Assembly (NCBI GenBank): GCA_026391835.1
Contig: JAPLDF010000055.1
Span: forward strand, 1-64,000
Source: Bacteroidota bacterium
Lineage (GTDB): Bacteria > Bacteroidota > Bacteroidia > Bacteroidales > FEN-979
Direction of reading: 5' to 3'
Length of the DNA stretch: 64,000 nucleotides
This document shows, piece by piece, positions 1 to 64,000 of the stretch (within the stretch, counting starts at the first letter, position 1; each line of letters begins with the position of its first letter). Under the pieces are notes generated by a model. That model was not told the origin of the DNA, did not search any database, and saw only the letters and a program-made list of their open reading frames with translations. The translations under genes and the position numbers were made by a program.

Positions 1-123
1 ATACTTTCCTGAATTCATAGTTCCGCAGTTAGTGCTGCAAAACTACAGGTCAATTCAAATCAAAAAATCAAAGAACGCTTATATTAAATTTTATATCAGC
101 TATTTACACGAAATATTAAAATA

Positions 124-600
124 TTAACGCATCACCAGTAATTTGGGATTAATGATTTTACTGATTTGATTGATAAGCGCGTTATGATTATCAAGGTAAT
201 CTTTAAGGTTTTTTACATCATTCTCAGTCGGACGGGTATTTTCAATTGAAGGTGTTTTTTTTAATTCACACAGTTGCCTGAGAATCTCCATTGAATGATG
301 AAACTCAGTTTCCTTTGTTCTCAGAGACAATCCTTCCTTATATTGGGTTTCCTGTTTTTCATCGTAATATTTCTTCTGCGACAGTTCATTGGATTTCATC
401 ATGACGATAGTCTCATTTTTTATGTAATTCAGAAGGAGGAAAAATAGTAGAATCAGAACTCCAAAACCTGATGTTGTAAGAATCAGGAATATCAAGGGAG
501 GCAGCCCGGTTTGAAGGATAAGTGAAATAATGAATCCCACGCAAGCCAGGAGAAATACAGCAATGATGCCAGGTGCTTTAATGTTCATAGGTGCGTTCAT
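124..600 (-). CDS. Small two-TM membrane protein, unknown
   Basis: This 158-residue protein is not recognised. Two hydrophobic segments are visible, at about residues 9-32 and 35-60. A charged, Lys/Glu-rich, probably helical cytoplasmic tail of about 95 residues follows. Its start overlaps the stop of the upstream CorA-like gene in an ATGA arrangement, so the two are probably translated together as the end of a leftward operon that begins with the M48 peptidase at 4176. An accessory subunit of the CorA-like channel is possible, but this is inferred only from position. Confidence 0.6.
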   Translation of the reverse strand: MNAPMNIKAPGIIAVFLLACVGFIISLILQTGLPPLIFLILTTSGFGVLILLFFLLLNYIKNETIVMMKSNELSQKKYYDEKQETQYKEGLSLRTKETEFHHSMEILRQLCELKKTPSIENTRPTENDVKNLKDYLDNHNALINQISKIINPKLLVMR

Positions 601-2165
601 TTTATCATTAATGGTAAAAGAAATGGTAAGAGAAATGTAGCAAGCAGAATTAAGGCAATCAATGCATAAAGCCAGTTAACAATGGTTTTATTTGGCGTTT
701 TTGTAAGCCATAAAATTAGCCCTGACAATACAATAAAGGATCCAAATACCCATATCTGTGAAAAGGCAACCGGATTATTTCCATTAATTTGCAAAATGTT
801 CATTCCAAAGTAGCTTGCGATCAGTGATGGTGCTATAAAAAGCGCACCGATTTTTGTCAATAAGCTTAGGTTTTGGTTTTGCCTCTTGTCGTCGAGTAAC
901 GCTGCGTAATTATGCAATTCTCCAATTTCTTCGTCCAGGTCTTTCACCTGATCTTTCATATGAAGACTGATCTGCAACATCTCATACAATTCGATTCCCT
1001 GTTCCTGGGCTGTAATCTCCCTGAAGTAAACCTGATTGACAAATCTGATGTAGGCCTGGTAGAATTTGCCAATATTATCGGCCAATCGCTGGGGGTCTTT
1101 GTCTGATAGAGAACTTAGCATTGTAACTTCGGATGAAAATTTCAAGGTAGAAGCCCGCTGAACCAATACTAATTCCACCATTCTTACATACATGGTTCTG
1201 AAATGGGTTAGAAGGACATTCTGTGCAAACCATCCTTCATTTGAAATAGCTATAAATGAATATCTTGTAATTCCATAAAGAGTACCTTCTTTTTGCCACC
1301 TTGCATAAGTGTGATCCTCCAAAAGTTTTTTTTGCATCTTTTTATTCTGGCAGGTTGATCCATTGCTGTCAATATAAAGATATTCATGCCAGTCATTGCT
1401 TATTGCATATTCTTCATAACTAGTGTCACTTTTGATTAGCTCACTGGTCTCATTGTCAAAGAACCAGCACATGGTAAACATCCGATCGTCAACAACCGGC
1501 TCAGGTAATATGGTTTTATCCAAATCTTCAATCAGTGATTTAATAAACCGGGCAGGCTTGTAGATGTCAAGTGCTGTGAATTGATTGAAATCTTCAAAAT
1601 ACCTGGATGGTTCACCACTCAGTCCATCAATGGCAATATAGTCTGCAAGCTCCCCGGTTTTTGTGCCGGCGACACCTGTTCCGTCAACCATATAAGGAGG
1701 AAAGACCCTTCTGCCAAACTGATTGATGCGTTTAACATCAACAATGTTATTGTACAGATGATTTTCAAGATAAAAAATCAGGATACCTGTCCCTGTTGAG
1801 AAAAGATCAATGCCAATGGATTTGATTTTTAAATTATAAATGTTCTCTTTACCCGCTTTTACCCCAATTTTAAAAGTCAATTCACCATTATATGTTTCTT
1901 TTCGCTCAAAATGTCTGATGATGGGGTTGCCTGTTTTTCCAGTATCATACAATACATTATGGACAAATTTGTAAAAGAAATTTTTCTCATTGTATAACTC
2001 GGTTTCATATTGATCATTTTTGGGAACAGGCAGGTTTTCCCACATCGAATCATTGTCAACATGAACCTTATTAAGGTCAAACCTTTCATTAAAAGGTTTA
2101 TCCCTGCACCGATCATGCTCCCACTGAAAAGGAAACATAAATATATGGTAACTGTGTAAAGCCAT
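597..2165 (-). CDS. CorA-like divalent cation channel with long N-terminal domain
   Basis: The 522-residue protein carries the CorA signature GMN in the context YFGMNILQI at about residue 452, directly after a hydrophobic helix. In the CorA family the GMN loop forms the ion selectivity filter of a homopentameric Mg2+/Co2+ channel in the inner membrane. A second TM (WVFGSFIVLSGLILWL) follows. Unlike ordinary CorA, a third very hydrophobic segment lies at the extreme C-terminus. The soluble N-terminal part, about 425 residues, is much longer than the usual 250 or so. The gene lies 4 bp after a DHH-motif gene and overlaps the next gene by 4 bp. The family assignment is good; substrate and direction of transport are unknown. 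Confidence 0.72.
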   Translation of the reverse strand: MALHSYHIFMFPFQWEHDRCRDKPFNERFDLNKVHVDNDSMWENLPVPKNDQYETELYNEKNFFYKFVHNVLYDTGKTGNPIIRHFERKETYNGELTFKIGVKAGKENIYNLKIKSIGIDLFSTGTGILIFYLENHLYNNIVDVKRINQFGRRVFPPYMVDGTGVAGTKTGELADYIAIDGLSGEPSRYFEDFNQFTALDIYKPARFIKSLIEDLDKTILPEPVVDDRMFTMCWFFDNETSELIKSDTSYEEYAISNDWHEYLYIDSNGSTCQNKKMQKKLLEDHTYARWQKEGTLYGITRYSFIAISNEGWFAQNVLLTHFRTMYVRMVELVLVQRASTLKFSSEVTMLSSLSDKDPQRLADNIGKFYQAYIRFVNQVYFREITAQEQGIELYEMLQISLHMKDQVKDLDEEIGELHNYAALLDDKRQNQNLSLLTKIGALFIAPSLIASYFGMNILQINGNNPVAFSQIWVFGSFIVLSGLILWLTKTPNKTIVNWLYALIALILLATFLLPFLLPLMIK

Positions 2166-2169
2166 ATCC

Positions 2170-2919
2170 TTAATTGTTATTAACCAGCTGAATGATTTCG
2201 TTCTTTATTTCTTCAATTTCCGATTTGCTGCAGCAGTTCTTGACCAGGCCGAAAAATGACAATGGATTTCCACCACAAAAAGCCCTGTTGTCAGAAATTA
2301 AAGGATGAAAAAAGTCAACCAATGATGCCGTTTTGTTACCATAGTAGCATAGTGTATTATGGTTCCAGACAAGCAAATGATTTGAGGTGCTGCGATCGGT
2401 AATTGATGAAAATCGTTGGCCTTCATAATAAATGACGAATAAGTCGCCGATGTTGAGCCCATCATCCATTGCAAGCTGGGCGAGATGTTCTTCCTCTTGT
2501 GTCACCCCCTGCGCCCTCCTGTCAGCCTCCCTGATTTCCTTCACTTCTTCCTCACTGGCACCCATGGCCAGCATGGCTGGAATATAGCCCCTGTCATTGG
2601 CGGCAACCAGTTGCTGATACCGGTCAAGGCTGATATTGAGTAGTTGTGCGATTTGCTCAAGTGAGGAAGGAAGATCACTCTTTTCATTGTGATGATCAAT
2701 TTCAAGGTAATGCTTCGGTTGTGGGATATCCCTGGCCAGTTCGATTCCGACGAAGGTGTGTTTGTCGTTGAAAAGGTGCTGGTATGCACTGAGTTTTGCA
2801 CCCCATTCAAGGTTCAGGTTATGGAATTTTTGTCCATAGGATATAAGGATACTGGCGATTTCATCCATCTCGAGGTCCCAGCCTCCTAACAAAAAAACAT
2901 ATGGGTCATTTCCGTACAT
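2170..2919 (-). CDS. DHH-motif phosphoesterase-like protein
   Basis: The 249-residue product resembles the N-terminal domain of the DHH phosphoesterase superfamily. The first strand carries WDLEMDEIASIL (compare the HxDxDxxAS motif I). The diagnostic IDHHNE follows at about residue 75, and a helix with VAANDRG comes after it. DHH enzymes hydrolyse phosphodiester or pyrophosphate bonds using two Mn2+ ions. The DHHA1 nucleic-acid-binding domain was not recognised, so substrate is open. It sits 4 bp upstream of the CorA-like gene and 12 bp downstream of the M48 peptidase gene, in one operon. The DHH reading is moderately secure; the enzymatic role is inferred. Confidence 0.55.
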   Translation of the reverse strand: MYGNDPYVFLLGGWDLEMDEIASILISYGQKFHNLNLEWGAKLSAYQHLFNDKHTFVGIELARDIPQPKHYLEIDHHNEKSDLPSSLEQIAQLLNISLDRYQQLVAANDRGYIPAMLAMGASEEEVKEIREADRRAQGVTQEEEHLAQLAMDDGLNIGDLFVIYYEGQRFSSITDRSTSNHLLVWNHNTLCYYGNKTASLVDFFHPLISDNRAFCGGNPLSFFGLVKNCCSKSEIEEIKNEIIQLVNNN

Positions 2920-2931
2920 GGCTGTATAACA

Positions 2932-4176
2932 CTAACTGTAAATCTTCGGCAAAAACTTCTGCTGTATCCCGTTGGCCAGCAGCTGCGCGATCTCCTTGCG
3001 CGAAAAACCAAATACCGTTGCGCCGTAATTGTACAAAAAGGCGATCTCGTCCCGGGAGATGTCCTTGTCGGCGATCACAATGTTCATCAGCATGTCGAAC
3101 ATCGGGTAGCGGTCGCCGGGGTTGAGTTCGAGCAGCATCCTGGCCGAACGGTCCATCACCTCCTGCACCTTCCCCGATTCGGAGATCTCGCGCAGCAGGC
3201 CGGCGGGAAAAATCGTGAAACCCGACAGCTGCTTCAGGATGGCTTCAAGTTCGTATTCGTTCATCTCGCCGTCGACGCCGGCCATCACCATCCCTGCGGC
3301 GGCGATGAAGTACTTCCGGTGATAATCGGCCTCGGAACTGCTTAACACCAGGAGCGTCTGGACCAGGTCGCTGATCTGCCCCGCCAGCGTTTCATCCGGT
3401 TCCGGGGGAAGTTTTCCGGTAATGGCCCGGTAGGTGTTCGAGTTGCTGAACAGCTGGATGGCCTTGATCCGGATGGGGTTGATGGGATGCGACATCAGGT
3501 TGCCGGCCTTGTTGTCGCGGAAAAACCCGAGGATCCGTTCATTTTCGGCCAGGTAGGCATTGTAGTCAAAGCTGATGCGCTCCGCCGCCAGCCCCGAAGC
3601 GAGTTTGAAAAACCCGGAAACGCATTTTTCAAGATTCGGGCTGGCAATAAAACCGTACCGGTCGGCGGTGAGTTCGGCAAGTTTTTGCCAGAGCTGGATC
3701 TTGTGGTTCAGGATAACCGGGATGCGTGCCGTGTCGGGAAAAACGAAGCTGATCAGCTTTACGATGTTGGAGTTGTGGGTGATGAGGTGGCCGATCTCGT
3801 GCCCCACCACAAACCGCAGTTCGTCGTCGTCAAGCTTGTCGACAAGCCCGGCGTTGATGTTTACGATATGGGGTTCGCCCGGCTCCAGGCTCGACAGCGA
3901 CCATGCATTGAATTCGGGGGAGTTGTTGATGAAAAACTCAACCGGTTCGTTGAATTCAAGTGCCTCCACCACCGAGCGGAACATCTCGTAAAGCGTAGGG
4001 GCGAGTTCGCGCGTGGCTTTAAAACTGTGTCCCTCAAGGATGAATTTCCACTCATTCTCAAATTTTCCGATCTTTCCCTCACCCAGGATCTCCTCCAGGA
4101 GGTCTCCTTCCATAAGCAGGAACAGTTCCTGCCCGAGCTGCTGCTCCAGCGGGATGCGCACAAGGTCTGATTGCAT
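2932..4176 (-). CDS. M48-family zinc metallopeptidase with TerB-like C-terminal domain
   Basis: The 414-residue protein contains the zinc motif HEIGH at about residues 126-130, with the expected downstream ligand helix ELTADRYG near 168. A later SHPINPIRI segment is also typical of M48 (Ste24/HtpX/BepA) peptidases. No signal peptide or TM is apparent, so it is probably cytosolic, unlike HtpX. From about residue 275 the sequence looks like an all-helical TerB-like domain, with AGVDGEMNEYELEAIL resembling the metal-binding acidic helix of TerB proteins. It is the first gene of the leftward operon 4176-124. Its DNA is clearly more GC-rich than that of the three genes behind it. Confidence 0.8.
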   Translation of the reverse strand: MQSDLVRIPLEQQLGQELFLLMEGDLLEEILGEGKIGKFENEWKFILEGHSFKATRELAPTLYEMFRSVVEALEFNEPVEFFINNSPEFNAWSLSSLEPGEPHIVNINAGLVDKLDDDELRFVVGHEIGHLITHNSNIVKLISFVFPDTARIPVILNHKIQLWQKLAELTADRYGFIASPNLEKCVSGFFKLASGLAAERISFDYNAYLAENERILGFFRDNKAGNLMSHPINPIRIKAIQLFSNSNTYRAITGKLPPEPDETLAGQISDLVQTLLVLSSSEADYHRKYFIAAAGMVMAGVDGEMNEYELEAILKQLSGFTIFPAGLLREISESGKVQEVMDRSARMLLELNPGDRYPMFDMLMNIVIADKDISRDEIAFLYNYGATVFGFSRKEIAQLLANGIQQKFLPKIYS

Positions 4177-4432
4177 AGGCTTTCAATGATACGGTTGATA
4201 AAACCTGCAGGGTAAAAGCGGTATGCAAATATCTGAATGACTTTCGGCTGGGGTGTCAGACCATGGTATTGGCAGCTTTCCTTCTGGCGGTTTTGGTTTT
4301 GTTATAGTGATGTCTGATTTGAATCGCCTAATTTAAAAATAAAAATTACCCTCGCCACAACCAAGCATCAAAAATCTGAAATTTATAGAAGGTCTAAATA
4401 AATGGGGACACTGTGCAGATCCGGGTGCCTGC

Positions 4433-4987
4433 CTAACCGAGCAGGTCATGCATCACTTTCGCCTTTTTTATTTTCAGCACCAGGGCCTTGTTTTTCTTCA
4501 GCTGGACCATCTTTTCCAGGGTGAGGGCTCCTTCTTCCGAATCAAGCTCACTGGTAAAGATCTCATACTGCATCATCTCCTCGGTGTAAATTTCAAAAAG
4601 GCGGAGTATTTGAAAGGTGAACAGGTCGCTCACTTTTTTGGTAATGGTCACGGCTTCTCCCTCGCCGTTGGCTGAAGGGACCATGATCAGGAGCTCCGGC
4701 AACCCCTTTTCGGGGTTCCACTCAAAGTCGATTGAATTGGCAAGGCTCGCATTCGCCAGCCGGAACAGCAGCTCCCAGTCAAATGAATCGGAACAATAGC
4801 CGGGAACATGGTAGGGAACGGTATCGAACCGGGCGATGTATGGCTTGTAAAACGGGAAATCGGTGTACTGGCGGATCTTTTTGAAAGGCTGGACCAGTGA
4901 TTCGTACCTGGTTGCCAGGTTTTTTTTTGTGTCTGATTGTTTCAGGCCTTTCAGGAATTTCGGGAGTTCAAACAGGTATTTTTTCAT
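4433..4987 (-). CDS. Conserved-looking hypothetical protein
   Basis: The protein has 184 residues, begins MKKYLFELPKFLKG, and is not recognised. An upstream ATG at 5053 would add 22 residues, but that extension lies across the divergent promoter, so ATG 4987 is preferred. The sequence is soluble, with an aromatic-rich middle (FPFYKPYIARFD) and a Lys-rich helical C-terminus. It is transcribed divergently from a ClpX-like ATPase gene with 74 bp between start codons, which hints at shared regulation or a partner/adaptor relationship. That link is inference only. Confidence 0.6.
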   Translation of the reverse strand: MKKYLFELPKFLKGLKQSDTKKNLATRYESLVQPFKKIRQYTDFPFYKPYIARFDTVPYHVPGYCSDSFDWELLFRLANASLANSIDFEWNPEKGLPELLIMVPSANGEGEAVTITKKVSDLFTFQILRLFEIYTEEMMQYEIFTSELDSEEGALTLEKMVQLKKNKALVLKIKKAKVMHDLLG

Positions 4988-5003
4988 AATCCTCGGGCAG
5001 GTA

Positions 5004-5033
5004 TTGTTTGGAACCCAAAAATAGATATATTTG
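5004..5033 (+). promoter_or_regulatory. Bacteroidota-type promoter for the ClpX-like gene
   Basis: TTG at 5004-5006 is followed after 19 bases by TATATTTG at 5026-5033. This is an exact match to the TTG-N19-TAnnTTTG pattern of the Bacteroidota primary sigma factor. Transcription would begin near 5040. That leaves a leader of about 22 bases before ATG 5062 and rules against the in-frame TTG at 5008 as the start. Confidence 0.7.
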
Positions 5034-5061
5034 GAACAACTTTGACCAGACACGCAAACTC

Positions 5062-6495
5062 ATGAAATCCCCGACACATCTTTACGGAATCCCTGTCCTT
5101 TCGCACCTTAAAACAAAGTTTGTTTATGAATTTTACCGGGTGATGTTCCTTACCGATAATTATACCGCCGAAGAGACCGCTGCCATTATCAAGGCAGTAT
5201 TTTTGTTCGGGAGAAAAGAAAAGGAGCTGACCGGACTGAAAAACAGCGCGGGGGAGTCGCTCAAAACGGATTCGGAAAATACCAGTAAATCGGATGAGTA
5301 TTTCCGGGAGCGGAGGGATAAACTCCTGAACTGGATCAAGGTTTTCCCTGAAACAACCGATGAGGAGCTCCGGGAGTATTTCATTTTCCACGCCCTGCCG
5401 GAGCCTGATATCTTTACCGTACTGGGCTTTCGTACCACGCTGATGGTGAGGGCGCCGTCAAACATCAAGGAAAAACTCGACAAAGTCATCATCGGCCAGG
5501 ATAAAGCCAAGAAGGTGATGAGTTTTGCTTTTTACCTCCACCTCATCCGCACCGGGATCATTCAGCCGCATATCCACCAGCTCAAAGGGGTGAACGGCAG
5601 CAAGCCGGATGTCCTGCCCAGGCCCAACATCCTCCTGGTGGGGCCGACCGGGTCGGGAAAGACGCTCACCATAAAAACGTTGTGCAACATGTTCAGCATC
5701 CCGTTCATCAAGGTGGATTGTTCCTCCCTTACCAGTTCGGGCTATGTGGGCAACCACCTGAACGATTACCTGAAACAGCTGATCCATCACCATGGAAAGA
5801 CCAAGGCCGAGCAGGCGGTGATCTATTTTGACGAATTCGACAAGATGAGCGAGATCAACATCGGGGGGAGCGGCCGCGGGTCGGTAGGCGGGGTTGAGCT
5901 CCAGCAGGAGTTTTTGTCGTTCCTTGAAGACCGCGACAGGATCATCACCCGCACAGGGAACGAAGACGGCCGGTCGCAGGAAACCATCAACATCGAAAAC
6001 ATCATGCTGATCTTCAGCGGCAGTTTCCACGGCATCGAGGAGATCATCATGAAGCGGCTTCAGGCAGGTAAAAAGGAGTTTACGAAGTATCTCAAGAGTC
6101 CTGAGGAACTCAAGGAGGAAGAGAACATCCTGCAGAAGATCAACTACACCGATATCATCAGTTTCGGGATCATCCCCGAACTCACAGGCCGGCTTGGTTT
6201 CATTGCGGTCCTCGACAAACTGTCGGAGAGCGACATCGTTGAGATCATGAAAGGCGGTGCCGGAGGCATCATCGAACAATACCGCAACTATTTCGCCCAT
6301 CATTACGACCGGCTGGTCATCGAGGAGGAGGTATACTCGCTGATCGCAGCCGAAGTCCTGCGGCGTAAGATCGGCGCCCGGGCCATCAATGGCATCATCA
6401 TCGAGTTGCTGCAGGACCTGCTCTACGACGCACCCAATGAATTCGAGGAGGAGTTCAGGATCGACAGGGCGTTTTTCATGAAGAGGTTCTCGTGA
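5062..6495 (+). CDS. ClpX-like AAA+ ATPase without zinc-binding domain
   Basis: The 477-residue protein has Walker A GPTGSGKT at about 194-201, Walker B YFDEFDKM near 255 and the ClpX-like FGIIPELTGRL segment. A sensor-2 GAR (IGARAINGII) lies near 438. This is the order and spacing of the HslU/ClpX clade. The roughly 145 residues before the ATPase module replace the C4 zinc-binding domain of true ClpX, and no Cys cluster is present. I do not see a clear IGF loop for ClpP docking, so it may be an unfoldase or remodeller acting without ClpP. The start at ATG 5062 is supported by the promoter at 5004-5033. The lipoprotein gene downstream begins 56 bp after the stop. Confidence 0.8.
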   Translation: MKSPTHLYGIPVLSHLKTKFVYEFYRVMFLTDNYTAEETAAIIKAVFLFGRKEKELTGLKNSAGESLKTDSENTSKSDEYFRERRDKLLNWIKVFPETTDEELREYFIFHALPEPDIFTVLGFRTTLMVRAPSNIKEKLDKVIIGQDKAKKVMSFAFYLHLIRTGIIQPHIHQLKGVNGSKPDVLPRPNILLVGPTGSGKTLTIKTLCNMFSIPFIKVDCSSLTSSGYVGNHLNDYLKQLIHHHGKTKAEQAVIYFDEFDKMSEINIGGSGRGSVGGVELQQEFLSFLEDRDRIITRTGNEDGRSQETINIENIMLIFSGSFHGIEEIIMKRLQAGKKEFTKYLKSPEELKEEENILQKINYTDIISFGIIPELTGRLGFIAVLDKLSESDIVEIMKGGAGGIIEQYRNYFAHHYDRLVIEEEVYSLIAAEVLRRKIGARAINGIIIELLQDLLYDAPNEFEEEFRIDRAFFMKRFS

Positions 6496-6551
6496 CGATC
6501 CTGTATTCACGGCTAAGTCGCAAGGTAATGCAAACCAATACTTCACGAAAA

Positions 6552-6935
6552 ATGAAAATAAGCCATTTGTTTTTTCTGATCCCGGTCACTTTTCTGATGA
6601 CGGTGTTCCCATCCTGCAGTGAACGCAACGCCGGGGATCTCAGTGCCGGCATCTTCGGACTGAAGCCCAGGATCAGCGACATCTATACCCGGTCGTCAGA
6701 ATACCAGGACAAGGAGGTGACCATTAAGGGGAAAGTCGAAAATTCGGAGTCGATCCTTGGCTATTCCGGGTTCCGGGTCAACGACGGCACCGGCAAACTG
6801 CTGGTGGTGGGGGCGGAGATATCCCCGGCCGAGGGGGAGGAGATCACCATCAGGGGAAAGATCAGCATCCCGGTGAGGATAGGGGGGAAGGCGCTGATCA
6901 TGCTGAAGGCCCGGGATAAAAATACAAAGGACTGA
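6552..6935 (+). CDS. OB-fold-like lipoprotein
   Basis: From ATG 6552 the 127-residue product begins MKISHLFFLIPVTFLM and reaches a lipobox-like FPSC near residue 20, so it is probably a lipoprotein. The mature part (IYTRSSEYQDKEVTIKGKV, then a GFRVNDGTGKLLV strand pair and EGEEITIRGKI) has the pattern of a tRNA_anti/OB-like beta barrel as found in small periplasmic proteins. Earlier in-frame ATGs at 6492 and 6528 would place charged residues before the signal sequence and are less likely. It follows the ClpX-like gene co-directionally. Confidence 0.65.
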   Translation: MKISHLFFLIPVTFLMTVFPSCSERNAGDLSAGIFGLKPRISDIYTRSSEYQDKEVTIKGKVENSESILGYSGFRVNDGTGKLLVVGAEISPAEGEEITIRGKISIPVRIGGKALIMLKARDKNTKD

Positions 6936-6943
6936 GCCCGTCT

Positions 6944-7675
6944 TCAAAAGATCCTGTCGAGAACCGGTTTTACCAGGCCGGCCAGGTAAACGGTGAATGG
7001 CTTGATCACCCCGAACGAACTGATCGCCATAAATTTAAAGAACGGCCAGATGCCGGGATACCCGTAACAGATCAGGTAGAAGATCAGGCCATAGAAAAGG
7101 AAGGTGAACGCCACGATGGAAAGGAATGAGGCGATGTAGCCTGTTTTCCCGATGTCGGTCTTTCCGGTGTCTCCTTCAGCATCCTTAAAGTACCTGTTGC
7201 TCCAGTTCTCTTTGGTCTCTTTTGCAGTGCTCAGCAGATGATACATCATCGTAATCCCAAGGAAAATATCAAAATAAAAAAGGTATTTCTGTTCGGTGAC
7301 AGGCCTGAAAAACACTGCAACCAGCGTGAAAGTGGGCAGAAAGTAAGGAGCTGTCGTGATCATCAGGTCGCCGAACTTCCCTCCGAAACTTCCGGATTGG
7401 ACAATAAAGCCCCCGTGACGACCTGTAACGACAAACCGTTTTATCCGCCTTAAAAAGATAAGCGCCATCAGTGCATGTGTCAGTTCGTGGTCAAAGGTCG
7501 TAAACCAGTGCGTTTCCCGGAGGACCAGAAAGTAAAGCACCACTCCTGCGCCCATTCCGATGCCCAGCGGAACCCACAGGCTTTGCGAAGCCAGGATCAG
7601 GCTGAACCCGGTCCAGCAGGCGATGGCAGCCCCGGGGATTATGATCAATGACAGCAGGGAGAAGAGGAATTTCAT
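6944..7675 (-). CDS. Integral-membrane HExxH metallopeptidase (M50-like)
   Basis: The 243-residue protein has a signal-like first TM (residues 1-22), a second TM around 32-51, then HELTH at 63-67 placed at a membrane helix. Several more TMs follow. This layout is that of M50-type intramembrane or membrane-associated zinc peptidases, in which the two His and the Glu sit in a TM helix. The second metal-binding motif of site-2 proteases (NPDG type) is not obvious, so it may be a divergent M50B-like protein. It converges on the OB-like lipoprotein gene with 8 bp between stops. Confidence 0.62.
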   Translation of the reverse strand: MKFLFSLLSLIIIPGAAIACWTGFSLILASQSLWVPLGIGMGAGVVLYFLVLRETHWFTTFDHELTHALMALIFLRRIKRFVVTGRHGGFIVQSGSFGGKFGDLMITTAPYFLPTFTLVAVFFRPVTEQKYLFYFDIFLGITMMYHLLSTAKETKENWSNRYFKDAEGDTGKTDIGKTGYIASFLSIVAFTFLFYGLIFYLICYGYPGIWPFFKFMAISSFGVIKPFTVYLAGLVKPVLDRIF

Positions 7676-8096
7676 GGGTGGGGGTTGGGTAAGAAATTCT
7701 TTGTTTGACCGAATGGCTATATTGCAATCGCAATTGCTCTGACTTTAAGCAATCCTCAAAAATAGCAATTATAATGGTATTACTAAACCTGGGGCAAGTG
7801 TCCGGTGTCCGGCGGATTTATGTTTTTTACATTGCGATTAATTATAAGTATTGTATCTTCGTGGCTGTTAATGAAAGAACAGGTATGTTGTCCCTGTTCA
7901 AGGAGGCCGAGGTATGACACTGTGATTCCCTATGTGAAAAAAGTATTTGGCTTGTGTTTCCTGGTTAAACAAAGATAATCATGGGAGTTGGCAACATAGG
8001 AATGAGTGTATAACCGCTGAATATTCAGGGAGGTCTTAATATGTTGAAGTTTGGTAAAACAAACCGTCCAATGATAAAATAAAAGGATATTTGCAT
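7676..8096. other. Intergenic region and long 5' leader
   Basis: This is a 420-bp gap between the M50-like gene and livH. It holds one convincing promoter (7832-7861). The following leader of about 230 bases contains only tiny ORFs: ATG 7871 (35 codons), ATG 7981 and ATG 8041. None resembles a known protein. No terminator or known riboswitch was recognised. Confidence 0.5.
7832..7861 (+). promoter_or_regulatory. Putative promoter of the ABC-transporter/two-component operon
   Basis: TTG at 7832-7834, a 19-base spacer and TATCTTCG at 7854-7861 match the Bacteroidota promoter TTG-N19-TAnnTTTG with one mismatch. Initiation near 7868 would give a leader of about 230 bases before livH. The spacing between the eleven following genes never exceeds 33 bp, so this may drive the whole unit to 21568. 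Confidence 0.55.
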
Positions 8097-8966
8097 ATGT
8101 TTTTACAATTCATCATCAATGGATTGATCACGGGAATGCTATATACACTGGCTTCCCTGGGTTATGCACTGGTGTACAATACAACACGAATATTTCATCT
8201 GGCCCTTGCAGTCCTTTATGTTGTGGCTGCATATATTTTCTGGCATGTCACCGTTGTTTGTGGTTTTCCCATGTTTGCAGGAATTTTTGCAAGTGTATGT
8301 TTTACTGCATTATTGAGTCTGGCCATTGACAGGCTGGTCTATTTCCCGCTGTTTAAATTAAAAGCCTCCCTAAGTGTTGTGCTGGTGAGCTCTATCGGTG
8401 TTTTCACTGTGCTTACCAATCTCGTGGCACTGACCTGGGGCAATGAATTTAAAGCATTTGGCTCCGACATCAGCAGAATATATTCGTCTGGAAATCTTAT
8501 TGTTACAGGTAAGCAATTGTTTCAGTTTATTGCTTCCCTTGTACTGATAATAACTTTTTTTCTTTTTTTAAACCGATCGAAAACCGGCTTACGGATCAAG
8601 GCAGTACGGGACGATTCTGAGCTCTACCAGGTATTGGGTTTCAGCCTCACAAAAATGCGTGTAACAGTTTTTCTCCTGAGTGGAGCCATGATTTCCCTTG
8701 CCTCATGTTTGACGGCATGGGATATCGGCATGGATCCGTATGTCGGGATGCCTATCCTTCTGAATGCTATTGTAGCGTTGATTATAGGAGGCGCAGGACG
8801 GTTTGAATCATGCGTTATCGGAGGCATAACACTCGGCATCCTGCAGGCCCTGGTAGTTTGGCAGTGGTCGGCACAATGGCAGGAAGCAATAACCTTTGTT
8901 GTGCTAATCATTTTCCTTTTCTTGCGACCCCAGGGGTTTATCGGAGAAAAAAGCAGGGTTGTATGA
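8097..8966 (+). CDS. livH: Branched-chain-amino-acid-type ABC transporter permease LivH
   Basis: The 289-residue polytopic protein shows the LivH/BPD_transp_2 pattern. The N-terminus FINGLITGMLYTLASLGYAL is followed by a cytoplasmic coupling loop around residues 160-185 (SKTGLRIKAVRDDSELYQVLG). A late GRFESCVIGGITLGILQAL segment is also typical. With LivM it would form the inner-membrane channel of a HAAT-family importer for branched-chain amino acids, amides or urea-like solutes. ATG 8097 is preferred to TTG 8091 because AAAAGGA lies about 9 bases upstream. Family certain; substrate unknown. Confidence 0.88.
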   Translation: MFLQFIINGLITGMLYTLASLGYALVYNTTRIFHLALAVLYVVAAYIFWHVTVVCGFPMFAGIFASVCFTALLSLAIDRLVYFPLFKLKASLSVVLVSSIGVFTVLTNLVALTWGNEFKAFGSDISRIYSSGNLIVTGKQLFQFIASLVLIITFFLFLNRSKTGLRIKAVRDDSELYQVLGFSLTKMRVTVFLLSGAMISLASCLTAWDIGMDPYVGMPILLNAIVALIIGGAGRFESCVIGGITLGILQALVVWQWSAQWQEAITFVVLIIFLFLRPQGFIGEKSRVV

Positions 8967-8999
8967 CAAAATTGATACAATTATAAAATTCAAGCCGGA

Positions 9000-9872
9000 A
9001 TGGACTTTTTATACCATATCATCATTATGATCGGGATTTATACCATCCTGGCTCTGGCGGCAAACATTCCTGTTGGCCTTGCAAACTTATTGTCACTTGC
9101 CCAGGCAGCATTCTATGGTATCGGCGCATACCTGTCCGCATTTGTTTTACTTAATTTTAACATCCCTCTTCTTCCAGGGCTGTTTGTTGTTGCCATCACT
9201 ACCGGCTTTTTCAGTCTTCTTATCTCACTCGCTTCAATCCGGCTTAAAGGAGATTATTTTATTTTGGCAGCACTTGGGTTTCAACTTATTGTCTTTTCAG
9301 TTCTTTACAACTGGACAGATGTTACCAAAGGGCCTTACGGAATTTCCGGAATTCCACCACCAAGGCTCTTTGCATTCATTGAACTTACTGCCAATTTTCA
9401 GTTTGCAATACTTTCTGTCTCCCTAGCAGCGTTAACCTCTTTTCTTTTTTATTATCTGGTAAAATCACCCTTTGGAAGAGTATTGAAATCCATCCGGTCT
9501 GATGAGCTATCGGTGAGTATTTCGGGGAGAAATGTATACCAGTTTAAAATCATCGCTTTTTTCCTGTCTGCAGGTTTTTCTGCTTCAGCTGGCTTTCTTT
9601 TTGCAGGATATGTTAAGTATATTGATCCAACCAGTTTTACCTTGGACGAATCTATATTTATCCTTAGTGCATTATTTATCGGAGGTTTGGGGAATGTAAA
9701 AGGGTGCATTGTTGGTGCCGCCGTGATTGTAATTTTACCTGAACTGCTTAGGTTTGCAGGATTACCGGACAACATTGCTGCCAATCTCAGGCAGATCATT
9801 TATGGACTTGCGCTAATCCTGGTGATGCTGTATTTTCCCAAAGGACTGGCAGGTGATACGATGTTAAAATGA
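9000..9872 (+). CDS. livM: Branched-chain-amino-acid-type ABC transporter permease LivM
   Basis: The 290-residue membrane protein matches LivM. The N-terminal ALAANIPVGLANLLSLAQAA corresponds to the LivM NLLLGYAGQLSLGHAA motif. The coupling loop SPFGRVLKSIRSDELS and the late FIGGLGNVKGCIVGAA segment are diagnostic. It starts 33 bp after livH and is followed 6 bp later by livG. It would pair with LivH as the second transmembrane subunit. At 290 residues it is shorter than E. coli LivM (425) and lacks the extra N-terminal extension, as is usual outside the enterobacteria. Confidence 0.88.
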   Translation: MDFLYHIIIMIGIYTILALAANIPVGLANLLSLAQAAFYGIGAYLSAFVLLNFNIPLLPGLFVVAITTGFFSLLISLASIRLKGDYFILAALGFQLIVFSVLYNWTDVTKGPYGISGIPPPRLFAFIELTANFQFAILSVSLAALTSFLFYYLVKSPFGRVLKSIRSDELSVSISGRNVYQFKIIAFFLSAGFSASAGFLFAGYVKYIDPTSFTLDESIFILSALFIGGLGNVKGCIVGAAVIVILPELLRFAGLPDNIAANLRQIIYGLALILVMLYFPKGLAGDTMLK

Positions 9873-9878
9873 TAAAGA

Positions 9879-10676
9879 TTGGAAACAATTCTAAACATAT
9901 CGAACCTTAATCTCAGTTTTATTTCTGACAGGCAGAAAGAGGAGTCTCTTTTTCTTTTCAGGGACTTGTCACTTGAGATCGAGCGTGAAAAAATTACCGC
10001 ACTTGTCGGGGGGAATGGCGCAGGAAAAACAACATTGTTCAATGTTATTTCGGGTTTGCAAAGAGGCGCTTCCGGAAAAGTAAACTTTCAAGGAAGTGAA
10101 ATAACCAGGCTTTCTCCGTATAAAATTGCCAGGTTGGGAATCGGCCGGCTTTTCCAGGGTGCCAGGGTGTTTGAAGAATTGAGTATTTTAGACAATATGG
10201 TCATAGGTGCCATACACCATGCCAATGAAATTCCGTTTTATAATTTGTTGTTTTACAGGAAAAGCATGGCTTTTGAAAAGGGACTTGAAGAAAAAGCAGA
10301 AGCTATTTTATCTGAACTTTTTGGAAGTAACAACATTTTTTGGGAAGATCGTATCAAACCGGCCGGGAATCTCTCATTTGGTCATCAGAGGTTACTTGCC
10401 ATGGCAAGGTTGCTTATGGGTAATTATTCGTTATATTTGCTTGACGAACCAACTGCAGGCGTCCATGTACAGTTCATCGAACAGATTGCTTCAGCAATCC
10501 GGCACATGAACAGCCACAGTCATAAAACAGTCCTGTTGATTGAGCATAACATGCATTTTGTACGGCAAATGGCGGAATATTGTCTTTACATGGAAAATGG
10601 TAAAATCATTGCAAAAGGCCATCCGAATGATGTTTTGGCCAGTGATCAGGTGCAGCAATCATACATGGGAATCTAA
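9879..10676 (+). CDS. livG: ABC transporter ATP-binding protein LivG
   Basis: The 265-residue ATPase has Walker A GGNGAGKTT near residues 43-51 and a signature degenerate to LSFGHQR, as usual in LivG. Walker B LYLLDEPTAGV and switch His in LLIEHNM follow. The long insertion between Walker A and the signature (GAIHHANEIPFYN and after) is typical of LivG rather than LivF. The start appears to be TTG 9879; the ATG at 9869 is in another frame. Its stop overlaps the start of livF (TAATG). It energises the LivHM pore together with LivF. Confidence 0.87.
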   Translation: METILNISNLNLSFISDRQKEESLFLFRDLSLEIEREKITALVGGNGAGKTTLFNVISGLQRGASGKVNFQGSEITRLSPYKIARLGIGRLFQGARVFEELSILDNMVIGAIHHANEIPFYNLLFYRKSMAFEKGLEEKAEAILSELFGSNNIFWEDRIKPAGNLSFGHQRLLAMARLLMGNYSLYLLDEPTAGVHVQFIEQIASAIRHMNSHSHKTVLLIEHNMHFVRQMAEYCLYMENGKIIAKGHPNDVLASDQVQQSYMGI

Positions 10677-11392
10677 TGCTTAAACTCGAAAATATCCAGG
10701 GAGGATATACGCCCGGAAGCCTGGTACTGCAGGGTGTTGATCTTCAGGTTCAACAGGGGGAAGTGATCGGTATCATTGGATTAAACGGGTGTGGCAAATC
10801 CACGCTGGGCAAAGCTGTTTTGAATATGTTACCCTTCCGCACAGGGAAAATCTCCCTAAAAGGACGGGATGTTAGTCATTTGCCTGTTCATCACCTTCAT
10901 AATTTCGGCATCGGGATGGTTATGCAGGGAGGAATGATTTTTCCACATATGTCTGTATGGGAACATTTGCAGCTGGTTGGAAAAAGCAAGTCGGAAAAAG
11001 ATTTAAAGAAAAGAGTTTCAGAGATTGAAGAACAGTACGGATTAGTTATTTTCGCACCGGGAACGGCATTAAACAGGAAAGGAAGTTTCCTCAGCGGAGG
11101 TGAAAAGCAGCAACTTGCATTGATGATGGCCCTCCTGGACAACCCTGAATGGCTAATCCTTGATGAAGTGAGCGCAGGGCTTTCACCAGGAAATGTCTCA
11201 ATGGTTGCCGAACTAATCAAAGTGCTGAAAACGGAAGGCAAATTGGGTATTATACTCATGGAACAAAATATTAAATTGGCAGTGCAGTTGTCCGATCATC
11301 TCCTCCTGCTGGAGAGAGGAGTCATTGATAAACATTTTGTTGTTGACAAAGATTTCGACATCAACAACCTGAACGAAAACATATTTAATTAG
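10676..11392 (+). CDS. livF: ABC transporter ATP-binding protein LivF
   Basis: The 238-residue ATPase has Walker A GLNGCGKST near 35-43 and signature LSGGEKQQLALMMALL. Walker B is LILDEVSAGLSP, with Val in place of the usual Pro (DEPS), and H-loop Gln/Asn in ILMEQN as is normal in LivF. It overlaps livG by one base and is followed after 6 bp by the binding-protein gene. It forms the ATPase heterodimer with LivG. Confidence 0.87.
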   Translation: MLKLENIQGGYTPGSLVLQGVDLQVQQGEVIGIIGLNGCGKSTLGKAVLNMLPFRTGKISLKGRDVSHLPVHHLHNFGIGMVMQGGMIFPHMSVWEHLQLVGKSKSEKDLKKRVSEIEEQYGLVIFAPGTALNRKGSFLSGGEKQQLALMMALLDNPEWLILDEVSAGLSPGNVSMVAELIKVLKTEGKLGIILMEQNIKLAVQLSDHLLLLERGVIDKHFVVDKDFDINNLNENIFN

Positions 11393-11398
11393 CGAGCT

Positions 11399-12442
11399 AT
11401 GAATAAAAAAGTTGTTTACGGGATAGTTGCCGTTATTTTAATCATACTGGTAGGATTTGGAATCTACAGGCAGGTTAATACCGGGCAGGCAAACGAAGTT
11501 GTTAAAATTGGGGCGATATTGCCTTTAACAGGAGGTACCGCTACTGTTCCGGCCAATGATGCCAGGAATGGCATGTTGCTGGCAATCGAGTATATTAATG
11601 AGAATGGGGGCCTCAATGGAAAAAAGGTGGAACTTGTTGTTCAGGATTCCAAGAATGACAATAAAACAGGCCTTGATGCTTACAAATACATCGCTACAAC
11701 CGGAACCATCAGGTATTTCATAACCCAGATCAGCGGCGTCACCATGGCCATTAAAAACGAATCAAATTTGAAAAAGCAATATTTGATTTCCATGATCGGT
11801 GCAATACATTTTAAGGATGATTGCGAAACGTGCATCAGGAATTATATAGAACCGGATAAAATCGGGAAGGAAATCACTGTTATTATTGCTGACACCCTGA
11901 AACTTAAGACTTTTGCGGTAATTTACCCTGAAACGGAATACGGAAAAAGCATCTTCAGTTCGGTTGAACAGGAATCAAAATTGAAGGGCGCGACGATTTC
12001 CAGCAATGTCAGCTATGATGAGAAGACAATTGATTTTAAAAATATTGTAAGCAAGCTTTTAAGCAACAGGAGTTTTGAAGGTGTTTACATTACCGGCCTT
12101 GGAAAAAACATCGGGCAGCTCATCAAAGCATTTAAAGAATCTGGATACAAGGGGCAGATAGTCTGTGATCATTCATCTTCGATGTCTGACGTAAAACAAA
12201 TTGCCGGCAATTTGATGAAAGGAATTTATTATTTCAGTTTTCCGGATATCAATGAGGATTTTAACAGGGTTTTTAAAAACAGGTTTGGTTATGAACCTTC
12301 ATTTTATTCAGGACTGGCATATAATTCAATTAAATTCATTCTGAAAAATGAGAAGTCTGATTTGAAATTACCATTAATGTACGATACACTGAATATTGCA
12401 GGCCAGGAGTTTTTATATAATTTTAAAATAAAGAGATATTGA
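11399..12442 (+). CDS. Membrane-anchored LivK-like solute-binding protein
   Basis: The 347-residue protein has a single N-terminal TM (VVYGIVAVILIILVGFGIY, residues 5-23). The type I periplasmic-binding fold follows: VVKIGAILPLTGG, then ARNGMLLAIEYINENGGLNG, then KVELVVQDSKND. It supplies the receptor of the Liv transporter. No lipobox or clear signal-peptidase site is visible, so it seems to stay tethered to the inner membrane. A vicinal Cys pair (DDCETCIRN) lies near residue 140. Encoded directly upstream of a histidine-kinase cluster, it might also act as a sensor, which is inference. Its stop overlaps the next start (TGATG). Confidence 0.82.
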   Translation: MNKKVVYGIVAVILIILVGFGIYRQVNTGQANEVVKIGAILPLTGGTATVPANDARNGMLLAIEYINENGGLNGKKVELVVQDSKNDNKTGLDAYKYIATTGTIRYFITQISGVTMAIKNESNLKKQYLISMIGAIHFKDDCETCIRNYIEPDKIGKEITVIIADTLKLKTFAVIYPETEYGKSIFSSVEQESKLKGATISSNVSYDEKTIDFKNIVSKLLSNRSFEGVYITGLGKNIGQLIKAFKESGYKGQIVCDHSSSMSDVKQIAGNLMKGIYYFSFPDINEDFNRVFKNRFGYEPSFYSGLAYNSIKFILKNEKSDLKLPLMYDTLNIAGQEFLYNFKIKRY

Positions 12443-12840
12443 TGGATTTTATTGCCAAGTTGCAACTGCGATACAATGATTTTGATGGACAGAAAATAAT
12501 AAATAATGCTGTGATATTTTCATTGCTTGAGAATAGCCAGCTTTTATTTTTTGAACAATTGGTTGGCAGCAGGTGGGACTGGAGTTGTGTCCCATTGGTG
12601 CTAAGCAAGATAAATGTTGTTTTTGTAAAGCAAATCCAGTCAAAGGAACCTTTACACGGCAGGGTGCTTGTAAAAGAGGTTGAGGATTATTTTGTGGTTT
12701 TAAAAATATATTTGGAGTCTCCGCGATCTGAAGTTTATTCTATTGGAGAACTGAAGTTGGTCCATTATGATTTTACGAAACAAGAAAAGGTCATGTGGGA
12801 TGAGGCATTATATACTAATTTAAAAAAATATATTGAATAA
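12442..12840 (+). CDS. Hotdog-fold thioesterase-like protein
   Basis: This 132-residue product begins at ATG 12442, overlapping the previous stop by one base. The N-terminal LQLRYNDFDGQKIINNAVI has the layout of 4HBT/YbgC-type acyl-CoA thioesterases (RY.DTD..GHVNNA), including the presumptive catalytic Asp region. The His of the usual GHVNN is replaced (KIINN), so activity is uncertain. The rest gives alternating strands (VVFVKQIQSK, HGRVLVKEVE, YSIGELKLVHYD) as expected of a hotdog. Translational coupling to the binding protein puts it in the transporter operon. A role on acyl-CoA-linked substrates, or a non-catalytic binding role, is possible. Confidence 0.62.
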   Translation: MDFIAKLQLRYNDFDGQKIINNAVIFSLLENSQLLFFEQLVGSRWDWSCVPLVLSKINVVFVKQIQSKEPLHGRVLVKEVEDYFVVLKIYLESPRSEVYSIGELKLVHYDFTKQEKVMWDEALYTNLKKYIE

Positions 12841-12851
12841 TTTGAAAACCC

Positions 12852-15800
12852 ATGAATATATTAAATGAGGAAGAATTATATAAAGCCTTACGGGATAATG
12901 AAAAAAGATTTTGTCTCGAAGAGCTCATTGAAATATACTTGTCATCCATCAAGGAGTATTTCGAGAGGATTAATTCTCATTATATAATCTCTATTGCCAA
13001 ATATTCAAGAGAGAATAAGCTCAGGATTTCCGATTCATGGGAAACCAATGCTGATAAGGAGTATGGCTATGTCTCTTACTTTGACAAAGCAGTTGCCTAT
13101 GTGAACAAGTACAATGCTTTATCATTTACAAATTTGATCTATGATTGTGAAATAGATGTATTAAAACTTTATGTGAAAACCAATGGATTAATTGAATCAG
13201 AAACCAAACTAAGAAGAGTTAACATTGATGTATCAACCATTGTTCATATTATTGAAAACGAAATCAGTGTTCATACAAAGGAATTCAGTCCGGAAACCAT
13301 AAATACCATTTCAAGTCTTCCATCAATTATTGCTTGTACTGAAGAAATTATTAATGATCTTTCTTCATCTTATATACTTGAATCCCAAAAGGACATTATT
13401 GCAAAAATAAACAAGGAGAGCCTTGCCAGGATATTGTCTGTTTATGCCTATTTTTTTCATATCAATCAATCATCTATTGCAACTGCTTATTTCCTGAACT
13501 CACAAAACCTGCTGGCCAAGGATAAGTTATCACAGATATTAATTCTTCAACATCCGATTGACGAGGAACTGCCGAAAATTCTTTTAGGACTGAGAACAAT
13601 TATCCATGAAGGTGTATTTGAGCAATTGAAAAAAGCTCAGGTTAAATCCGCCAAGGCAGCAATAATGGCCAGAAACATCAGCCACAACCTGGGCAGCCAT
13701 GTGATGTATTATTTGAATTTGAAATTGAGCAGTGTAAACAGTATTTTAAAGGAAAATGTCCTTAAAGATCTTTTAAAGCACAGTTCGACAGGATTAACTT
13801 GTCAACTTTCAATTTCTGCGAATTTGCCTGACTGTTCACTGGTGAAGACGTTATCAACTCCCAATAAGGATTCGTTAAGTCTGCCGTTTCTGATCGGACT
13901 AGGCCGCTTTATAAATTATTTGCAGGAGCGCATGGATTATATCGCCACTATTTCAACAGATTATGTTCCATATTGCATGCCTGTTAATTTTAAGGATTCG
14001 ATTTACGATGAACTCAATTATGATTTAAAAATCGAACGGCACAAGGAATTTCAGGAATTTAAAAACAAAAAAGTTGAAAATCTACTGTTGGATTATATTG
14101 CAAGGTCTGAGGGGCTGAACCGGAATGATATAAGTTTGAATTTTGAGTTGTTTAACGGCAAAGAGAGGGAACATGAGGACTTGCAGAAGTTAAGAGATGT
14201 ACAGGTAGATTTGCCTGGCGGAGAAATAGGAAGACAGGCGTTTTTTAGCATTATTGAGAATATCATTCGCAATGCGGCGAAGCACAGTGGTGCATCTAAT
14301 TCGGTAAATGGGAAAAAACTTGTTTTTACAATCTCAACCGCTGAGTGTCCTGAGTTTTCCGACCTGATCAAAATTAGTATAACGGACAATATTCAGCACG
14401 ATAGCCAACTCTGTAAGCCAGGGGGAAAGATTCACAAAGCAAATGAAGAAGATTATGTAAATCAGTCAGGACAATTAAATGAATCGGGGAAAGGTATCAA
14501 AGAAATGCGAATTTCTGCTTCATGGTTGAGATGCATTTCGGATGAACGGGATGTAATTCCCAAAGTTTTGCAGCCTTCGATTAACATAGACGGGAATTTG
14601 GTTTTTGAGTTTTATTTACTGAAGCCACAACATGTCGCTGTTATCTGTAATCGGTTTGAGGAAATCTTCAAACAGCAGAAATTATTTGATGATACAGATG
14701 ATTTTGAATCGTTTTTTACCTCTTTAAATCAGGAACTTGGCAAGATTGGCTGGACTTTATACCGGTCAAAAGATTATATTAAAGCCGGTTCGAGGCATAA
14801 GATAGTGGCTATAGACACTAATATTGAAACAAAGGATTATACTCAGACGACTGCATATTGTCATAGCAGGGTAGTTCAATGGGATACCTCTCTAATTGAT
14901 CTTTCAAGGACCAATGGCATTGGCGATGAACTATACACCACAAACTTGTTTTCTCAATTATATAAAATGCATATTGAGAGTATCTTGAAAATTTCTGGGA
15001 GTTGTTTACAGCACATAGGTATTGATGACGAAAAAGTCCTTGGTAACCATCCAAAATGTACCGATGAATATGGCAAACACACTTTTGTAAAACCATATGG
15101 CATGGACGTTGATAGCAATAATGTCAGAACGAAAAACAGTGCCATATTCATAACAAAAGGTGAAATTACTGGAGATGATTTTAACATTATTTTCAAAAAG
15201 CACTTCCTTTCAGAACCCGGGGACAAAAATCTAATCACTGATGAATACCAGTTTATCGAAAGCATCACAGGACATAATTCCACAGATCGGTTAATACGCA
15301 ATGGGAAACTGGATAAAAATTGGTATTACCAGATGAATGAAGCAGCCCAGACGAGAATTGCGATTTTTGATGAGCGATTATGGGCTGATTTTTCAGGTGT
15401 TTCAAACGATGATATCGAAGATTATTTTTCGTCCTCGACTGATCAACAGGCTGATAAGGAATTTTCTGTTAAACTCGGATCTCATCTAGAAACATTTGTT
15501 ACAGGTGATGAATATAATGCTAAACCCTATGGTATTAAACTGAACGCTTTACATGAGTGTATTATTTCGTTTTTTGCATTGATGGGGGTCTCAGGAAAAT
15601 TTCAGTATGACGAGTTTAGTCGCCACTATGAAGACTTTGAAGAAAATAAGATTGATTTGGAATCCCTGATTAAAACCCTCTCAGCGTATGTTGCAAGTAA
15701 CCGACGCATGTCAATTCCTCTCTGCGCTGATGAAGAAAATACATTATTACTCGATAAGAAATTTGTCACCATTTTCAATGTTGTAAAATGTACAGATAAC

Positions 15801-16250
15801 AAATTTGCCATCATTAGACATGATTTTAACAGTGACTTGGCAAAAGATGATGTTAAAAATGAAACAAATCAGGTTGTAGGTTGGATTAAAAAAGACCAGG
15901 ATCAAAAAATAGTAATCGCATACAAGCCAAAAGGAAAGTATCATTTTATTTCAATTCACCAAGGAATTCTTGATAAAATATATGATTGTTTTGGTTTAAA
16001 ATCGCAGATAGAATCAAATAGTGAAGGGATGAATATGGTGACGGAAGAGTTCAGGCAAACCTTCTGTTATCTGTCGGGTGATCATAAAATCAATCAACTT
16101 GTTGTGCACTCAGGCAGGTCGAGGCCAGCTGAAGAAGATATGCCCCAAAAGGTTCCATTTGTTCAATTTTCTGCTATCAGTAACGCATTGAAGGATTGTA
16201 AATTTTCACTATCAGAAGTGTTTTATGCAGCAAGATATTCAAAGTATTGA
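12852..16250 (+). CDS. Giant histidine-kinase-like ATP-binding protein
   Basis: The 1132-residue soluble protein has about 260 unassigned helical residues, then a dimerisation-helix-like motif ARNISHNLGSHVMYY with candidate phospho-His at about 278. A GHKL ATPase domain follows, with N-box ENIIRNAAKHS near 469-479 and glycine box GKGIKEMR near 546. The last 550 residues match no domain I know; they include RIAIFDERLW and a terminal IHQG...VVHSGR segment. No TM, PAS or HAMP is present. It would autophosphorylate and pass phosphate to the receiver protein encoded at 17304, judging from the operon. Its last 26 bases overlap the next gene. Kinase activity is inferred; the ATP-binding fold is fairly clear. 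Confidence 0.75.
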   Translation: MNILNEEELYKALRDNEKRFCLEELIEIYLSSIKEYFERINSHYIISIAKYSRENKLRISDSWETNADKEYGYVSYFDKAVAYVNKYNALSFTNLIYDCEIDVLKLYVKTNGLIESETKLRRVNIDVSTIVHIIENEISVHTKEFSPETINTISSLPSIIACTEEIINDLSSSYILESQKDIIAKINKESLARILSVYAYFFHINQSSIATAYFLNSQNLLAKDKLSQILILQHPIDEELPKILLGLRTIIHEGVFEQLKKAQVKSAKAAIMARNISHNLGSHVMYYLNLKLSSVNSILKENVLKDLLKHSSTGLTCQLSISANLPDCSLVKTLSTPNKDSLSLPFLIGLGRFINYLQERMDYIATISTDYVPYCMPVNFKDSIYDELNYDLKIERHKEFQEFKNKKVENLLLDYIARSEGLNRNDISLNFELFNGKEREHEDLQKLRDVQVDLPGGEIGRQAFFSIIENIIRNAAKHSGASNSVNGKKLVFTISTAECPEFSDLIKISITDNIQHDSQLCKPGGKIHKANEEDYVNQSGQLNESGKGIKEMRISASWLRCISDERDVIPKVLQPSINIDGNLVFEFYLLKPQHVAVICNRFEEIFKQQKLFDDTDDFESFFTSLNQELGKIGWTLYRSKDYIKAGSRHKIVAIDTNIETKDYTQTTAYCHSRVVQWDTSLIDLSRTNGIGDELYTTNLFSQLYKMHIESILKISGSCLQHIGIDDEKVLGNHPKCTDEYGKHTFVKPYGMDVDSNNVRTKNSAIFITKGEITGDDFNIIFKKHFLSEPGDKNLITDEYQFIESITGHNSTDRLIRNGKLDKNWYYQMNEAAQTRIAIFDERLWADFSGVSNDDIEDYFSSSTDQQADKEFSVKLGSHLETFVTGDEYNAKPYGIKLNALHECIISFFALMGVSGKFQYDEFSRHYEDFEENKIDLESLIKTLSAYVASNRRMSIPLCADEENTLLLDKKFVTIFNVVKCTDNKFAIIRHDFNSDLAKDDVKNETNQVVGWIKKDQDQKIVIAYKPKGKYHFISIHQGILDKIYDCFGLKSQIESNSEGMNMVTEEFRQTFCYLSGDHKINQLVVHSGRSRPAEEDMPQKVPFVQFSAISNALKDCKFSLSEVFYAARYSKY

Positions 16251-17301
16251 ACAAACTGACGGTCAGGTAGACACTATAATCATTGTTACCACAGACTATT
16301 GGGATTATCAAAAACATCGATTGGAATTATTTAAAAATATGGAGGAAAAAGCAATTCCTTTTTGGCTTATTCCAATGACAATTCCTGAAATTTACTCAGA
16401 ACTGAGAACAAAACATTTGGTTACGATTCTTGAAAGTTCTGAGGAGAAGTTGAAAAATATTATCATTGCTTATTCTAAGAAAATTGAAAATAAAATAGCA
16501 ACGAAACAAAATTTTACAGATCTAAGTAATTTCAATAGGCAACTATATGATTCTGTATTCAAAGAAATAGATGAGAATTTTTGGGTAGAGAACAAAACGA
16601 ACCAGGAACTCTTTACGCAGTTTTTAACTATGAGGAAAATTAAAGATGCGAGGATCTTTATTTTGCCATCATTGCCAGATGAATATTTTACTGAACACAA
16701 ACTTAAGAAAAACTACCTTGAATTTCTGATTCAAGCTTGGAAATACACATTTAATAATCGTCAGGAGCCAAGCCACAACACACGTTTTATTTTTATTCTT
16801 CATGAAAAAGATTTGGGATTGGGAAAAGAATACAAGGAACATGTTATCAATCCAGAAGATTTCAAGATAAATCCATTTTTACTTGGTTATCAATATATTT
16901 CACAAAATATTTTTAATGGGCTTGGCAAGAATTATGAAATAATTGTTTTCCAGCACGACAGCATGAATAGTCCGAATATAAATCGTGATATTTTCGTCAA
17001 ATCCAGTCCAAATGAAAATCTGGTTGAACAGATTGAGCAGATTATATTGCTGCTAAAAATAAAATGGGGTGAATTATACAAATTAAGGAATGAAATATGC
17101 TTGCGATTGATTACAGGTGCAGAAATTACTGACCTGATAGATCTGATTAAAAGCAGAACTACAGAATTGGAACAATTAAAAAAAATTGCCCCGGATTCTG
17201 TAAATTTAATATTAAATTGTAACAGACAAACAGAAATAGCCGATTTGAAATATGCCTTTGACAGTGTTTTTACCAAAGCAAGTGTATCCTCAATCCTCTG
17301 A
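16225..17301 (+). CDS. Unknown protein in the kinase/receiver operon
   Basis: The 358-residue protein starts inside the end of the kinase gene (26-base overlap) and ends 2 bp before the receiver gene, so coupling is tight. The first strand VDTIIIVTTDYWDY and the following helix and IPFWLIPMT strand suggest an alpha/beta, perhaps receiver-like, N-terminus without recognisable phosphorylation residues. The C-terminal half is helical and Lys/Glu-rich (QIEQIILLLKIKWGELYKL). No TM or signal peptide is seen. An adaptor between kinase and receiver is plausible but unsupported beyond context. Confidence 0.6.
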   Translation: MQQDIQSIEQTDGQVDTIIIVTTDYWDYQKHRLELFKNMEEKAIPFWLIPMTIPEIYSELRTKHLVTILESSEEKLKNIIIAYSKKIENKIATKQNFTDLSNFNRQLYDSVFKEIDENFWVENKTNQELFTQFLTMRKIKDARIFILPSLPDEYFTEHKLKKNYLEFLIQAWKYTFNNRQEPSHNTRFIFILHEKDLGLGKEYKEHVINPEDFKINPFLLGYQYISQNIFNGLGKNYEIIVFQHDSMNSPNINRDIFVKSSPNENLVEQIEQIILLLKIKWGELYKLRNEICLRLITGAEITDLIDLIKSRTTELEQLKKIAPDSVNLILNCNRQTEIADLKYAFDSVFTKASVSSIL

Positions 17302-17303
17302 TA

Positions 17304-19271
17304 ATGAAAATCTCTCGATTTGATGGCACACAGATCGTACTTGATGATTATGGATCATGGAACGATTTACATATATCGCAGATACGTCCAGTAACAGAGA
17401 TAATTTCTTTCGATCTACATGTCATATATCTTGACTACATTAATAAGGCTTTGTTGGATGAGGTAATTAATTTGCGGGCCTTTCCTAAGGATTTCGAGGA
17501 TTACTCTCCTTTGCCAATTCTTTTTATTGGTTTTGAGGATTTGTTTTCGCAAAATAGTGATTCATTCAGAGAATCTAATTTTTTTAAGAAACTGAATATT
17601 CCTCTGTATTACCGGTTTCTTGATGATAGTATATGGAATAATTATTTGTATCTGTTTGATCCTTATTTTAAAGATAAGTTATTGTATACATTAAATAGAA
17701 TTGACAGTTTTCACAAACTCAAATTATATTCGTTGAATGTGACAAGGGAATACATTGAATATAATTCACGACTATGTAAAGAATCAAAATTGGTGAATTT
17801 AAAAGGACATGGAACGCATATAGCGCCATATCTCTTTCACTCAGAGAGTCATTTACATTCTAAAATCAAAATAAGTAAAGATATTTCATCATTATTTCCT
17901 GATTCGAAAAATGAATCAGCAGCTAAATCCAAAGGTATTTCATTACGAATCTTGCTAATTGACGATAAAATTGGGGGAGATGATTTTTGTAAGGCAGCCC
18001 TTGTAAAAAAAATGCTGGAATTCGACTGGATAACAGATTATCATGAACGATTTAATCACCGAGAAAATGTCTGTTGGAGAACTCCTGAAACAAATAAGGA
18101 TATCAAAAGTGAAATAACTGAAACCGACGTTATTATTATCACTAGTTATATAAAGTGTATCAAAATTGATAATGTAGAACATAATTTTAGAATATATAAG
18201 CCACGTTGTCATCCACATGATTACAATTTGACTGAATTATGTAAATATATTAAAGCTAATTCATCTGAAAAAATTCAAATAATCGCAATTAAAAATCTTG
18301 ATGAAGCAAGAGAACTTCTCTCTCACGAAGAAATTCGATTTGATCTGATATTGATGGATTATTTGTTAGATGAAATTTCTGAAAACAAAGTTTTTAGGAG
18401 GGAATATGCTACTGAATTCTGGGGTGATGGCAGAGAAAATTATTTCAATATTTCAAGATCGGAAATAAAGAAAATAAAGGATAGTAAGGATTATCCTGAT
18501 GCTGATATAGCAAACTATGAAAAAAAATTAGAAATTTATAACAAAATTAAAGCAAATCGGGGACCGTTGCAAAGGTTATGGATTTTTCCTATAACAGCAT
18601 TTAATCAGACATTTATCGATGATTTGCGTAATAAAGGCATCCGGTTAATCGATTACTATTGGTACTTAAGCCGTGGCGCGGATCCACTCAATACGCCTTA
18701 TTTATTTATTTATACACTGAATAAATTTCTTCAACTGCAAGTTGAGAACTCAATTTTCAGCCTTGACGATCTGTTGGGCTTTCTAAAAAAGTCGATAAAA
18801 AAAATTAAGGATTTGAATGACGCATTTCCAACTGAATATAATTTGAATACAAAAAGTAAATTAAAAAATTTATTTGGCTCTGAATATATTTTTTTTATCA
18901 CGAATTATGCATGTGAAGAGCAAATTGGAAGGGACAAGGCTCAGGGTAGTTTGTTCGCAAATTATATCGATGAAAATTTCTATCACCGGGCTGATGAAAA
19001 TAAGGATATAGCAAACCTCCTGAATCTTAATAAGGCGTTACGCCGAATATATTATCTGCTTGCTTATGGGGAGGATTATGAGATCACTCAGTGCATCGAA
19101 AACTGGTATAGGTTAAGAGATATATTAGCAATAATTATGCACTATATAAAGCAACATACATCTGGTGATCACCAAACATTTTCGATGATTTCCTTAACAG
19201 ACATTAGTGAAGTATATAAATCAATTACTTATAGGTTTTGGAATGGTGAACATTTGGGAAATCAGGATTGA
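17304..19271 (+). CDS. Protein with an internal response-regulator receiver domain
   Basis: The 655-residue protein has a central receiver domain. ISLRILLIDDKIGGDD near residues 212-227 gives the acidic pair, and FDLILMDYLLDE near 346-357 gives the probable phospho-acceptor Asp. A large insertion between them (about 130 residues instead of 40) contains a Cys/His-bearing stretch. The N-terminal 200 residues may hold a second, degenerate receiver-like fold (IISFDLHVIYLDY, LPILFIGFEDL). The C-terminal 300 residues are helical with no DNA-binding motif seen. It is likely the phosphorylation partner of the large kinase, with a non-transcriptional output. Confidence 0.68.
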   Translation: MKISRFDGTQIVLDDYGSWNDLHISQIRPVTEIISFDLHVIYLDYINKALLDEVINLRAFPKDFEDYSPLPILFIGFEDLFSQNSDSFRESNFFKKLNIPLYYRFLDDSIWNNYLYLFDPYFKDKLLYTLNRIDSFHKLKLYSLNVTREYIEYNSRLCKESKLVNLKGHGTHIAPYLFHSESHLHSKIKISKDISSLFPDSKNESAAKSKGISLRILLIDDKIGGDDFCKAALVKKMLEFDWITDYHERFNHRENVCWRTPETNKDIKSEITETDVIIITSYIKCIKIDNVEHNFRIYKPRCHPHDYNLTELCKYIKANSSEKIQIIAIKNLDEARELLSHEEIRFDLILMDYLLDEISENKVFRREYATEFWGDGRENYFNISRSEIKKIKDSKDYPDADIANYEKKLEIYNKIKANRGPLQRLWIFPITAFNQTFIDDLRNKGIRLIDYYWYLSRGADPLNTPYLFIYTLNKFLQLQVENSIFSLDDLLGFLKKSIKKIKDLNDAFPTEYNLNTKSKLKNLFGSEYIFFITNYACEEQIGRDKAQGSLFANYIDENFYHRADENKDIANLLNLNKALRRIYYLLAYGEDYEITQCIENWYRLRDILAIIMHYIKQHTSGDHQTFSMISLTDISEVYKSITYRFWNGEHLGNQD

Positions 19272-19962
19272 GGAATTAGAAATACCTGACGAACTACCTA
19301 AACTATCTCTTTTGCGAATAAAAATCTTTCAAGACCTGGACTATTACAGTTTTTTTATTCGTCTGGATGAACAAAGTCTAAACATAGAACCAGGTGAAAC
19401 TAGGCCTGTCAAAATCCCATATCAGGATCATCTCAATATTAATTTGCAAAATGAGGCGGACGCACAAATTGATATTTTGCGAAATAGTTCCAGTATAAAT
19501 CATTTATCTGCCGTGTTTTTAAATGGTTTAAGCCTGCAGTTATCCATTGAAAAAAAGTATTTGTATCACTTTTGGGAACAGCCAAAGATGAAAAATCACG
19601 ACGGGTGTTTGCAATTTTCCTCTCATCGTGAATTACTTAGCTTTCTCTTGCTTTTTTACATTGATGAAGTTTTATCTTTGATGTCGCCTTATGAGAACAA
19701 TCAGGGCATTCTTAAAAACTTTATGGACAGATTTACTAGTTCCTTTGTTGGAAATTTTCTGATCAAAAGAATGTTATATTACAAATACAGAGATTTCAAA
19801 GATTCCGATATTTCCAGAAAATCAGCTGAAGACTATTATTCGTTACTTTTAACAAACAAATTGGAGACCTACTATTCTCCAGATATCATCTCAGAAGGAA
19901 AATCATTTTGGTTTCCACATCCGGAAACTGAAATAATAAAACTTTTATATGAATTTGACTAA
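19243..19962 (+). CDS. Unknown soluble protein
   Basis: From ATG 19243 the product is 239 residues; an earlier in-frame ATG at 19207 would deepen the overlap with the receiver gene from 29 to 65 bases. The N-terminus MVNIWEIRIEELEIPDELPK leads into alternating strand-like segments (about residues 15-110). A helical, aromatic-rich C-terminal half follows. No motif, TM or signal peptide was recognised. It lies 7 bp before the membrane protein gene. Its role within the operon is unknown. Confidence 0.58.
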   Translation: MVNIWEIRIEELEIPDELPKLSLLRIKIFQDLDYYSFFIRLDEQSLNIEPGETRPVKIPYQDHLNINLQNEADAQIDILRNSSSINHLSAVFLNGLSLQLSIEKKYLYHFWEQPKMKNHDGCLQFSSHRELLSFLLLFYIDEVLSLMSPYENNQGILKNFMDRFTSSFVGNFLIKRMLYYKYRDFKDSDISRKSAEDYYSLLLTNKLETYYSPDIISEGKSFWFPHPETEIIKLLYEFD

Positions 19963-19969
19963 GTAGCTG

Positions 19970-21568
19970 ATGATAATAGATAAAAAGGAAGCTATCAAAT
20001 TGCTTCTCAAGCGTTATGATATTTTATCAACATGGAAGTTTGTCTTCAGGCCATTGTTGTATAGAGTTGCGATTCCGTTTATCTATTCGGTTACGACTAT
20101 TTATATTTTAATTTCAATTTTTGTATTTTCCAAAGGCAGTATTGTTGAATCTATTCTGGGACACTTTTATAAAAAGGTTGTGCTACTGAGTTTGTATTTT
20201 TTCTCTAATCATTCCATGGCATGTGTGTGGATATTGACTTTTATGATCTTATGCGGTTTTTTTATTAGAGATAACGTTTTTGATCTTAAAATTCAGAAAC
20301 AAAAAATAATTAAAAACCTTAAAGGTGAAATTTGGGCCATTAAAGAGGGCTATGGCCTGTTATTTATTGTGAAAAGCAGGCCAGGAGTCGCGCTGAAAAA
20401 ATTGTTGGGGTTACTCGTAATTTTTATCTTTCTTGGGTGCTTAACCTCCTGGCTTGTTTTTTTTTACATTATTATTGCTTTCTTTCTGGTCCTTATTTTT
20501 ATCAGGCGTGAATACTTTATCATTTCAGTTTTTTTACCCAGGATTATTATTTCAGTTACCTACTTATGGGCTACTTATATTTTAACAGAAGAGAATACAA
20601 GATTGTTTTATGCATTACCGGCCGGGACCTATTTATTTATTTTCCTCGTTTCATTATTTGGTACAATTATCTTTCTTTATTTTGAAGCAAAACAATATTC
20701 TCCATCGACTAATTGGGAAAATTTGTTGAAAAGAAGGGTACTCCCTGTATTTTCATTTACGGTTACCATTGCCATCGTGTTTGGTCTTATCGTGAATTCC
20801 TTATTAATCGATAAACGATCCAAACAAGCTCAGACAATACAACTGAACTTTTTGGCTGATTCACTGGCAATTAATTCAAAATTACAGGATTGTATCAAAA
20901 CATACTCTGAACATATTGAACGTATCAGGTCAGATTACCATAATTTACCAGTGATCCCACTTGAAACCAAATTGCAAAGCCTGACAAATTCAGGATTTTA
21001 TTCGAGAAGGTACAATTTTGGCATTGATATGTTATTAAATAAAGTTCAGTTTTGTTTATTATCCTTAAAGCTGGATTCGGCACTCTTAAAATCAACCGAT
21101 TCTGCATATTATAAAAGGACATATGAGAGCATTGGGAAATTTGGGTTGAGTCATTTATCAGTTGCCCGGCGATTCCAAAGGCAACTGCGACAACAGGATT
21201 CTATTTTCGAAATGAACCAGGTACGCCTTGAATCGTTGATAACCAGTTTAACCGAATTAGCCGATAGAATTGTTGCGATTTATTCAATGCGAAAGGCCCG
21301 ATATGATGACATTGATCATCTTTATGACAGTGAATCAGGCTATGTTTTTTTTAAGGGAAAGAAATGCGATACTATTGAATTAAACAGGTTGGTTAATTGT
21401 AATAAGGATGATGTTTTATATACCCAATTTCCCATCTCGGTCTATTCAAATTCTGAAAAGAATACGATTAACCTAAAAAGTTTCTTAATTCAGGTAGCCA
21501 TTGCCATTGCATTAGGTGTTATTGGTCAGCTAATCATATCAGATAAAACTGCAACTGAAGCATTGTAA
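19970..21568 (+). CDS. Polytopic membrane protein, last gene of the operon
   Basis: The 532-residue protein has hydrophobic segments around 27-54 and 68-98, several between 140 and 205, then about 215-240 and 262-285. A soluble region of some 220 residues follows, with heptad-like Leu/Asp repeats, then a final TM (IQVAIAIALGVIGQLII). The soluble part has pairs of helices (LADSLAINSKLQDCIKTYSE, RRFQRQLRQQDSIF) that could form a coiled-coil bundle. No transporter or enzyme motif was found. It could be the membrane output or receptor of the kinase-receiver pair encoded upstream; that is inference. Confidence 0.62.
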   Translation: MIIDKKEAIKLLLKRYDILSTWKFVFRPLLYRVAIPFIYSVTTIYILISIFVFSKGSIVESILGHFYKKVVLLSLYFFSNHSMACVWILTFMILCGFFIRDNVFDLKIQKQKIIKNLKGEIWAIKEGYGLLFIVKSRPGVALKKLLGLLVIFIFLGCLTSWLVFFYIIIAFFLVLIFIRREYFIISVFLPRIIISVTYLWATYILTEENTRLFYALPAGTYLFIFLVSLFGTIIFLYFEAKQYSPSTNWENLLKRRVLPVFSFTVTIAIVFGLIVNSLLIDKRSKQAQTIQLNFLADSLAINSKLQDCIKTYSEHIERIRSDYHNLPVIPLETKLQSLTNSGFYSRRYNFGIDMLLNKVQFCLLSLKLDSALLKSTDSAYYKRTYESIGKFGLSHLSVARRFQRQLRQQDSIFEMNQVRLESLITSLTELADRIVAIYSMRKARYDDIDHLYDSESGYVFFKGKKCDTIELNRLVNCNKDDVLYTQFPISVYSNSEKNTINLKSFLIQVAIAIALGVIGQLIISDKTATEAL

Positions 21569-21569
21569 A

Positions 21570-21631
21570 GATCACCCAGGGATTAGTTATCACTATAGTT
21601 TTATGGGATGATCAGTAAGTTCCCTTTTTTG
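21570..21631 (+). terminator. Weak terminator candidate after the operon
   Basis: GATCACCCA at 21570-21578 can pair with TGGGATGATC at 21604-21613 with one bulged base and a long loop. A T-run follows at about 21625-21630. It lies between convergent operons where a terminator is expected, but the large loop makes it weak. Confidence 0.25.
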
Positions 21632-21661
21632 CCCGTTAAGAACTTGTGACCAGAATGGTTA

Positions 21662-24600
21662 TCAAGACAAACTGTATTTCCTCCTCATATACTCAAAAGG
21701 GTTATCCGGGCAAACCTTCATCACATACCTGATGCCGTCTCCGTATTTGTCTTCGCTGTTCATGCGTGAATTGAGATACTCTTCGGCATCTGGTTGATGG
21801 CCTGCCTTCCCGAGAAGGAACCATTCGGCCCAGACGGTGCTGCCTTCGGTCAGGTTCTGATCGTCCTGGTCGGAGGTCATCCTGTTGTTGTCGATGGCCT
21901 GGTATTGCCAGATATGGCCCATTTCATGAATGATGGTCGAGAGCACCCGGAGAGGTTTATAGCCATCCTCGACAAGGATGAAATCGTTGGCCTGGTCAAA
22001 GGCTACACCGATGGCTTCACGCACATCATACAGCATGGTAATATGGAAGGGTTTCCCGTATTTTTCATGAAGTTCGGTGGCGGAAACAAACAGGGCATCG
22101 TAAGGAAATGCTGAGAAATCGATTCCCAGGTGATCGCGGTACAGTTGTTTTGCCTGCTGGTGCAATGCATCAAACGCCTCCTTCGTATCCACGGCGCCGT
22201 CGGAACATGTGGTGCAGCGCATCCGCCCGTCATTCAATACCAGCAGTTCGCCGGTTTTGAATTCGGCACGGCAAAAATCACATTCGGCATAGGCCGTATC
22301 CGGTAATTTCCGCCTGTTTTTCTGCAATTCATACCATCGTTCCTCGCCAAGCGGGTAGTTGTGCATGATAAAATCGCGCAACAGGGTGAGGTCCAGGTAA
22401 CCGGGCAACTGTGTGCCGCCATATCGCAGGAAAGCCTTTTTGTCCGGGTTATCCCGGCAAACATACCCGGCAAAACCCGGCTGGTGATTCATGGGTTCCT
22501 CTTCAAGCCAGAGCAGGTAATCGAAAATGTGCCGGAGGATGTATTCAAAATTCCTGACAAAGGATTTGATAAGCCCGAGGTCGATGTTGGCATCCTCAAG
22601 CAGGAACAACTCCAATACAGGCTGGTTCCCATGGGTGTGTTCATAGCCGAACTCCATTCCGGGGAACAACCATCTGCAGAACGAATGCATTTCCCCCTGT
22701 TCCGGGCCGCCGGGATGTGACATCAGCAGGAGGTACTGGTGGTGATAAGGATAAAAGAACTGCAGCGCTTCGCCAAGGACCAGGTGCAATGATTTGCTGA
22801 TGACCGGGATCCGGTCCCGGAATCCGGGGATCACCTCCCATTTTATCTGTAAAAGTCTCCCGCTTTTATAATTCCTTTCCAGCTGCATACACTCCCCGGC
22901 GGAAAACCCGTTGATGTTTGTTTCAGCCGAGAATTCAGGATCACGGTAATACCTGTCGAAGGTATAATAGCCGGTTGTGGAAACCTTGCAGGGGGTTTCG
23001 TAAAAGTTGAAGAGAATGTTATAGGAGACCCCGTTGCGCATCAGGTTGCGCGGCCAGAAAGGCTCAATGACCTGTGTTGGTTCCGATTGGATGACGACGT
23101 TCCTGACAGGCCTGTAGAACAGCGCGTTGGATGTGTTTACTTTTGAGACAAGCAGTGTTCCGCCTTCGATAATCCGGTCGATCTGGTACGGACGGCCGTT
23201 GAAAACGTGCACCTGGCCGGGGAGATAGTTCTGGTAAGCAAGATCGCGCATGATCTCGTACAACAAGTTCCCGGCATGGTCCCTGACCTGGATTTTATCG
23301 AGAAAATCAAAAGCGGGGTCCGATTCAACCGTATCGGAATTGTTCAGGAAATAGCTGACCACCCTGGTGTACTCACCTTTGCGGAAAACGGTTCCGAAAT
23401 CAGTCTGCAGGCTGAAATTATCGCGGATGTTGTAGTTGAAGTACTCTTCAAAAAGGTTGCTGATGGTTTCTGAAAGCGGTTCATCCGCCAGCACCATATA
23501 CTGGTTCATTTTTTCTTTCAGCAATGCCTCTTCCACATGTCCCCTTGATAAAAGTTTAAGCAGGAGCAGGGCAAGGTTTATCCTGCTGCGCGACAGCTGG
23601 GGCTGGATGGCTTCAACCGGGTGGCCGCTGAAATAGGCAAAGTTGTCATTGAAATATTCCCGGAACAGGTGGGGTTTGGAAATGACGATTGAAAAATTCT
23701 CGTCCCGCCCCAGGTGGAGCCATTTCCGGTGCGCTTTGGGGGCATTGTTTTCCAGGTCATACAGGATGAGGAACTCCTGTCGGTTCATAGAGCTTGCAAG
23801 CGGCAGCACCTGCATGAACAGCTTCTCGTTCAGGGCCGATTGCGTGATGGTGAATTTGCTGATGTAAGCGTTGTAATTTTTAATTTCCTCGGCACCTTCG
23901 ATCACCTGATTGTATGAAATATCCATGAAATTGACAACGGGGACATCCATTTCAATCGCCGGGCACACAAGTTCAAGGCCGGAATACACATCATGCGGCG
24001 GAATTGCCCTGGCAATCTTATTCCAGTTGTCGTGCCATTTTTCAAAATCGAAGGCGATGAAAAAGTGGCGTCTGGAGGTTACCGGGTTGGACAATTTGCG
24101 TTCCTGCACGTTGTTCAGCAGCCAGGTTTGTTCAAGTGCCGGCTGCAGGTCGAGCCGGTAAGGCGTAATGATCAGGGTGCTGTGACGGGGGTTGGTAATG
24201 TTAAGCAGGGTGTTGAATTCCCGGTTCTCAAAGAGGTTGGAGATTCCGCGGTCGTGAAAATTAAGGATGACCATCAGCTTCAGCTCCTGCAACCATGGCT
24301 TTTCAAGGATGGTATTGTCCATGAGGTTGTTCACGGAAGTGAGGATGATCCTTTTTCTGAATATTTCGGCTGACTGATCGTTGTCGTAGAGGTTGAATTC
24401 AATAACCTCCTTTGACCCGGGGAGCTGATCCTGGAGCTGGGCGGACAACTGGTTGCAGAAAGCCTGCATCATGCTCATCTCCCTGCCGGTGAGATTGCTT
24501 TTCAGTTGCGATGGCTGCACATGGAAGTGTTCGGGGATTTCTACAGCAACAAGGATATTGCCGCCTTTGTTGATGGCGTCGAGCAATACAGGAGCCAGCT

Positions 24601-25399
24601 TGTAAAACGAGCTTGCCAGGTCGAGATCCGACACGATCAGGTCGGTGTTGTCCTTGCGGTAGGAGTCGATGAGAAACCTGATGACCTTTTCGTTTTCCTT
24701 CTCGATCTCTTCACTGTCAACATGGTTGTTCCGGTACCACCCCGTTGAGAACCCGTCGGTGTAGGTGTCGATATACAGGTGCCATAGTTTCAGGAAATCA
24801 ATTTCAGGTTTTTCACCGGGTTCCCCGATGGATTCAGGAACATCTTCCTCGACCGACGTGGTAAGGTAGATGAAATACTCCAGGAAAAACGGGATCAGCA
24901 GTACGAGAAAGGATGTGTTGAGTACAAAGATGATTTTGTCGCGCAGGAAAAAGGTCCAGATATAGAACAGGATGATTGCCAGGCAAATCGACAGGAAGAA
25001 CAGGCTGAAATAGGATTTTCCAACCTTGGCTTTGATCACATCGCCTTTATAGAAATATGGCCAGATCAAGGCTTTTTCGTTTTTTTTCAATTTCCGGTAA
25101 AAAGCCAGGATGGCATGATCGAAGCCGGTTTTGTGGATGATCAGCTTGAGAATGATCCAGAGAACCAGGTATACCCCTGCAAGGACCAGCTCGGAATAAA
25201 AACCGTCCAGCGAAAGCCACGAGAGGATCAGGCCGGCAATAAAACCGTACAGGAGGGCACACAAAAGGGCAAGCAGAAGAGATGTCCATGGGCGGTGCCA
25301 GCCAATATGCTTTTCTTCAAACCGGTTGTTTGAAAATTTATAGATGACAAAGCTCAACAGAAGTAAGCCGGCTGTCAGTATCAATCCTGCAATATCCAT
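21662..25399 (-). CDS. Large membrane protein with zinc-knuckle and DA1-like HExxH domain
   Basis: This 1245-residue protein opens with about six TMs (within residues 1-175). About 850 residues of unassigned soluble sequence follow. Near 1038-1062 comes CDFC-x18-CTTC, which looks like a treble-clef or half-LIM zinc site. A peptidase-like domain comes next: IIHEMGHIWQYQ at about 1152-1163, followed by an LTEGSTVWAEWFL helix that may supply the third ligand. A LIM-like finger followed by HExMH and a downstream EG helix recalls the DA1 metallopeptidase family; this resemblance is by eye. It is the last gene of the leftward tubulin-like block, 47 bp after the 685-residue protein. Confidence 0.72.
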   Translation of the reverse strand: MDIAGLILTAGLLLLSFVIYKFSNNRFEEKHIGWHRPWTSLLLALLCALLYGFIAGLILSWLSLDGFYSELVLAGVYLVLWIILKLIIHKTGFDHAILAFYRKLKKNEKALIWPYFYKGDVIKAKVGKSYFSLFFLSICLAIILFYIWTFFLRDKIIFVLNTSFLVLLIPFFLEYFIYLTTSVEEDVPESIGEPGEKPEIDFLKLWHLYIDTYTDGFSTGWYRNNHVDSEEIEKENEKVIRFLIDSYRKDNTDLIVSDLDLASSFYKLAPVLLDAINKGGNILVAVEIPEHFHVQPSQLKSNLTGREMSMMQAFCNQLSAQLQDQLPGSKEVIEFNLYDNDQSAEIFRKRIILTSVNNLMDNTILEKPWLQELKLMVILNFHDRGISNLFENREFNTLLNITNPRHSTLIITPYRLDLQPALEQTWLLNNVQERKLSNPVTSRRHFFIAFDFEKWHDNWNKIARAIPPHDVYSGLELVCPAIEMDVPVVNFMDISYNQVIEGAEEIKNYNAYISKFTITQSALNEKLFMQVLPLASSMNRQEFLILYDLENNAPKAHRKWLHLGRDENFSIVISKPHLFREYFNDNFAYFSGHPVEAIQPQLSRSRINLALLLLKLLSRGHVEEALLKEKMNQYMVLADEPLSETISNLFEEYFNYNIRDNFSLQTDFGTVFRKGEYTRVVSYFLNNSDTVESDPAFDFLDKIQVRDHAGNLLYEIMRDLAYQNYLPGQVHVFNGRPYQIDRIIEGGTLLVSKVNTSNALFYRPVRNVVIQSEPTQVIEPFWPRNLMRNGVSYNILFNFYETPCKVSTTGYYTFDRYYRDPEFSAETNINGFSAGECMQLERNYKSGRLLQIKWEVIPGFRDRIPVISKSLHLVLGEALQFFYPYHHQYLLLMSHPGGPEQGEMHSFCRWLFPGMEFGYEHTHGNQPVLELFLLEDANIDLGLIKSFVRNFEYILRHIFDYLLWLEEEPMNHQPGFAGYVCRDNPDKKAFLRYGGTQLPGYLDLTLLRDFIMHNYPLGEERWYELQKNRRKLPDTAYAECDFCRAEFKTGELLVLNDGRMRCTTCSDGAVDTKEAFDALHQQAKQLYRDHLGIDFSAFPYDALFVSATELHEKYGKPFHITMLYDVREAIGVAFDQANDFILVEDGYKPLRVLSTIIHEMGHIWQYQAIDNNRMTSDQDDQNLTEGSTVWAEWFLLGKAGHQPDAEEYLNSRMNSEDKYGDGIRYVMKVCPDNPFEYMRRKYSLS

Positions 25400-25446
25400 A
25401 GTTTATGCCCGGACCTGTTTCCTGCTGGGAGGAAACCTTCGGTCTG

Positions 25447-27504
25447 TTAAGTATTCATTTGTATCCTGTTGAGGAAGCTGACACATTCAACCTCCTTTTC
25501 TGCATGGTCAATGGTAAACGGTATCTTTCTTACACCAAAAACCTGGCTGATGTCAACAAAAACACCCATGTTGTTATCCAGCAGGGCATTGTCAAACCTG
25601 TGCTGGGTAGGGTGGGCTGCATAATGCATCAATCGCCGGTATTTGGTGAAGATTTCTAAAAGAGCGTCGTAGTAAAGGATCCAGCGGTCAACCTTGAGAT
25701 TATGCTCGTCAAAAATCTCAAGTGCCCTGCTCAGCTCCTGGTAGTTTGTTTTATACACAAATGTTTCTGCAATATCTATGGCAGCTTTGCGGATATCTTC
25801 AGAAAACGTGTCAAGCGCGTTCACCATGGCCCTGTTGACAAGTTCCAGGTCTTTGATGACCTTCCTGATTTTCCGGCGGATAAGGAACCAGCAAACCAGG
25901 GATACGAGAAGCACAACGCCGCTGAATATACCAATTGCCGGGATCAGTACAGGGTTGTTGTAGTACTGAAATACAGGCCAGTACATCAAGGTCAGCAAAA
26001 AAACCGACAACACCACAAAGATTATAAATTTGTTCAGTGACGCCAGCTTCATGAGGTGCTTTTTGAATTTTTCTTTCAATCCGAGTATCACGCTCTGGTT
26101 CTCTTTTTTCTGCAGCAAATAGGCATCGAAGTCGATGGTGGAATTAATCTCTTTTTTATTCAGTTTAAACTTCTCAAAGGTTGTTTTAACAGAGTTGACT
26201 TTTTCAGTCCGTTGCAAGGCATTCAGACTTTCACAAGAGATATTTGAAAAAAGCTGTTCCTTCCTGTCAAAGACAATTTTTTCCATGGATTCAATGGCAT
26301 CAGGATTGATGGAGCCTGCCAGTTTTGCAGCCCAGTCATGATCATAGAAAAATGGGATGGGCTCCAGCAGTTTGTAATAATTGATATGTTCCCTGTGTTT
26401 TTTTTCAATTTCCGCCTTGTCCTGGATATGCGAACTCTCTTTCAGGGAGTATTCGTTGTAGGTGATCAGATTTTCCTCACCCAGCCGTTCGATTTTTATG
26501 TTTTCAAGTATTTGCCTGCACAATCCATCCAGTTTGCCAAACGAATTTTTATCCGGTTCGGCATAGCCAAAATAATATGGCTTTCCCCTTGGGAAAAGTT
26601 CCTGCAGTTTTTCCGGTGTCAGCTGGGCAATAACATGGATAAAAGCCGTCAGGTTAAGTTTAAAGGTGAGATTTGCTGACAGGTTGCTGGTGTCTGATCT
26701 GAACCGGAATAACCTGACATTCTCGTTTTTAAGGCAATTTACCGAGAAACAGTCGGCAATGACTTCCCTAAAGGAGCCGGCCGGATCAAATTTTTCAAAA
26801 TCAGCAATGGTGACGATTGACCGGATCATTGACCTGAAGCCATCGGATAATTTAGCCGGAATATCGGCCAGCCCGTGAATTGCAAGAATGGTTTCAGCAA
26901 CACTGCGGAATCCGGCTTCCAGTTCGCCCAGGTAAGCTTCAACATGGTTGTTGCCGCTGACGGCATCCTCCGAATTGAAATTTTTAAGACTTATATTTTT
27001 CTTTTTAAGGCTAAATTCGACGAATTCTTCACCGAACCACTTCAAAGTCACATCATCAGTTTCAATAAAACCGGTGTTTTCAATGCCTTCCAGGAAAGGG
27101 GCATATTCCTTTCCCGGCAGGCTGATGAGATAAAACGAATAGGTGAAGTTGTGGTGGTCAAATGGAAAAAGCTTTTTAATCAGCAGCAACAAGTAATTCA
27201 CTTTAAATAAAGCATACCGGTTAAAAGTGCCCCATTTCATGAAGTTCCACTTGTCATACCCAAGCAGCATATGAATATGAAGTTTTGCCCCGATCGATCC
27301 AAGCGACAATTTGTTGGTATAATACAGCCGGCGCAGTTCGGTAATGACTGAGATAATGTCCTGTTCAGAGGGAGATTCGGGGAACCTTGTCTGCGTCAGT
27401 TCCCTGAAGAAGGCAATAGTGCCATCCGCCTGGGCCGGTTCCAGGACAGGGTAGGTCTCTTCAAAGCCAAAATCGTTCGAAAAATTTAGGATGACCGATG
27501 GCAT
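25447..27504 (-). CDS. Unknown two-TM protein of the tubulin-like operon
   Basis: The 685-residue protein is not recognised. About 490 residues of soluble sequence are followed by two hydrophobic segments (FIIFVVLSVFLLTLMYWPVF and LIPAIGIFSGVVLLVSLVCW). A helical C-terminal domain of about 140 residues then follows. A predicted coiled stretch (KAEIEKKHREHINYYKLLEP) precedes the membrane part. No signal peptide is visible, so both soluble parts are probably cytoplasmic. It lies 12 bp downstream of the tubulin-like gene, so the two are very likely co-translated. A membrane anchor or adaptor for the tubulin-like filament is a reasonable guess, unsupported by sequence similarity. Confidence 0.65.
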   Translation of the reverse strand: MPSVILNFSNDFGFEETYPVLEPAQADGTIAFFRELTQTRFPESPSEQDIISVITELRRLYYTNKLSLGSIGAKLHIHMLLGYDKWNFMKWGTFNRYALFKVNYLLLLIKKLFPFDHHNFTYSFYLISLPGKEYAPFLEGIENTGFIETDDVTLKWFGEEFVEFSLKKKNISLKNFNSEDAVSGNNHVEAYLGELEAGFRSVAETILAIHGLADIPAKLSDGFRSMIRSIVTIADFEKFDPAGSFREVIADCFSVNCLKNENVRLFRFRSDTSNLSANLTFKLNLTAFIHVIAQLTPEKLQELFPRGKPYYFGYAEPDKNSFGKLDGLCRQILENIKIERLGEENLITYNEYSLKESSHIQDKAEIEKKHREHINYYKLLEPIPFFYDHDWAAKLAGSINPDAIESMEKIVFDRKEQLFSNISCESLNALQRTEKVNSVKTTFEKFKLNKKEINSTIDFDAYLLQKKENQSVILGLKEKFKKHLMKLASLNKFIIFVVLSVFLLTLMYWPVFQYYNNPVLIPAIGIFSGVVLLVSLVCWFLIRRKIRKVIKDLELVNRAMVNALDTFSEDIRKAAIDIAETFVYKTNYQELSRALEIFDEHNLKVDRWILYYDALLEIFTKYRRLMHYAAHPTQHRFDNALLDNNMGVFVDISQVFGVRKIPFTIDHAEKEVECVSFLNRIQMNT

Positions 27505-27516
27505 GTAAAATAGCGT

Positions 27517-30500
27517 TTATTTCAGGTTTTTCAGCGCATTCCCGATCATTTTCAAATCCGGCTGTTCTTCTGCTTTTTTCCCTTTTGCTCCCGGGCTGTG
27601 GGCCATGTTTTCCAGTACTTCCCTGCAAACTTCCCTGGAAGCCAACGTGTCTCCGCCAATGAAAAGAACCGTTTTGATCACTTCATTGATTATGGCCGAC
27701 TTGAAATCAGATTCATTTACGCCGAGGAAACTATCATTTGCAATGAACCTGAACATGGTCAGGAGTGTTTCAGGATGTGTCCAGCCACTGTCCTTGTAAG
27801 TATGGTTTTTGATCGACTGGATCAGCGGGAGATTCAAAAGTGCTGTTTTTTTGTCCTTGACATTCTTGCTTGTAAAGGATTCACGCACATTTTCAACGAT
27901 GCCCTGGTGATTGGAAAGGATCGAATCGACGATGGCCGGGTTTATCATCAGCCCGTTTTTTGCAAGGTCGTTGAGGGTGGGTTTGATGGATTGATTGTCC
28001 ATGTCCTTGACGTCTTTGTAGGCGCTGTTGCCTGCCGGGAAAAACCGCCAGATCTTCTTGCCGTCCCGGTCGACCAGTTGAATGTCACCGTTGATCAGGC
28101 CAAGAAAGAATGCAGCATACACCCTTGAAACACCTACTTTGATATCTTCGTTGATATTTGGCAAATACGATGGAATGTGCCAGCGTTTGTCGAGGTGCGG
28201 GCTGATTATTTTTTCGGGCGAGGTGCCGTTGTCAAATTGAATCATCTTTTCCAGAACGGCCATATAGGCTTTATAATAATCTCCTGAAAAATCAGAGACA
28301 TATTTTGAATCTTTTCTGGTGATGAATTTGGGATAATTTTGTTCCAGTGTCAGGAGAAAAACAGCGTCGGCTCTTACGATTTCATATTTGCTGAAGCAGT
28401 CAGGATCGGGCAACCTGATTGCCGCAGTAAGATGGGTTACGGTCACGTCCTCGCTTCCCATTAAGTCATTGATCATGTTTTGCGTAAGACATTTGGGCTG
28501 GAGGCAATCTGGGTGAATACCCCAGGCATTGACAAACCGGCACGATTCTGTATCGACAGGGCCCTGAACGTCGGCCAGGGTGACAGCTGCATTAAAATAG
28601 TATTTCAGGCGTTCATCTTCATCTTTTCCGAGGAGTTGTGCCTCATACCGGATCGCGTCGATGATGTTTTTCTCAACCAGGTCCTGTTTCAGCGAGATCC
28701 GCATTTGTTCCTGCTGGTGGGCAATGACATCTTTCTCGAAAAAATCGAACAGTGTTTTGTCTTCATCCGGGTTTGTCACAGGCCGGTTGGCGCTGACCAT
28801 TTTTTCACAATCAAGGAAAATTCCTTCATAAATCAGCCTGGAGAGGTTTGCAGGGAAAAGAATATCTGCCATCTTTTCAATCTTCTCCTCGTATAGTTTT
28901 CTTTTGATTTCAGGATCGGCAAAAACGTATTGAATCGATGTGTCGCTTGTTTCAGTATGTTTCCTCAGAATGTTTTCCCGCGACAGATGAAGCGCCTGGG
29001 TGACATCAAAGAGTTTTTCAAACATCTTTTCGTATTTCTCGACCATCAGGTTTACCTGTGCAATCAAGCCCTTAAAGGCTTCCTCCTTGAGTTTGGTAAA
29101 TGCATACCGGTATATGCGTTCAACCTGCTTCTTTGATTTTGCCTGGTAATTTTCTTTGAACTCCTTGATTTCGCTGTTCCCGGTTACTTTTGAAAACAGT
29201 TTTGTCATGAGTTTGCTGCTCTTCCCCTGTTTGATCATGTAAGCTTCGAGCGCTGTTTCTACATGCTCGTCGTTGAACCCGGTGTCGTCCTTGATGTCAA
29301 ACGTGTTGTAATAGGCCTTTATGTCATTCAGTGTGTTTTTGTTTTCATCTGCCAGCTTCGCATACCGGGATACAAGTTCTTTCCTGACGTTGTAAAGGAA
29401 ATACCGGGCAGCCATCGGGTGCATCTCATTCTCCTTTTCAAGAATGTAGGTGTTCAGGCGGTGAGATTCGGTGGTGACAAAATTACGTTCCCCTGCATCT
29501 GCAAACAGGGACTGTTTGATGCACTCCCTTTTGTAATTTTCAACAAACTGATCCGCTTTTTTGGCGAATTCAACAATCACCGATTCGCAGGTGTTGATGG
29601 TGGTTGTATCATTGGCCTGGTTGTTTTCTGTCGGGAACTCTTCCGGGATATAATAATTTGCCTTGATCTCTGCCAGCGTGTTGTTGTTATCCCGCATTTT
29701 CTCAATATATATCTCAAGTTGATCCAGCAGGATTGCCGCTTTTGAGGAGACGAAATTCCCGTCCTTGTCAAATTTCTGCGTGCTGTTGTATACATTAACA
29801 AAAACGATTCTTTCGCGTCCCGTAGCGTTTTTCGCCAGCAACTCGATATTGTCCATGTAGAAAACCTCCATTTCAGGTTTCTCTGAAACCAGCCCTTCCA
29901 GTACCTTTTTGCGATACTCTTCCAGGCGCTCATAATAGAGTTTATCAATCTTCAGCCAGGAGGTTGTGAGGTTTTCAGAGACCTTTTCAATCGAAAGATA
30001 CTGCAACAGGTCTTCGATAGGGTAGATGATCCTTGATACTCCAAAGGAACAGAACATGTTTTTTCCGCCCTGCTCAATCAGTTGCTTGATATTATTGATC
30101 TCCTTGCTGCGCGTATTGGCCCCGACCTGGCTGAAGCAGTTCAGGTAAATGTATGAAGAGAACTGATCGTAATAGTTCTCTTTCAGGCCAAGTCCCTGGT
30201 TGTTACGGGTACTCAACTGGTCTACCAGGTAGCAAAGGTCGTACGGGGCATAATCGGTAGGGATATTATATGTACGGTCCTTGAGGCTGCTGCTTTTTTG
30301 TGAAGCGAATTCAAATTCTATGTTTGTGATGTTCTGTTTGTTCATCACATAGCTGTTAAAACCGCTCAGTTCTTTCAACGATGCATATGTGTTTGCCCTG
30401 ATATTCTCCTTCTGGCTGTCATTCATTCCTGAAGCAGGATCGTTGCAGATAACATCGGCAAGCATGAAGTATCCCGTTACGCTGGGGGCATCGAAACGAA

Positions 30501-31047
30501 ACTCATTGATCAGGATACTCTTCACCAGGTAACCCATTTGAAGAAATGTGCCTGCCCCTGTACCACCGGCAACACTGCTGACGATGTGGACATTGATGTT
30601 GTTGCCCTTATCTTTCTGAGCCCCTTTCTTATTCATATGAGTGAGTGTGTTCCGCAGGATCTCAAATTTTCCATCTTCAATGGCTGCCATCATGGCGAGC
30701 CGGGAGGCCATTCTCACCTGGCCTGCCCCCCTGTTGAGTGTGGCCCGTTTCAGGATATGGCTGCTGGTATCAAACCACTCTTCAGCGGTAGACCATTTTT
30801 TTATCTTATTGATATAACTGCCCACCGTGATGTTTTTATCAGAACTGGTTTTCACCACCCACTCTGCAGGCATCGATTTCTGACGGAGTTTTATATCGTT
30901 TTCATCCGTATCGAAACAGAGAAATGCAACGGTTTCACGGTCAATCCCTGAAGGATTTGATTCATCGAATTTTTTATAGATGTTGGCAACGATTTCGGAA
31001 CCAATTCCACCTAGTCCGATAATGAGTGTTTTGGGAAAACTTGGCAT
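27517..31047 (-). CDS. Large tubulin/FtsZ-superfamily protein (Tubulin_2-like)
   Basis: The 1176-residue protein begins with a Rossmann-like nucleotide strand and loop, TLIIGLGGIGSEIVANIY. A CFDTDEND strand end follows, and the tubulin/FtsZ signature loop lies at about 161-167 as VAGGTGAGTFLQMG. This order fits the GTP-binding half of the FtsZ/tubulin superfamily. The size and the long helical C-terminal extension (about 700 residues) fit the bacterial Tubulin_2/FtsZ-like family 1, not FtsZ itself. That family is known from neighbourhoods with vWA proteins and has been predicted to act in membrane remodelling. Here it sits 29 bp after the vWA-associated membrane proteins and 12 bp before a two-TM protein. 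GTP binding and polymerisation are inferred. Confidence 0.83.
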   Translation of the reverse strand: MPSFPKTLIIGLGGIGSEIVANIYKKFDESNPSGIDRETVAFLCFDTDENDIKLRQKSMPAEWVVKTSSDKNITVGSYINKIKKWSTAEEWFDTSSHILKRATLNRGAGQVRMASRLAMMAAIEDGKFEILRNTLTHMNKKGAQKDKGNNINVHIVSSVAGGTGAGTFLQMGYLVKSILINEFRFDAPSVTGYFMLADVICNDPASGMNDSQKENIRANTYASLKELSGFNSYVMNKQNITNIEFEFASQKSSSLKDRTYNIPTDYAPYDLCYLVDQLSTRNNQGLGLKENYYDQFSSYIYLNCFSQVGANTRSKEINNIKQLIEQGGKNMFCSFGVSRIIYPIEDLLQYLSIEKVSENLTTSWLKIDKLYYERLEEYRKKVLEGLVSEKPEMEVFYMDNIELLAKNATGRERIVFVNVYNSTQKFDKDGNFVSSKAAILLDQLEIYIEKMRDNNNTLAEIKANYYIPEEFPTENNQANDTTTINTCESVIVEFAKKADQFVENYKRECIKQSLFADAGERNFVTTESHRLNTYILEKENEMHPMAARYFLYNVRKELVSRYAKLADENKNTLNDIKAYYNTFDIKDDTGFNDEHVETALEAYMIKQGKSSKLMTKLFSKVTGNSEIKEFKENYQAKSKKQVERIYRYAFTKLKEEAFKGLIAQVNLMVEKYEKMFEKLFDVTQALHLSRENILRKHTETSDTSIQYVFADPEIKRKLYEEKIEKMADILFPANLSRLIYEGIFLDCEKMVSANRPVTNPDEDKTLFDFFEKDVIAHQQEQMRISLKQDLVEKNIIDAIRYEAQLLGKDEDERLKYYFNAAVTLADVQGPVDTESCRFVNAWGIHPDCLQPKCLTQNMINDLMGSEDVTVTHLTAAIRLPDPDCFSKYEIVRADAVFLLTLEQNYPKFITRKDSKYVSDFSGDYYKAYMAVLEKMIQFDNGTSPEKIISPHLDKRWHIPSYLPNINEDIKVGVSRVYAAFFLGLINGDIQLVDRDGKKIWRFFPAGNSAYKDVKDMDNQSIKPTLNDLAKNGLMINPAIVDSILSNHQGIVENVRESFTSKNVKDKKTALLNLPLIQSIKNHTYKDSGWTHPETLLTMFRFIANDSFLGVNESDFKSAIINEVIKTVLFIGGDTLASREVCREVLENMAHSPGAKGKKAEEQPDLKMIGNALKNLK

Positions 31048-31076
31048 ATGCTGTGGGTTTTAATAATTGTGAAATA

Positions 31077-33005
31077 TCAGAATGAATTGCCCGCCAATGA
31101 ACCAACGAAAAATAAAATGGCTAAAATGGCTGTAAAAATAGCAAATCCGTTGAATAAACGGTATAATTTTATATCATCAGCCACACCGGACCTGCGGTCA
31201 TATGTGATCCTGAATGATGCATTCGGAATATTTGCCACTTTTTGAATGAGTATTGAATCTCCCTCTGAAAGTTCGAAGGTTGGAAGTTTATCTTCTTCGT
31301 CATAGTTGGGGCAGACCATGCTCTTTTTATCAAAGTTTCCCTTCGGCACGATGATCCTGTAGGTTGAATGCGTGGCAATGAACCTGAATGTCCTGTTGGA
31401 TTGTGCAAAAGTCAACTCCCTGGATTCCGGGATAAAAGGATTAAACCAGCGGTTAAGCCACGACGCCAGCCCACGGTTTCGCAATTTCATAAACCCGTTG
31501 ATCGGATGCCTTAAAGAAGCGGTGGCGTATTCGGTAGTTACTCCCGAACCTTTTTTAAACCTTGACTTGTGATTAAGATAATAGAGGTAAATGATCAGGA
31601 GGATCAGCCCGAATATGGTAAATATCACCCATTTGCACCGTGACCACCATGAACTGTCCCTGATGATTTTTATTTTTATCGGTTGCCTGAACCCTTCAAA
31701 ATTCATGTCTTTTTTTGGCTTTGCAACGATGGTGAGCACCAGCGTATCGGGCAGGAAACAGTCGCACCAGTAACCTCTTTTCTGGGGGCATAAAAAAACC
31801 GTGGTTCCGGCAATTGAAATCGTTACTTTACGGAATAACGTCGGGTAGTTATGCGTGACCGACAGGTAAAACAGTTTGGGGTCAAGTACAAGGGTGTCGC
31901 TTTTGGTTGTTGAAACAATTGTGCCATTGATGCATTGTTCGTCTGCAAGATCGGACGCCTTGAATTCTCCGGCATAAATGGCGGGTTTGTCAATAACTGG
32001 CTTTCTTTGAGGCGTCGCTTCTTTGTCCGGTTCCGGGGAACTTCCTTCATTTTTTGTTATTTCTTCAGCTCTTTTTGCCAGGTTGAATGTGATGTGATCA
32101 AAAAAATCATCGGGAACGGTCTTCGACGGATTGCCCATATCTACCAGGGAATAGTCGCCAATAATTGTCTCTTCAAGGACATAGTCGCTGGAAGATTTGT
32201 CCAGGCATGCCTGATTTACCGGGAAGGTATAATACTCCTGTTTGAAAAATTTCCTGATGTTATCTTTTCTGTGCAGGTTTCCATAATTAAGCATGGCGAT
32301 GGTCACAGTTTTCGCTTTTGCAATGAATTCGAAATCGTAAACTTTGCCGTAGGCATTCGGGGTTTCAAAAATAACAGGCTTGTAACCTGAAATCCTTAGT
32401 CCCACCAGCGCATCCACATCTGAGGCTTTTGTATACTTGATGACATCAATAATTGTTTGTTCATGCATCGTAAAAAACCTCAACCGGTAGCGGTTACCGG
32501 TGACAAGGCCTGCAACTGTCTGTTTTAAAACGGAAGAATCGACATCGTCAGCCGGCCGGGCACTCTTCATTGTTTTTTCAAATTTCAGCAGTTCTCCGGT
32601 ATGGATCCCATATGCATTAAATTTCAGGGTTGACAACAAAAAAAGTTCCGGAGACAAATGATACATATAGATCAGTGATGTTTTGGATTCGAGGTTGAAG
32701 AGCTTGTGGATATCCTCAATTTTCCCGCCAACATTCCAGAACATGGGAGAGGCTCCCATTCCATACCATTGCCAGTGGTCCACATTGCCGGTTCTTTGGT
32801 CCACCTTTTTAAAATCGCCGTTTTTAATCAGGTTTGGGGATTTTTTGGCTCTGCCGCGGTCAGGATAAACGGTGAATCCTTTTTCAATTTCAAAACTGCC
32901 TGTTTTTGCCCAGTTCTGTTTGACCTGGGCATTACCTGGGTTAACGTGCATGAAAATCAGGAATCCTAAGCAGGCAAGGAGATTTGTTCTGAGTTTTTTC
33001 TTCAT
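31077..33005 (-). CDS. Exported membrane protein, paralogous C-terminal module (head A)
   Basis: The 642-residue protein has an N-terminal signal peptide (MKKKLRTNLLACLGFLIFMH, cleavage near GNA-Q). An ectodomain opens with PNLIKNGDFKKVDQ, the start typical of carbohydrate-binding-like or OmpA-associated surface proteins in Bacteroidota. From about residue 345 it carries a module shared with the next two genes: YAGEFKASDL, a Cys-rich strand pair ending KRGYWCDCFLPDTL, a TM (WVIFTIFGLILLIIYLYY), a cytoplasmic domain with FRFIATHSTYRI and PNASFRITYD, and a final C-terminal TM. It follows its paralogue after 148 bp and precedes the tubulin-like gene by 29 bp. Confidence 0.72.
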   Translation of the reverse strand: MKKKLRTNLLACLGFLIFMHVNPGNAQVKQNWAKTGSFEIEKGFTVYPDRGRAKKSPNLIKNGDFKKVDQRTGNVDHWQWYGMGASPMFWNVGGKIEDIHKLFNLESKTSLIYMYHLSPELFLLSTLKFNAYGIHTGELLKFEKTMKSARPADDVDSSVLKQTVAGLVTGNRYRLRFFTMHEQTIIDVIKYTKASDVDALVGLRISGYKPVIFETPNAYGKVYDFEFIAKAKTVTIAMLNYGNLHRKDNIRKFFKQEYYTFPVNQACLDKSSSDYVLEETIIGDYSLVDMGNPSKTVPDDFFDHITFNLAKRAEEITKNEGSSPEPDKEATPQRKPVIDKPAIYAGEFKASDLADEQCINGTIVSTTKSDTLVLDPKLFYLSVTHNYPTLFRKVTISIAGTTVFLCPQKRGYWCDCFLPDTLVLTIVAKPKKDMNFEGFRQPIKIKIIRDSSWWSRCKWVIFTIFGLILLIIYLYYLNHKSRFKKGSGVTTEYATASLRHPINGFMKLRNRGLASWLNRWFNPFIPESRELTFAQSNRTFRFIATHSTYRIIVPKGNFDKKSMVCPNYDEEDKLPTFELSEGDSILIQKVANIPNASFRITYDRRSGVADDIKLYRLFNGFAIFTAILAILFFVGSLAGNSF

Positions 33006-33153
33006 TGGCAGATTTCGTAGACTGTAGTCAAAATAACACGTAAAATCTCAAAAGGAAATGATCTCAATGGTTTGAGGTGCCAAATTAAGTATAATTTTCA
33101 TTTTCACATCAGCTATATTGGAAAAATGATTCTTTTAGTGCACTTCAGTAAGA

Positions 33154-34740
33154 TCAAAAGCTGACGGTAATGAGCGAGACGATAAAGAAAACCATGATTA
33201 ATAAAGCAGCAACCATCAATAGCCCGCTGAAAAACCTGACAGTTTGAATGTCATCCCTTACCCCGGCCCGTCGATCATACGATATGCGGAAGACCGCATT
33301 TGGAATATTTGCAACTTTTTGAATTATAATTGAATCACCATCGGACAGTTCGAAAGTTTTTAGTTTGTCCTCTTCATCGAAGTTCGGGCATATCATGTTC
33401 TTCGTATCGAAATTTCCTTTGGGAATGTTAACCCTGTATGATGAGCGTGTGGCCATGAACCTGAATGACCTGCCGGGTTGAGCGAAGGCCAGGTTCACCG
33501 ACTCGGCAGTAAAGGGATTGAACCAACGGTTGAACCAGCCTGAAAGCCCTGACTTCCGCAGTTTCATAAAGCCTTTGATGGGATGTCGCAACGAGGCGGT
33601 TGAATATTCGGTGTTTATACCGGAACCTTTTTTAAACCTTGGTTTCCGGTTAATGAAATAAAGATAAATGCAGAAAATGATTATACCCAGAATGTTAAAA
33701 ATAACCCATTTGCACCTTGTCCACCAGGTACTGTCCCTGATAATTTTTATTTTCACAGGTTGGCTGAACCCTTGATAATGCAGGTTGTGCCTGGGTGTTG
33801 CAACGATTGTCAGAACCAGTGTGTCCGGCAGGAAACAATCGCACCAATAGCCTCTTTTTTGCGGACACAGAATAACCGCAGTGCCTGAAATTGAAACAGT
33901 AACCTTGCGGAACAATGTTGGATAATTGTGCGTAACTGTCAGGTCAAACCGGTTTGGATCAAGTACGAGTGTATCCTTGTCTGTGGTTGAAATGATGGTA
34001 CCCTTGATACATTGTCCATTTGCAAGATCTGAAGCCCTGAACTCGCCGGCATAAATTGATGCCTTCTCAAAAAGACGGTTGTCGGTTGTTTTTTCTCCTT
34101 TCACGGAATTGCTGGAATTTGTCTGGCCACTGTCACGATCTTTTCCGGCCCAGGCATTCCGATCATTGGGATTGGATGTAAGTATTGAACAATCTGTAGT
34201 CGCATTACCCCCTGTCTGTTGAAATTTTATATTGCAAGGTTGATTTGAAAAATTCGTAAGGATAAGCATGTAAAATTCGCCGGTCCTGGCTTTTGGGATC
34301 GTACAGGTTTCAAAGGCACTGGGAGAAAAGCTGCATGAAACAATCTTGCCGGCAGTAAGATAGGAACAGCAGTCCGGGTATGTAAAGGGACCCCAGCAGC
34401 AGAAATCGATATCCCGTGCGGGCTTGCTTCCCATGGTGATGACAATGGTCCCCGGCTTCGCTATTTTCAAAAAGTACCAGGCCGGATTCGGGCAGGTAAT
34501 AAGACATCCGTAATCAGGACCTGTTTGTCCTTTCAGACAGTTTACGCCGGCAGGGTATAAATAGAGCGTCCCTGTGCAGAATGGGGCAGCTGTTTCGCAG
34601 GTGCTGTTTTGCTGCAGCGGCTGCCGGTCGCCGGCATAGAGAAGCCCCTGGTGACACAGGAACATGGCCAGTAAAATCAATACGCTGCTGACCTGCGCTA
34701 AAGTGGCCGGTTGTGTAACTTCTGAATGACCGGTAATCAT
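33154..34740 (-). CDS. Exported membrane protein, paralogous C-terminal module (head B)
   Basis: The 528-residue protein has a signal peptide, then a Cys-rich beta domain (CETAAPFCTGTLYLYPAG, IDFCCWGPF, PKARTGEFYMLILTNFSNQP). That domain is like those at the N-terminus of many type IX-secreted adhesins in Bacteroidota. From about residue 235 it repeats the module of its neighbour almost residue for residue: YAGEFRASDLANGQC, KRGYWCDCFLPDTLVL, a TM (WVIFNILGIIIFCIYLYF), FRFMATRSSYRV, PNAVFRISYD and a C-terminal TM. Gene order and spacing (25 bp to the vWA gene, 148 bp to the next) put it in the tubulin-like operon. The module is clearly homologous; the head's ligand is unknown. Confidence 0.72.
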   Translation of the reverse strand: MITGHSEVTQPATLAQVSSVLILLAMFLCHQGLLYAGDRQPLQQNSTCETAAPFCTGTLYLYPAGVNCLKGQTGPDYGCLITCPNPAWYFLKIAKPGTIVITMGSKPARDIDFCCWGPFTYPDCCSYLTAGKIVSCSFSPSAFETCTIPKARTGEFYMLILTNFSNQPCNIKFQQTGGNATTDCSILTSNPNDRNAWAGKDRDSGQTNSSNSVKGEKTTDNRLFEKASIYAGEFRASDLANGQCIKGTIISTTDKDTLVLDPNRFDLTVTHNYPTLFRKVTVSISGTAVILCPQKRGYWCDCFLPDTLVLTIVATPRHNLHYQGFSQPVKIKIIRDSTWWTRCKWVIFNILGIIIFCIYLYFINRKPRFKKGSGINTEYSTASLRHPIKGFMKLRKSGLSGWFNRWFNPFTAESVNLAFAQPGRSFRFMATRSSYRVNIPKGNFDTKNMICPNFDEEDKLKTFELSDGDSIIIQKVANIPNAVFRISYDRRAGVRDDIQTVRFFSGLLMVAALLIMVFFIVSLITVSF

Positions 34741-34765
34741 GAAAACAATTAAAAATGGATGGTAT

Positions 34766-37138
34766 CTAAAATATTGAACTGAATAACAATCCGACTAAAC
34801 AAATTGTAATAACGGAAAATGATAGGATTAACGCAACAATAAATATTTTAAACGGAATGATATCATTGACAGAATTGATGTCGTAATTATAACAGACGGA
34901 AAATGTGGCATTGGGAATGTTGGAAACTTTGTTGATGTTGATTGATTCACCGTCTCCAAGGATAAAATAAGGTTTTTTGTCAGAAGCATCATACACGGAA
35001 CAAGTCATTTGATTGCTGACATATGATTTTTTGTCGACATGGATATGAAAATGGGAACGACTCGCCACAAAGCGAAACGATTTCCCGGGTTGTGAATAAT
35101 ATTGAGTACTTGTTTCCGGGCCGAACGGCAACAACCACCTGGCAAACCAGGCCAGGAACCCCTTTTCTCTCAGTTTTCGTCGGCTTGGCGGCAGATTTTT
35201 CAATGTTGCAGTCGAATAGGTCGTTTTTATTGCCGCACCAGGTGAAAATCGTATTTTTCTTAAAATTGCAAACAGGTAGATCAGGATTCCAAGGAGCGCA
35301 AGAATGGTGATTATGATCCATTTACACCGTAAAAACCAGGAAACGTCCTTAACAATGGGGATTTTGATTTTGTATGAAAAACTGTTATGAGCATTTCCCT
35401 GCACCGGAGTTCCATCGATGGTCAGAAAAAGTGTATCCGGAATAAAACAATCACACCAGTATCCTCTTCGTTCAGGGCACATCCGGATCATCTTCCCATC
35501 CACTTCGATTGTGATATTTTTAAAAAGGAGAGGATGGTTATGCTTCACCTTAAGGATATACCCGCTGACATCAAGTACGGCGGAGTCTTTTTCATGCCGG
35601 AGGAGAATGTAACCATTGAGACAATTGTTTTTCCTGAGATCGGTGGAGGAATATCTTCCGACAAATCCGGCGATCCAGTCATCTGCATATTTACAATCCT
35701 TGCTGCGGATGACTCTCCGGACTTCAGAAAAATAATGGTAATATCCTTCATCGAAATATTCCAGGGTATAAAAAACGGTGTCTTTACTGACGGGTATGCT
35801 GACACAAAACTGGTTGCCGTTAAATCGCCCTTTGTAAATGTTGTTGCTAACCAGAACCTGGAAAGTTGTGTTCTTTAACAGGCTGGCAGGAACCATTTTC
35901 CCGTCACTGAAAGTCAATACGGAGCGTAATGAGATTGAATCGTTTTCAGGACAGATGACCCATGTTTTGGCATTGATTTTGTCAGGACTGCCTGTTTTTA
36001 CAAGCGGTGTCTGCTCATTATCCGTGAGATCAAGTACGGGGAAAATGCTGAGTATCCCCCTGATATCTTTCGAAAACTCAAAGGAGATCTCTTTTCCTGA
36101 TTCGATCTGGGAATTTTGAGGGGCTGTGATGATCCAGGCCTTACCGCTGATCAGTTTTTCCTTATTTCCCGATACGATCCTTTCGTCGGTTATCGTTCTG
36201 CTCCGTTCCAGTTTCAAAACCCTTTTTCCCTGGCGGGCGGTAAGAAGGTCGGGTATTTGGGATAGTCCGGCTGATTCCTGGTAAAAGACGTACAACTTTT
36301 TCAGGGAATACTCCGACCGGGTAACAATATCTTTTGCTCCTTTTTTTTCTATGGCGAGGCCATTTTTCCCGATGCCCAGGATGGCAGATGAAATCTGAAG
36401 GCAACCTCCTATAATGGTGCCCGGATCTGTAGAAGACCTGATTTGTGGAATATCACCGAACCTGGTATTTAAAAATTTCGCAAAAGCATTGGTTTCTTTC
36501 AGATTGGTTCCTGTCTGAAGGTGATAGCATTTGATCTCGGAATTTGTGAGCAAAGATGAAAAGCCATCCAGGTACTTCCCGTCAACATTCCAGATTCCGT
36601 CGCCAACAATGAATAACCAGTTCTCACGGTGGTTGTTTCGAAAATAACGGCTGAAAGCATAAATGTCTCCGCTTTCGGTATATCCGAAATCGTTGTCACA
36701 AAAAACTTTGTTCAACCCGGCTATCAGGCTCTTTTGCTCCTTTTGAAATTTAATTGTCTGTAGATTGTTTATCTGGTCTTGCTGGGCTGTGAGATCGATT
36801 TTGTAAATACAGCCATATATGCCAAGGTATAGTTCATCTTTCTCATCCAGCAAACAGGTAAGTAATTGAATGGTATAGTTGGCCAGGTTATATTTATCGC
36901 CCTGCATGCTTTTTGACACATCAAGGGTTACATAAACAGTGCGGTTTTGTGCATGAACCTCATTTGAAACAGCCATTAAAAACAACACAAGCAGTAAGAA
37001 AATCAAAAAACAGCCACGCTGCTTTCCTTGCCTGGCCAATAACCTCAATGAACCGCAAACAAAATTATTTAAATGAAGCACCAGGATTCCCGGAGAGACA
37101 GAAGTTACAGAATGTTGTGATTTGAACTGGTGAGACAT
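34766..37138 (-). CDS. vWA-domain membrane protein sharing the paralogous module (head C)
   Basis: From ATG 37138 the product is 790 residues. A signal or anchor segment (CFLIFLLLVLFLMAV, cleavage near VHA-Q) precedes a von Willebrand A domain with the MIDAS motif LDVSKSMQG (DxSxS) and a FIVGDGIWN strand. Ig-like beta segments follow. The last 300 residues are the same module as in the two downstream genes: RRGYWCDCFIPDTL, TM, FRFVASRSHFHI, PNATFSVCYN, C-terminal TM. An ATG at 37327 with AGGA upstream would extend it to 853 residues. A promoter-like TAATTTTG at 37067-37060 would instead favour TTG 37048. In FtsZ-like family 1 neighbourhoods a vWA protein is the usual partner. Confidence 0.75.
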   Translation of the reverse strand: MSHQFKSQHSVTSVSPGILVLHLNNFVCGSLRLLARQGKQRGCFLIFLLLVLFLMAVSNEVHAQNRTVYVTLDVSKSMQGDKYNLANYTIQLLTCLLDEKDELYLGIYGCIYKIDLTAQQDQINNLQTIKFQKEQKSLIAGLNKVFCDNDFGYTESGDIYAFSRYFRNNHRENWLFIVGDGIWNVDGKYLDGFSSLLTNSEIKCYHLQTGTNLKETNAFAKFLNTRFGDIPQIRSSTDPGTIIGGCLQISSAILGIGKNGLAIEKKGAKDIVTRSEYSLKKLYVFYQESAGLSQIPDLLTARQGKRVLKLERSRTITDERIVSGNKEKLISGKAWIITAPQNSQIESGKEISFEFSKDIRGILSIFPVLDLTDNEQTPLVKTGSPDKINAKTWVICPENDSISLRSVLTFSDGKMVPASLLKNTTFQVLVSNNIYKGRFNGNQFCVSIPVSKDTVFYTLEYFDEGYYHYFSEVRRVIRSKDCKYADDWIAGFVGRYSSTDLRKNNCLNGYILLRHEKDSAVLDVSGYILKVKHNHPLLFKNITIEVDGKMIRMCPERRGYWCDCFIPDTLFLTIDGTPVQGNAHNSFSYKIKIPIVKDVSWFLRCKWIIITILALLGILIYLFAILRKIRFSPGAAIKTTYSTATLKNLPPSRRKLREKGFLAWFARWLLPFGPETSTQYYSQPGKSFRFVASRSHFHIHVDKKSYVSNQMTCSVYDASDKKPYFILGDGESININKVSNIPNATFSVCYNYDINSVNDIIPFKIFIVALILSFSVITICLVGLLFSSIF
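37060..37067 (-). promoter_or_regulatory. Possible promoter element inside the vWA reading frame
   Basis: On the minus strand this reads TAATTTTG, an exact TAnnTTTG element, just upstream of an in-frame TTG (37048). That TTG would begin an ideal signal peptide. No good TTG -33 partner was identified, so it is only a hint about the true start. Confidence 0.25.
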
Positions 37139-37358
37139 TGTAAAATGATTGCCGTGTAAATTTACATTTTTTTTCAACTTCCCGTAATTATTATCATTTT
37201 TCATGTTAATCGCACCTTCCAGAGCAAAATTTGAGACCAGATATGTGTCGTTATCGCAAAACGATGCCGGCCTGCTGCAACAAATGGAGTCTCTCAGGAA
37301 TTGCCGTGTGTCGTTAACCGTATGCATTATATTCCTGTTTTAATGTTTTATTAATTTT

Positions 37359-37366
37359 TACATTTG
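37359..37366 (+). promoter_or_regulatory. Promoter element upstream of the HerA-like gene
   Basis: TACATTTG matches TAnnTTTG exactly. It lies 70 bp before ATG 37437, in the divergent gap between the vWA gene and the ATPase gene. The -33 TTG is not clear. Confidence 0.4.
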
Positions 37367-37436
37367 CCCGTTCATTGGCCGTGTCTTCTCCACCTAGCAA
37401 AAAGTTTTCGCTGTTTCAACTTAATTCCAGGAAAAT

Positions 37437-40115
37437 ATGCAATCAACCTTCCAAATTCTCTTTATAGAAGATGAGCCGGAAAAATGGGCCCGTTTTTTTA
37501 ACAATGATAACAACAGCCAGGAAACGGATATACTCAAGGTTGATCAGGTTGCTTCACTGATTACAGGAGCAGAAGCCATCATACAAAACCATCTTTTACT
37601 GGACGCTGTGTTAATTGAGTTCAATTTCCCGGATGTTTCGCCCGGAGAAATCGAGGATCTTCTCCAATGGAAAAGAAAATTCTATCCGAATCTGCCGGTT
37701 TTCATCCTGTGTGCAAATCCCGCTTCGGAAGATATCGATACGATCACCACGTTTATCAAAGCTGGGGCCGTCAACTATTTTAACATTGCTAATTTTCAGA
37801 TGGCCTACCTTAAGGCGCATCTGTGGGCTGCCAGGGAGAATAAAAAAACCAGGCAGCGGTACGATGTGATCACAACAGCTGTTTCACAGGACAGGCAGGG
37901 CACTCTCCCTCTCCTCGAAAAGCAGGAAACGGACGGTTTGCGGGTAACTGGATCTTTTGCCTATTCACTGGAGGCGGTTAAAAAACCAAGGACAAATGAA
38001 GAGGAGACAGAATTTATTGAGTATGCAGAACAATGGCACCGCGAATTCTTCAGAATGCTTACCCTCGTCATTGATGACCAGATCACAGTTTCGCTGAAGT
38101 TCATCCGGAAACCGCAACAAACCATTGAAAACCCTGATACAGTTGGAGTTTATTGGTACTTTACGATTAATGCCGGCAGCCTGGATGCGCTTGTCTCAGA
38201 ATATGAAAAAACAATCCGGGATATCAACCTCTACCTGGGGGTTCCTTCTTTATATCCAAACAATCCGTATGTTATCATTCCGGTGATTCATTCAACGCAG
38301 TTGAAATCACTGATGTTCCGGGACGGGATGTTTCAGTTCGGGGCCAGGAGAAAAACAGTTGAATGGACTTCTGCAATGAGGCAGATAGGATATAAGGAGA
38401 GCGGAAGAGTGAATACAGGCCATTTACTTTCCGTGTTTCAAAAACCGGAAGAGTGGGGGTCGATCAACACGTTTTGCAAGATCCTGGCCCAGGAACAGGA
38501 GACTGCTCAGTTTTCAATTTCCATTAAGCCGGGCCGGTTGAGTGACCGGGATAAAAAGGAGGCAAAAAAGTGGGTAGCCGGGTTGCCTGAGAATTTTCCG
38601 CTTCGTACCGATGAAGCCGATGTGTATCATAAATTCCTGGAAGGATTATCGCGTTCAACATTTAAAATTTTCAATGTTGAATTTCATCTGTCTACATGCG
38701 AACAAATCCCCAATGATGCAATTAAGGCGGCCCTTTTCAATACATTTGCCCTCGGGCACTTTGAAAGTGATCAGCAACGGGAAGTGAATGTGTTGTTTGA
38801 AGGGGTTTACCCGGATTACAGTCTGCCAGTGTTTGCCAGGATGCCATTGCCACAAAAAGAGGGGATTCCCGGAATCAATACAATCCCGCAGAATTTATTG
38901 TACTATCCCCGCGATATTCATACTGACGGTGTTCTGGTCGGCCAAAAAACAGTCAATAACCAGAAAAAAGACATTCGTATTAAATACTCTGACCTTGCAC
39001 AACATGCCTATTTGCTGGGGCAAACCGGAACCGGGAAAAGCACCATGCTTTTTACGATGGTTATGGATATGCTCCGAAGTGGGAAGCATGTCAGCCTGAT
39101 TGATCCTCATGGTGACCTGTATGACCAGGTTGTGAAAAACCTGCCGGCATCATGCAGGGCAAACACCATATTTTTTGATCCATCGGCTAAAGGGGAAATG
39201 CCGGGAATCAATTTCCTGCTGCATGATCCTGTAGACGCTTTTCAAAAATCGTACCTGCTAAATGCCATGTACGTGATTCTTGACAATTTATATGATATGA
39301 AACTGACGGGGGGGCCGATCTTTACCAAGTACCTGCAAGCTGCCACGAAACTGGTTATGGAGAACCAGGACTCACTTCTGGATGTCATACGGGTTTTTGA
39401 AAACCGGGATTACCGGGACGGACTCATCAGCAATTCAGTTGATCCCGATTTGAGAGCAGAATGGAATGAAATCAATTCATCGGGCGGGGAGTCAAGTTTT
39501 GCAAATGTTTCGGTTTACGTTACCAGCAAATTAAATGAGTTTCGAAACAACTCCTTCCTCCGGGAAATTCTGAGAAAGAAGGAGTCTCAGATCGATTTCG
39601 GAGAAATTATGAACCAGGGCAAAAATCTGCTTGTTCGTTTGCCCGTTGGAACACTTGGGGAGCGAGGTGTGAACCTGGTAGGGCAGATCATTTTCAACAA
39701 ATTCCTGATGACTGCGTTCGCCCGTGAAAAAGTACCTGCCGATCAACGGCTGGATCATTTTCTTGTCGTGGATGAATTTCATAAATTCACCACCGACGCC
39801 CTCGGCAAGGTTTTTTCTGAAGCCCGGAAATATCATTTGAGCCTGGTAGTGGCCAACCAGACATTTTCGCAGCTTAACAGTGATGTTCAGCACATTTTGT
39901 TGGGGAATGTCGGTAGCATGCTGTTTTTCAGACCTGGCATCAATGATGCCCATGTGGTTTCAAGGTATTTCGAACCGGATTTTAACACGGGGGAACTGTG
40001 CAATATGCCCAATTACCAATGTGCCGCAAGAATAAGCATTAATCACCGGCCATCAAGGCCTTTTGTTTTTGAAACCATTCAGATTGAACCGGCAGTTGAT
40101 GAAATTCGGCATTAA
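37437..40115 (+). CDS. HerA/TraG-like ATPase with N-terminal pseudo-receiver
   Basis: The 892-residue protein begins with a receiver-like fold (QILFIEDEPEKW, then LDAVLIEFNFPD, then LPVFILCANPAS). The phospho-acceptor Asp is Glu, the conserved Thr/Ser is Cys, and the Lys position is lost. After a middle region of about 350 residues comes a hexameric-ATPase module. It has Walker A LLGQTGTGKSTMLF near 527-535, DPHGDLYDQVV, Walker B FLVVDEFHKF near 774 and a LVVANQTFSQL sensor strand. This layout fits the VirD4/TraG-HerA (DUF87) type. No TM or relaxase partner is seen, so conjugation is unlikely. It is divergent from the tubulin-like block with about 300 bp between. Confidence 0.8.
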   Translation: MQSTFQILFIEDEPEKWARFFNNDNNSQETDILKVDQVASLITGAEAIIQNHLLLDAVLIEFNFPDVSPGEIEDLLQWKRKFYPNLPVFILCANPASEDIDTITTFIKAGAVNYFNIANFQMAYLKAHLWAARENKKTRQRYDVITTAVSQDRQGTLPLLEKQETDGLRVTGSFAYSLEAVKKPRTNEEETEFIEYAEQWHREFFRMLTLVIDDQITVSLKFIRKPQQTIENPDTVGVYWYFTINAGSLDALVSEYEKTIRDINLYLGVPSLYPNNPYVIIPVIHSTQLKSLMFRDGMFQFGARRKTVEWTSAMRQIGYKESGRVNTGHLLSVFQKPEEWGSINTFCKILAQEQETAQFSISIKPGRLSDRDKKEAKKWVAGLPENFPLRTDEADVYHKFLEGLSRSTFKIFNVEFHLSTCEQIPNDAIKAALFNTFALGHFESDQQREVNVLFEGVYPDYSLPVFARMPLPQKEGIPGINTIPQNLLYYPRDIHTDGVLVGQKTVNNQKKDIRIKYSDLAQHAYLLGQTGTGKSTMLFTMVMDMLRSGKHVSLIDPHGDLYDQVVKNLPASCRANTIFFDPSAKGEMPGINFLLHDPVDAFQKSYLLNAMYVILDNLYDMKLTGGPIFTKYLQAATKLVMENQDSLLDVIRVFENRDYRDGLISNSVDPDLRAEWNEINSSGGESSFANVSVYVTSKLNEFRNNSFLREILRKKESQIDFGEIMNQGKNLLVRLPVGTLGERGVNLVGQIIFNKFLMTAFAREKVPADQRLDHFLVVDEFHKFTTDALGKVFSEARKYHLSLVVANQTFSQLNSDVQHILLGNVGSMLFFRPGINDAHVVSRYFEPDFNTGELCNMPNYQCAARISINHRPSRPFVFETIQIEPAVDEIRH

Positions 40116-40267
40116 ATGACCAGGGGACGATGTGTTCGTTTCATTTCAGATGCCCGGCCGGAATATCCCGGATGATCAGTGAGGTACCCTGAGAACATTT
40201 TCGCTTACCCGGTTTGTCTCAAATCTTAAATTTCAAAAAAAATCTCCCCGATTAATAAAAAATCTCT

Positions 40268-40275
40268 TAATTTCG
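40268..40275 (+). promoter_or_regulatory. Weak promoter element before the lipoprotein gene
   Basis: TAATTTCG matches TAnnTTTG with one mismatch, 41 bp before ATG 40317. A -33 TTG was not found. Confidence 0.3.
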
Positions 40276-40316
40276 CATAGTTCATTCAATTTACTGTCAA
40301 CCCTTCAAACGAAGTT

Positions 40317-41168
40317 ATGAAAGCACTTACCAAAATCCAGTCAGGCGTTGCTATGGTTGCCCTTTTCCTGGTCATCGCCGCATCTAGTTGCAACAATGCA
40401 TCTACCAGTGATAAAGATGCAAATGCCGCTGCCGCCGACACCATTAAAAAGGAGGTGACCCTGAGCCCTGAATCACAAACCGCGCTCTCCTCCCTGCCCA
40501 CACCTTTCGAAGTCACCACCCTGCTTGAAAAAGCCAAAGCCGGCTTTATCTTCGACATTACCAACCCTCCGGCCAATGTTGCCAAATATACCACCGAAAT
40601 GAGCAAGTCACTCAACCTGGGGGTGTACAGTGCCGACCTTAGTTATTCAGCGACCTACAACCGTACTGATGAAACCAACAAATTCCTGGCCTGTACCAAT
40701 AAACTGGCCGACGAACTGGGTATCGCGGGCGTCTATGATCAGTCGATCATGGAGAAAGTTAAAAAATTCAACAACAACAAGGATTCCCTGGTGGGGCTGA
40801 TAAGTAAGATATTTAGCCAGACCAATAGTTTCCTTGCCTCGAACAACAGGACCAAGGTTGCCGTACTTATTGCCGCCGGCGGATTTTCCGAAGGCCTGTA
40901 CCTCGCTGCATCACTTGGCGAAGTGGCAAAAGACAACACCAAAATCATGGCCATTATTTCCGGCCAGATCGACAACCATATGAAACTGCTGACGATCCTC
41001 CAGGCATACAAGGACGACGAAACCATGAAACCCGTGATCGACGGCATCGCTAAATTAAAACCCATCTGGGGAATTTACAGCATTGAATCAGGGAAAAAGA
41101 TGCCACAGGAGAAAGCCGCCGAGATCAGCGATCTGACCGAAAGCGTCCGGCTGACCTTTGTGCAATAA
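40317..41168 (+). CDS. Conserved Bacteroidota-type lipoprotein
   Basis: The 283-residue protein starts with a lipoprotein signal (GVAMVALFLVIAASSC, Cys near residue 25). A Ser/Ala/Asp-rich linker and then a helical domain (TPFEVTTLLEKAKAGFIFDI, NLGVYSADLSYSATYN, AVLIAAGGFSEGLYLAASL) follow. I recognise the style of a common but uncharacterised Bacteroidota lipoprotein and cannot assign a function. It stands alone, about 200 bp downstream of the HerA-like gene, with paired hairpins after it, so it is probably monocistronic. Confidence 0.7.
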   Translation: MKALTKIQSGVAMVALFLVIAASSCNNASTSDKDANAAAADTIKKEVTLSPESQTALSSLPTPFEVTTLLEKAKAGFIFDITNPPANVAKYTTEMSKSLNLGVYSADLSYSATYNRTDETNKFLACTNKLADELGIAGVYDQSIMEKVKKFNNNKDSLVGLISKIFSQTNSFLASNNRTKVAVLIAAGGFSEGLYLAASLGEVAKDNTKIMAIISGQIDNHMKLLTILQAYKDDETMKPVIDGIAKLKPIWGIYSIESGKKMPQEKAAEISDLTESVRLTFVQ

Positions 41169-41187
41169 CCTGAAGCACTAATACACT

Positions 41188-41230
41188 CCGGCCGGGTTGT
41201 CAAACCCTGCCGGGGTGGTTTACAACCGCC
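41188..41230 (+). terminator. Double stem-loop after the lipoprotein gene
   Basis: Two adjacent inverted repeats follow the stop. The first has CCGG-CGGGTT pairing with AACCC-CCGG (41188-41213). The second is GGTGGTT/AACCGCC with a 3-base loop (41214-41230). Only a short T-rich stretch follows immediately, so it may be an imperfect intrinsic terminator. Confidence 0.45.
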
Positions 41231-41269
41231 TTTGTTCAAAGTACGGTTTTTTTTATGCCACTTAATTCG

Positions 41270-41277
41270 TACATTTG
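41270..41277 (+). promoter_or_regulatory. Promoter element for the ABC transporter/MutS-like pair
   Basis: TACATTTG is an exact TAnnTTTG match ending 22 bp before ATG 41300. Initiation near 41284 would give a leader of about 16 bases. The -33 region has no clear TTG. Confidence 0.45.
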
Positions 41278-41299
41278 AGATGGTTTAATCTCCTTTTCA

Positions 41300-44200
41300 A
41301 TGTCCGAGCCTATCCTGATGGCGCTGGTGCAGCTTTTTGCCATCATTGCCGCTTCCGTAAAAAGAAATGTTTCAGAGAATTCCAGGAAAATCCTTGAGTC
41401 CTATCTCAGGCAGCATCTGAATGCCAGCGAACTGGACGAGTACCTCAAACTTTTCGATGAGCTCGTCTATTTTCATCAGCCTGAGGAGGAGAGCATGACA
41501 CTGGTGGATGTAAACGAACAGATCGCCTGTATTTGCATCAAGGTAAACAAGGGGCTTCACCAGCGCGATAAGATACTTGTATTCGTAAAGTTCGTCGAGT
41601 TCCTCGATGAAGGGTTCAAAGCCCAGCTGGCCGATCATCCCGAAGTGGAACAGTTATCTGACAATTACATCCGGACAATCGGCAACTCTTTCAACCTGAG
41701 CGAGGCGGAGTTCGCCGAGACGTTGAAGTTTGTAACCGGTACTGCTGATCCCGGGGCACGCAACGAAAACCTGCTGGTCATTGCGCCCGAAGATCAGAAT
41801 CCCGGGCCGGCCCAAAAGTTCCTGGCACGGGAGCGCCTCAACGGACGGATCGTGATCCTGCATGTGCCATCAATCAACACATTCTTGTGCCGGTACCTGG
41901 GGACAGATGAGCTGTTCCTGAATGGCCACGCGGTTTTTCCGTACAGGTCATTCCTGTTTGACAAGGGATACATTCTTAAAAGCCAGAAGATCAACCCGGT
42001 ATACTATTCTGATATGATCTCGCAATTCCTGTTCACCCGCGAGAAAGTACGCATCGTATATTCGGCAAGGGAGATCGAATACCACTTCAGGAACAGCACG
42101 AACGGCATCCAGCCCTTCAGCTTCCAGGCTGTTTCAGGCGAACTGATCGGCGTGATGGGGGGCAGCGGCGTTGGCAAGTCAACCCTTCTCAATGTGCTCA
42201 ACGGGAATATCGGACTGGAGAAAGGTGAAATTCTTATCAACGGGCTCGATATCCGCAAAGAAGCCGAAAAACTGAGGGGAAGCATCGGGTTCGTGCCCCA
42301 GGATGACCTGCTGATCGAAGAACTCACCGTATTTCAGAACCTGTATTATAATGCCAGGCTGTGTTTCAACGGCTTCAATGATGAACAGCTCGTGAAGGCT
42401 GTTTCAAAGACACTCGCCGACATCGACCTCCAGGCGAGCAAGGACCTCAAGGTTGGCGATCCGCTCAACAAATTCATCAGCGGCGGCCAGAGGAAGCGGC
42501 TCAACATTGCCCTGGAACTGATCCGTGAACCATCAATCCTTTTTGCGGATGAACCTACTTCAGGCCTTTCGTCGATGGATTCCGAGATGGTGATGCTGCT
42601 GCTCAAGGAACAAACCCTCAAGGGAAAACTGGTGATCGTCAACATCCACCAGCCATCCTCGGATATATTCAAGCTGTTCGACAAGTTGCTGATCATGGAT
42701 AAAGGCGGTTATCCCATCTTTTACGGCAACCCGATCGACGCCCTGACCTATTTCAAAACCATCAGCAATTTCGTAAACCCCGAACAGAGTGAATGCCTCA
42801 GCTGCGGTTTTGTCAACCCTGAACAGATTTTGCAGATCACAGAGGCAAAGACCGTGGATGAGTACGGGAAAATGACTGCCCAGCGGAAGATCTCACCGAA
42901 AGAGTGGTATGCACATTTCAGGAAAAACATCCAGCCGGGTCTCAAGACGGTCGTTGAAAAGCTGGAGCTTCCCTGTTGTTTCTTCGAGATCCCCGGCCGG
43001 GTTAAACAATTCAGGATTTTCAGTATCCGCAACCTGCTTTGCAAGATCACAAACAGGCAGTACATGATGATAAACCTGCTGGAAGCCCCGTTCCTGGCGT
43101 TCCTGCTTGCATACCTCACACGATACAAATTCGGGGAACCGTATGTTTTTGGCGACAACCGGAACCTCGTTCCTTACCTTTTCATGAGCGTTGTGGTTTC
43201 ATTGTTCCTTGGAATGATGGTCAGTGCCGAAGAGATTATCAAAGACCGGCGTATCCTCAAACGCGAAGCCTTCCTGCACCTGAGCAGGTTCAGCTATCTC
43301 AACTCAAAGATCGTGCTTCTCTTTTCACTCTCTGCCATTCAGTCCCTTTTGTACGTCGTGGCAGGGAACCTGATCCTGGGAATCCATGGCATGACGCTCA
43401 CCTACTGGCTGATCCTTTTTGCCACATCCTGTTTTGCCAACATCGTGGGATTGAACATCTCGGCCGGGCTCAACTCGGTCGTGGCCATCTACATCCTCAT
43501 CCCGTTCATCCTCGTGCCGCAACTGCTGCTGAGCGGCACCATCGTTCCGTTCGACTACCTCAACCCTGCCATCGCCTCCCGGGAGCATGTTCCGCTGGTC
43601 GGCAACATGATGACTTCACGCTGGACTTTTGAGGCCCTCGCCGTGGAACAGTTCAGCAACAATGAATATGAAAAGGTGTTTTACCCGTACGACAAGGAAA
43701 TTTCGCACTATGCTTACATCACAGCCTTTGTGATCCCCACGCTGAAATCTGAACTCGATGCCTGCAACCGGAATCTTACCAGGCACACCGACCGGGATAA
43801 GACAGCAAATTACCTTGCAATCCTGAAAAACGAGATCCCCGGTTTGCAAACGGGGGCCGGTTTTGCTTCCTTCCCCTATATGAGCGGGTTGACTGAGAAA
43901 ACGCTGGATGATTCTGTCGTTCAACACACAAAAGCTTACCTCGATTCACTGAGCAGGGCTTATTCGTCGCGCATGAATGCTGTAACTTCGAGGCGTGATG
44001 CTGCCTGGGAAAAACTCAGTACCAGGCTTGGCAGTGATGGCGTATACCAGTTCAAACAAGCCTTTTACAATGAAAACCTGGCCGACCTGGTGCTGAACAA
44101 GGGCGCTGAGAACAAGATCATTGAAGGACAGGGGCGACTGATCCGGAAGAAGGACCCGATCTTCATGGATCCGACATCCCATGATGGCAACGCGCATTTT

Positions 44201-44365
44201 TATGCCCCGGTCAAGATCGTCGGACAGTGGAAAATAGATACCTTCTGGTTCAACTTCATCGTCATCTGGCTGATGTCATTTGTCCTTTATTTAACGCTGC
44301 TGCACGATACCCTGCGTAAAACCATCGAGTTTTTCGAACGGGTGAAATTCCGTAAAGCAGGATAA
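41300..44365 (+). CDS. Fused ABC transporter (ABCG/ABC2 type) with helical and FHA-like N-terminus
   Basis: The 1021-residue protein combines several parts. Residues 1-150 form a helical region resembling TerB-like domains. A beta-rich, FHA-like segment (GTDELFLNGHAVFPYRSFLF) follows. The nucleotide-binding domain has Walker A GGSGVGKST near 290, signature ISGGQRKRLNIAL and Walker B ILFADEPTSGLSS. A C-terminal membrane part has about six TMs plus a large extracytoplasmic loop before the last TM. The NBD-TMD order and signature fit ABCG/ABC2-type exporters. The substrate is unknown. The next gene, a membrane MutS-like ATPase, begins 13 bp later and is likely co-transcribed. Confidence 0.82.
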   Translation: MSEPILMALVQLFAIIAASVKRNVSENSRKILESYLRQHLNASELDEYLKLFDELVYFHQPEEESMTLVDVNEQIACICIKVNKGLHQRDKILVFVKFVEFLDEGFKAQLADHPEVEQLSDNYIRTIGNSFNLSEAEFAETLKFVTGTADPGARNENLLVIAPEDQNPGPAQKFLARERLNGRIVILHVPSINTFLCRYLGTDELFLNGHAVFPYRSFLFDKGYILKSQKINPVYYSDMISQFLFTREKVRIVYSAREIEYHFRNSTNGIQPFSFQAVSGELIGVMGGSGVGKSTLLNVLNGNIGLEKGEILINGLDIRKEAEKLRGSIGFVPQDDLLIEELTVFQNLYYNARLCFNGFNDEQLVKAVSKTLADIDLQASKDLKVGDPLNKFISGGQRKRLNIALELIREPSILFADEPTSGLSSMDSEMVMLLLKEQTLKGKLVIVNIHQPSSDIFKLFDKLLIMDKGGYPIFYGNPIDALTYFKTISNFVNPEQSECLSCGFVNPEQILQITEAKTVDEYGKMTAQRKISPKEWYAHFRKNIQPGLKTVVEKLELPCCFFEIPGRVKQFRIFSIRNLLCKITNRQYMMINLLEAPFLAFLLAYLTRYKFGEPYVFGDNRNLVPYLFMSVVVSLFLGMMVSAEEIIKDRRILKREAFLHLSRFSYLNSKIVLLFSLSAIQSLLYVVAGNLILGIHGMTLTYWLILFATSCFANIVGLNISAGLNSVVAIYILIPFILVPQLLLSGTIVPFDYLNPAIASREHVPLVGNMMTSRWTFEALAVEQFSNNEYEKVFYPYDKEISHYAYITAFVIPTLKSELDACNRNLTRHTDRDKTANYLAILKNEIPGLQTGAGFASFPYMSGLTEKTLDDSVVQHTKAYLDSLSRAYSSRMNAVTSRRDAAWEKLSTRLGSDGVYQFKQAFYNENLADLVLNKGAENKIIEGQGRLIRKKDPIFMDPTSHDGNAHFYAPVKIVGQWKIDTFWFNFIVIWLMSFVLYLTLLHDTLRKTIEFFERVKFRKAG

Positions 44366-44378
44366 GGGTTTGGCGGCG

Positions 44379-45989
44379 ATGATAAAGAACAGGACCAGGA
44401 AAAAGAAGGATGACCTCCTTCGAACATTCGGAAAAATCAAGGATGATCCGTTTGATTTCGGGCAAATAGAAGCATATTTTCTGAAGAAGGATCAGTCGTC
44501 TGCCTTCCAGGTGCTGTCGGATAAAACATGCAATGATTTGGATTTTAATGAATTATTTGCTTTTATCGACCGTACAACCTCAAAAATAGGGCAGCAGTAT
44601 CTCTATAACAAATTGAGGACTCTTTCATCCGATGCAACAGAAAACAATAGGCATGAAAAGTTGATCAAACAACTGTCGGATGATCAGGATTCCAGGGTGA
44701 ACATTCAGTATTTGTTAAGCAAATTAAACAGCACCGAGGCGTATTATATATCCTCCTTGTTCCAGGATGAGCATCTGAAGCCCCCAAAATGGTTTTTTAT
44801 TGTAAGGGTTTTATCGCTGACCAGCCTGTTGTCATTGATCCTGACAGTTTTTTACCCGGTGTTTTTTCTCGTCCTTCTTGCGAATTTCATTGTCAACCTG
44901 GTCCTGCACTATTGGAATAAAAGAAACGTATATGAATACCTGGTATCACTGCCCCAGTTGTTGAAATTAAACGGCATTGCCAGGGAATTGTTAAAGTACA
45001 GTTCCCTGAAGGATCTCAATCCCGGGCTGTCAGCATTGCTCAGTGTCCTGGATAAGATCAGGAACCGTATGTCCTACTTCAACCTGGAGGCCAAACTGCA
45101 GGGGGATATACAAATTATTTTCTGGACCATTCTGGAACTTATCAAGATCCTTTTTCTACTGGAGCCAATGTTGTTGTTTGGTGTTTTAAGACAGCTGGAT
45201 ACAAAAAGAAAAGAGATTGGGGATGTTTTCATGTTTGTCGGTGAGGTTGATTCGTTTATTTCCATTGCTTCACTGCGTAAAGGGCTTGACAACTATTGCC
45301 TCCCGGTGATGGTTGACACACCTAAAACGATAGCTGCCAGGGAAGTATATCACCCGCTGATAAAAAATTGTGTAAAAAACAGCATTTATGTTGATGGGAA
45401 ATCCATCCTGCTGACTGGTTCCAATATGTCCGGAAAAACTTCATTTATCCGGACGATCGGGGTAAATGTCATTACAGGGTTAACCTTGAACACCTGCTTC
45501 GCCGAACAATTTTCAATGCCTTTCATACGGGTATTCTCAGCCATCAGGATCAGTGATGACCTGGTAAACGACAGAAGTTACTACTTTGAAGAGGTGCTGA
45601 CCATTAAGGAGATGATTGACAAATGCGTGGAAGAACCGCGGAACCTGTTTTTACTCGACGAGATATTTAAAGGGACCAACACGGTGGAGCGGATTTCGGC
45701 CGGTAAAGCCGTCCTCTCGTCGCTGGCGAAATCCGGCAACATAGTTTTTGTATCAACACACGACATTGAGCTGGCCGACTTGTTGACAGATGATTATGAA
45801 TTGTATCATTTCAGTGAAAAGGTGGATCAGCAGACGGTCGATTTTGATTACAGGATCAAGCATGGGAAATTAAAAAACAGGAACGCCATCAGGATACTGC
45901 AGATAAATGGTTATCCCGGGGACATCATTGAAGAGGCGATTGCAATATCGGCAGAAATGGATAAAATCAAAGTGATACCAACACCGTAG
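44379..45989 (+). CDS. Membrane-associated MutS-like ATPase
   Basis: From ATG 44379 the protein has 536 residues (TTG 44370 is an alternative). The C-terminal part is a MutS domain V ATPase: Walker A LLTGSNMSGKTSFIRTIG, Walker B LFLLDEIFKGTN with the MutS-specific GTN and ERISAGKAVL, and a VSTHDIELADLL strand. The mismatch-recognition, connector and most lever domains are absent. Instead two hydrophobic segments lie near 130-180 (VLSLTSLLSLILTVFYPVFF, FIVNLVLHYW). A DNA-repair role is therefore doubtful; such MutS-like proteins are common and uncharacterised in Bacteroidota. It follows the fused ABC transporter by 13 bp. Confidence 0.83.
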   Translation: MIKNRTRKKKDDLLRTFGKIKDDPFDFGQIEAYFLKKDQSSAFQVLSDKTCNDLDFNELFAFIDRTTSKIGQQYLYNKLRTLSSDATENNRHEKLIKQLSDDQDSRVNIQYLLSKLNSTEAYYISSLFQDEHLKPPKWFFIVRVLSLTSLLSLILTVFYPVFFLVLLANFIVNLVLHYWNKRNVYEYLVSLPQLLKLNGIARELLKYSSLKDLNPGLSALLSVLDKIRNRMSYFNLEAKLQGDIQIIFWTILELIKILFLLEPMLLFGVLRQLDTKRKEIGDVFMFVGEVDSFISIASLRKGLDNYCLPVMVDTPKTIAAREVYHPLIKNCVKNSIYVDGKSILLTGSNMSGKTSFIRTIGVNVITGLTLNTCFAEQFSMPFIRVFSAIRISDDLVNDRSYYFEEVLTIKEMIDKCVEEPRNLFLLDEIFKGTNTVERISAGKAVLSSLAKSGNIVFVSTHDIELADLLTDDYELYHFSEKVDQQTVDFDYRIKHGKLKNRNAIRILQINGYPGDIIEEAIAISAEMDKIKVIPTP

Positions 45990-46021
45990 CCGGTTAAGGT
46001 GATGCGGTTTGCAACCGGTGG

Positions 46022-46927
46022 TTATCCTTCGAGACCATACTGCCTGATAACTTCAAGCTCTTCAGCAGTGAACACGCCTGCTTTGAAAAGTTTCAGGTAT
46101 TGTTCCGATACCCCGTCGCCGAAAACCAGGACATCGTCGGTGTTGATGGTTACCTGTACGCCATGGTCATATAAAATGCGGATGGGGTGGGTTTTGTAGG
46201 ATTTTACCCGCTTCAACCTGATGTTGCTGGTCGGGCAGATGTTCAGCTGGATCTTATGGCCGGCAAGCCATTTCATGACAGCGGGATCGTCAGCTGCACC
46301 AATGCCGTGCTGAACGGCGTCCAGTTCCAGCACCTCAACAGCCTCTTTCACCGAACCGGCCGATCCGAATTCCCCGGCATGGGCCTTGCATTTCATCCCC
46401 CTGCTCCTGGCAAACCGGTACAACTCCCTGAAGTTGGCGATGGGCTGCGCGAATTCATCGTCATAAAGATCGATGGATTTGAAATAGCCGAAATCGGGAA
46501 AAGGCTCGAAACAGGCAAGCAGGGTACGCAACGATTTGTTGCGCGGAAACCCCAGCTCCGGGCAGAAGTCAATACCAGGTGCCACTGCCTGGTGAAAATG
46601 TTTCAACACCGCCACAATCCTTTCGGGCGGCACATGGAATATGGTGCCAAACATAACGTCAATGCTCATTTCGAGCCGTGTGACCCCGTCAAACCTGGCC
46701 TGCAGGAAAGCTGCCTCCACCGCTTTTTCGAAGGCGCCAGGCATCTGGAAAAAGGGGCGCAATTCAGTTCCGATCCATTGGTTCAGATCCCCAATGCCCG
46801 GATGTACAGCCTTAAAGGTTGATAGTTTTTTCCCTGAAAATTTTTCGATGACCGAACGCCTGCCCCCAAGCAGGCAATGGTTATGGAGATCGCTTTTTGC
46901 CAGCGAACGAACTTTGCTGATATTCAT
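46022..46927 (-). CDS. Adenosine-deaminase-family amidohydrolase
   Basis: From ATG 46927 the protein has 301 residues; a GTG at 46945 would overlap the upstream stop. The amidohydrolase metal motif DLHNHCLLGG opens the barrel. CKAHAGEFGSAGSV, AVQHGIGA and a C-terminal VTINTDDVLVFG supply the His, Glu and Asp expected in the adenosine/AMP deaminase family. It is shorter than typical adenosine deaminase (about 330-350), so the substrate may be adenosine, adenine or another aminopurine. It lies 5 bp after the dipeptidase gene, in one leftward unit. Confidence 0.78.
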   Translation of the reverse strand: MNISKVRSLAKSDLHNHCLLGGRRSVIEKFSGKKLSTFKAVHPGIGDLNQWIGTELRPFFQMPGAFEKAVEAAFLQARFDGVTRLEMSIDVMFGTIFHVPPERIVAVLKHFHQAVAPGIDFCPELGFPRNKSLRTLLACFEPFPDFGYFKSIDLYDDEFAQPIANFRELYRFARSRGMKCKAHAGEFGSAGSVKEAVEVLELDAVQHGIGAADDPAVMKWLAGHKIQLNICPTSNIRLKRVKSYKTHPIRILYDHGVQVTINTDDVLVFGDGVSEQYLKLFKAGVFTAEELEVIRQYGLEG

Positions 46928-46932
46928 TGGCT

Positions 46933-48189
46933 CTATCCGTTGCACCTGCAGCTTAACTTGTATTTTTGAGCAACTTTGTCGGTTTTGTTCATCACCCGCA
47001 TGAGGTTTCCTCCCCAGATCTTACGGATGTCGTTTTTTGAATAACCGCGCCGGACAAGTTCAAGGGTGATGTTGCCCATTTCACTGACGTCGAAACAACC
47101 TTCCACCCCGCCTCCGCCGTCAAAATCGGTTCCGATCCCCACGTGGTTGATCCCTGCCACACGCACCATGTGATCGATATGATCCACGACGTCGGCAACA
47201 TTGGCCAGTTTCTGGGGAAATTTCTCATTGATGGCATTCCATTCTTTCCGGGCCGCTTTCATTGCGGTATCGCTCAGCCCGTCAAAATTGTTGAATTTTT
47301 TCCGTGCGGCCGCCCTTGCCGAATCGCGCATAGGATTTGGAGCTGGGGTTTTCACATAATCGCTCAGGATGCACATCTGGATCACACCGCCGTTTTTTGC
47401 AATGGCCCGGAGCAAATCATCCGACAGGTTCCTGGGGTTGTTGCACAAGGCTTTGGCGCAGGAGTGCGAAGCGATCACCGGGGCTTTTGTAAACGCCAGG
47501 ACGTCGGTGAGCGCTTTATCCGAAATGTGTGAAACATCAACCATGATCCCCACATGGTTCATCTCCTGGACCACTTCATAGCCAAACTGGCTCAGCCCGT
47601 TGTTTTCAGTGCTGTCGGTTGAGGAATCACAGATGTCATTGTTCTTTGTGTGGCAAAGGGTGATGTACCGTGTACCGCGCAGGTAATATGTGCTGATCAG
47701 CGAAAGGTCTTTCCCGATGGCATACCCGTTTTCAATCCCTGTAAAAACTGCTCTTTTCCCTGCCTTCTTTATCCGGATGGCATCGGCCGGGGTGACTGCC
47801 AGCTCCGCGACATCAAGGTTTCGCCCGACAACTGCGGCAATGGTGTCGAACAACATGACAGCCCTCAGTTTAACCTTTTCATAAGCTTCGGTGTTGCGCG
47901 GCCCCTGGGAAACAAACACGCCGAAAAATGCTGCATCAAGCCCTCCTTCTTTCATCCTGGGGAAATCGATTTTCGAATATTCTGTGCGCGCATTGTGCCT
48001 TACCGACATGTCAAATCCCTTCTGGACCATCTGTAGCGGGGTGTCGGTGTGCGAATCAATGGTCAAAACCGCCAGGTGAATTTTTGATGCCTTTTTTTCA
48101 ATGTCCCCGGGCTTCCCTGTTGCATAACCATTTGTGATTGCGAGCAAACCAAGCAAAATCAGTCCGGACAACTTTTTCTTCATATTCAA
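46933..48189 (-). CDS. Exported membrane dipeptidase (M19, renal dipeptidase family)
   Basis: The 418-residue protein has a signal peptide (KKLSGLILLGLLAITNGYA). The M19 zinc-peptidase features follow: DSHTDTPLQM for the first metal ligands, FTGIENGYAIG with the bridging Glu, HNGIMVDVSHISD-type and IASHSCAKALCNNPRN strands, and VGIGTDFDGGGG near the end. Members hydrolyse dipeptides, including D-amino-acid-containing ones, in the periplasm or at the surface. It is followed 5 bp later by the deaminase gene. Confidence 0.88.
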   Translation of the reverse strand: MNMKKKLSGLILLGLLAITNGYATGKPGDIEKKASKIHLAVLTIDSHTDTPLQMVQKGFDMSVRHNARTEYSKIDFPRMKEGGLDAAFFGVFVSQGPRNTEAYEKVKLRAVMLFDTIAAVVGRNLDVAELAVTPADAIRIKKAGKRAVFTGIENGYAIGKDLSLISTYYLRGTRYITLCHTKNNDICDSSTDSTENNGLSQFGYEVVQEMNHVGIMVDVSHISDKALTDVLAFTKAPVIASHSCAKALCNNPRNLSDDLLRAIAKNGGVIQMCILSDYVKTPAPNPMRDSARAAARKKFNNFDGLSDTAMKAARKEWNAINEKFPQKLANVADVVDHIDHMVRVAGINHVGIGTDFDGGGGVEGCFDVSEMGNITLELVRRGYSKNDIRKIWGGNLMRVMNKTDKVAQKYKLSCRCNG

Positions 48190-48233
48190 TATTTCAGCAT
48201 TGTTTAAATAACAGCGATCTCATTTCTGACGTT

Positions 48234-48276
48234 TCAATTTTACAATTTGACTTTGCATTTTGCAATTTGAATTATT
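48234..48276. repeat. AT-rich intergenic repeat, copy 1 (downstream of pdxJ)
   Basis: The stretch contains repeated TTGCATTTTGCAATTTGAATT-like words. Its reverse complement resembles the copy upstream of pdxJ at 49030-49062. A related word forms the terminator after the tRNA. Confidence 0.4.
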
Positions 48277-49000
48277 TTTCCCCTTCTCTTGTCAGCTGCC
48301 TTAAATAAAGCTGAATGGTATTTTCCAATCCATAATATAGCGCATCACAGATCAGGGCATGCCCGATGGATACTTCCAGCAAACCGGGTATACGCTCAGC
48401 AAAATATTTCAGGTTGTCGAGGTTCAGATCATGCCCCGCATTGATGCCAAGACCGGATTCAACGGCAGCATGTGCTGCAGCAACATAGGGTTTGATCGCT
48501 TCTTCCCGTCCCGATGGAAAATACTTTGCATAAGCTTCCGTATACAGTTCAATCCGGTCAGTTCCGGTTTTTACTGCCTGCCTGATCATTACCGGGTCCG
48601 GTTCAATAAAGATGGAGGTACGGATGCCGGATGCGTGGAACCGCAGGATCACCTCTTTCAGAAAGGATTCATGCTGCAGGGTGTCCCAGCCGGCATTTGA
48701 AGTCAGAACCCCCGGGGGATCAGGTACCAGGGTGACCTGGGCCGGCAGAACCTTTAAAACCAGGTCAATAAATGCATCGGAAGGATATCCCTCTATGTTA
48801 AACTCCGTGGTTAACAATGGCTTAAGGTCCAGCACATCCTTAAAGCGGATATGCCGCTCATCGGGGCGGGGATGAACAGTTATTCCCTGGGCCCCGAACC
48901 TTTCGCAGTCCAAAGCGGTTTTTACAATATTCGGCAGATCGCCGCCGCGTGCATTGCGCAGGGTGGCAATTTTATTGATATTGACGCTGAGTTTGGTCAT
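48272..49000 (-). CDS. pdxJ: Pyridoxine 5'-phosphate synthase
   Basis: From ATG 49000 the protein has 242 residues, the usual PdxJ length. It opens [19 protein letters not shown], the PdxJ phosphate/substrate strand, and continues with [43 protein letters not shown] and a terminal [12 protein letters not shown] plus VSIGHALI. PdxJ condenses 3-amino-2-oxopropyl phosphate with deoxyxylulose 5-phosphate to pyridoxine 5'-phosphate in DXP-dependent B6 synthesis. An upstream ATG at 49045 is unlikely because the promoter element at 49018-49025 lies between. Confidence 0.95.
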
Positions 49001-49017
49001 TTCCGGTTGATTTGATG

Positions 49018-49025
49018 CAAAGCTA
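49018..49025 (-). promoter_or_regulatory. Promoter element for pdxJ
   Basis: The minus strand reads TAGCTTTG, an exact TAnnTTTG match. Initiation near 49011 leaves a leader of about 11 bases before ATG 49000. A TTG 17 bases upstream may serve as the -33 element. Confidence 0.5.
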
Positions 49026-49029
49026 CGAT

Positions 49030-49062
49030 AAAACTCAAAATGCAAAATTCAAATTGCAAACC
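49030..49062. repeat. AT-rich intergenic repeat, copy 2 (upstream of pdxJ)
   Basis: The words CAAAATGCAAAATTCAAATT and neighbours are the inverted counterpart of copy 1 at 48234-48276. The two copies bracket pdxJ, and this one overlaps the expected -33 region of its promoter. Confidence 0.4.
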
Positions 49063-49098
49063 GCAACCTGGTTTATTCAATCGTAACCTGCTTTTATT

Positions 49099-49106
49099 TA
49101 CTTTTG
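49099..49106 (+). promoter_or_regulatory. Promoter element for dtd
   Basis: TACTTTTG matches TAnnTTTG exactly, 29 bp before the TTG start of dtd. Initiation near 49113 would give a leader of about 23 bases. No good -33 TTG is seen. Confidence 0.4.
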
Positions 49107-49135
49107 ACATTCGATAATCTATAAAAATTTAACGA

Positions 49136-49588
49136 TTGAGGGCAGTCATCCAACGGGTTTCACAGGCGTCGGTTTCCACCGGGCCTGAAATTACAGGCCA
49201 GATCGGCACAGGATTGCTGGTTCTCCTCGGCATCGAGGAGTGCGACGGCGACGAGGATGTTGAATGGCTGTGTTCCAAGCTCATTAATTTAAGGATTTTC
49301 AATGATGTCCATGGTGTCATGAATAACTCCGTTTTAACTACCAGGGGAGATGTTCTGGTCGTCAGCCAGTTTACCTTGCATGCCAGCACAAAAAAAGGGA
49401 ACCGCCCGTCCTATATCCGCGCGGCCAAACCTGAAGCCGCCATTCCTTTGTATGAAAAATTTATTCTTCAACTCGGGCTCTTACTTGGAAAAGCTGTTCA
49501 TACCGGGAGGTTTGGGGCGATGATGCAGGTATCCCTGGTGAACGACGGACCGGTTACCATCATCATCGATACCCGGCACAGGGAGTAG
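49136..49588 (+). CDS. dtd: D-aminoacyl-tRNA deacylase
   Basis: The 150-residue protein begins MRAVIQRVSQASVS from a TTG codon, the canonical Dtd start. It contains the active-site SQFTLHAST (canonical SQFTLYA; here Tyr is His), the GNRPSYIRAA stretch and NDGPVTIIID (the cross-subunit GP motif region). Dtd hydrolyses D-amino acids, and glycine mischarged on tRNA-Ala, from tRNAs. It is a cytosolic homodimer. It lies divergent from pdxJ. Confidence 0.95.
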   Translation: MRAVIQRVSQASVSTGPEITGQIGTGLLVLLGIEECDGDEDVEWLCSKLINLRIFNDVHGVMNNSVLTTRGDVLVVSQFTLHASTKKGNRPSYIRAAKPEAAIPLYEKFILQLGLLLGKAVHTGRFGAMMQVSLVNDGPVTIIIDTRHRE

Positions 49589-49737
49589 GCTCCTTTGGAG
49601 GCAAAGCATAGTTGCAGGGAATACGGAAAAATTAGGTTTATAAGTAAATTATTTTGACCTTTGGCTCCTAAATCAGGCGGGAAAAATATGGAAAACAAAT
49701 ATGCGAAACTCTTTCATTATCAAAAGAGTAGCCAGTC

Positions 49738-52089
49738 ATGAAAAGTAATGCGAAACCCGGAATGGACTCCATGAAGGATACTGAAAGTGCCTTTCTCAGG
49801 ACTGAAGTTGTTTTCAGGACCTTGTTTGATATGCACAGCGATGCTATCCTTATTGTGAGGGCTGCAGGAGGTATCGTGCTGGAGGCCAACAGGAAGTGCT
49901 GCGACATGCTGGGGTATCAGGAGGCTGAAATGACTGGTTTGCATGTGGCATCTTTTATGCCTGAGGTGCCAGAACTGCTTTTTGCAGGCGGAGACATGGC
50001 GGGCCCATATGATGAATTGCTTTTCATGCAGGAAACTACATGGAAACACCGGGATAAACATGAAATACCGGTTCAGGTGAGCATGAAGAAAATCAGTTTG
50101 CCCGGTGAACCAGTATTGATGGTGACGGCCCGTGACATCAGTGACCTGAAGGACAAAGAAATGGCTCTGAGAGCCAGCGATGAACGCTATCTCGACCTGG
50201 TTGAAAACAGCGGCGAAGGGTTGGGAACAGTGGATCCGCATGAGAATTTTACTTTTGTCAATCCTGCTGCCTGCGAAATATTCGGGCTGCCTCCTCATAA
50301 ACTCGTCGGGTCAAACCTTCTTTCTTTCCTGGAGCCCCATTCAATTGAGGAAATCAAGGCTCAGACTTCAATCCGCAAGGCAGGCCAGAAAAGCATGTAC
50401 GAGATCGAGATCATCCGTCCCGACGGCGACCGGCGCTGGATCATCGTAACGGCCACTCCCCAGTATGATCCGGACCGGAATTTTACGGGTACATTCGGGA
50501 TCTTCAGGGATATCACCAACCGAAAACTTGCGGAGACCAAAGTTCGTGAAAGTGAACAGCGGCTGCATGAGATTGTCGATCTGACGAACGACTGGATCTG
50601 GGAAATCACACCGGGTTGGAAATACTCGTTCGTTTCCCAAAAAGTTTACGAAATCCTTGGCTACCGGCCTGAAGAGATGATCGGAAGATCTCCCTTCGAT
50701 TTTCTGCTGCCTGAGGATGTTGCAAAAGTCCAGGAGGGGGTGAGGAGTGTTGTACATCAGTATAAACCACTCAATTCCATTGTAAACCGTGCAAAACACA
50801 AAGACGGACACCTGGTTTACCTTGAAACATCGGGTATCCCCGTTTTCAGTGAACAAGGTGAGTACAAGGGTTACCGGGGGGCCGACCGCGACATTACGCT
50901 GCGTAAATTGTATGAGCGTGAATTGATTGTCGCCAAGGAAAAAGCAGAGGAATCGGACCGGCTGAAATCATCCATTCTTTCAAACATGAGCCACGAACTC
51001 CGTACACCGTTAAACGGAATACTCGGGTTTGCCGAAATTCTTAAAGATGAGTTGCATCACAGCGAATACGAGAGCATGGTTGACAACATTTTCAGTTCGG
51101 GGAAACGGTTGATGTCAACCCTGAATTCTATCATCATGCTGTCGCAGCTGGAAGCCGGAAAAATTAATATAGCCAGGAAAGAATTCAACATTGAGTCAGG
51201 TATATGGACGGTGGTCAAGTCGTTGGAATTCATGTCCTCCGAAAAGAAAATTTATCTGGATACCAGCGGGATAAGATCATTTCTTATCAACACCGACGAG
51301 CACCTGTTTACACAGTTGGTGCATCAGATCCTGGACAATGCAATAAAATTCACCGATCACGGCGGCATCACCATCGAAACCAGCGAGGTCAGCGAGTCAG
51401 GAAGGGCGTGGATGGTGGTGAAAATTTCAGATACAGGGATCGGGATTGAAAGACCTTTCTATGAATTAATTTTCCAGGAATTTCGCCAGGTAAGTGAAGG
51501 TTTCGGACGAAAATACCAGGGAAGCGGGATAGGCCTCACCATCAGTAAAAAGATAATTGATTTGCTTGGCGGAAGGATATCCGTCGAGAGCGAAGCCGGC
51601 CGCGGCTCATGCTTCTCCATCTGGATGCCTCTTGACCAGGAAACCTCAGTTCCCGCTGAGACCAGGCCACCTGCAGAGGTAACTCGTTTGTCTGAAAAAC
51701 CAAATGCTGCGCCAGGCATCTTGCCGGTTATCCTGCTTGTTGAGGACAACCTGGTGAACAAGGAACTGACCATTCTCCTGCTCAGAAATACCTGCCAGGT
51801 TGAATATGCACAGGATGCGGCTACCGCAATTAAAATGACAGGAGAGAAGCAATACCGTGCCATTCTGATGGACATCAACCTCGGGTATGGGATGAACGGG
51901 ATTGAGGCAACACGCGAAATCAGGAAAATTCCAGGGTATGAGCGAACCCCGATCATTGCAGTAACTGGCTATACCATGGCTGAGGACAAGGAACAGCTCT
52001 TTGCAGCAGGATGTACCCATCACATCGCCAAGCCATTTGATAAGCAAACTGTAATAAAACTTGTTCAGGAGATACTCCGCATGGATTAA
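49738..52089 (+). CDS. PAS-domain hybrid histidine kinase
   Basis: The 783-residue soluble protein has three PAS domains (about 25-140, 148-265 and 270-390, the latter two closed by GIFRDITNRK and GADRDITLRK). A HisKA helix SNMSHELRTPLNG has the phospho-His near 418. A GHKL ATPase domain follows (HQILDNAIKFTDHGG, SDTGIGIE, GSGIGLTISKK), then a C-terminal receiver (LLVEDNLVNK, phospho-Asp near 712 in LMDINLG, and Lys in HIAKPFDK). All catalytic positions look intact. There is no TM, so the PAS domains probably sense a cytosolic signal. No adjacent response regulator is present; an unlinked phosphotransfer protein would be needed. Confidence 0.9.
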   Translation: MKSNAKPGMDSMKDTESAFLRTEVVFRTLFDMHSDAILIVRAAGGIVLEANRKCCDMLGYQEAEMTGLHVASFMPEVPELLFAGGDMAGPYDELLFMQETTWKHRDKHEIPVQVSMKKISLPGEPVLMVTARDISDLKDKEMALRASDERYLDLVENSGEGLGTVDPHENFTFVNPAACEIFGLPPHKLVGSNLLSFLEPHSIEEIKAQTSIRKAGQKSMYEIEIIRPDGDRRWIIVTATPQYDPDRNFTGTFGIFRDITNRKLAETKVRESEQRLHEIVDLTNDWIWEITPGWKYSFVSQKVYEILGYRPEEMIGRSPFDFLLPEDVAKVQEGVRSVVHQYKPLNSIVNRAKHKDGHLVYLETSGIPVFSEQGEYKGYRGADRDITLRKLYERELIVAKEKAEESDRLKSSILSNMSHELRTPLNGILGFAEILKDELHHSEYESMVDNIFSSGKRLMSTLNSIIMLSQLEAGKINIARKEFNIESGIWTVVKSLEFMSSEKKIYLDTSGIRSFLINTDEHLFTQLVHQILDNAIKFTDHGGITIETSEVSESGRAWMVVKISDTGIGIERPFYELIFQEFRQVSEGFGRKYQGSGIGLTISKKIIDLLGGRISVESEAGRGSCFSIWMPLDQETSVPAETRPPAEVTRLSEKPNAAPGILPVILLVEDNLVNKELTILLLRNTCQVEYAQDAATAIKMTGEKQYRAILMDINLGYGMNGIEATREIRKIPGYERTPIIAVTGYTMAEDKEQLFAAGCTHHIAKPFDKQTVIKLVQEILRMD

Positions 52090-52125
52090 GAATGAACGGG
52101 TTAACAATAAATTAACAATATGCCA

Positions 52126-52156
52126 TTGCGTATATGAAAAACTTGATGTAATTTTG
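52126..52156 (+). promoter_or_regulatory. Strong Bacteroidota-type promoter
   Basis: TTG at 52126-52128, 20 bases, then TAATTTTG at 52149-52156 form a full match to the consensus. Initiation near 52163 leaves about 37 bases before ATG 52200, which rules out the in-frame ATG at 52158 as the main start. Confidence 0.65.
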
Positions 52157-52199
52157 CATGAATATTCAAAAGTTAATAAACAAACTAAACCCAAATACC

Positions 52200-52445
52200 A
52201 TGAAAAAAGTTGTTTTGTTATTTTCCGCAGTTGTTCTGTTCGCAGGTTTAACCTTTGCACAGACGCCACAGGCCCAGGATAAAGCTGCAAAGCCAGCCGA
52301 TAAGAAAGAGTGTGCAAAGGATGCAAAGTCCGGATGCGATCATAAAACCAAAGCTGCCTGCAGCGATGCAAAAAAAGGCTCCAGCTGCTGTGCAAAAGAT
52401 GCAAAAAAAGCTGCTCCTGCAACAACTGCTCCTGAAAAGAAGTAG
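52200..52445 (+). CDS. Small exported Lys/Cys-rich protein
   Basis: The 81-residue product has a signal peptide (KKVVLLFSAVVLFAGLTFAQ). The mature chain is almost entirely Lys, Ala, Asp, Pro and Cys, with Cys in pairs: KECAKDAKSGCDH, ACSD, SSCCAKDAK. No fold is recognisable. Regularly spaced Cys with one His suggest metal binding or disulfide-rich material in the periplasm; this is inference. It has its own consensus promoter and terminator, so it is a compact monocistronic unit and perhaps highly expressed. Confidence 0.72.
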   Translation: MKKVVLLFSAVVLFAGLTFAQTPQAQDKAAKPADKKECAKDAKSGCDHKTKAACSDAKKGSSCCAKDAKKAAPATTAPEKK

Positions 52446-52476
52446 TTATAACAATAGCATTTATAAAAGATTGGAA

Positions 52477-52499
52477 GAGGGGCTTGCTGCCCCTTTTTT
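52477..52499 (+). terminator. Intrinsic terminator of the Cys-rich gene
   Basis: AGGGGC/GCCCCT stem (52478-52483 with 52489-52494), 5-base loop, followed by a run of T. It ends against the convergent tonB-like gene. Confidence 0.75.
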
Positions 52500-53286
52500 A
52501 TTTGAATGAAGCCGGCTTGCCGGGGATTCTGAACACGATGGGCATCCGCACCAGCACCCGCACGGCACGTCCGTTCCGTTTCCCGGGTTCCCAGTGGGGC
52601 ATCTCCCTGGTTACCCTGATCGCCTCTTCATCACATCCACCGCCGATTTTTTTTGCAACATCGACATTGGAGATGGAGCCGTCAAGCTCGACCACGAAAA
52701 CAACCATAACCGTTCCCTGCACAAGCGCTTTCAAGGCGGCTTCAGGATATCTTACCTGTTTGCGCAAATAATAGAGCCTTGACTCATCCCCGCCCGGGTA
52801 CCGTGGGTACACATCGATCGAGGTGGCGAGCCCCGCGTCACTCCCGATACCGGCTCCAAGGCCTGAACCTCCCGGTTTTGCTGCCGAATCAGTGTTTGTT
52901 TTCACTGTTTCAGGCTTTTCGACAGGTGGTTCCTCCACGGGTTTTTCCTTGTCTGGCCTTACTGAATCAGTTACAAGCGGTACCTGTTCGATTTCCTGCA
53001 CCGGTTTTGCAAACGCCTGGGCTACTTTGTTCGTCTCATCATCAGGAGGCGGGCTCATGTTGTAATACTCCACCGCGTAGATCATCTCCCCTTCGACGAG
53101 CGGGATGGGCTCAAAGTAGTATAAAAACCAGGAGATAGATACCGCGAGCGACACGATAAAGATTCCGGAAGCCACAGAAACCAGTAAAAACCGGTAATAA
53201 TTCTTACGGAGGTAATAGGCACCATAGTCCTTATTCCTGCCTTCAAAAGCAAGATCATCCAATCCGGGGAAGCGGTTGCTGATCAT
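52498..53286 (-). CDS. TonB-family energy transducer
   Basis: The 262-residue protein has a cytoplasmic N-terminus with the Bacteroidota-typical LAFEGRNKDYGAYYLRKNY. A single TM follows (about 33-56), then a Pro/Glu/Thr-rich periplasmic linker (EKPVEEPPVEKPETVKT). The TonB C-terminal domain is YPGGDESRLYYLRKQVRYPE, then GTVMVVFVVELDGSI and HWEPGKRNGRAVRV. It couples the inner-membrane proton motive force to outer-membrane TonB-dependent receptors via ExbB/ExbD, which are not in this window. Its start overlaps the S4 gene stop (ATGA). Confidence 0.9.
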   Translation of the reverse strand: MISNRFPGLDDLAFEGRNKDYGAYYLRKNYYRFLLVSVASGIFIVSLAVSISWFLYYFEPIPLVEGEMIYAVEYYNMSPPPDDETNKVAQAFAKPVQEIEQVPLVTDSVRPDKEKPVEEPPVEKPETVKTNTDSAAKPGGSGLGAGIGSDAGLATSIDVYPRYPGGDESRLYYLRKQVRYPEAALKALVQGTVMVVFVVELDGSISNVDVAKKIGGGCDEEAIRVTREMPHWEPGKRNGRAVRVLVRMPIVFRIPGKPASFK

Positions 53287-53669
53287 TCGTCGAGATATAA
53301 CTTTAAAAATTCGATCTCCCGCCGCTCCCGTTTTGTCGGGCGCCCGATTCCCCGTTCACGGAATTCGAAATTCATCTCATCCTTGCGCTTCAGCTTCTGG
53401 TATTCCGATTCCGGCGTCAGATCTTCCATATAACCGGCCACGAGCTTCGCTGATACACGATTGCCCAGGGGTGCAACAACTTTTACCGTTTTTATGATCG
53501 GCGTAATTGAAATGGAAATGACTTCACCGGTTTTTATGTCGCGTGAAGGTTTTACAGCCTGATCGAGAATTTTCACTTTTCCCGAACGGCAGGCATCTGA
53601 GGCAAGACTGCGTGTTTTAAAAATCCGGACTGCCCAAAGCCATTTATCGATGCGGATACCGCGTTCCAT
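53283..53669 (-). CDS. S4-domain RNA-binding protein (Hsp15-like)
   Basis: From ATG 53669 the protein has 128 residues. It opens with the S4 domain, IRIDKWLWAVRIFKTRSLA, with CRSGKVKILDQAVKPSRDIK and GEVISI completing the fold. The C-terminus carries the GRPTKRERREIEFLK tail common to Hsp15-like proteins. Hsp15 binds stalled 50S subunits carrying peptidyl-tRNA. The ORF could extend to 53744, but that overlaps der. It lies between der (4 bp) and tonB-like (4-bp overlap). Confidence 0.85.
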   Translation of the reverse strand: MERGIRIDKWLWAVRIFKTRSLASDACRSGKVKILDQAVKPSRDIKTGEVISISITPIIKTVKVVAPLGNRVSAKLVAGYMEDLTPESEYQKLKRKDEMNFEFRERGIGRPTKRERREIEFLKLYLDE

Positions 53670-53673
53670 CAAA

Positions 53674-54993
53674 CTATTTTTGCCGGAAATAAATCTCCAT
53701 CGGAACCCCGTTGAAATCAAATTTTTCGCGAAGCTTGTTCTCAATAAAACGCTTATATGGCTCTTTTAAGTATTGAGGATGGTTGCAAAAAAATGCAAAC
53801 GACGGAAAAACGGTGGGCAACTGCATGGCATACTTGATCCTGACATATTTCCCCTTTGTTACAGGAGGTGGCATTGCCTCGAGGATTGGCAGGATAAAGT
53901 CGTTCAGTGCGGATGTACTGATCTTTTTTGACCTGTTTTTATATACCAGGATGGCCGTTTCCACGGCTTTAAAGATACGCTGTTTCGTAAGAACTGAGGT
54001 GAAAACCACGGGCACATCGCTGAAGGGCTTGATCTGGTTCAGGATGGACTCTTCGAAATATTTGTGGGTGTTGGTCTCTTTTTCAACGAGGTCCCATTTA
54101 TTCACAAGGATAACGACTCCTTTATGGTTTTTTTCAATAAGTGAGAATATGTTGAGATCCTGTGCTTCAAAGCCCCGTTCGGCATCGACCATTAAAATGC
54201 ACACATCGCTGCTCTCGATGGAACGGATGGCGCGCATGACCGAATAGAACTCAATATTCTCGGTTACCTTGGCCTTTTTCCTGATACCTGCCGTGTCGAT
54301 CAGGTTGAAATCGAGGCCGAAATACTGGTAGTGGGTATGTATTGAATCCCTGGTTGTACCGGGGATGGGGGTGACGATATTCCGGTCATTCCCAAGCAGC
54401 ATATTGACAAGCGAAGATTTTCCTGCATTTGGCCTGCCGACAATGGCAATTTTGGGGAGGTCATCCAGGGGTGTCTGGTTGTCTACATTCGTTTCAACCT
54501 CTTCAAACCCTTTCACCACATCGTCCATCAGGTCACCCGTGCCGCTCCCGCTGGTAGAGGCAACGGAATAGATTTCGCCAAGTCCCAGCCTGTGAAATTC
54601 GTGGATGTCGTTGATCATTTTGTAGCTGTCGACCTTGTTGACAACCAGGAGGACACGCTTTTTTGACCGGCGCAACATCTTGGCAACATCCTCATCCATG
54701 GCCGTAAGCCCCTCTTTGGCATCCACCATGAAGAGGATCACATCCGATTCATCGATGGCCAGCTTGACCTGTTTTTTTATTTCGTCTTCAAAAATGTCAC
54801 CGGATTGGTGTACATACCCGCCGGTATCAATGACGGAATAAAATTTTCCGTTCCAGTCACCATGGCCGTAATGCCGGTCGCGGGTAACCCCGCTGGTAGG
54901 ATCCACGATGGCGTCACGCCCTCCGCATAAACGGTTAAATAATGTGGATTTTCCAACATTTGGCCGGCCAACGATTGCAATGATGTTTGTCAT
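53674..54993 (-). CDS. der: Ribosome-assembly GTPase Der (EngA)
   Basis: The 439-residue protein contains two tandem GTPase domains. The first has GRPNVGKST near residues 8-16, DTGGY and NKVD; the second has GRPNAGKSS near 185, DTAGI and NKWD. A KH-like domain forms the C-terminus. The double G-domain architecture is unique to Der, which is essential for 50S maturation. It is transcribed with Era upstream (82 bp gap) and the S4 protein downstream (4 bp). Confidence 0.97.
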   Translation of the reverse strand: MTNIIAIVGRPNVGKSTLFNRLCGGRDAIVDPTSGVTRDRHYGHGDWNGKFYSVIDTGGYVHQSGDIFEDEIKKQVKLAIDESDVILFMVDAKEGLTAMDEDVAKMLRRSKKRVLLVVNKVDSYKMINDIHEFHRLGLGEIYSVASTSGSGTGDLMDDVVKGFEEVETNVDNQTPLDDLPKIAIVGRPNAGKSSLVNMLLGNDRNIVTPIPGTTRDSIHTHYQYFGLDFNLIDTAGIRKKAKVTENIEFYSVMRAIRSIESSDVCILMVDAERGFEAQDLNIFSLIEKNHKGVVILVNKWDLVEKETNTHKYFEESILNQIKPFSDVPVVFTSVLTKQRIFKAVETAILVYKNRSKKISTSALNDFILPILEAMPPPVTKGKYVRIKYAMQLPTVFPSFAFFCNHPQYLKEPYKRFIENKLREKFDFNGVPMEIYFRQK

Positions 54994-55049
54994 AAAAAAG
55001 ATTTGAAAATGTGCGGATTTGAAAATTTAAAAATGGACGAAAGTCCCGT

Positions 55050-55071
55050 TACCCTGTTACCCTGTTACCGT
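55050..55071. repeat. Short tandem repeat between era and der
   Basis: About three copies of a GTTACCCT-type 8-9 base unit in the 82-bp era-der gap. No function is apparent. Confidence 0.4.
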
Positions 55072-55075
55072 GTCT

Positions 55076-55957
55076 CTAGTCAACCGAATACCCGAATCTC
55101 TTCAGGGCCCGGTCATCTTCCCGCCAGTCTTTGGCGACTTTCACGCGTAATTCAAGGAAGATATGTTTATCAAGAAATGCTTCGATGTCTTTCCTGGCAT
55201 CGGTGCCGAGTTTTTTGATGGCCGATCCCTGGTGTCCCAGCAAAATCCCCTTCTGGGTTTCCCTGGCAACAAAGATGGTTGCGGTGATGCGGGTGAGGTG
55301 ATGTTCCTCGATGAACGACTCAACGGCAACTTCGGTGGAGTAGGGGACTTCCTGCGAAAAGTTGAGGAGGATCTTCTCGCGGATGATTTCGGATACAAAA
55401 AAACGCTGGCTGCGGTCGGTGAGTTCGTCTTTGGGATAAAATGCAGGCGATTCGGGCAGGTGGTGCAGGATGGCTTTGAAAACCTGGTCAAGATTGAGGT
55501 TATGCAAAGCCGAAACAGGCAGCACGGTGGCCTTGTCCATGATTTTCATCCATTTGGCCACCTCTGCTTCGAGCACTTCCATGTTTCCAAGGTCGATTTT
55601 GTTGATGATGATGATGACCGGTGAGGCGGACTCTTTAAGTTTCCGTAAAATGTCTTCCTGGTGGAAATCGTTACCGGGCTCGGTAAGCAGCAGTATGACG
55701 TCGGCGTCGTCCATGGCCGAGAAGACGGCTGCCATCATGGCCCGGTGCAATTTATAGTGCGGGTTGATGATGCCGGGGGTATCGGAATAGACGATCTGGT
55801 AGTCATCCCCGCTGAAAATCCCCATTATGCGGTGGCGCGTGGTTTGGGCTTTTGGCGTGATAATCGACAGGCGCTCACCAAGAAGGGCATTCATGAGGGT
55901 GGATTTCCCGACGTTGGGATAACCGATGATCGAAACAAAACCAGCTTTATGTGACAT
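55076..55957 (-). CDS. era: GTPase Era
   Basis: The 293-residue protein has one GTPase domain (GYPNVGKST near 11-19, SDTPGI, NKID) and the Era-specific KH domain. The KH region has EVPYSTEVAVESF, VARETQKGILLGHQGSAIK and a FLELRVKVAKDW tail. Era binds the 3' end of 16S rRNA and assists 30S assembly. It is followed by der, giving a ribosome-assembly operon era-der-S4-tonB-like. Confidence 0.97.
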   Translation of the reverse strand: MSHKAGFVSIIGYPNVGKSTLMNALLGERLSIITPKAQTTRHRIMGIFSGDDYQIVYSDTPGIINPHYKLHRAMMAAVFSAMDDADVILLLTEPGNDFHQEDILRKLKESASPVIIIINKIDLGNMEVLEAEVAKWMKIMDKATVLPVSALHNLNLDQVFKAILHHLPESPAFYPKDELTDRSQRFFVSEIIREKILLNFSQEVPYSTEVAVESFIEEHHLTRITATIFVARETQKGILLGHQGSAIKKLGTDARKDIEAFLDKHIFLELRVKVAKDWREDDRALKRFGYSVD

Positions 55958-55972
55958 ATTTTTTTATGAAAG

Positions 55973-56003
55973 TTGTATAACACGGAAACAAACCTTATCT
56001 TTG
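55973..56003 (+). promoter_or_regulatory. Promoter of the initiator tRNA
   Basis: TTG at 55973-55975, 20 bases, TATCTTTG at 55996-56003: a complete consensus match. Initiation near 56010 is about 32 bases before the tRNA. It shares the gap with the divergent era gene. Confidence 0.65.
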
Positions 56004-56041
56004 CACCGCGAAAGAAAGTACAAAGGTACGCAAAAATATAG

Positions 56042-56116
<75 letters not shown>

Positions 56117-56121
56117 ATTCA

Positions 56122-56160
56122 AGTGCAAAGTGTAAAATCCAATTTACATTTTGCATTTTT
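56122..56160 (+). terminator. Terminator of the tRNA gene
   Basis: TGCAAAGTGTAAA pairs with TTTACATTTTGCA with one G.T wobble around a short loop, and a T-rich tail follows. The stem is built of the same TTTTGCA/TGCAAA words as the repeats flanking pdxJ. Confidence 0.6.
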
Positions 56161-56225
56161 TGTTTTAGGCGTTACACTTATTTACAGAGTGGAAGCGTAT
56201 AATTCGGATCAAGAGGAGGCCCCGG

Positions 56226-56840
56226 TCACTTTAATCCATACTTATTCACAATGGCCTCGCGTTCTGCCATACATGCAGGCGAAAAAACAAGCCCGAATTT
56301 GTCATTCAGTATCCCAATCTCTTTATTCTTGGCATCAGAGCCATTCGGGAACCCATTTTCCGGAGTGAGTTCAAAGAAAAGCCGTTCCAGGTATTCCTCA
56401 AAAGGCTGGTTGAAATACATATCCATAAAACGCAATGGTTTGTCCGAAGCGTTCCAGAAAGTATGTTTGATTAACCGGGGACGCAGATGCCATCCCCCTG
56501 CCTCAACTTCCACAATCTCCTCACCTATAAGAATAGTTGCGGTTCCGTCGAGAACCAACATGAGTTCATCCAACTCCTTATGATAATGAGGAGGAGGCCC
56601 CATCATTTTTGGCGCAACGGCACATTCAACACTTGAAAACAAGCCGTTTGTCATTGATGACCGCATCCAAACCCGGATATCCATGCCTCCTTTGCTTTCT
56701 AACGGCGGTAAGGAAGGCAGGAGAATTGGTTTTAGCGGGTCAGCCGATGATGCATTATGAGTTGCAGCAAAAGGATTTTGTGAGACAGCTAAAAATGCAG
56801 TTAACATGCTGGATTTTAATAAAAAATCTCGTCTTTCCAT
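56226..56840 (-). CDS. Tat-exported cupin-domain protein
   Basis: The 204-residue protein starts with a twin-arginine signal (ERRDFLLKSSMLTAFLAVS), so it is likely exported folded. The mature part is a single cupin: PPPHYHKELDELMLVLDG gives the first metal motif (two His and Glu). GGWHLRPRLIKHTFWN gives the second, with a His. A C-terminal helical extension follows. Substrate is unknown. It lies alone, convergent with the initiator tRNA. Confidence 0.8.
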   Translation of the reverse strand: MERRDFLLKSSMLTAFLAVSQNPFAATHNASSADPLKPILLPSLPPLESKGGMDIRVWMRSSMTNGLFSSVECAVAPKMMGPPPHYHKELDELMLVLDGTATILIGEEIVEVEAGGWHLRPRLIKHTFWNASDKPLRFMDMYFNQPFEEYLERLFFELTPENGFPNGSDAKNKEIGILNDKFGLVFSPACMAEREAIVNKYGLK

Positions 56841-57308
56841 TTGAATATTTTATCAGAAATTTCTATTTAGTTTTGATGGTATTACATTGTCCAGCGCAGT
56901 ATATTACCTGAAAACGACTGTAGATGACCATTATAATAAACCTGATCATTCTTATTTAGACTGTATCTATACAAAAATATGCAATAATTGTTGACCTGGT
57001 GTTCATTTAACTTTTATTAACATCTAAATTGGAATTCCTTGGTCGAATTAAGTTTTCCTGAAGATCAATCTCATTCATACAAAGTTGAGGAAGTAAATGG
57101 TTTCTCCCTTTTATCAATAAAATCAACTATTTTCACGATATGACTGGTTAATACCAAGTTAGGTATCTCAGAAGCCTTTGCTACAAAGGAAAGCCGCAGG
57201 TTTGCGGCTTTCTTCATTTTTAGCAGGCCCGTCGGAGTAGGGAAACGGAATCTTCAGACGAATGGTCAGTCACCAATGAAGCAAACTTAGGCAGGCGGCA
57301 TCTGTTAT
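56841..57308. other. Non-coding gap with an orphan hairpin
   Basis: About 470 bp without a supportable ORF. It is AT-rich apart from a strong terminator-like hairpin at 57189-57212. No tRNA or known riboswitch was recognised. Confidence 0.5.
57189..57212 (+). terminator. Strong orphan intrinsic terminator
   Basis: A perfect 10-bp stem GAAAGCCGCA/TGCGGCTTTC with a 4-base loop is followed by TTCATTTTT. No gene on the plus strand ends nearby, so it may close an unannotated small RNA, or be a remnant. Confidence 0.55.
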
Positions 57309-57758
57309 CTAATTATTCCTGTAAGCCCCCCAGAGCTTTACCACCAACCCGGCCTCGTTCCCCACGCCCTTGTCTTTCTCCATCGCTTTGGCTTTGGCGA
57401 TGAAGGCGGTGTCGATGTTGTCGGGTCGATTGCTGTTAAGGAGTATGAGGCAGGCGAGGGAGGCGAGGAACTCCTCTTTGTCGGTTTCTGACAGGGTCCG
57501 GGCGGAGAGGGCGGCGAGGCGCTCGCTGAGCTCCTTGTTGGTTTGCGTGAAGGACTTTGTGCCGGGTGTGGCGGTCTGGAGGATATCGACGCAGGCGGGT
57601 TTGATCAAGGGCAGCATCAGCGGCCCGGAGCGGGGGATAAAGTAAAGGATTTTGCCGTCCCTGAAGGTGACATAAGGGGATTGCTTCGGCTGGGTGTGGG
57701 CCAGAAGGGGGAGCATCGATAAAAAGACCAGAAATTTTATCATACCATTGTATTTCAA
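57309..57758 (-). CDS. Small exported protein, unknown
   Basis: The 149-residue protein has a signal peptide (MIKFLVFLSMLPLLAHTQ). A short beta-like start (YVTFRDGKILYFIP) leads into a helical, Thr/Ser/Glu-rich body (KSFTQTNKELSERLAALSAR). No family was recognised. It lies 116 bp downstream of the damaged sorting-tail protein gene, on the same strand. Its GC-rich codon use differs from the AT-rich gap beside it. Confidence 0.55.
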   Translation of the reverse strand: MKYNGMIKFLVFLSMLPLLAHTQPKQSPYVTFRDGKILYFIPRSGPLMLPLIKPACVDILQTATPGTKSFTQTNKELSERLAALSARTLSETDKEEFLASLACLILLNSNRPDNIDTAFIAKAKAMEKDKGVGNEAGLVVKLWGAYRNN

Positions 57759-57874
57759 ACGAAGGAATTGAAAATTGAAAATGTTTTATGTGTAATCCGT
57801 TTGTTTCGTCACTTCGTCCGTCGCGATAACCATCTTCTCCATGAAATCCGGGGTCTGGTATCCGGCATCAGACA

Positions 57875-59446
57875 TCATTTTACCACCACCAGTTTCCCCC
57901 TCGCCAACGACGCTGCTCCTCTCGCTGCTTTAACCATGTAGACCCCCGCCGCGAGGTGCGAAACATCCATCCGTGCCTCCTTCCGGAACGACATGCCCAT
58001 CACTTTCTCACCGAAGAGATCGTACACTGCCAAATCTGCCATTTCATCTATCTCTGTATCCCCCGAAACAATGATTCTCAAAGCATCGCGGGCCGGGTTG
58101 GGGAAGATCTTCAGCTCCGCAGCCCTGTTCTCACCCATTGCCTCCCCGAAACCGGTGATCAGGTCGCAGTTGCAGGCGATCGTGTCGGTTGGGATGGGAA
58201 CAGGGCATAAACTGTTGTAAATGAAAGGGTAGGCGTAAATTGAATCGTAGTCGAGGTCCTGGTTGACCTTGATAAGGTAGCCGTCGGTGTGCGAAATGGA
58301 ATCATAGTCGTAGGGGGCATATCCGCTGATCAGGTACTTATTGTCAAACGCCGTAGCAATACACTTGGGATACGGAGCACCATGGTCATTCTGGATGAAT
58401 TTCAGAATGATACCAGCAGTATCAGTCTTGAAGAGCCCGATCTTTGGGAGAACATTATAGTTGGGAGCGACACGGCCAACAATGATAAGGTTATCTGGCC
58501 CGCATTTTTTAATTCCGGAGAGCCAATCCACCAATGTGTCAGGGTGCAGTGTTTCTTCGAGCGTTAATTGTCCTGTTTGCGAGCTTTTGCAGAAATAAGG
58601 AGCATATTCCGGATAACCTGAATAGTTGTAACCGACGGAGTAATACGAACCCGATTGTTCCGTACTTGATATGATTGACCCCACATGGTTATTAACGGTA
58701 TCTGTAGGCCGATGCCATTGCTCATTTCCAAGGCTGTCGGTTTTGACGAATAAATGCTGAAGCAGTGTAATGTTTTCATTGGGAGGCGGCATTCTATAAT
58801 AGCAAAACCCTGTAAAAAACATCCCGTTGTCGCTTGTCAATATGAAATCTCCAAGACCGGCATGGGTGAGGTCTGAATTGCCATAACCAGGCACCAGTTG
58901 TACAACGGACAATTCATTTCCCGCTGTATCGAATTTCCGGATCTGGTTGCCTTCATGAAAATCGTTGGAGGCATAATTCGTAAGCACCAGGTATTGGTCA
59001 TTTTTAACTATGACCATCCTGCTGTAATTCATCCCTGGATAATTAAGCACCTTACACCAAAGTTTTTGCCCGCAGGCATTCAACTTCATGATGAATGGGT
59101 CTCCCTGGGCATCGAACTGCTTGGTTTCACCGACAATGATAATATTTCCATTATTATCTTCATCAACTGAGTAGGGAAAGAATTTATACGATGAATCAAA
59201 GAAGGTTTTGGACCAAAGAACATTTCCATTGATATCGCATTTAATCAGTACACCCTACTCAAACTCCTGCAAATTCCAGATGCATAAATTTATAAGGATG
59301 CCGTTATCATATGTGGTTTTAACGAATTCGATCGTTTCGCCTCTGTTTTGAAGGCCATAGTACCTTTCCCAGCCAATGCCCTGGGTCATTCCTGAAGTGA
59401 AAATCAGGAATGAGAAAATAAGTAATCCTGTAATCCGCCTGATCAT
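57875..59446 (-). pseudogene. Type IX-secreted surface protein interrupted by an in-frame stop
   Basis: One reading frame runs from ATG 59446 (signal peptide IRRITGLLIFSFLIFTSGMT) to a Por-type sorting tail (LKIFPNPARDALRIIVSGD ... AAGVYMVKA) ending at 57875. A TAG at 59257-59255, after LQEFE, breaks it. The frame continues without shift on both sides with the same repeated style (NGNVLWSKTF, GNEQWHRP), so a single base change in a once intact 523-residue protein explains it. The body consists of propeller-like repeats (KFDTAGNELS, KTDSLGNEQWH). Either this is a genuine pseudogene or a sequencing error. Confidence 0.75.
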
Positions 59447-59788
59447 GTCCGAAGAAGATGAGGATGCAATGGCAAATATAAGGTAATTATGCACAGATAA
59501 TTTATAATTCACAATGGTAACATTCATTATTCGTTCTCGATACCCTCCACCACAATTGATTTCAATACCCTTCCATGTGCAATCTATCTGGTGAAGCTGG
59601 TCGGCGTAAAAGGTGTGCAGGTGGGGAAATTCATCAGGCAATAGAAGACTCAATAAAATCAACTACTTTAGAGATATCTCCGATCAGTTCGAAGTTAGAT
59701 TAGTGAATCCGGACCACTACTTAGTAAGTCAGCATTTTACGCTTGCTCTTTTATGCCCGTAAATTGACGGATTATGGAATGATCCGGG
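59447..59788. other. Non-coding gap
   Basis: About 340 bp between the damaged surface-protein gene and the hydrolase gene. Only short unsupported reading frames and no clear promoter, hairpin or RNA gene were found. Confidence 0.4.
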
Positions 59789-60907
59789 TTATTCCTTTTC
59801 TTTCCTGATTTTGTCATAGTCCTGCAAAACCAGGTTGATGCTTGAAATTATGATAGCCGGATCATCCTTCTGAATCATATGCCCGGAGCTCGAACAATAA
59901 AAGAATTTCCCGTATTTGAGCGGATTAATTAATTCGATCCAACTTTTCATCTTTATATTGTTGTTTATTCGAAACATTTTTTCCTGATCATATAGTGATG
60001 GCGTTTTTTCCTGATTTATGGGATATCCGCCAGCCATTATAAAATGAACGGGCACGTCGGGCAATGGATTTCGATTAATCAGCTCAAACCCGGATTTGCT
60101 GAATTCTCTTTGTGCTTTCATTTCTTCAGCAACAAACCGGGGCCCCGAAGCTATATAGTCGTCAGCCCATTTGTCGTAGGAATCAAAAAGAGAATCGATC
60201 TGGCTTTCGGTCAATCCAATTTCCTGGTATGGCAATCTTCCACCACCCGGTTTTTTGACAAAGTCGTGGGGGTCAACAAATATCAGCCCGGCAATTTCAT
60301 CAGGGTAAAAAGATGCAAAACACCTGGTATATGCTGCACCCCATGAATGTCCTGCAAGGACGTAGGGAGGTTGTAGCCCCTTTGCGAGAAGTGATTGCCG
60401 AAGAACATCAACAATATGACCGATCGTAGGGAGCTGGCCGTCATCCTCAGAACTTCCAATTCTGGGTCGGTTATATGCGAAAGTCGCATTGTCCTTTGAT
60501 ACCTCCTGGATGATTGGAAGCCAGTACTCAAAATCAGTGCCCCTGCCATTCTCAAAAACAATGACCGGCTTTCCTTTTTGGTTATGCTCCATTCCGCAGG
60601 TAATCACTTCAACCTTGAATCCATTTACCGGTATCGATTCCAGGTTGGGAAATGCTTTCTTTTTATTTGCCTGGACTGATTCAAGCAAGGGCTTCCACCG
60701 ACTGTCATTATAGCGCTCGTTTAACATGGCTTTCCAGCCGTTTACCTTAAATGCACTGGAATAAGTAAAGGCAGAATTCTTAAAATCTTTCTCATTGTAA
60801 AGTGAGTCAGCGATCCTGACAAGGTCAGGATATTTTTGAGACGTACGTTGTCCGAACAGTGAAATTGTAAATATCACAAAACCAAAAAATAATGTTCTCG
60901 TTTTCAT
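59789..60907 (-). CDS. Exported alpha/beta hydrolase
   Basis: From ATG 60907 the protein has 372 residues; further in-frame ATGs lie upstream, up to 60976, overlapping the previous gene. It has a signal peptide (KTRTLFFGFVIFTISLFGQ). The alpha/beta hydrolase core is PVIVFENGRGTDFEYW (oxyanion region), nucleophile elbow VLAGHSWGAAY, the acid in LIFVDPHD and a C-terminal catalytic His in SSSGHMIQKDDP. It resembles secreted peptidase or lactonase-like hydrolases; the substrate is not evident. It follows the esterase gene at 60960 by 52 bp. Confidence 0.78.
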   Translation of the reverse strand: MKTRTLFFGFVIFTISLFGQRTSQKYPDLVRIADSLYNEKDFKNSAFTYSSAFKVNGWKAMLNERYNDSRWKPLLESVQANKKKAFPNLESIPVNGFKVEVITCGMEHNQKGKPVIVFENGRGTDFEYWLPIIQEVSKDNATFAYNRPRIGSSEDDGQLPTIGHIVDVLRQSLLAKGLQPPYVLAGHSWGAAYTRCFASFYPDEIAGLIFVDPHDFVKKPGGGRLPYQEIGLTESQIDSLFDSYDKWADDYIASGPRFVAEEMKAQREFSKSGFELINRNPLPDVPVHFIMAGGYPINQEKTPSLYDQEKMFRINNNIKMKSWIELINPLKYGKFFYCSSSGHMIQKDDPAIIISSINLVLQDYDKIRKEKE

Positions 60908-60959
60908 ATGTTTCATGCGATTATCGTTGCTTCTGATCAAATTTTTGGCGTTTCGCGGC

Positions 60960-61790
60960 TTATTTTGTTTTTTCACCTGTTTTCCAATCCTTATAAATCA
61001 TTTCAAAACCAGCACATATGCTTTTAAATCCTAATGAGTTATGGGTTTCGTTTTTATAATGTATATAATCCCACTTAATTCCTGCCGGTGCATATTTTTC
61101 AAGCACTTCAATAAAAGGGAAAACGCCCATCTCCTTTTCATTTGACAAGGAAATAAAGATAGATTTTCTGATAGTCTCATTCTTTTTAAGAAATCCGGGC
61201 ATCTCACTGGTGCAAGAATGATTATCGTACCACAAACTGGGATCAATGCATATAAATGAGCTGAATAAATCAGGTTTATGTTCCAGGGCATAAACAGCAA
61301 ATAATCCACCTGCGGAATGTCCGATAATACACCGCTCTGAACTTGCCGGGTAGGCTGAGTCAATGAACGGTACCAATTCTGAATCAATAAAACGGAGGAA
61401 TTTATCAGCCCCTCCGCCTGTTGGCTGTTCTTTCGAAGGTGCGGGCAGGTAATCTTTTTCTCTGTCGCCGGACACAACCCCCACAATGATCATCCGGGGC
61501 ATGATTTTCAGCATGTCTGAATAATAGTTCACAATTCCGAATGTTGCAAAAAGATTGTTCCCCGGGTCAAGAACATAAACCACAGGAAATTTTTCATCCG
61601 GCCAGTCTTTATAGTTGTAGGGCGGAATAACAACGATGGATCTTCGCTCATGAAGAATTTTTGATTCAAAACTGATTTTATCACCAATGGCAAAATCACT
61701 CTTTTTTAGTTGGGCATGACAGATGATGAATTGTGCCAGGATTAATAATGTCGTAAGAATTGTGATAAATAGTGTTTTTCGTGTCTTCAT
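60960..61790 (-). CDS. Exported esterase, EstD/IroE-like
   Basis: The 276-residue protein has a signal peptide (TLFITILTTLLILAQFIICH). It belongs to the putative-esterase (Esterase D) alpha/beta hydrolase group. KFPVVYVLDPGNNLFA is the first core strand, CIIGHSAGGLFAVYALEH the nucleophile elbow with Ser, FICIDPSLWYDN the typical post-nucleophile strand and KNETHNSLG the catalytic His. Members cleave esters, including siderophore and feruloyl esters. It sits between two other exported hydrolases on the same strand. Confidence 0.82.
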   Translation of the reverse strand: MKTRKTLFITILTTLLILAQFIICHAQLKKSDFAIGDKISFESKILHERRSIVVIPPYNYKDWPDEKFPVVYVLDPGNNLFATFGIVNYYSDMLKIMPRMIIVGVVSGDREKDYLPAPSKEQPTGGGADKFLRFIDSELVPFIDSAYPASSERCIIGHSAGGLFAVYALEHKPDLFSSFICIDPSLWYDNHSCTSEMPGFLKKNETIRKSIFISLSNEKEMGVFPFIEVLEKYAPAGIKWDYIHYKNETHNSLGFKSICAGFEMIYKDWKTGEKTK

Positions 61791-61921
61791 TATTTAGTCA
61801 TTTTAATCGGAAGTTTTTGAAAGAATCCTTTCATTATATGGTTCGACATTTATTCTAATTTATTGCTAAAAGCGCTGCCTGATTATGTTTGTTAACTCGT
61901 TTATAACCGAAACCTGCAAAA

Positions 61922-63049
61922 TCACTGCTGGTCTTTTAATTTATTCAGTTTGTTTATTGCCGCCTTAGAAGGTTCGTGGCCGGGATTGATGCTCAGTGCC
62001 TTATTGTAATTTGCTTTTGCTGATTCAATATCTCCGGATTTTTGTAACAACCGTCCCAAACAATAATAATTAACTTCAGAATCAGGATACAGGCCGATAA
62101 GATAGTTCATGATACCGATCGCCTGGTCTGTTTTTTGTTCATCGCCCAGGTCGAACGCCATATCGAGCAACACACCCGGCTTGGGATTAACCGTGAAACC
62201 ATATTCCTCAGAGAGCGCTTCAAAATGCGCTTTGATCTCAGGAACACCCAGTTTCTTCCTCTCGGCTGTCATCGTGCATCCGGAAAAGAAAAACAGCAGG
62301 GCATTGTTCAGGGTTGAATAGGGAACGTGGCCCGTATTTCCGATCAGATCGACCCGCCATTCAAGGCCTGCGGGCGATTGCTCCAGCGCCTCTTTAAAAT
62401 TGTTCATGTGATTGAAAACCTGCACATAATCAAGGTCGCCGTAGGAGATGTAAAGCTTTTTTCTGATCCCGGGATTATCTTTAAAAAAGCTTCTTGTTTT
62501 GTTCAAAAAGAAATCCGGACACCATCCGAACATCGGGCTGGCGATTGCATATGCGTTGAACAGATATGGGGAGAATAAAAAAGCATACATCACGAAAAGA
62601 CCTGCGTTTGACTGCCCCGCCAATATCTGGTAGCCGTTGGTCCGGTAGTTTTTCCTGATCCCGGGGATCAGTTCATCTTTCAAAAAAGCTGAAAAAGTGC
62701 TTCCACCCTTCACATAACCGCTGTCGTTGGGGCAAGCCCAATAATTTCCCGCCACACCTGTGTTGGATATCCCGATGAGGATCATGTCGGGGATCCGTTC
62801 ACCTGCAAGATTATCCAGGGTGGCCCCGTCATTCGCAAATTGGGCAATGTTCTGCCCGTTCATCATAAAGACCACCGGGTAACTTTTATCCGATTTTTCA
62901 TATCCCTCGGGCAGGTGTTCCAGGTAGGTGAATTCACCACCAAGTATTTTGGATTCAAATTTCCTGTACTTCCCAATGGTTACATCTTCCTGGGCTGTCA
63001 AGCTCAAATGGATCAGGCAGGCAATCCATAGCAGGTTCATTGTTTTCAT
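61922..63049 (-). CDS. Exported esterase with C-terminal TPR
   Basis: The 375-residue protein has a short signal peptide (MNLLWIACLIHLSLTAQ) and an EstD-type hydrolase domain. The domain has YPVVFMMNGQNIAQFA, LAGQSNAGLFVMYAFLF with nucleophile Ser in GQSNAG (unusual GxSxA), and IGNTGHVPYSTLN for the His. The last 80 residues form tetratricopeptide-like helices (YYCLGRLLQKSGDIESAKAN, YNKALSINPGHEPSKAAINK). The hydrolase-TPR fusion is common in Bacteroidota. It is related to the next hydrolase downstream at the fold level only. Confidence 0.82.
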   Translation of the reverse strand: MKTMNLLWIACLIHLSLTAQEDVTIGKYRKFESKILGGEFTYLEHLPEGYEKSDKSYPVVFMMNGQNIAQFANDGATLDNLAGERIPDMILIGISNTGVAGNYWACPNDSGYVKGGSTFSAFLKDELIPGIRKNYRTNGYQILAGQSNAGLFVMYAFLFSPYLFNAYAIASPMFGWCPDFFLNKTRSFFKDNPGIRKKLYISYGDLDYVQVFNHMNNFKEALEQSPAGLEWRVDLIGNTGHVPYSTLNNALLFFFSGCTMTAERKKLGVPEIKAHFEALSEEYGFTVNPKPGVLLDMAFDLGDEQKTDQAIGIMNYLIGLYPDSEVNYYCLGRLLQKSGDIESAKANYNKALSINPGHEPSKAAINKLNKLKDQQ

Positions 63050-63105
63050 CGTGTTGTTTTTAAATAAAATTTCCGGATTGGAAGTTTGTATCTCCCTTTA
63101 AATGA

Positions 63106-64000
63106 TCAGTTATCTCCACTTATACTGAGCTTTAATAAAATCACATCGTGCCCTTCGGGCTTGTCGATTACCTTAAACAGGTTGCCCCCGGTATTCCCGG
63201 AGTGGTATATGTTTCCATACTTATCTGTACAAACTTCCTTGCCACAGGTTCCCCCGTTTTTACCGCCTTGCCGTATAATTATTAACCCATGGCAACCTGC
63301 CGTCGTTCGAATACATACGAATGAATGACTGGCATAAGGGCCAGTGCTGGCAACCACTTACAACGATATTCCCGGATATCTTTTCATTCAAGGCTATGCC
63401 ATTCACTCCATCCCATTTACCGGTGCCAAATTGCCGTGTCCAGGTAATTTCAAAGTCCTTGTTTAACCTTGATAAAAAACTGTCTCCTTCGCCCCGGTTT
63501 TTGCCGCTGAAATCACCGCCTGTGCTGCCCCCGATATAAATGTTTTTTTCTTTGTCAACGGTTATATGGCTTGCCATATCAAATTTGTCTGTTCCGAATT
63601 GGAGCAATTTCACCTGTTCCCCCTGATCAGTGAATTTTGCGATAAATGCATCCAGGTTGCCTTTGTTTTTACCTGCCATATCTCCAAAGGTGTAACCGCA
63701 AATATAAATATTTGTACTGTCTCCTGTTATTCCCTGGCACTCATCTCCCTTCGTGGTTCCAAATTGTTTCCCCCAGATGATATTGCCTTGACTGTTCAGT
63801 TTTAAGAGGACGCAATCCGCACCGCCATGCGACAGTTCATACATCGTTCCCTTGGTCGCTGCCGTTATATAAATAAATCCATGAATATCTGCATAAACCA
63901 TATTCCCGACCTCCGTACTGTCACTCCCAAAATGTTTCTGCCATACAATATTCCCATTTGTGTCAAGCCTGGCAACAAGGATATCTTCCTTTCCAAAATT
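63106..64000 (-). pseudogene. SBBP-type propeller surface protein, frameshifted and cut by window edge
   Basis: The 5' end lies beyond 64000; the frame is open from the edge. At least three repeats of SBBP type are visible (ILVARLDTNGNIVWQKHFGS, VLLKLNSQGNIIWGKQFG, AFIAKFTDQGEQVKLLQFG). Near 63262-63280 the main frame ends (NNYTARR stop). The next frame continues the protein (GGKNGGTCGKEVCTDKYGNI to HDVILLKLSISGDN), ending at 63106. A 1-base indel therefore probably broke the gene. It could also be a sequencing error, since the DNA here has short G/A runs. Confidence 0.7.

Follow-up and report, generated by a model that had tools for sequence, protein, structure and literature searches.

A giant kinase-like protein encoded in one operon-like run with a Liv-type importer: this locus and its relatives as candidate import-linked sensing modules

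In autoinducer-2 uptake by the Lsr system (LsrACDB, LsrK, LsrR), a sugar-type importer is combined with an enzyme (a small-molecule kinase), a repressor and a response to the imported signal. To our knowledge, Lsr has neither a giant histidine kinase nor TIR or STAND outputs. In BceRS-BceAB and PstSCAB-PhoU-PhoBR, the state of a transporter or its substrate controls a kinase and a receiver, and the kinases are membrane sensors. Certain conflict systems are reportedly built from a fixed core (MoxR-vWA, GTPases or proteases) and diverse, sometimes inactive, domains. Kaur et al. 2020 describe PBP domains in system 4 of such conflict systems and receiver domains among the effectors (PMC7159879); the terms “ABC transporter” and “branched-chain” do not occur in the main text of that article. 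No description of the arrangement reported here was found among the titles and abstract openings listed in searches of open-licence PMC text.

The DNA that we analysed, called the window below, is a stretch of 64,000 nucleotides from a Bacteroidota bacterium (contig JAPLDF010000055.1). Its + strand carries, from 8097 to 21568, eleven genes in the same direction (Table 1), with intergenic spacings of -29 to +33 bp. A preliminary description had listed eleven co-directional genes no more than 33 bp apart, and all of its coordinates and the strand were verified. With the preferred starts, the spacing is 33 bp for LivH-LivM, 6 bp for LivM-LivG, -1 bp for LivG-LivF, 6 bp for LivF-SBP, -1 bp for SBP-hotdog (hotdog ATG at 12442) and 11 bp for hotdog-kinase; the remaining junctions are -26 bp (kinase-U1), 2 bp (U1-receiver), -29 bp (receiver-U2, with the U2 ATG at 19243) and 7 bp (U2-membrane protein). 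The same description called the importer and the kinase “fused”, which is wrong: each is encoded by genes of its own, and these follow one another in a single operon-like run. It had also named a transcription start and terminator between 12442 and 12852 as evidence against coupling; the sequence does not speak against it in this way, as the junction consists of one overlap and one gap of 11 bp. More broadly, there is no terminator-like site on the + strand from 10408 to 20980, and the hotdog/kinase junction is too tight for a terminator plus a promoter. Upstream of LivH, at 7832..7861 (+), is a match to a weak pattern that we take to be of the Bacteroidota promoter type; because the pattern has eight further + strand matches within 8097-21568, assigning a promoter here is a guess. 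Rfam gave no match at gathering thresholds in 7000-22500. The GC content is 34% after LivF, as compared with 42% for the Liv genes and 44% for the whole window, and the composition of the operon region appears island-like.

Table 1. Genes of the operon-like run, with coordinates in the window and the basis of each assignment.
Feature	Coordinates	Strand	Basis
LivH-type permease	8097..8966	+	ATG 8097, in-frame TTG 8091; BPD_transp_2 E 1.3e-34; 52% to L006 LivH
LivM-type permease	9000..9872	+	BPD_transp_2 E 3.5e-38; 55% to L006 LivM; tree
LivG-type ATPase	9879..10676	+	TTG start; ABC_tran E 1.7e-28; motifs read by eye
LivF-type ATPase	10676..11392	+	ABC_tran E 2.5e-28; motifs read by eye
Peripla_BP_6 binding protein (SBP)	11399..12442	+	E 7.1e-34; N-terminal hydrophobic segment 5-23
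Hotdog (4HBT_2-like) protein, exchangeable enzyme slot	12442..12840	+	4HBT_2 E 0.0032, below cut-off
Giant histidine-kinase-like protein	12852..16250	+	1132 residues; H-box, N-box; no membrane segment
U1	16225..17301	+	Position only; smaller L006 gene at same place
Receiver-like protein	17304..19271	+	BLAST vs L006 gene; motif reading; weak hhalign; no hydrophobic segment
U2	19243..19962	+	ATG 19243, GTG 19207 possible; L006 gene at same place
Polytopic membrane protein, last gene	19970..21568	+	7 hydrophobic segments; no Pfam match above cut-off

Judged by its sequence families, the importer appears to be complete and of the amino-acid type. The components that define a Liv/HAAT importer are present, namely two BPD_transp_2 permeases, two ABC ATPases with Walker and signature motifs, and a Peripla_BP_6 protein. 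All five score far above the Pfam cut-offs and the SBP has a single N-terminal hydrophobic segment (membrane segments are based on a simple hydropathy scan), which bears out the earlier assignment of LivHMGF with an anchored binding protein. LivG has the Walker A sequence GGNGAGKTT, an off-consensus signature (LSFGHQ) and LLDEP, and LivF has GLNGCGKST, the signature LSGGE and the Walker B sequence LILDE. Relatives of the SBP in the PDB are amino-acid-binding structures (best 3ip5, E 2.4e-12). The NCBIfam Liv models, scanned against the importer proteins other than LivF, match LivH, LivM, LivG and the SBP far below their curated cut-offs.

The protein earlier labelled as hotdog is similar to 4HBT_2 but does not reach the Pfam cut-off (E about 0.003), and a phmmer search gave no match for it in the PDB. 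The slot that it occupies, between the SBP and the kinase, holds a B12-radical SAM protein in a related locus, L006. Across loci, this slot is filled by hotdog, B12-radical SAM, radical SAM, methyltransferase, PALP or SDR proteins, by a decarboxylase with class II tRNA-synthetase-like and GNAT proteins, or by a prenyl-synthase-like protein. Most of these enzymes keep their catalytic motifs. Some are apparently dead (the PALP and SDR of L089 and the prenyl synthase of L046), and this fits a decoy or sensor role better than that of a synthase. For three of eleven sister-type loci (L090, L092 and L093), no enzyme was recognised among the proteins scanned.

The kinase-like protein has an H-box at 277-284 (SHNLGSHV), an N-box at 469-478 (ENIIRNAAKH), a degenerate G1 box and a conserved C-terminal region (IHQG...HSGRSRP). 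The earlier label, “kinase-like ATPase”, agrees with the H-box and N-box, but the family and structure searches do not back it: HATPase_c is not matched at the Pfam curated cut-off, and the kinase profile has no match in the PDB. A relative in L046 comes close to the HATPase_c cut-off (24.9 versus 26.4 bits). With hhalign, the N-box of the window protein falls in register with that of the L046 relative at E 0.00024 (probability 44%) and with that of ordinary kinases at E 0.002 (probability 13%), both matches being weak. The BLAST match to the L006 kinase is clear (E 3e-23). A single-sequence AlphaFold model of the kinase core is unusable (mean pLDDT 32). Searches with the kinase found it in 2 of 393 genomes of the order and in one of the 43 genomes of the family, and each copy adjoins the transporter; occurrence of the kinase half always without the transporter, the other finding that had been held to speak against coupling, is the reverse of what these searches showed. 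Five genomes picked as carriers have no second copy by kinase profile. The sole kinase match in a scan of genome contigs, L005, is a chance one, located in what its genes indicate is a type II secretion/pilus-like region. No relatives were found in viral contigs with the kinase and receiver profiles, or in plasmids with the window kinase, the window receiver and the L085 kinase.

The receiver-like protein is assigned mainly by its motifs (DD 220-221, D352 and T431, with Arg457 in place of the Lys of receivers) and by its BLAST matches to the L006 gene (E 1e-19 and 2e-12). An hhalign comparison with the L085 protein gave a weak match at the strand of the acceptor Asp (E 0.033, probability 1.6%), and none was obtained with the L082 regulator. 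The label “receiver” from the preliminary description agrees with the motif reading and with the Response_reg proteins of related operons, but neither the Pfam receiver families nor, by profile, the PDB gave a match; no DNA-binding domain was recognised in the window protein. Given the degenerate G1 box of the kinase and the Arg that replaces Lys in the receiver, catalysis by these proteins may have been lost. A 39-residue match to the receiver in G248 was judged to be chance; the ORF that holds it is 1107 aa long and is not accompanied by Liv genes. U1 is 24% identical to its L006 counterpart in a MAFFT alignment, with no BLAST match, and hhalign against an L082 gene gave nothing usable. U2 likewise has no significant BLAST match to its L006 counterpart, so that the likeness is one of position. 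The last gene was confirmed as polytopic by the hydropathy scan. No effector domain was recognised in the output proteins of the window.

The order of the operon is beyond chance, and recurs in independent genomes. In L006 (genome G368, from another family), the order is LivH-M-G-F-SBP-enzyme-kinase-unknown-receiver-unknown, as in the window, and LivH and LivM are 52-55% identical. In a LivM tree, the window falls within a group of 12 (SH-aLRT 97), nine of which can be judged for a kinase, as L042, L043 and L088 stop at contig ends. Giant kinases related by BLAST are present in six of the nine (the window, L006, L044, L082, L085 and L089). Of the other three, L046 has the HATPase_c match below cut-off, L013 has a motif seen by eye only, and L041 has no kinase that we could see; scripted kinase box patterns matched neither L013 nor L046. 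L041 keeps the importer, and its lack of a visible kinase counts against the explanation that we favour below. L013 is on a conjugative plasmid of Nostoc carneum, and a search of plasmids with two of its cargo proteins returned nothing beyond the Nostoc record itself. In the kinase-type runs, the cargo lies 3' of the SBP gene, mostly with gaps of <30 bp. Response_reg is found within the run at the Pfam level only in L044, L046, L085 and L089, and L082 has no Pfam receiver after its kinase. The receiver proteins of L085 and L089 have HEPN-like RX4H ends (DUF4145 E 0.0016 in L085).

A sister group of 10 (SH-aLRT 100) has a different layout, LivG-F ... SBP ... LivH-M, with the cargo in between and all five importer genes kept. 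Its cargo includes RelA/SpoT (L048 and L093), TIR (L095 by Pfam; L093 by eye), GGDEF (L092) and STAND-like proteins (L094 and L096), and in five of eleven sister-type loci the output protein was not recognised. The idea of an “orphan permease receptor”, i.e., a sister type without LivG/LivF, was ruled out: LivG-LivF lie upstream in all nine loci that could be extended (L102, L103 and L105-L111; G747:C169 ends first, and G155 was left out of the count). In a third group, an AbiEi-AbiEii pair precedes LivH in L084 (by Pfam) and in L086 (by position and size). In G578 (L114), a 124-aa LivH fragment stands before the AbiE pair, and so this pair may be an insertion rather than cargo. The Pfam scan covered cargo of loci other than L103, L107, L109, L114 and L115. 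Neighbours of the modules include defence genes (SIR2, type I restriction and DNA methyltransferase). As a control, 17 ordinary Liv or Urt loci were hand-picked (low-identity matches plus a urea locus), and 91 of their 99 neighbours were scanned, leaving out eight of the Variovorax locus L015 (an annotated record). These yielded two HATPase_c and two GGDEF proteins; radical SAM, TIR, RelA_SpoT and Response_reg do not figure in the top 25 by frequency out of 146 families, a tally that does not extend to single-member families.

We tentatively favour import-coupled small-molecule sensing with an exchangeable enzyme and output as the best reading of these loci. The Liv/HAAT-type importer and SBP would form an input that is conserved. 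The middle, at least one small-molecule enzyme, and the output, a protein of signalling or immunity, would both be exchangeable. In the window, the anchored SBP would capture an amino-acid-like or acyl/prenyl-derived molecule and LivHMGF would import it; the giant kinase-like protein might then sense the imported molecule or the state of the transporter, and donate phosphate, by way of the His in its H-box, to the receiver-like protein at Asp352; U2 and the membrane protein would be the partners of the receiver-like protein. The molecule might be made, trimmed or degraded by the hotdog enzyme, giving each module a private signal, and the result could be a population-level or an invader-triggered response. 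The preliminary description had suggested transporter-gated signalling or a sensing/defence module; the comparative data agree with this in direction. The related operons suggest that such modules, tied to import and serving in sensing or immunity, form a family that has not been described. A bolder version, which seems to us doubtful, is that private-signal modules are widespread among Bacteroidota, green sulfur bacteria and cyanobacteria, each with its own enzyme and diffusible molecule, a dedicated SBP and importer, and a response that can be swapped (kinase relay, TIR, RelA/SpoT, STAND or GGDEF), and that they are carried on plasmids and defence islands and serve as a cell-to-cell alarm or kin-recognition immunity.

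The more conventional view is that the operon takes up an ordinary nutrient and has a two-component control of its own, with the enzyme processing the nutrient and the kinase and receiver tuning expression to supply. The importer, complete with ATPase motifs, and the SBP, closest to amino-acid-binding structures, would suit such a role. We nevertheless think it unlikely: the enzyme varies between most loci, proteins of the TIR, RelA/SpoT, STAND-like or GGDEF kind occur at some of the sister loci, the window receiver has no recognised DNA-binding domain, and a kinase that is AT-rich and present in 1 of 43 family genomes is unlike a housekeeping nutrient system. Abortive-type immunity would account for the TIR, STAND-like, RelA/SpoT and AbiEii proteins of related operons and for some neighbouring defence genes. 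Here, a change in envelope or transport caused by an invader would be read via SBP-LivHMGF and relayed to a cytosolic output, and the enzyme-like protein would be a guarded decoy. The catalytic residues missing from some enzymes and the HEPN-like ends of the L085 and L089 receiver proteins also speak for immunity. Against this, most enzymes seem intact, the window outputs have no recognised effector domain, and PADLOC gave no match for seven of the eight window proteins scanned (those other than LivM, LivF and the SBP), the eighth, LivG, matching 75 generic ABC/AAA models; immunity of this kind is improbable in our judgement. It is very unlikely that a mobile island has brought together an importer and a kinase cassette that have nothing to do with each other. 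The island-like composition, the conjugative plasmid of Nostoc and the L041 importer without a kinase all point that way, but the common order, the overlapping or nearly overlapping genes, and a single LivM group that spans genomes of several families do not.

If import-coupled sensing is right, a family of importers for which amino acid uptake is the usual annotation has come to serve a modular system of sensing or immunity as its input. This would explain a set of giant kinase-like and receiver-like orphans that no Pfam family matches, supply candidates for new signals in bacteria that can be put to the test, and tie small-molecule communication to TIR, STAND and RelA effectors. Even with another role, the annotation “branched-chain amino acid transport” would mislead for such Liv operons.

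Among known systems, E. coli LIV-I (LivJ/K-LivHMGF, HAAT) shares its five kinds of component with the window by Pfam similarity. The window differs from LIV-I in that its NCBIfam scores are far under the curated cut-offs and its importer is tied to exchangeable enzyme and signalling cargo. Pfam shows no MoxR-vWA, GTPase or protease cascade core in the window proteins. Compared with BceRS-BceAB and PstSCAB-PhoU-PhoBR, the window has an exchangeable enzyme and a 1132-residue kinase-like protein without a membrane segment or Pfam match. The likeness of the module to Lsr is in the way of working.

All eleven genes of the window's operon lie where the preliminary description had placed them, and the tight spacing it claimed is borne out by intergenic distances of -29 to +33 bp. 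The five importer genes are unambiguous by Pfam. None of the six non-importer genes is above a Pfam cut-off or found in NCBIfam, and PADLOC gave nothing for them up to E 0.1. Of the 4HBT motif, the hotdog protein retains the Asp pair and lacks the Gly-His that follows it. The junction at 12442-12852 is as tight as described: the genes overlap at 12439-12442 and are then separated by 11 bp at 12841-12851. A terminator was looked for there, and none of the forward-strand terminator-like sites within 7400-21900 (starts at 7800, 8316, 8319, 9778, 10395 and 20980) begins in it; on both strands, 10 such sites were found and 10.1 expected. Sigma-70-like sites (82 vs 52 in shuffles, including no fewer than three weak forward-strand sites inside 12442-12852) are uninformative because the DNA is AT-rich. 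GC content is 34% downstream of LivF, 42% in the Liv genes and 44% in the window. The reverse-strand genes directly after the operon (see the table) are possibly another uncharacterised system; the 1245-aa and 685-aa proteins have no Pfam family above the cut-off.

The same operon is found on a single contig of a second genome (G368, locus L006), in the order LivH-LivM-LivG-LivF-binding protein-B12-binding radical SAM-kinase-unknown-receiver-unknown, with the radical SAM protein in the window's hotdog position and the last gene cut by the contig end. BLASTP identities between the two are 52% for LivH, 55% for LivM, 42% for LivG, 44% for LivF, 29% for the binding protein, 25% for the kinase (E 3e-23) and 28-30% for the receiver (E 1e-19, 2e-12), with no significant match for the two unknowns, U1 and U2. 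The kinase is present in one of 43 family genomes (the window's own) and 2 of 393 order genomes, and the receiver protein was matched in 3 of the 393, once by a chance-like 39-residue match. A two-row receiver profile matched 1/395 phylum genomes and 1/7 genomes of G368's family, which are lower bounds because it missed divergent loci found later. In five genomes selected as kinase carriers, a kinase profile detected the operon copy only. The window's genome has a single LivHM pair, the operon's own, plus one other BPD_transp_2 protein and one sub-threshold match. Its LivH was matched in 17 of 384 order genomes, and the G368 LivM in 76 of 378 phylum genomes; among the latter a gap separates the 17 loci at 45-55% identity (13 genomes, E at most 4e-72) from the remainder (best 35%, E 8e-42). 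The one Azospirillum LivH/LivM match inspected is surrounded by fatty-acid-type genes.

A LivM tree with 47 rows, drawn by a quick method and supported by SH-aLRT values alone, distinguishes three groups; its long branches, L049, L050 and L015 among them, are unsure. Nine loci labelled kinase-type, joined by L041, L042 and L043, form one group of 12 (SH-aLRT 97), the 10 sister-type rows another (100), and L083, L084, L086 and L087 a third (99); a joint clade of the three is without support. The labels come from gene content and the tree from LivM alone, so that their agreement is not built in; L088, however, owes its label to a fused LivG-F and a methyltransferase, and its contig stops before any kinase.

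Three of the 12 kinase-type rows (L042, L043, L088) stop at a contig end, and six of the other nine (the window, L006, L044, L082, L085 and L089) encode giant kinase-like proteins that BLAST shows to be related. In L046 the kinase-like protein is smaller (HATPase_c 24.9 bits vs a cut-off of 26.4), and in L013, a Nostoc plasmid locus, the evidence is a motif seen by eye; scripted kinase-box patterns found nothing in either. In L041 no kinase was seen, and the binding protein is followed by a TonB-receptor-like gene and the contig end; we infer from the adjoining TonB-dependent-receptor-like protein that the host is probably one of the Bacteroidota. The H-box ARNxSHNxGSHV is common to the window, L006 (as SRN), L085 and L089, with variants HNVAAH in L044 and HNMGAH in L082. 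Invariant columns of a six-row alignment, in which L089 is represented by its second frame and so lacks the H-box, include N279, E469, N470, R473, N474, G548, I1035 and H1036. The two L089 frames are either two genes or a frameshift. Response_reg (E <0.01) occurs in the cargo, or non-importer genes, of four loci (L044, as a fusion with the decarboxylase-like protein, and L046, L085 and L089), and was found neither downstream of the L082 kinase nor in window or L006 cargo. The RX4H endings of the L085 and L089 receivers are HEPN-like, which would mean an RNase output; the L085 protein also matches DUF4145 (E 0.0016). LivH was not seen as an intact ORF in L082. The L044 cargo listed in the table looks like a lysine-derived small-molecule pathway.

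Features of the window and of related Liv loci
Locus	Position	Strand	Feature
Window	21662-31047	-	Three large convergent genes: 1245 aa (metallopeptidase-like HEMGH stretch), 685 aa, 1176 aa (starts with nucleotide-binding-like GLGGIGSE)
Window	37437-40112	+	892-residue protein, receiver-like start (by eye), apart from operon
L044	12722-17179		Ornithine/lysine-decarboxylase-like protein (receiver-like N-terminal part), class II lysyl-type tRNA-synthetase-like protein, GNAT, all inside Liv operon
L082	16357-17040		Ordinary LuxR-type response regulator (Response_reg + GerE), upstream of LivM
L083	14437-16201		Interval (~1.6-1.8 kb) with short ORFs separating LivH from LivM
L084	2509-4100		As L083; similar-looking 125-aa protein in both intervals
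L084	1-2509		AbiEi + AbiEii (toxin-antitoxin) directly before LivH
L114 (genome of L084)	5791-6162		124-aa LivH fragment preceding AbiE pair
L086	1799-6627		Two proteins of AbiE-like size and place before LivH (position and size only)
L085	14081-15919		Receiver protein ending in RNTVAH
L089	13579-15363		Receiver protein ending in RNEASH
L089	9392-12968		Giant kinase in two overlapping frames, H-box in first, N-box in second
L045			Sister cargo: EgtD-like methyltransferase
L047			Sister cargo: prenyl synthase, M28 peptidase (not in tree; contig ends before LivM)
L048			Sister cargo: RelA/SpoT, hotdog
L090			Sister cargo: unknowns
L091			Sister cargo: methyltransferase
L092			Sister cargo: GGDEF
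L093			Sister cargo: RelA/SpoT, protein with TIR-like start (by eye) and weak P-loop matches
L094			Sister cargo: class II tRNA-synthetase-like; DUF4062-NPHP3_N STAND-like protein after LivM
L095			Sister cargo: radical SAM, TIR
L096			Sister cargo: radical SAM, methyltransferase; 2162-residue NACHT/STAND-like protein after LivM
L097			Sister cargo: B12-radical SAM

Sister-type loci have all five importer genes wherever the contig extends far enough, with LivG-LivF first, LivH-LivM last, and the binding protein and cargo in between. The cargo is mostly downstream of the binding protein, except in L095, where it comes before; L090 and L096 have part of it between LivH and LivM, and at L097 and L090 some also precedes the binding protein. 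In the scanned part of the cargo, a recognised enzyme is present in 8/11 loci and a recognised output in 6/11, two of the six after LivM. In the third group, radical SAM proteins are encoded at L083 and L087, gaps in L086 are at most 5 bp through LivF, and the AbiE pair at L084 may be an insertion, because a LivH fragment lies before it.

The cargo enzymes were judged by catalytic motifs. The radical SAM CxxxCxxC is found in L006, L049, L082, L087, L096 and L097, and L044 has cysteines spaced CX6CX2C (the cut L083 and L095 proteins were left out). Six methyltransferases have glycine motifs (one by eye), the decarboxylase has SVHK, the L085 PALP its lysine and the L047 prenyl synthase its aspartates. 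The L089 PALP is without its lysine, the L089 SDR without YxxxK and the L046 prenyl synthase without DDxxD.

The constant part of these loci is an importer, complete and carrying ATPase motifs, together with a binding protein; the variable part is a small-molecule enzyme and, where recognised, a signal-to-response protein. Since neither the kinase nor the receiver protein of the window has a hydrophobic segment, a molecule from outside must get to them via the importer or contact with it, and for this reason we prefer import-coupled sensing, in which the cargo enzyme would make or adjust the sensed molecule. What speaks most strongly against a functional synthase and phosphorelay at every locus is the degenerate G1 box of the kinase, the receiver Arg and the dead-looking enzymes of some loci. 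The outputs recognised in sister loci belong to immunity and stress, and some loci have defence genes nearby or are plasmid-borne, so that a role in immunity or alarm is a plausible candidate. Genes picked by eye beyond the operons include a DEAD/DEAH helicase (L097), a SIR2 family protein (L107), a type I restriction subunit (L109) and a DNA methyltransferase (L106). The best plasmid match for LivH and LivM (36% and 39%) comes from Nostoc carneum NIES-2107, on a conjugative plasmid whose operon has the order LivH, LivM, fused LivG-F, binding protein, a 975-residue protein (methyltransferase-like start, N-box-like motif near the end, by eye) and, after two unknowns, a receiver-like protein (Response_reg E 0.014).

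For ordinary Liv/Urt loci, an operon run was obtained at 18 of 20 controls, each with all or some of the SBP-H-M-G-F series and 0 to 6 other genes. The Pfam scan covered 91 of 99 neighbour proteins from 17 control loci; two bacteriochlorophyllide hydratase matches among the 91 suggest that the heavily sampled genus g266 belongs to the green sulfur bacteria. Radical SAM, TIR, RelA_SpoT and Response_reg are not among the 25 commonest of 146 control-neighbour families, a listing that excludes single-member families, and the neighbours of these ordinary importers include SDR (3), HATPase_c (2), HisKA (2) and GGDEF (2).
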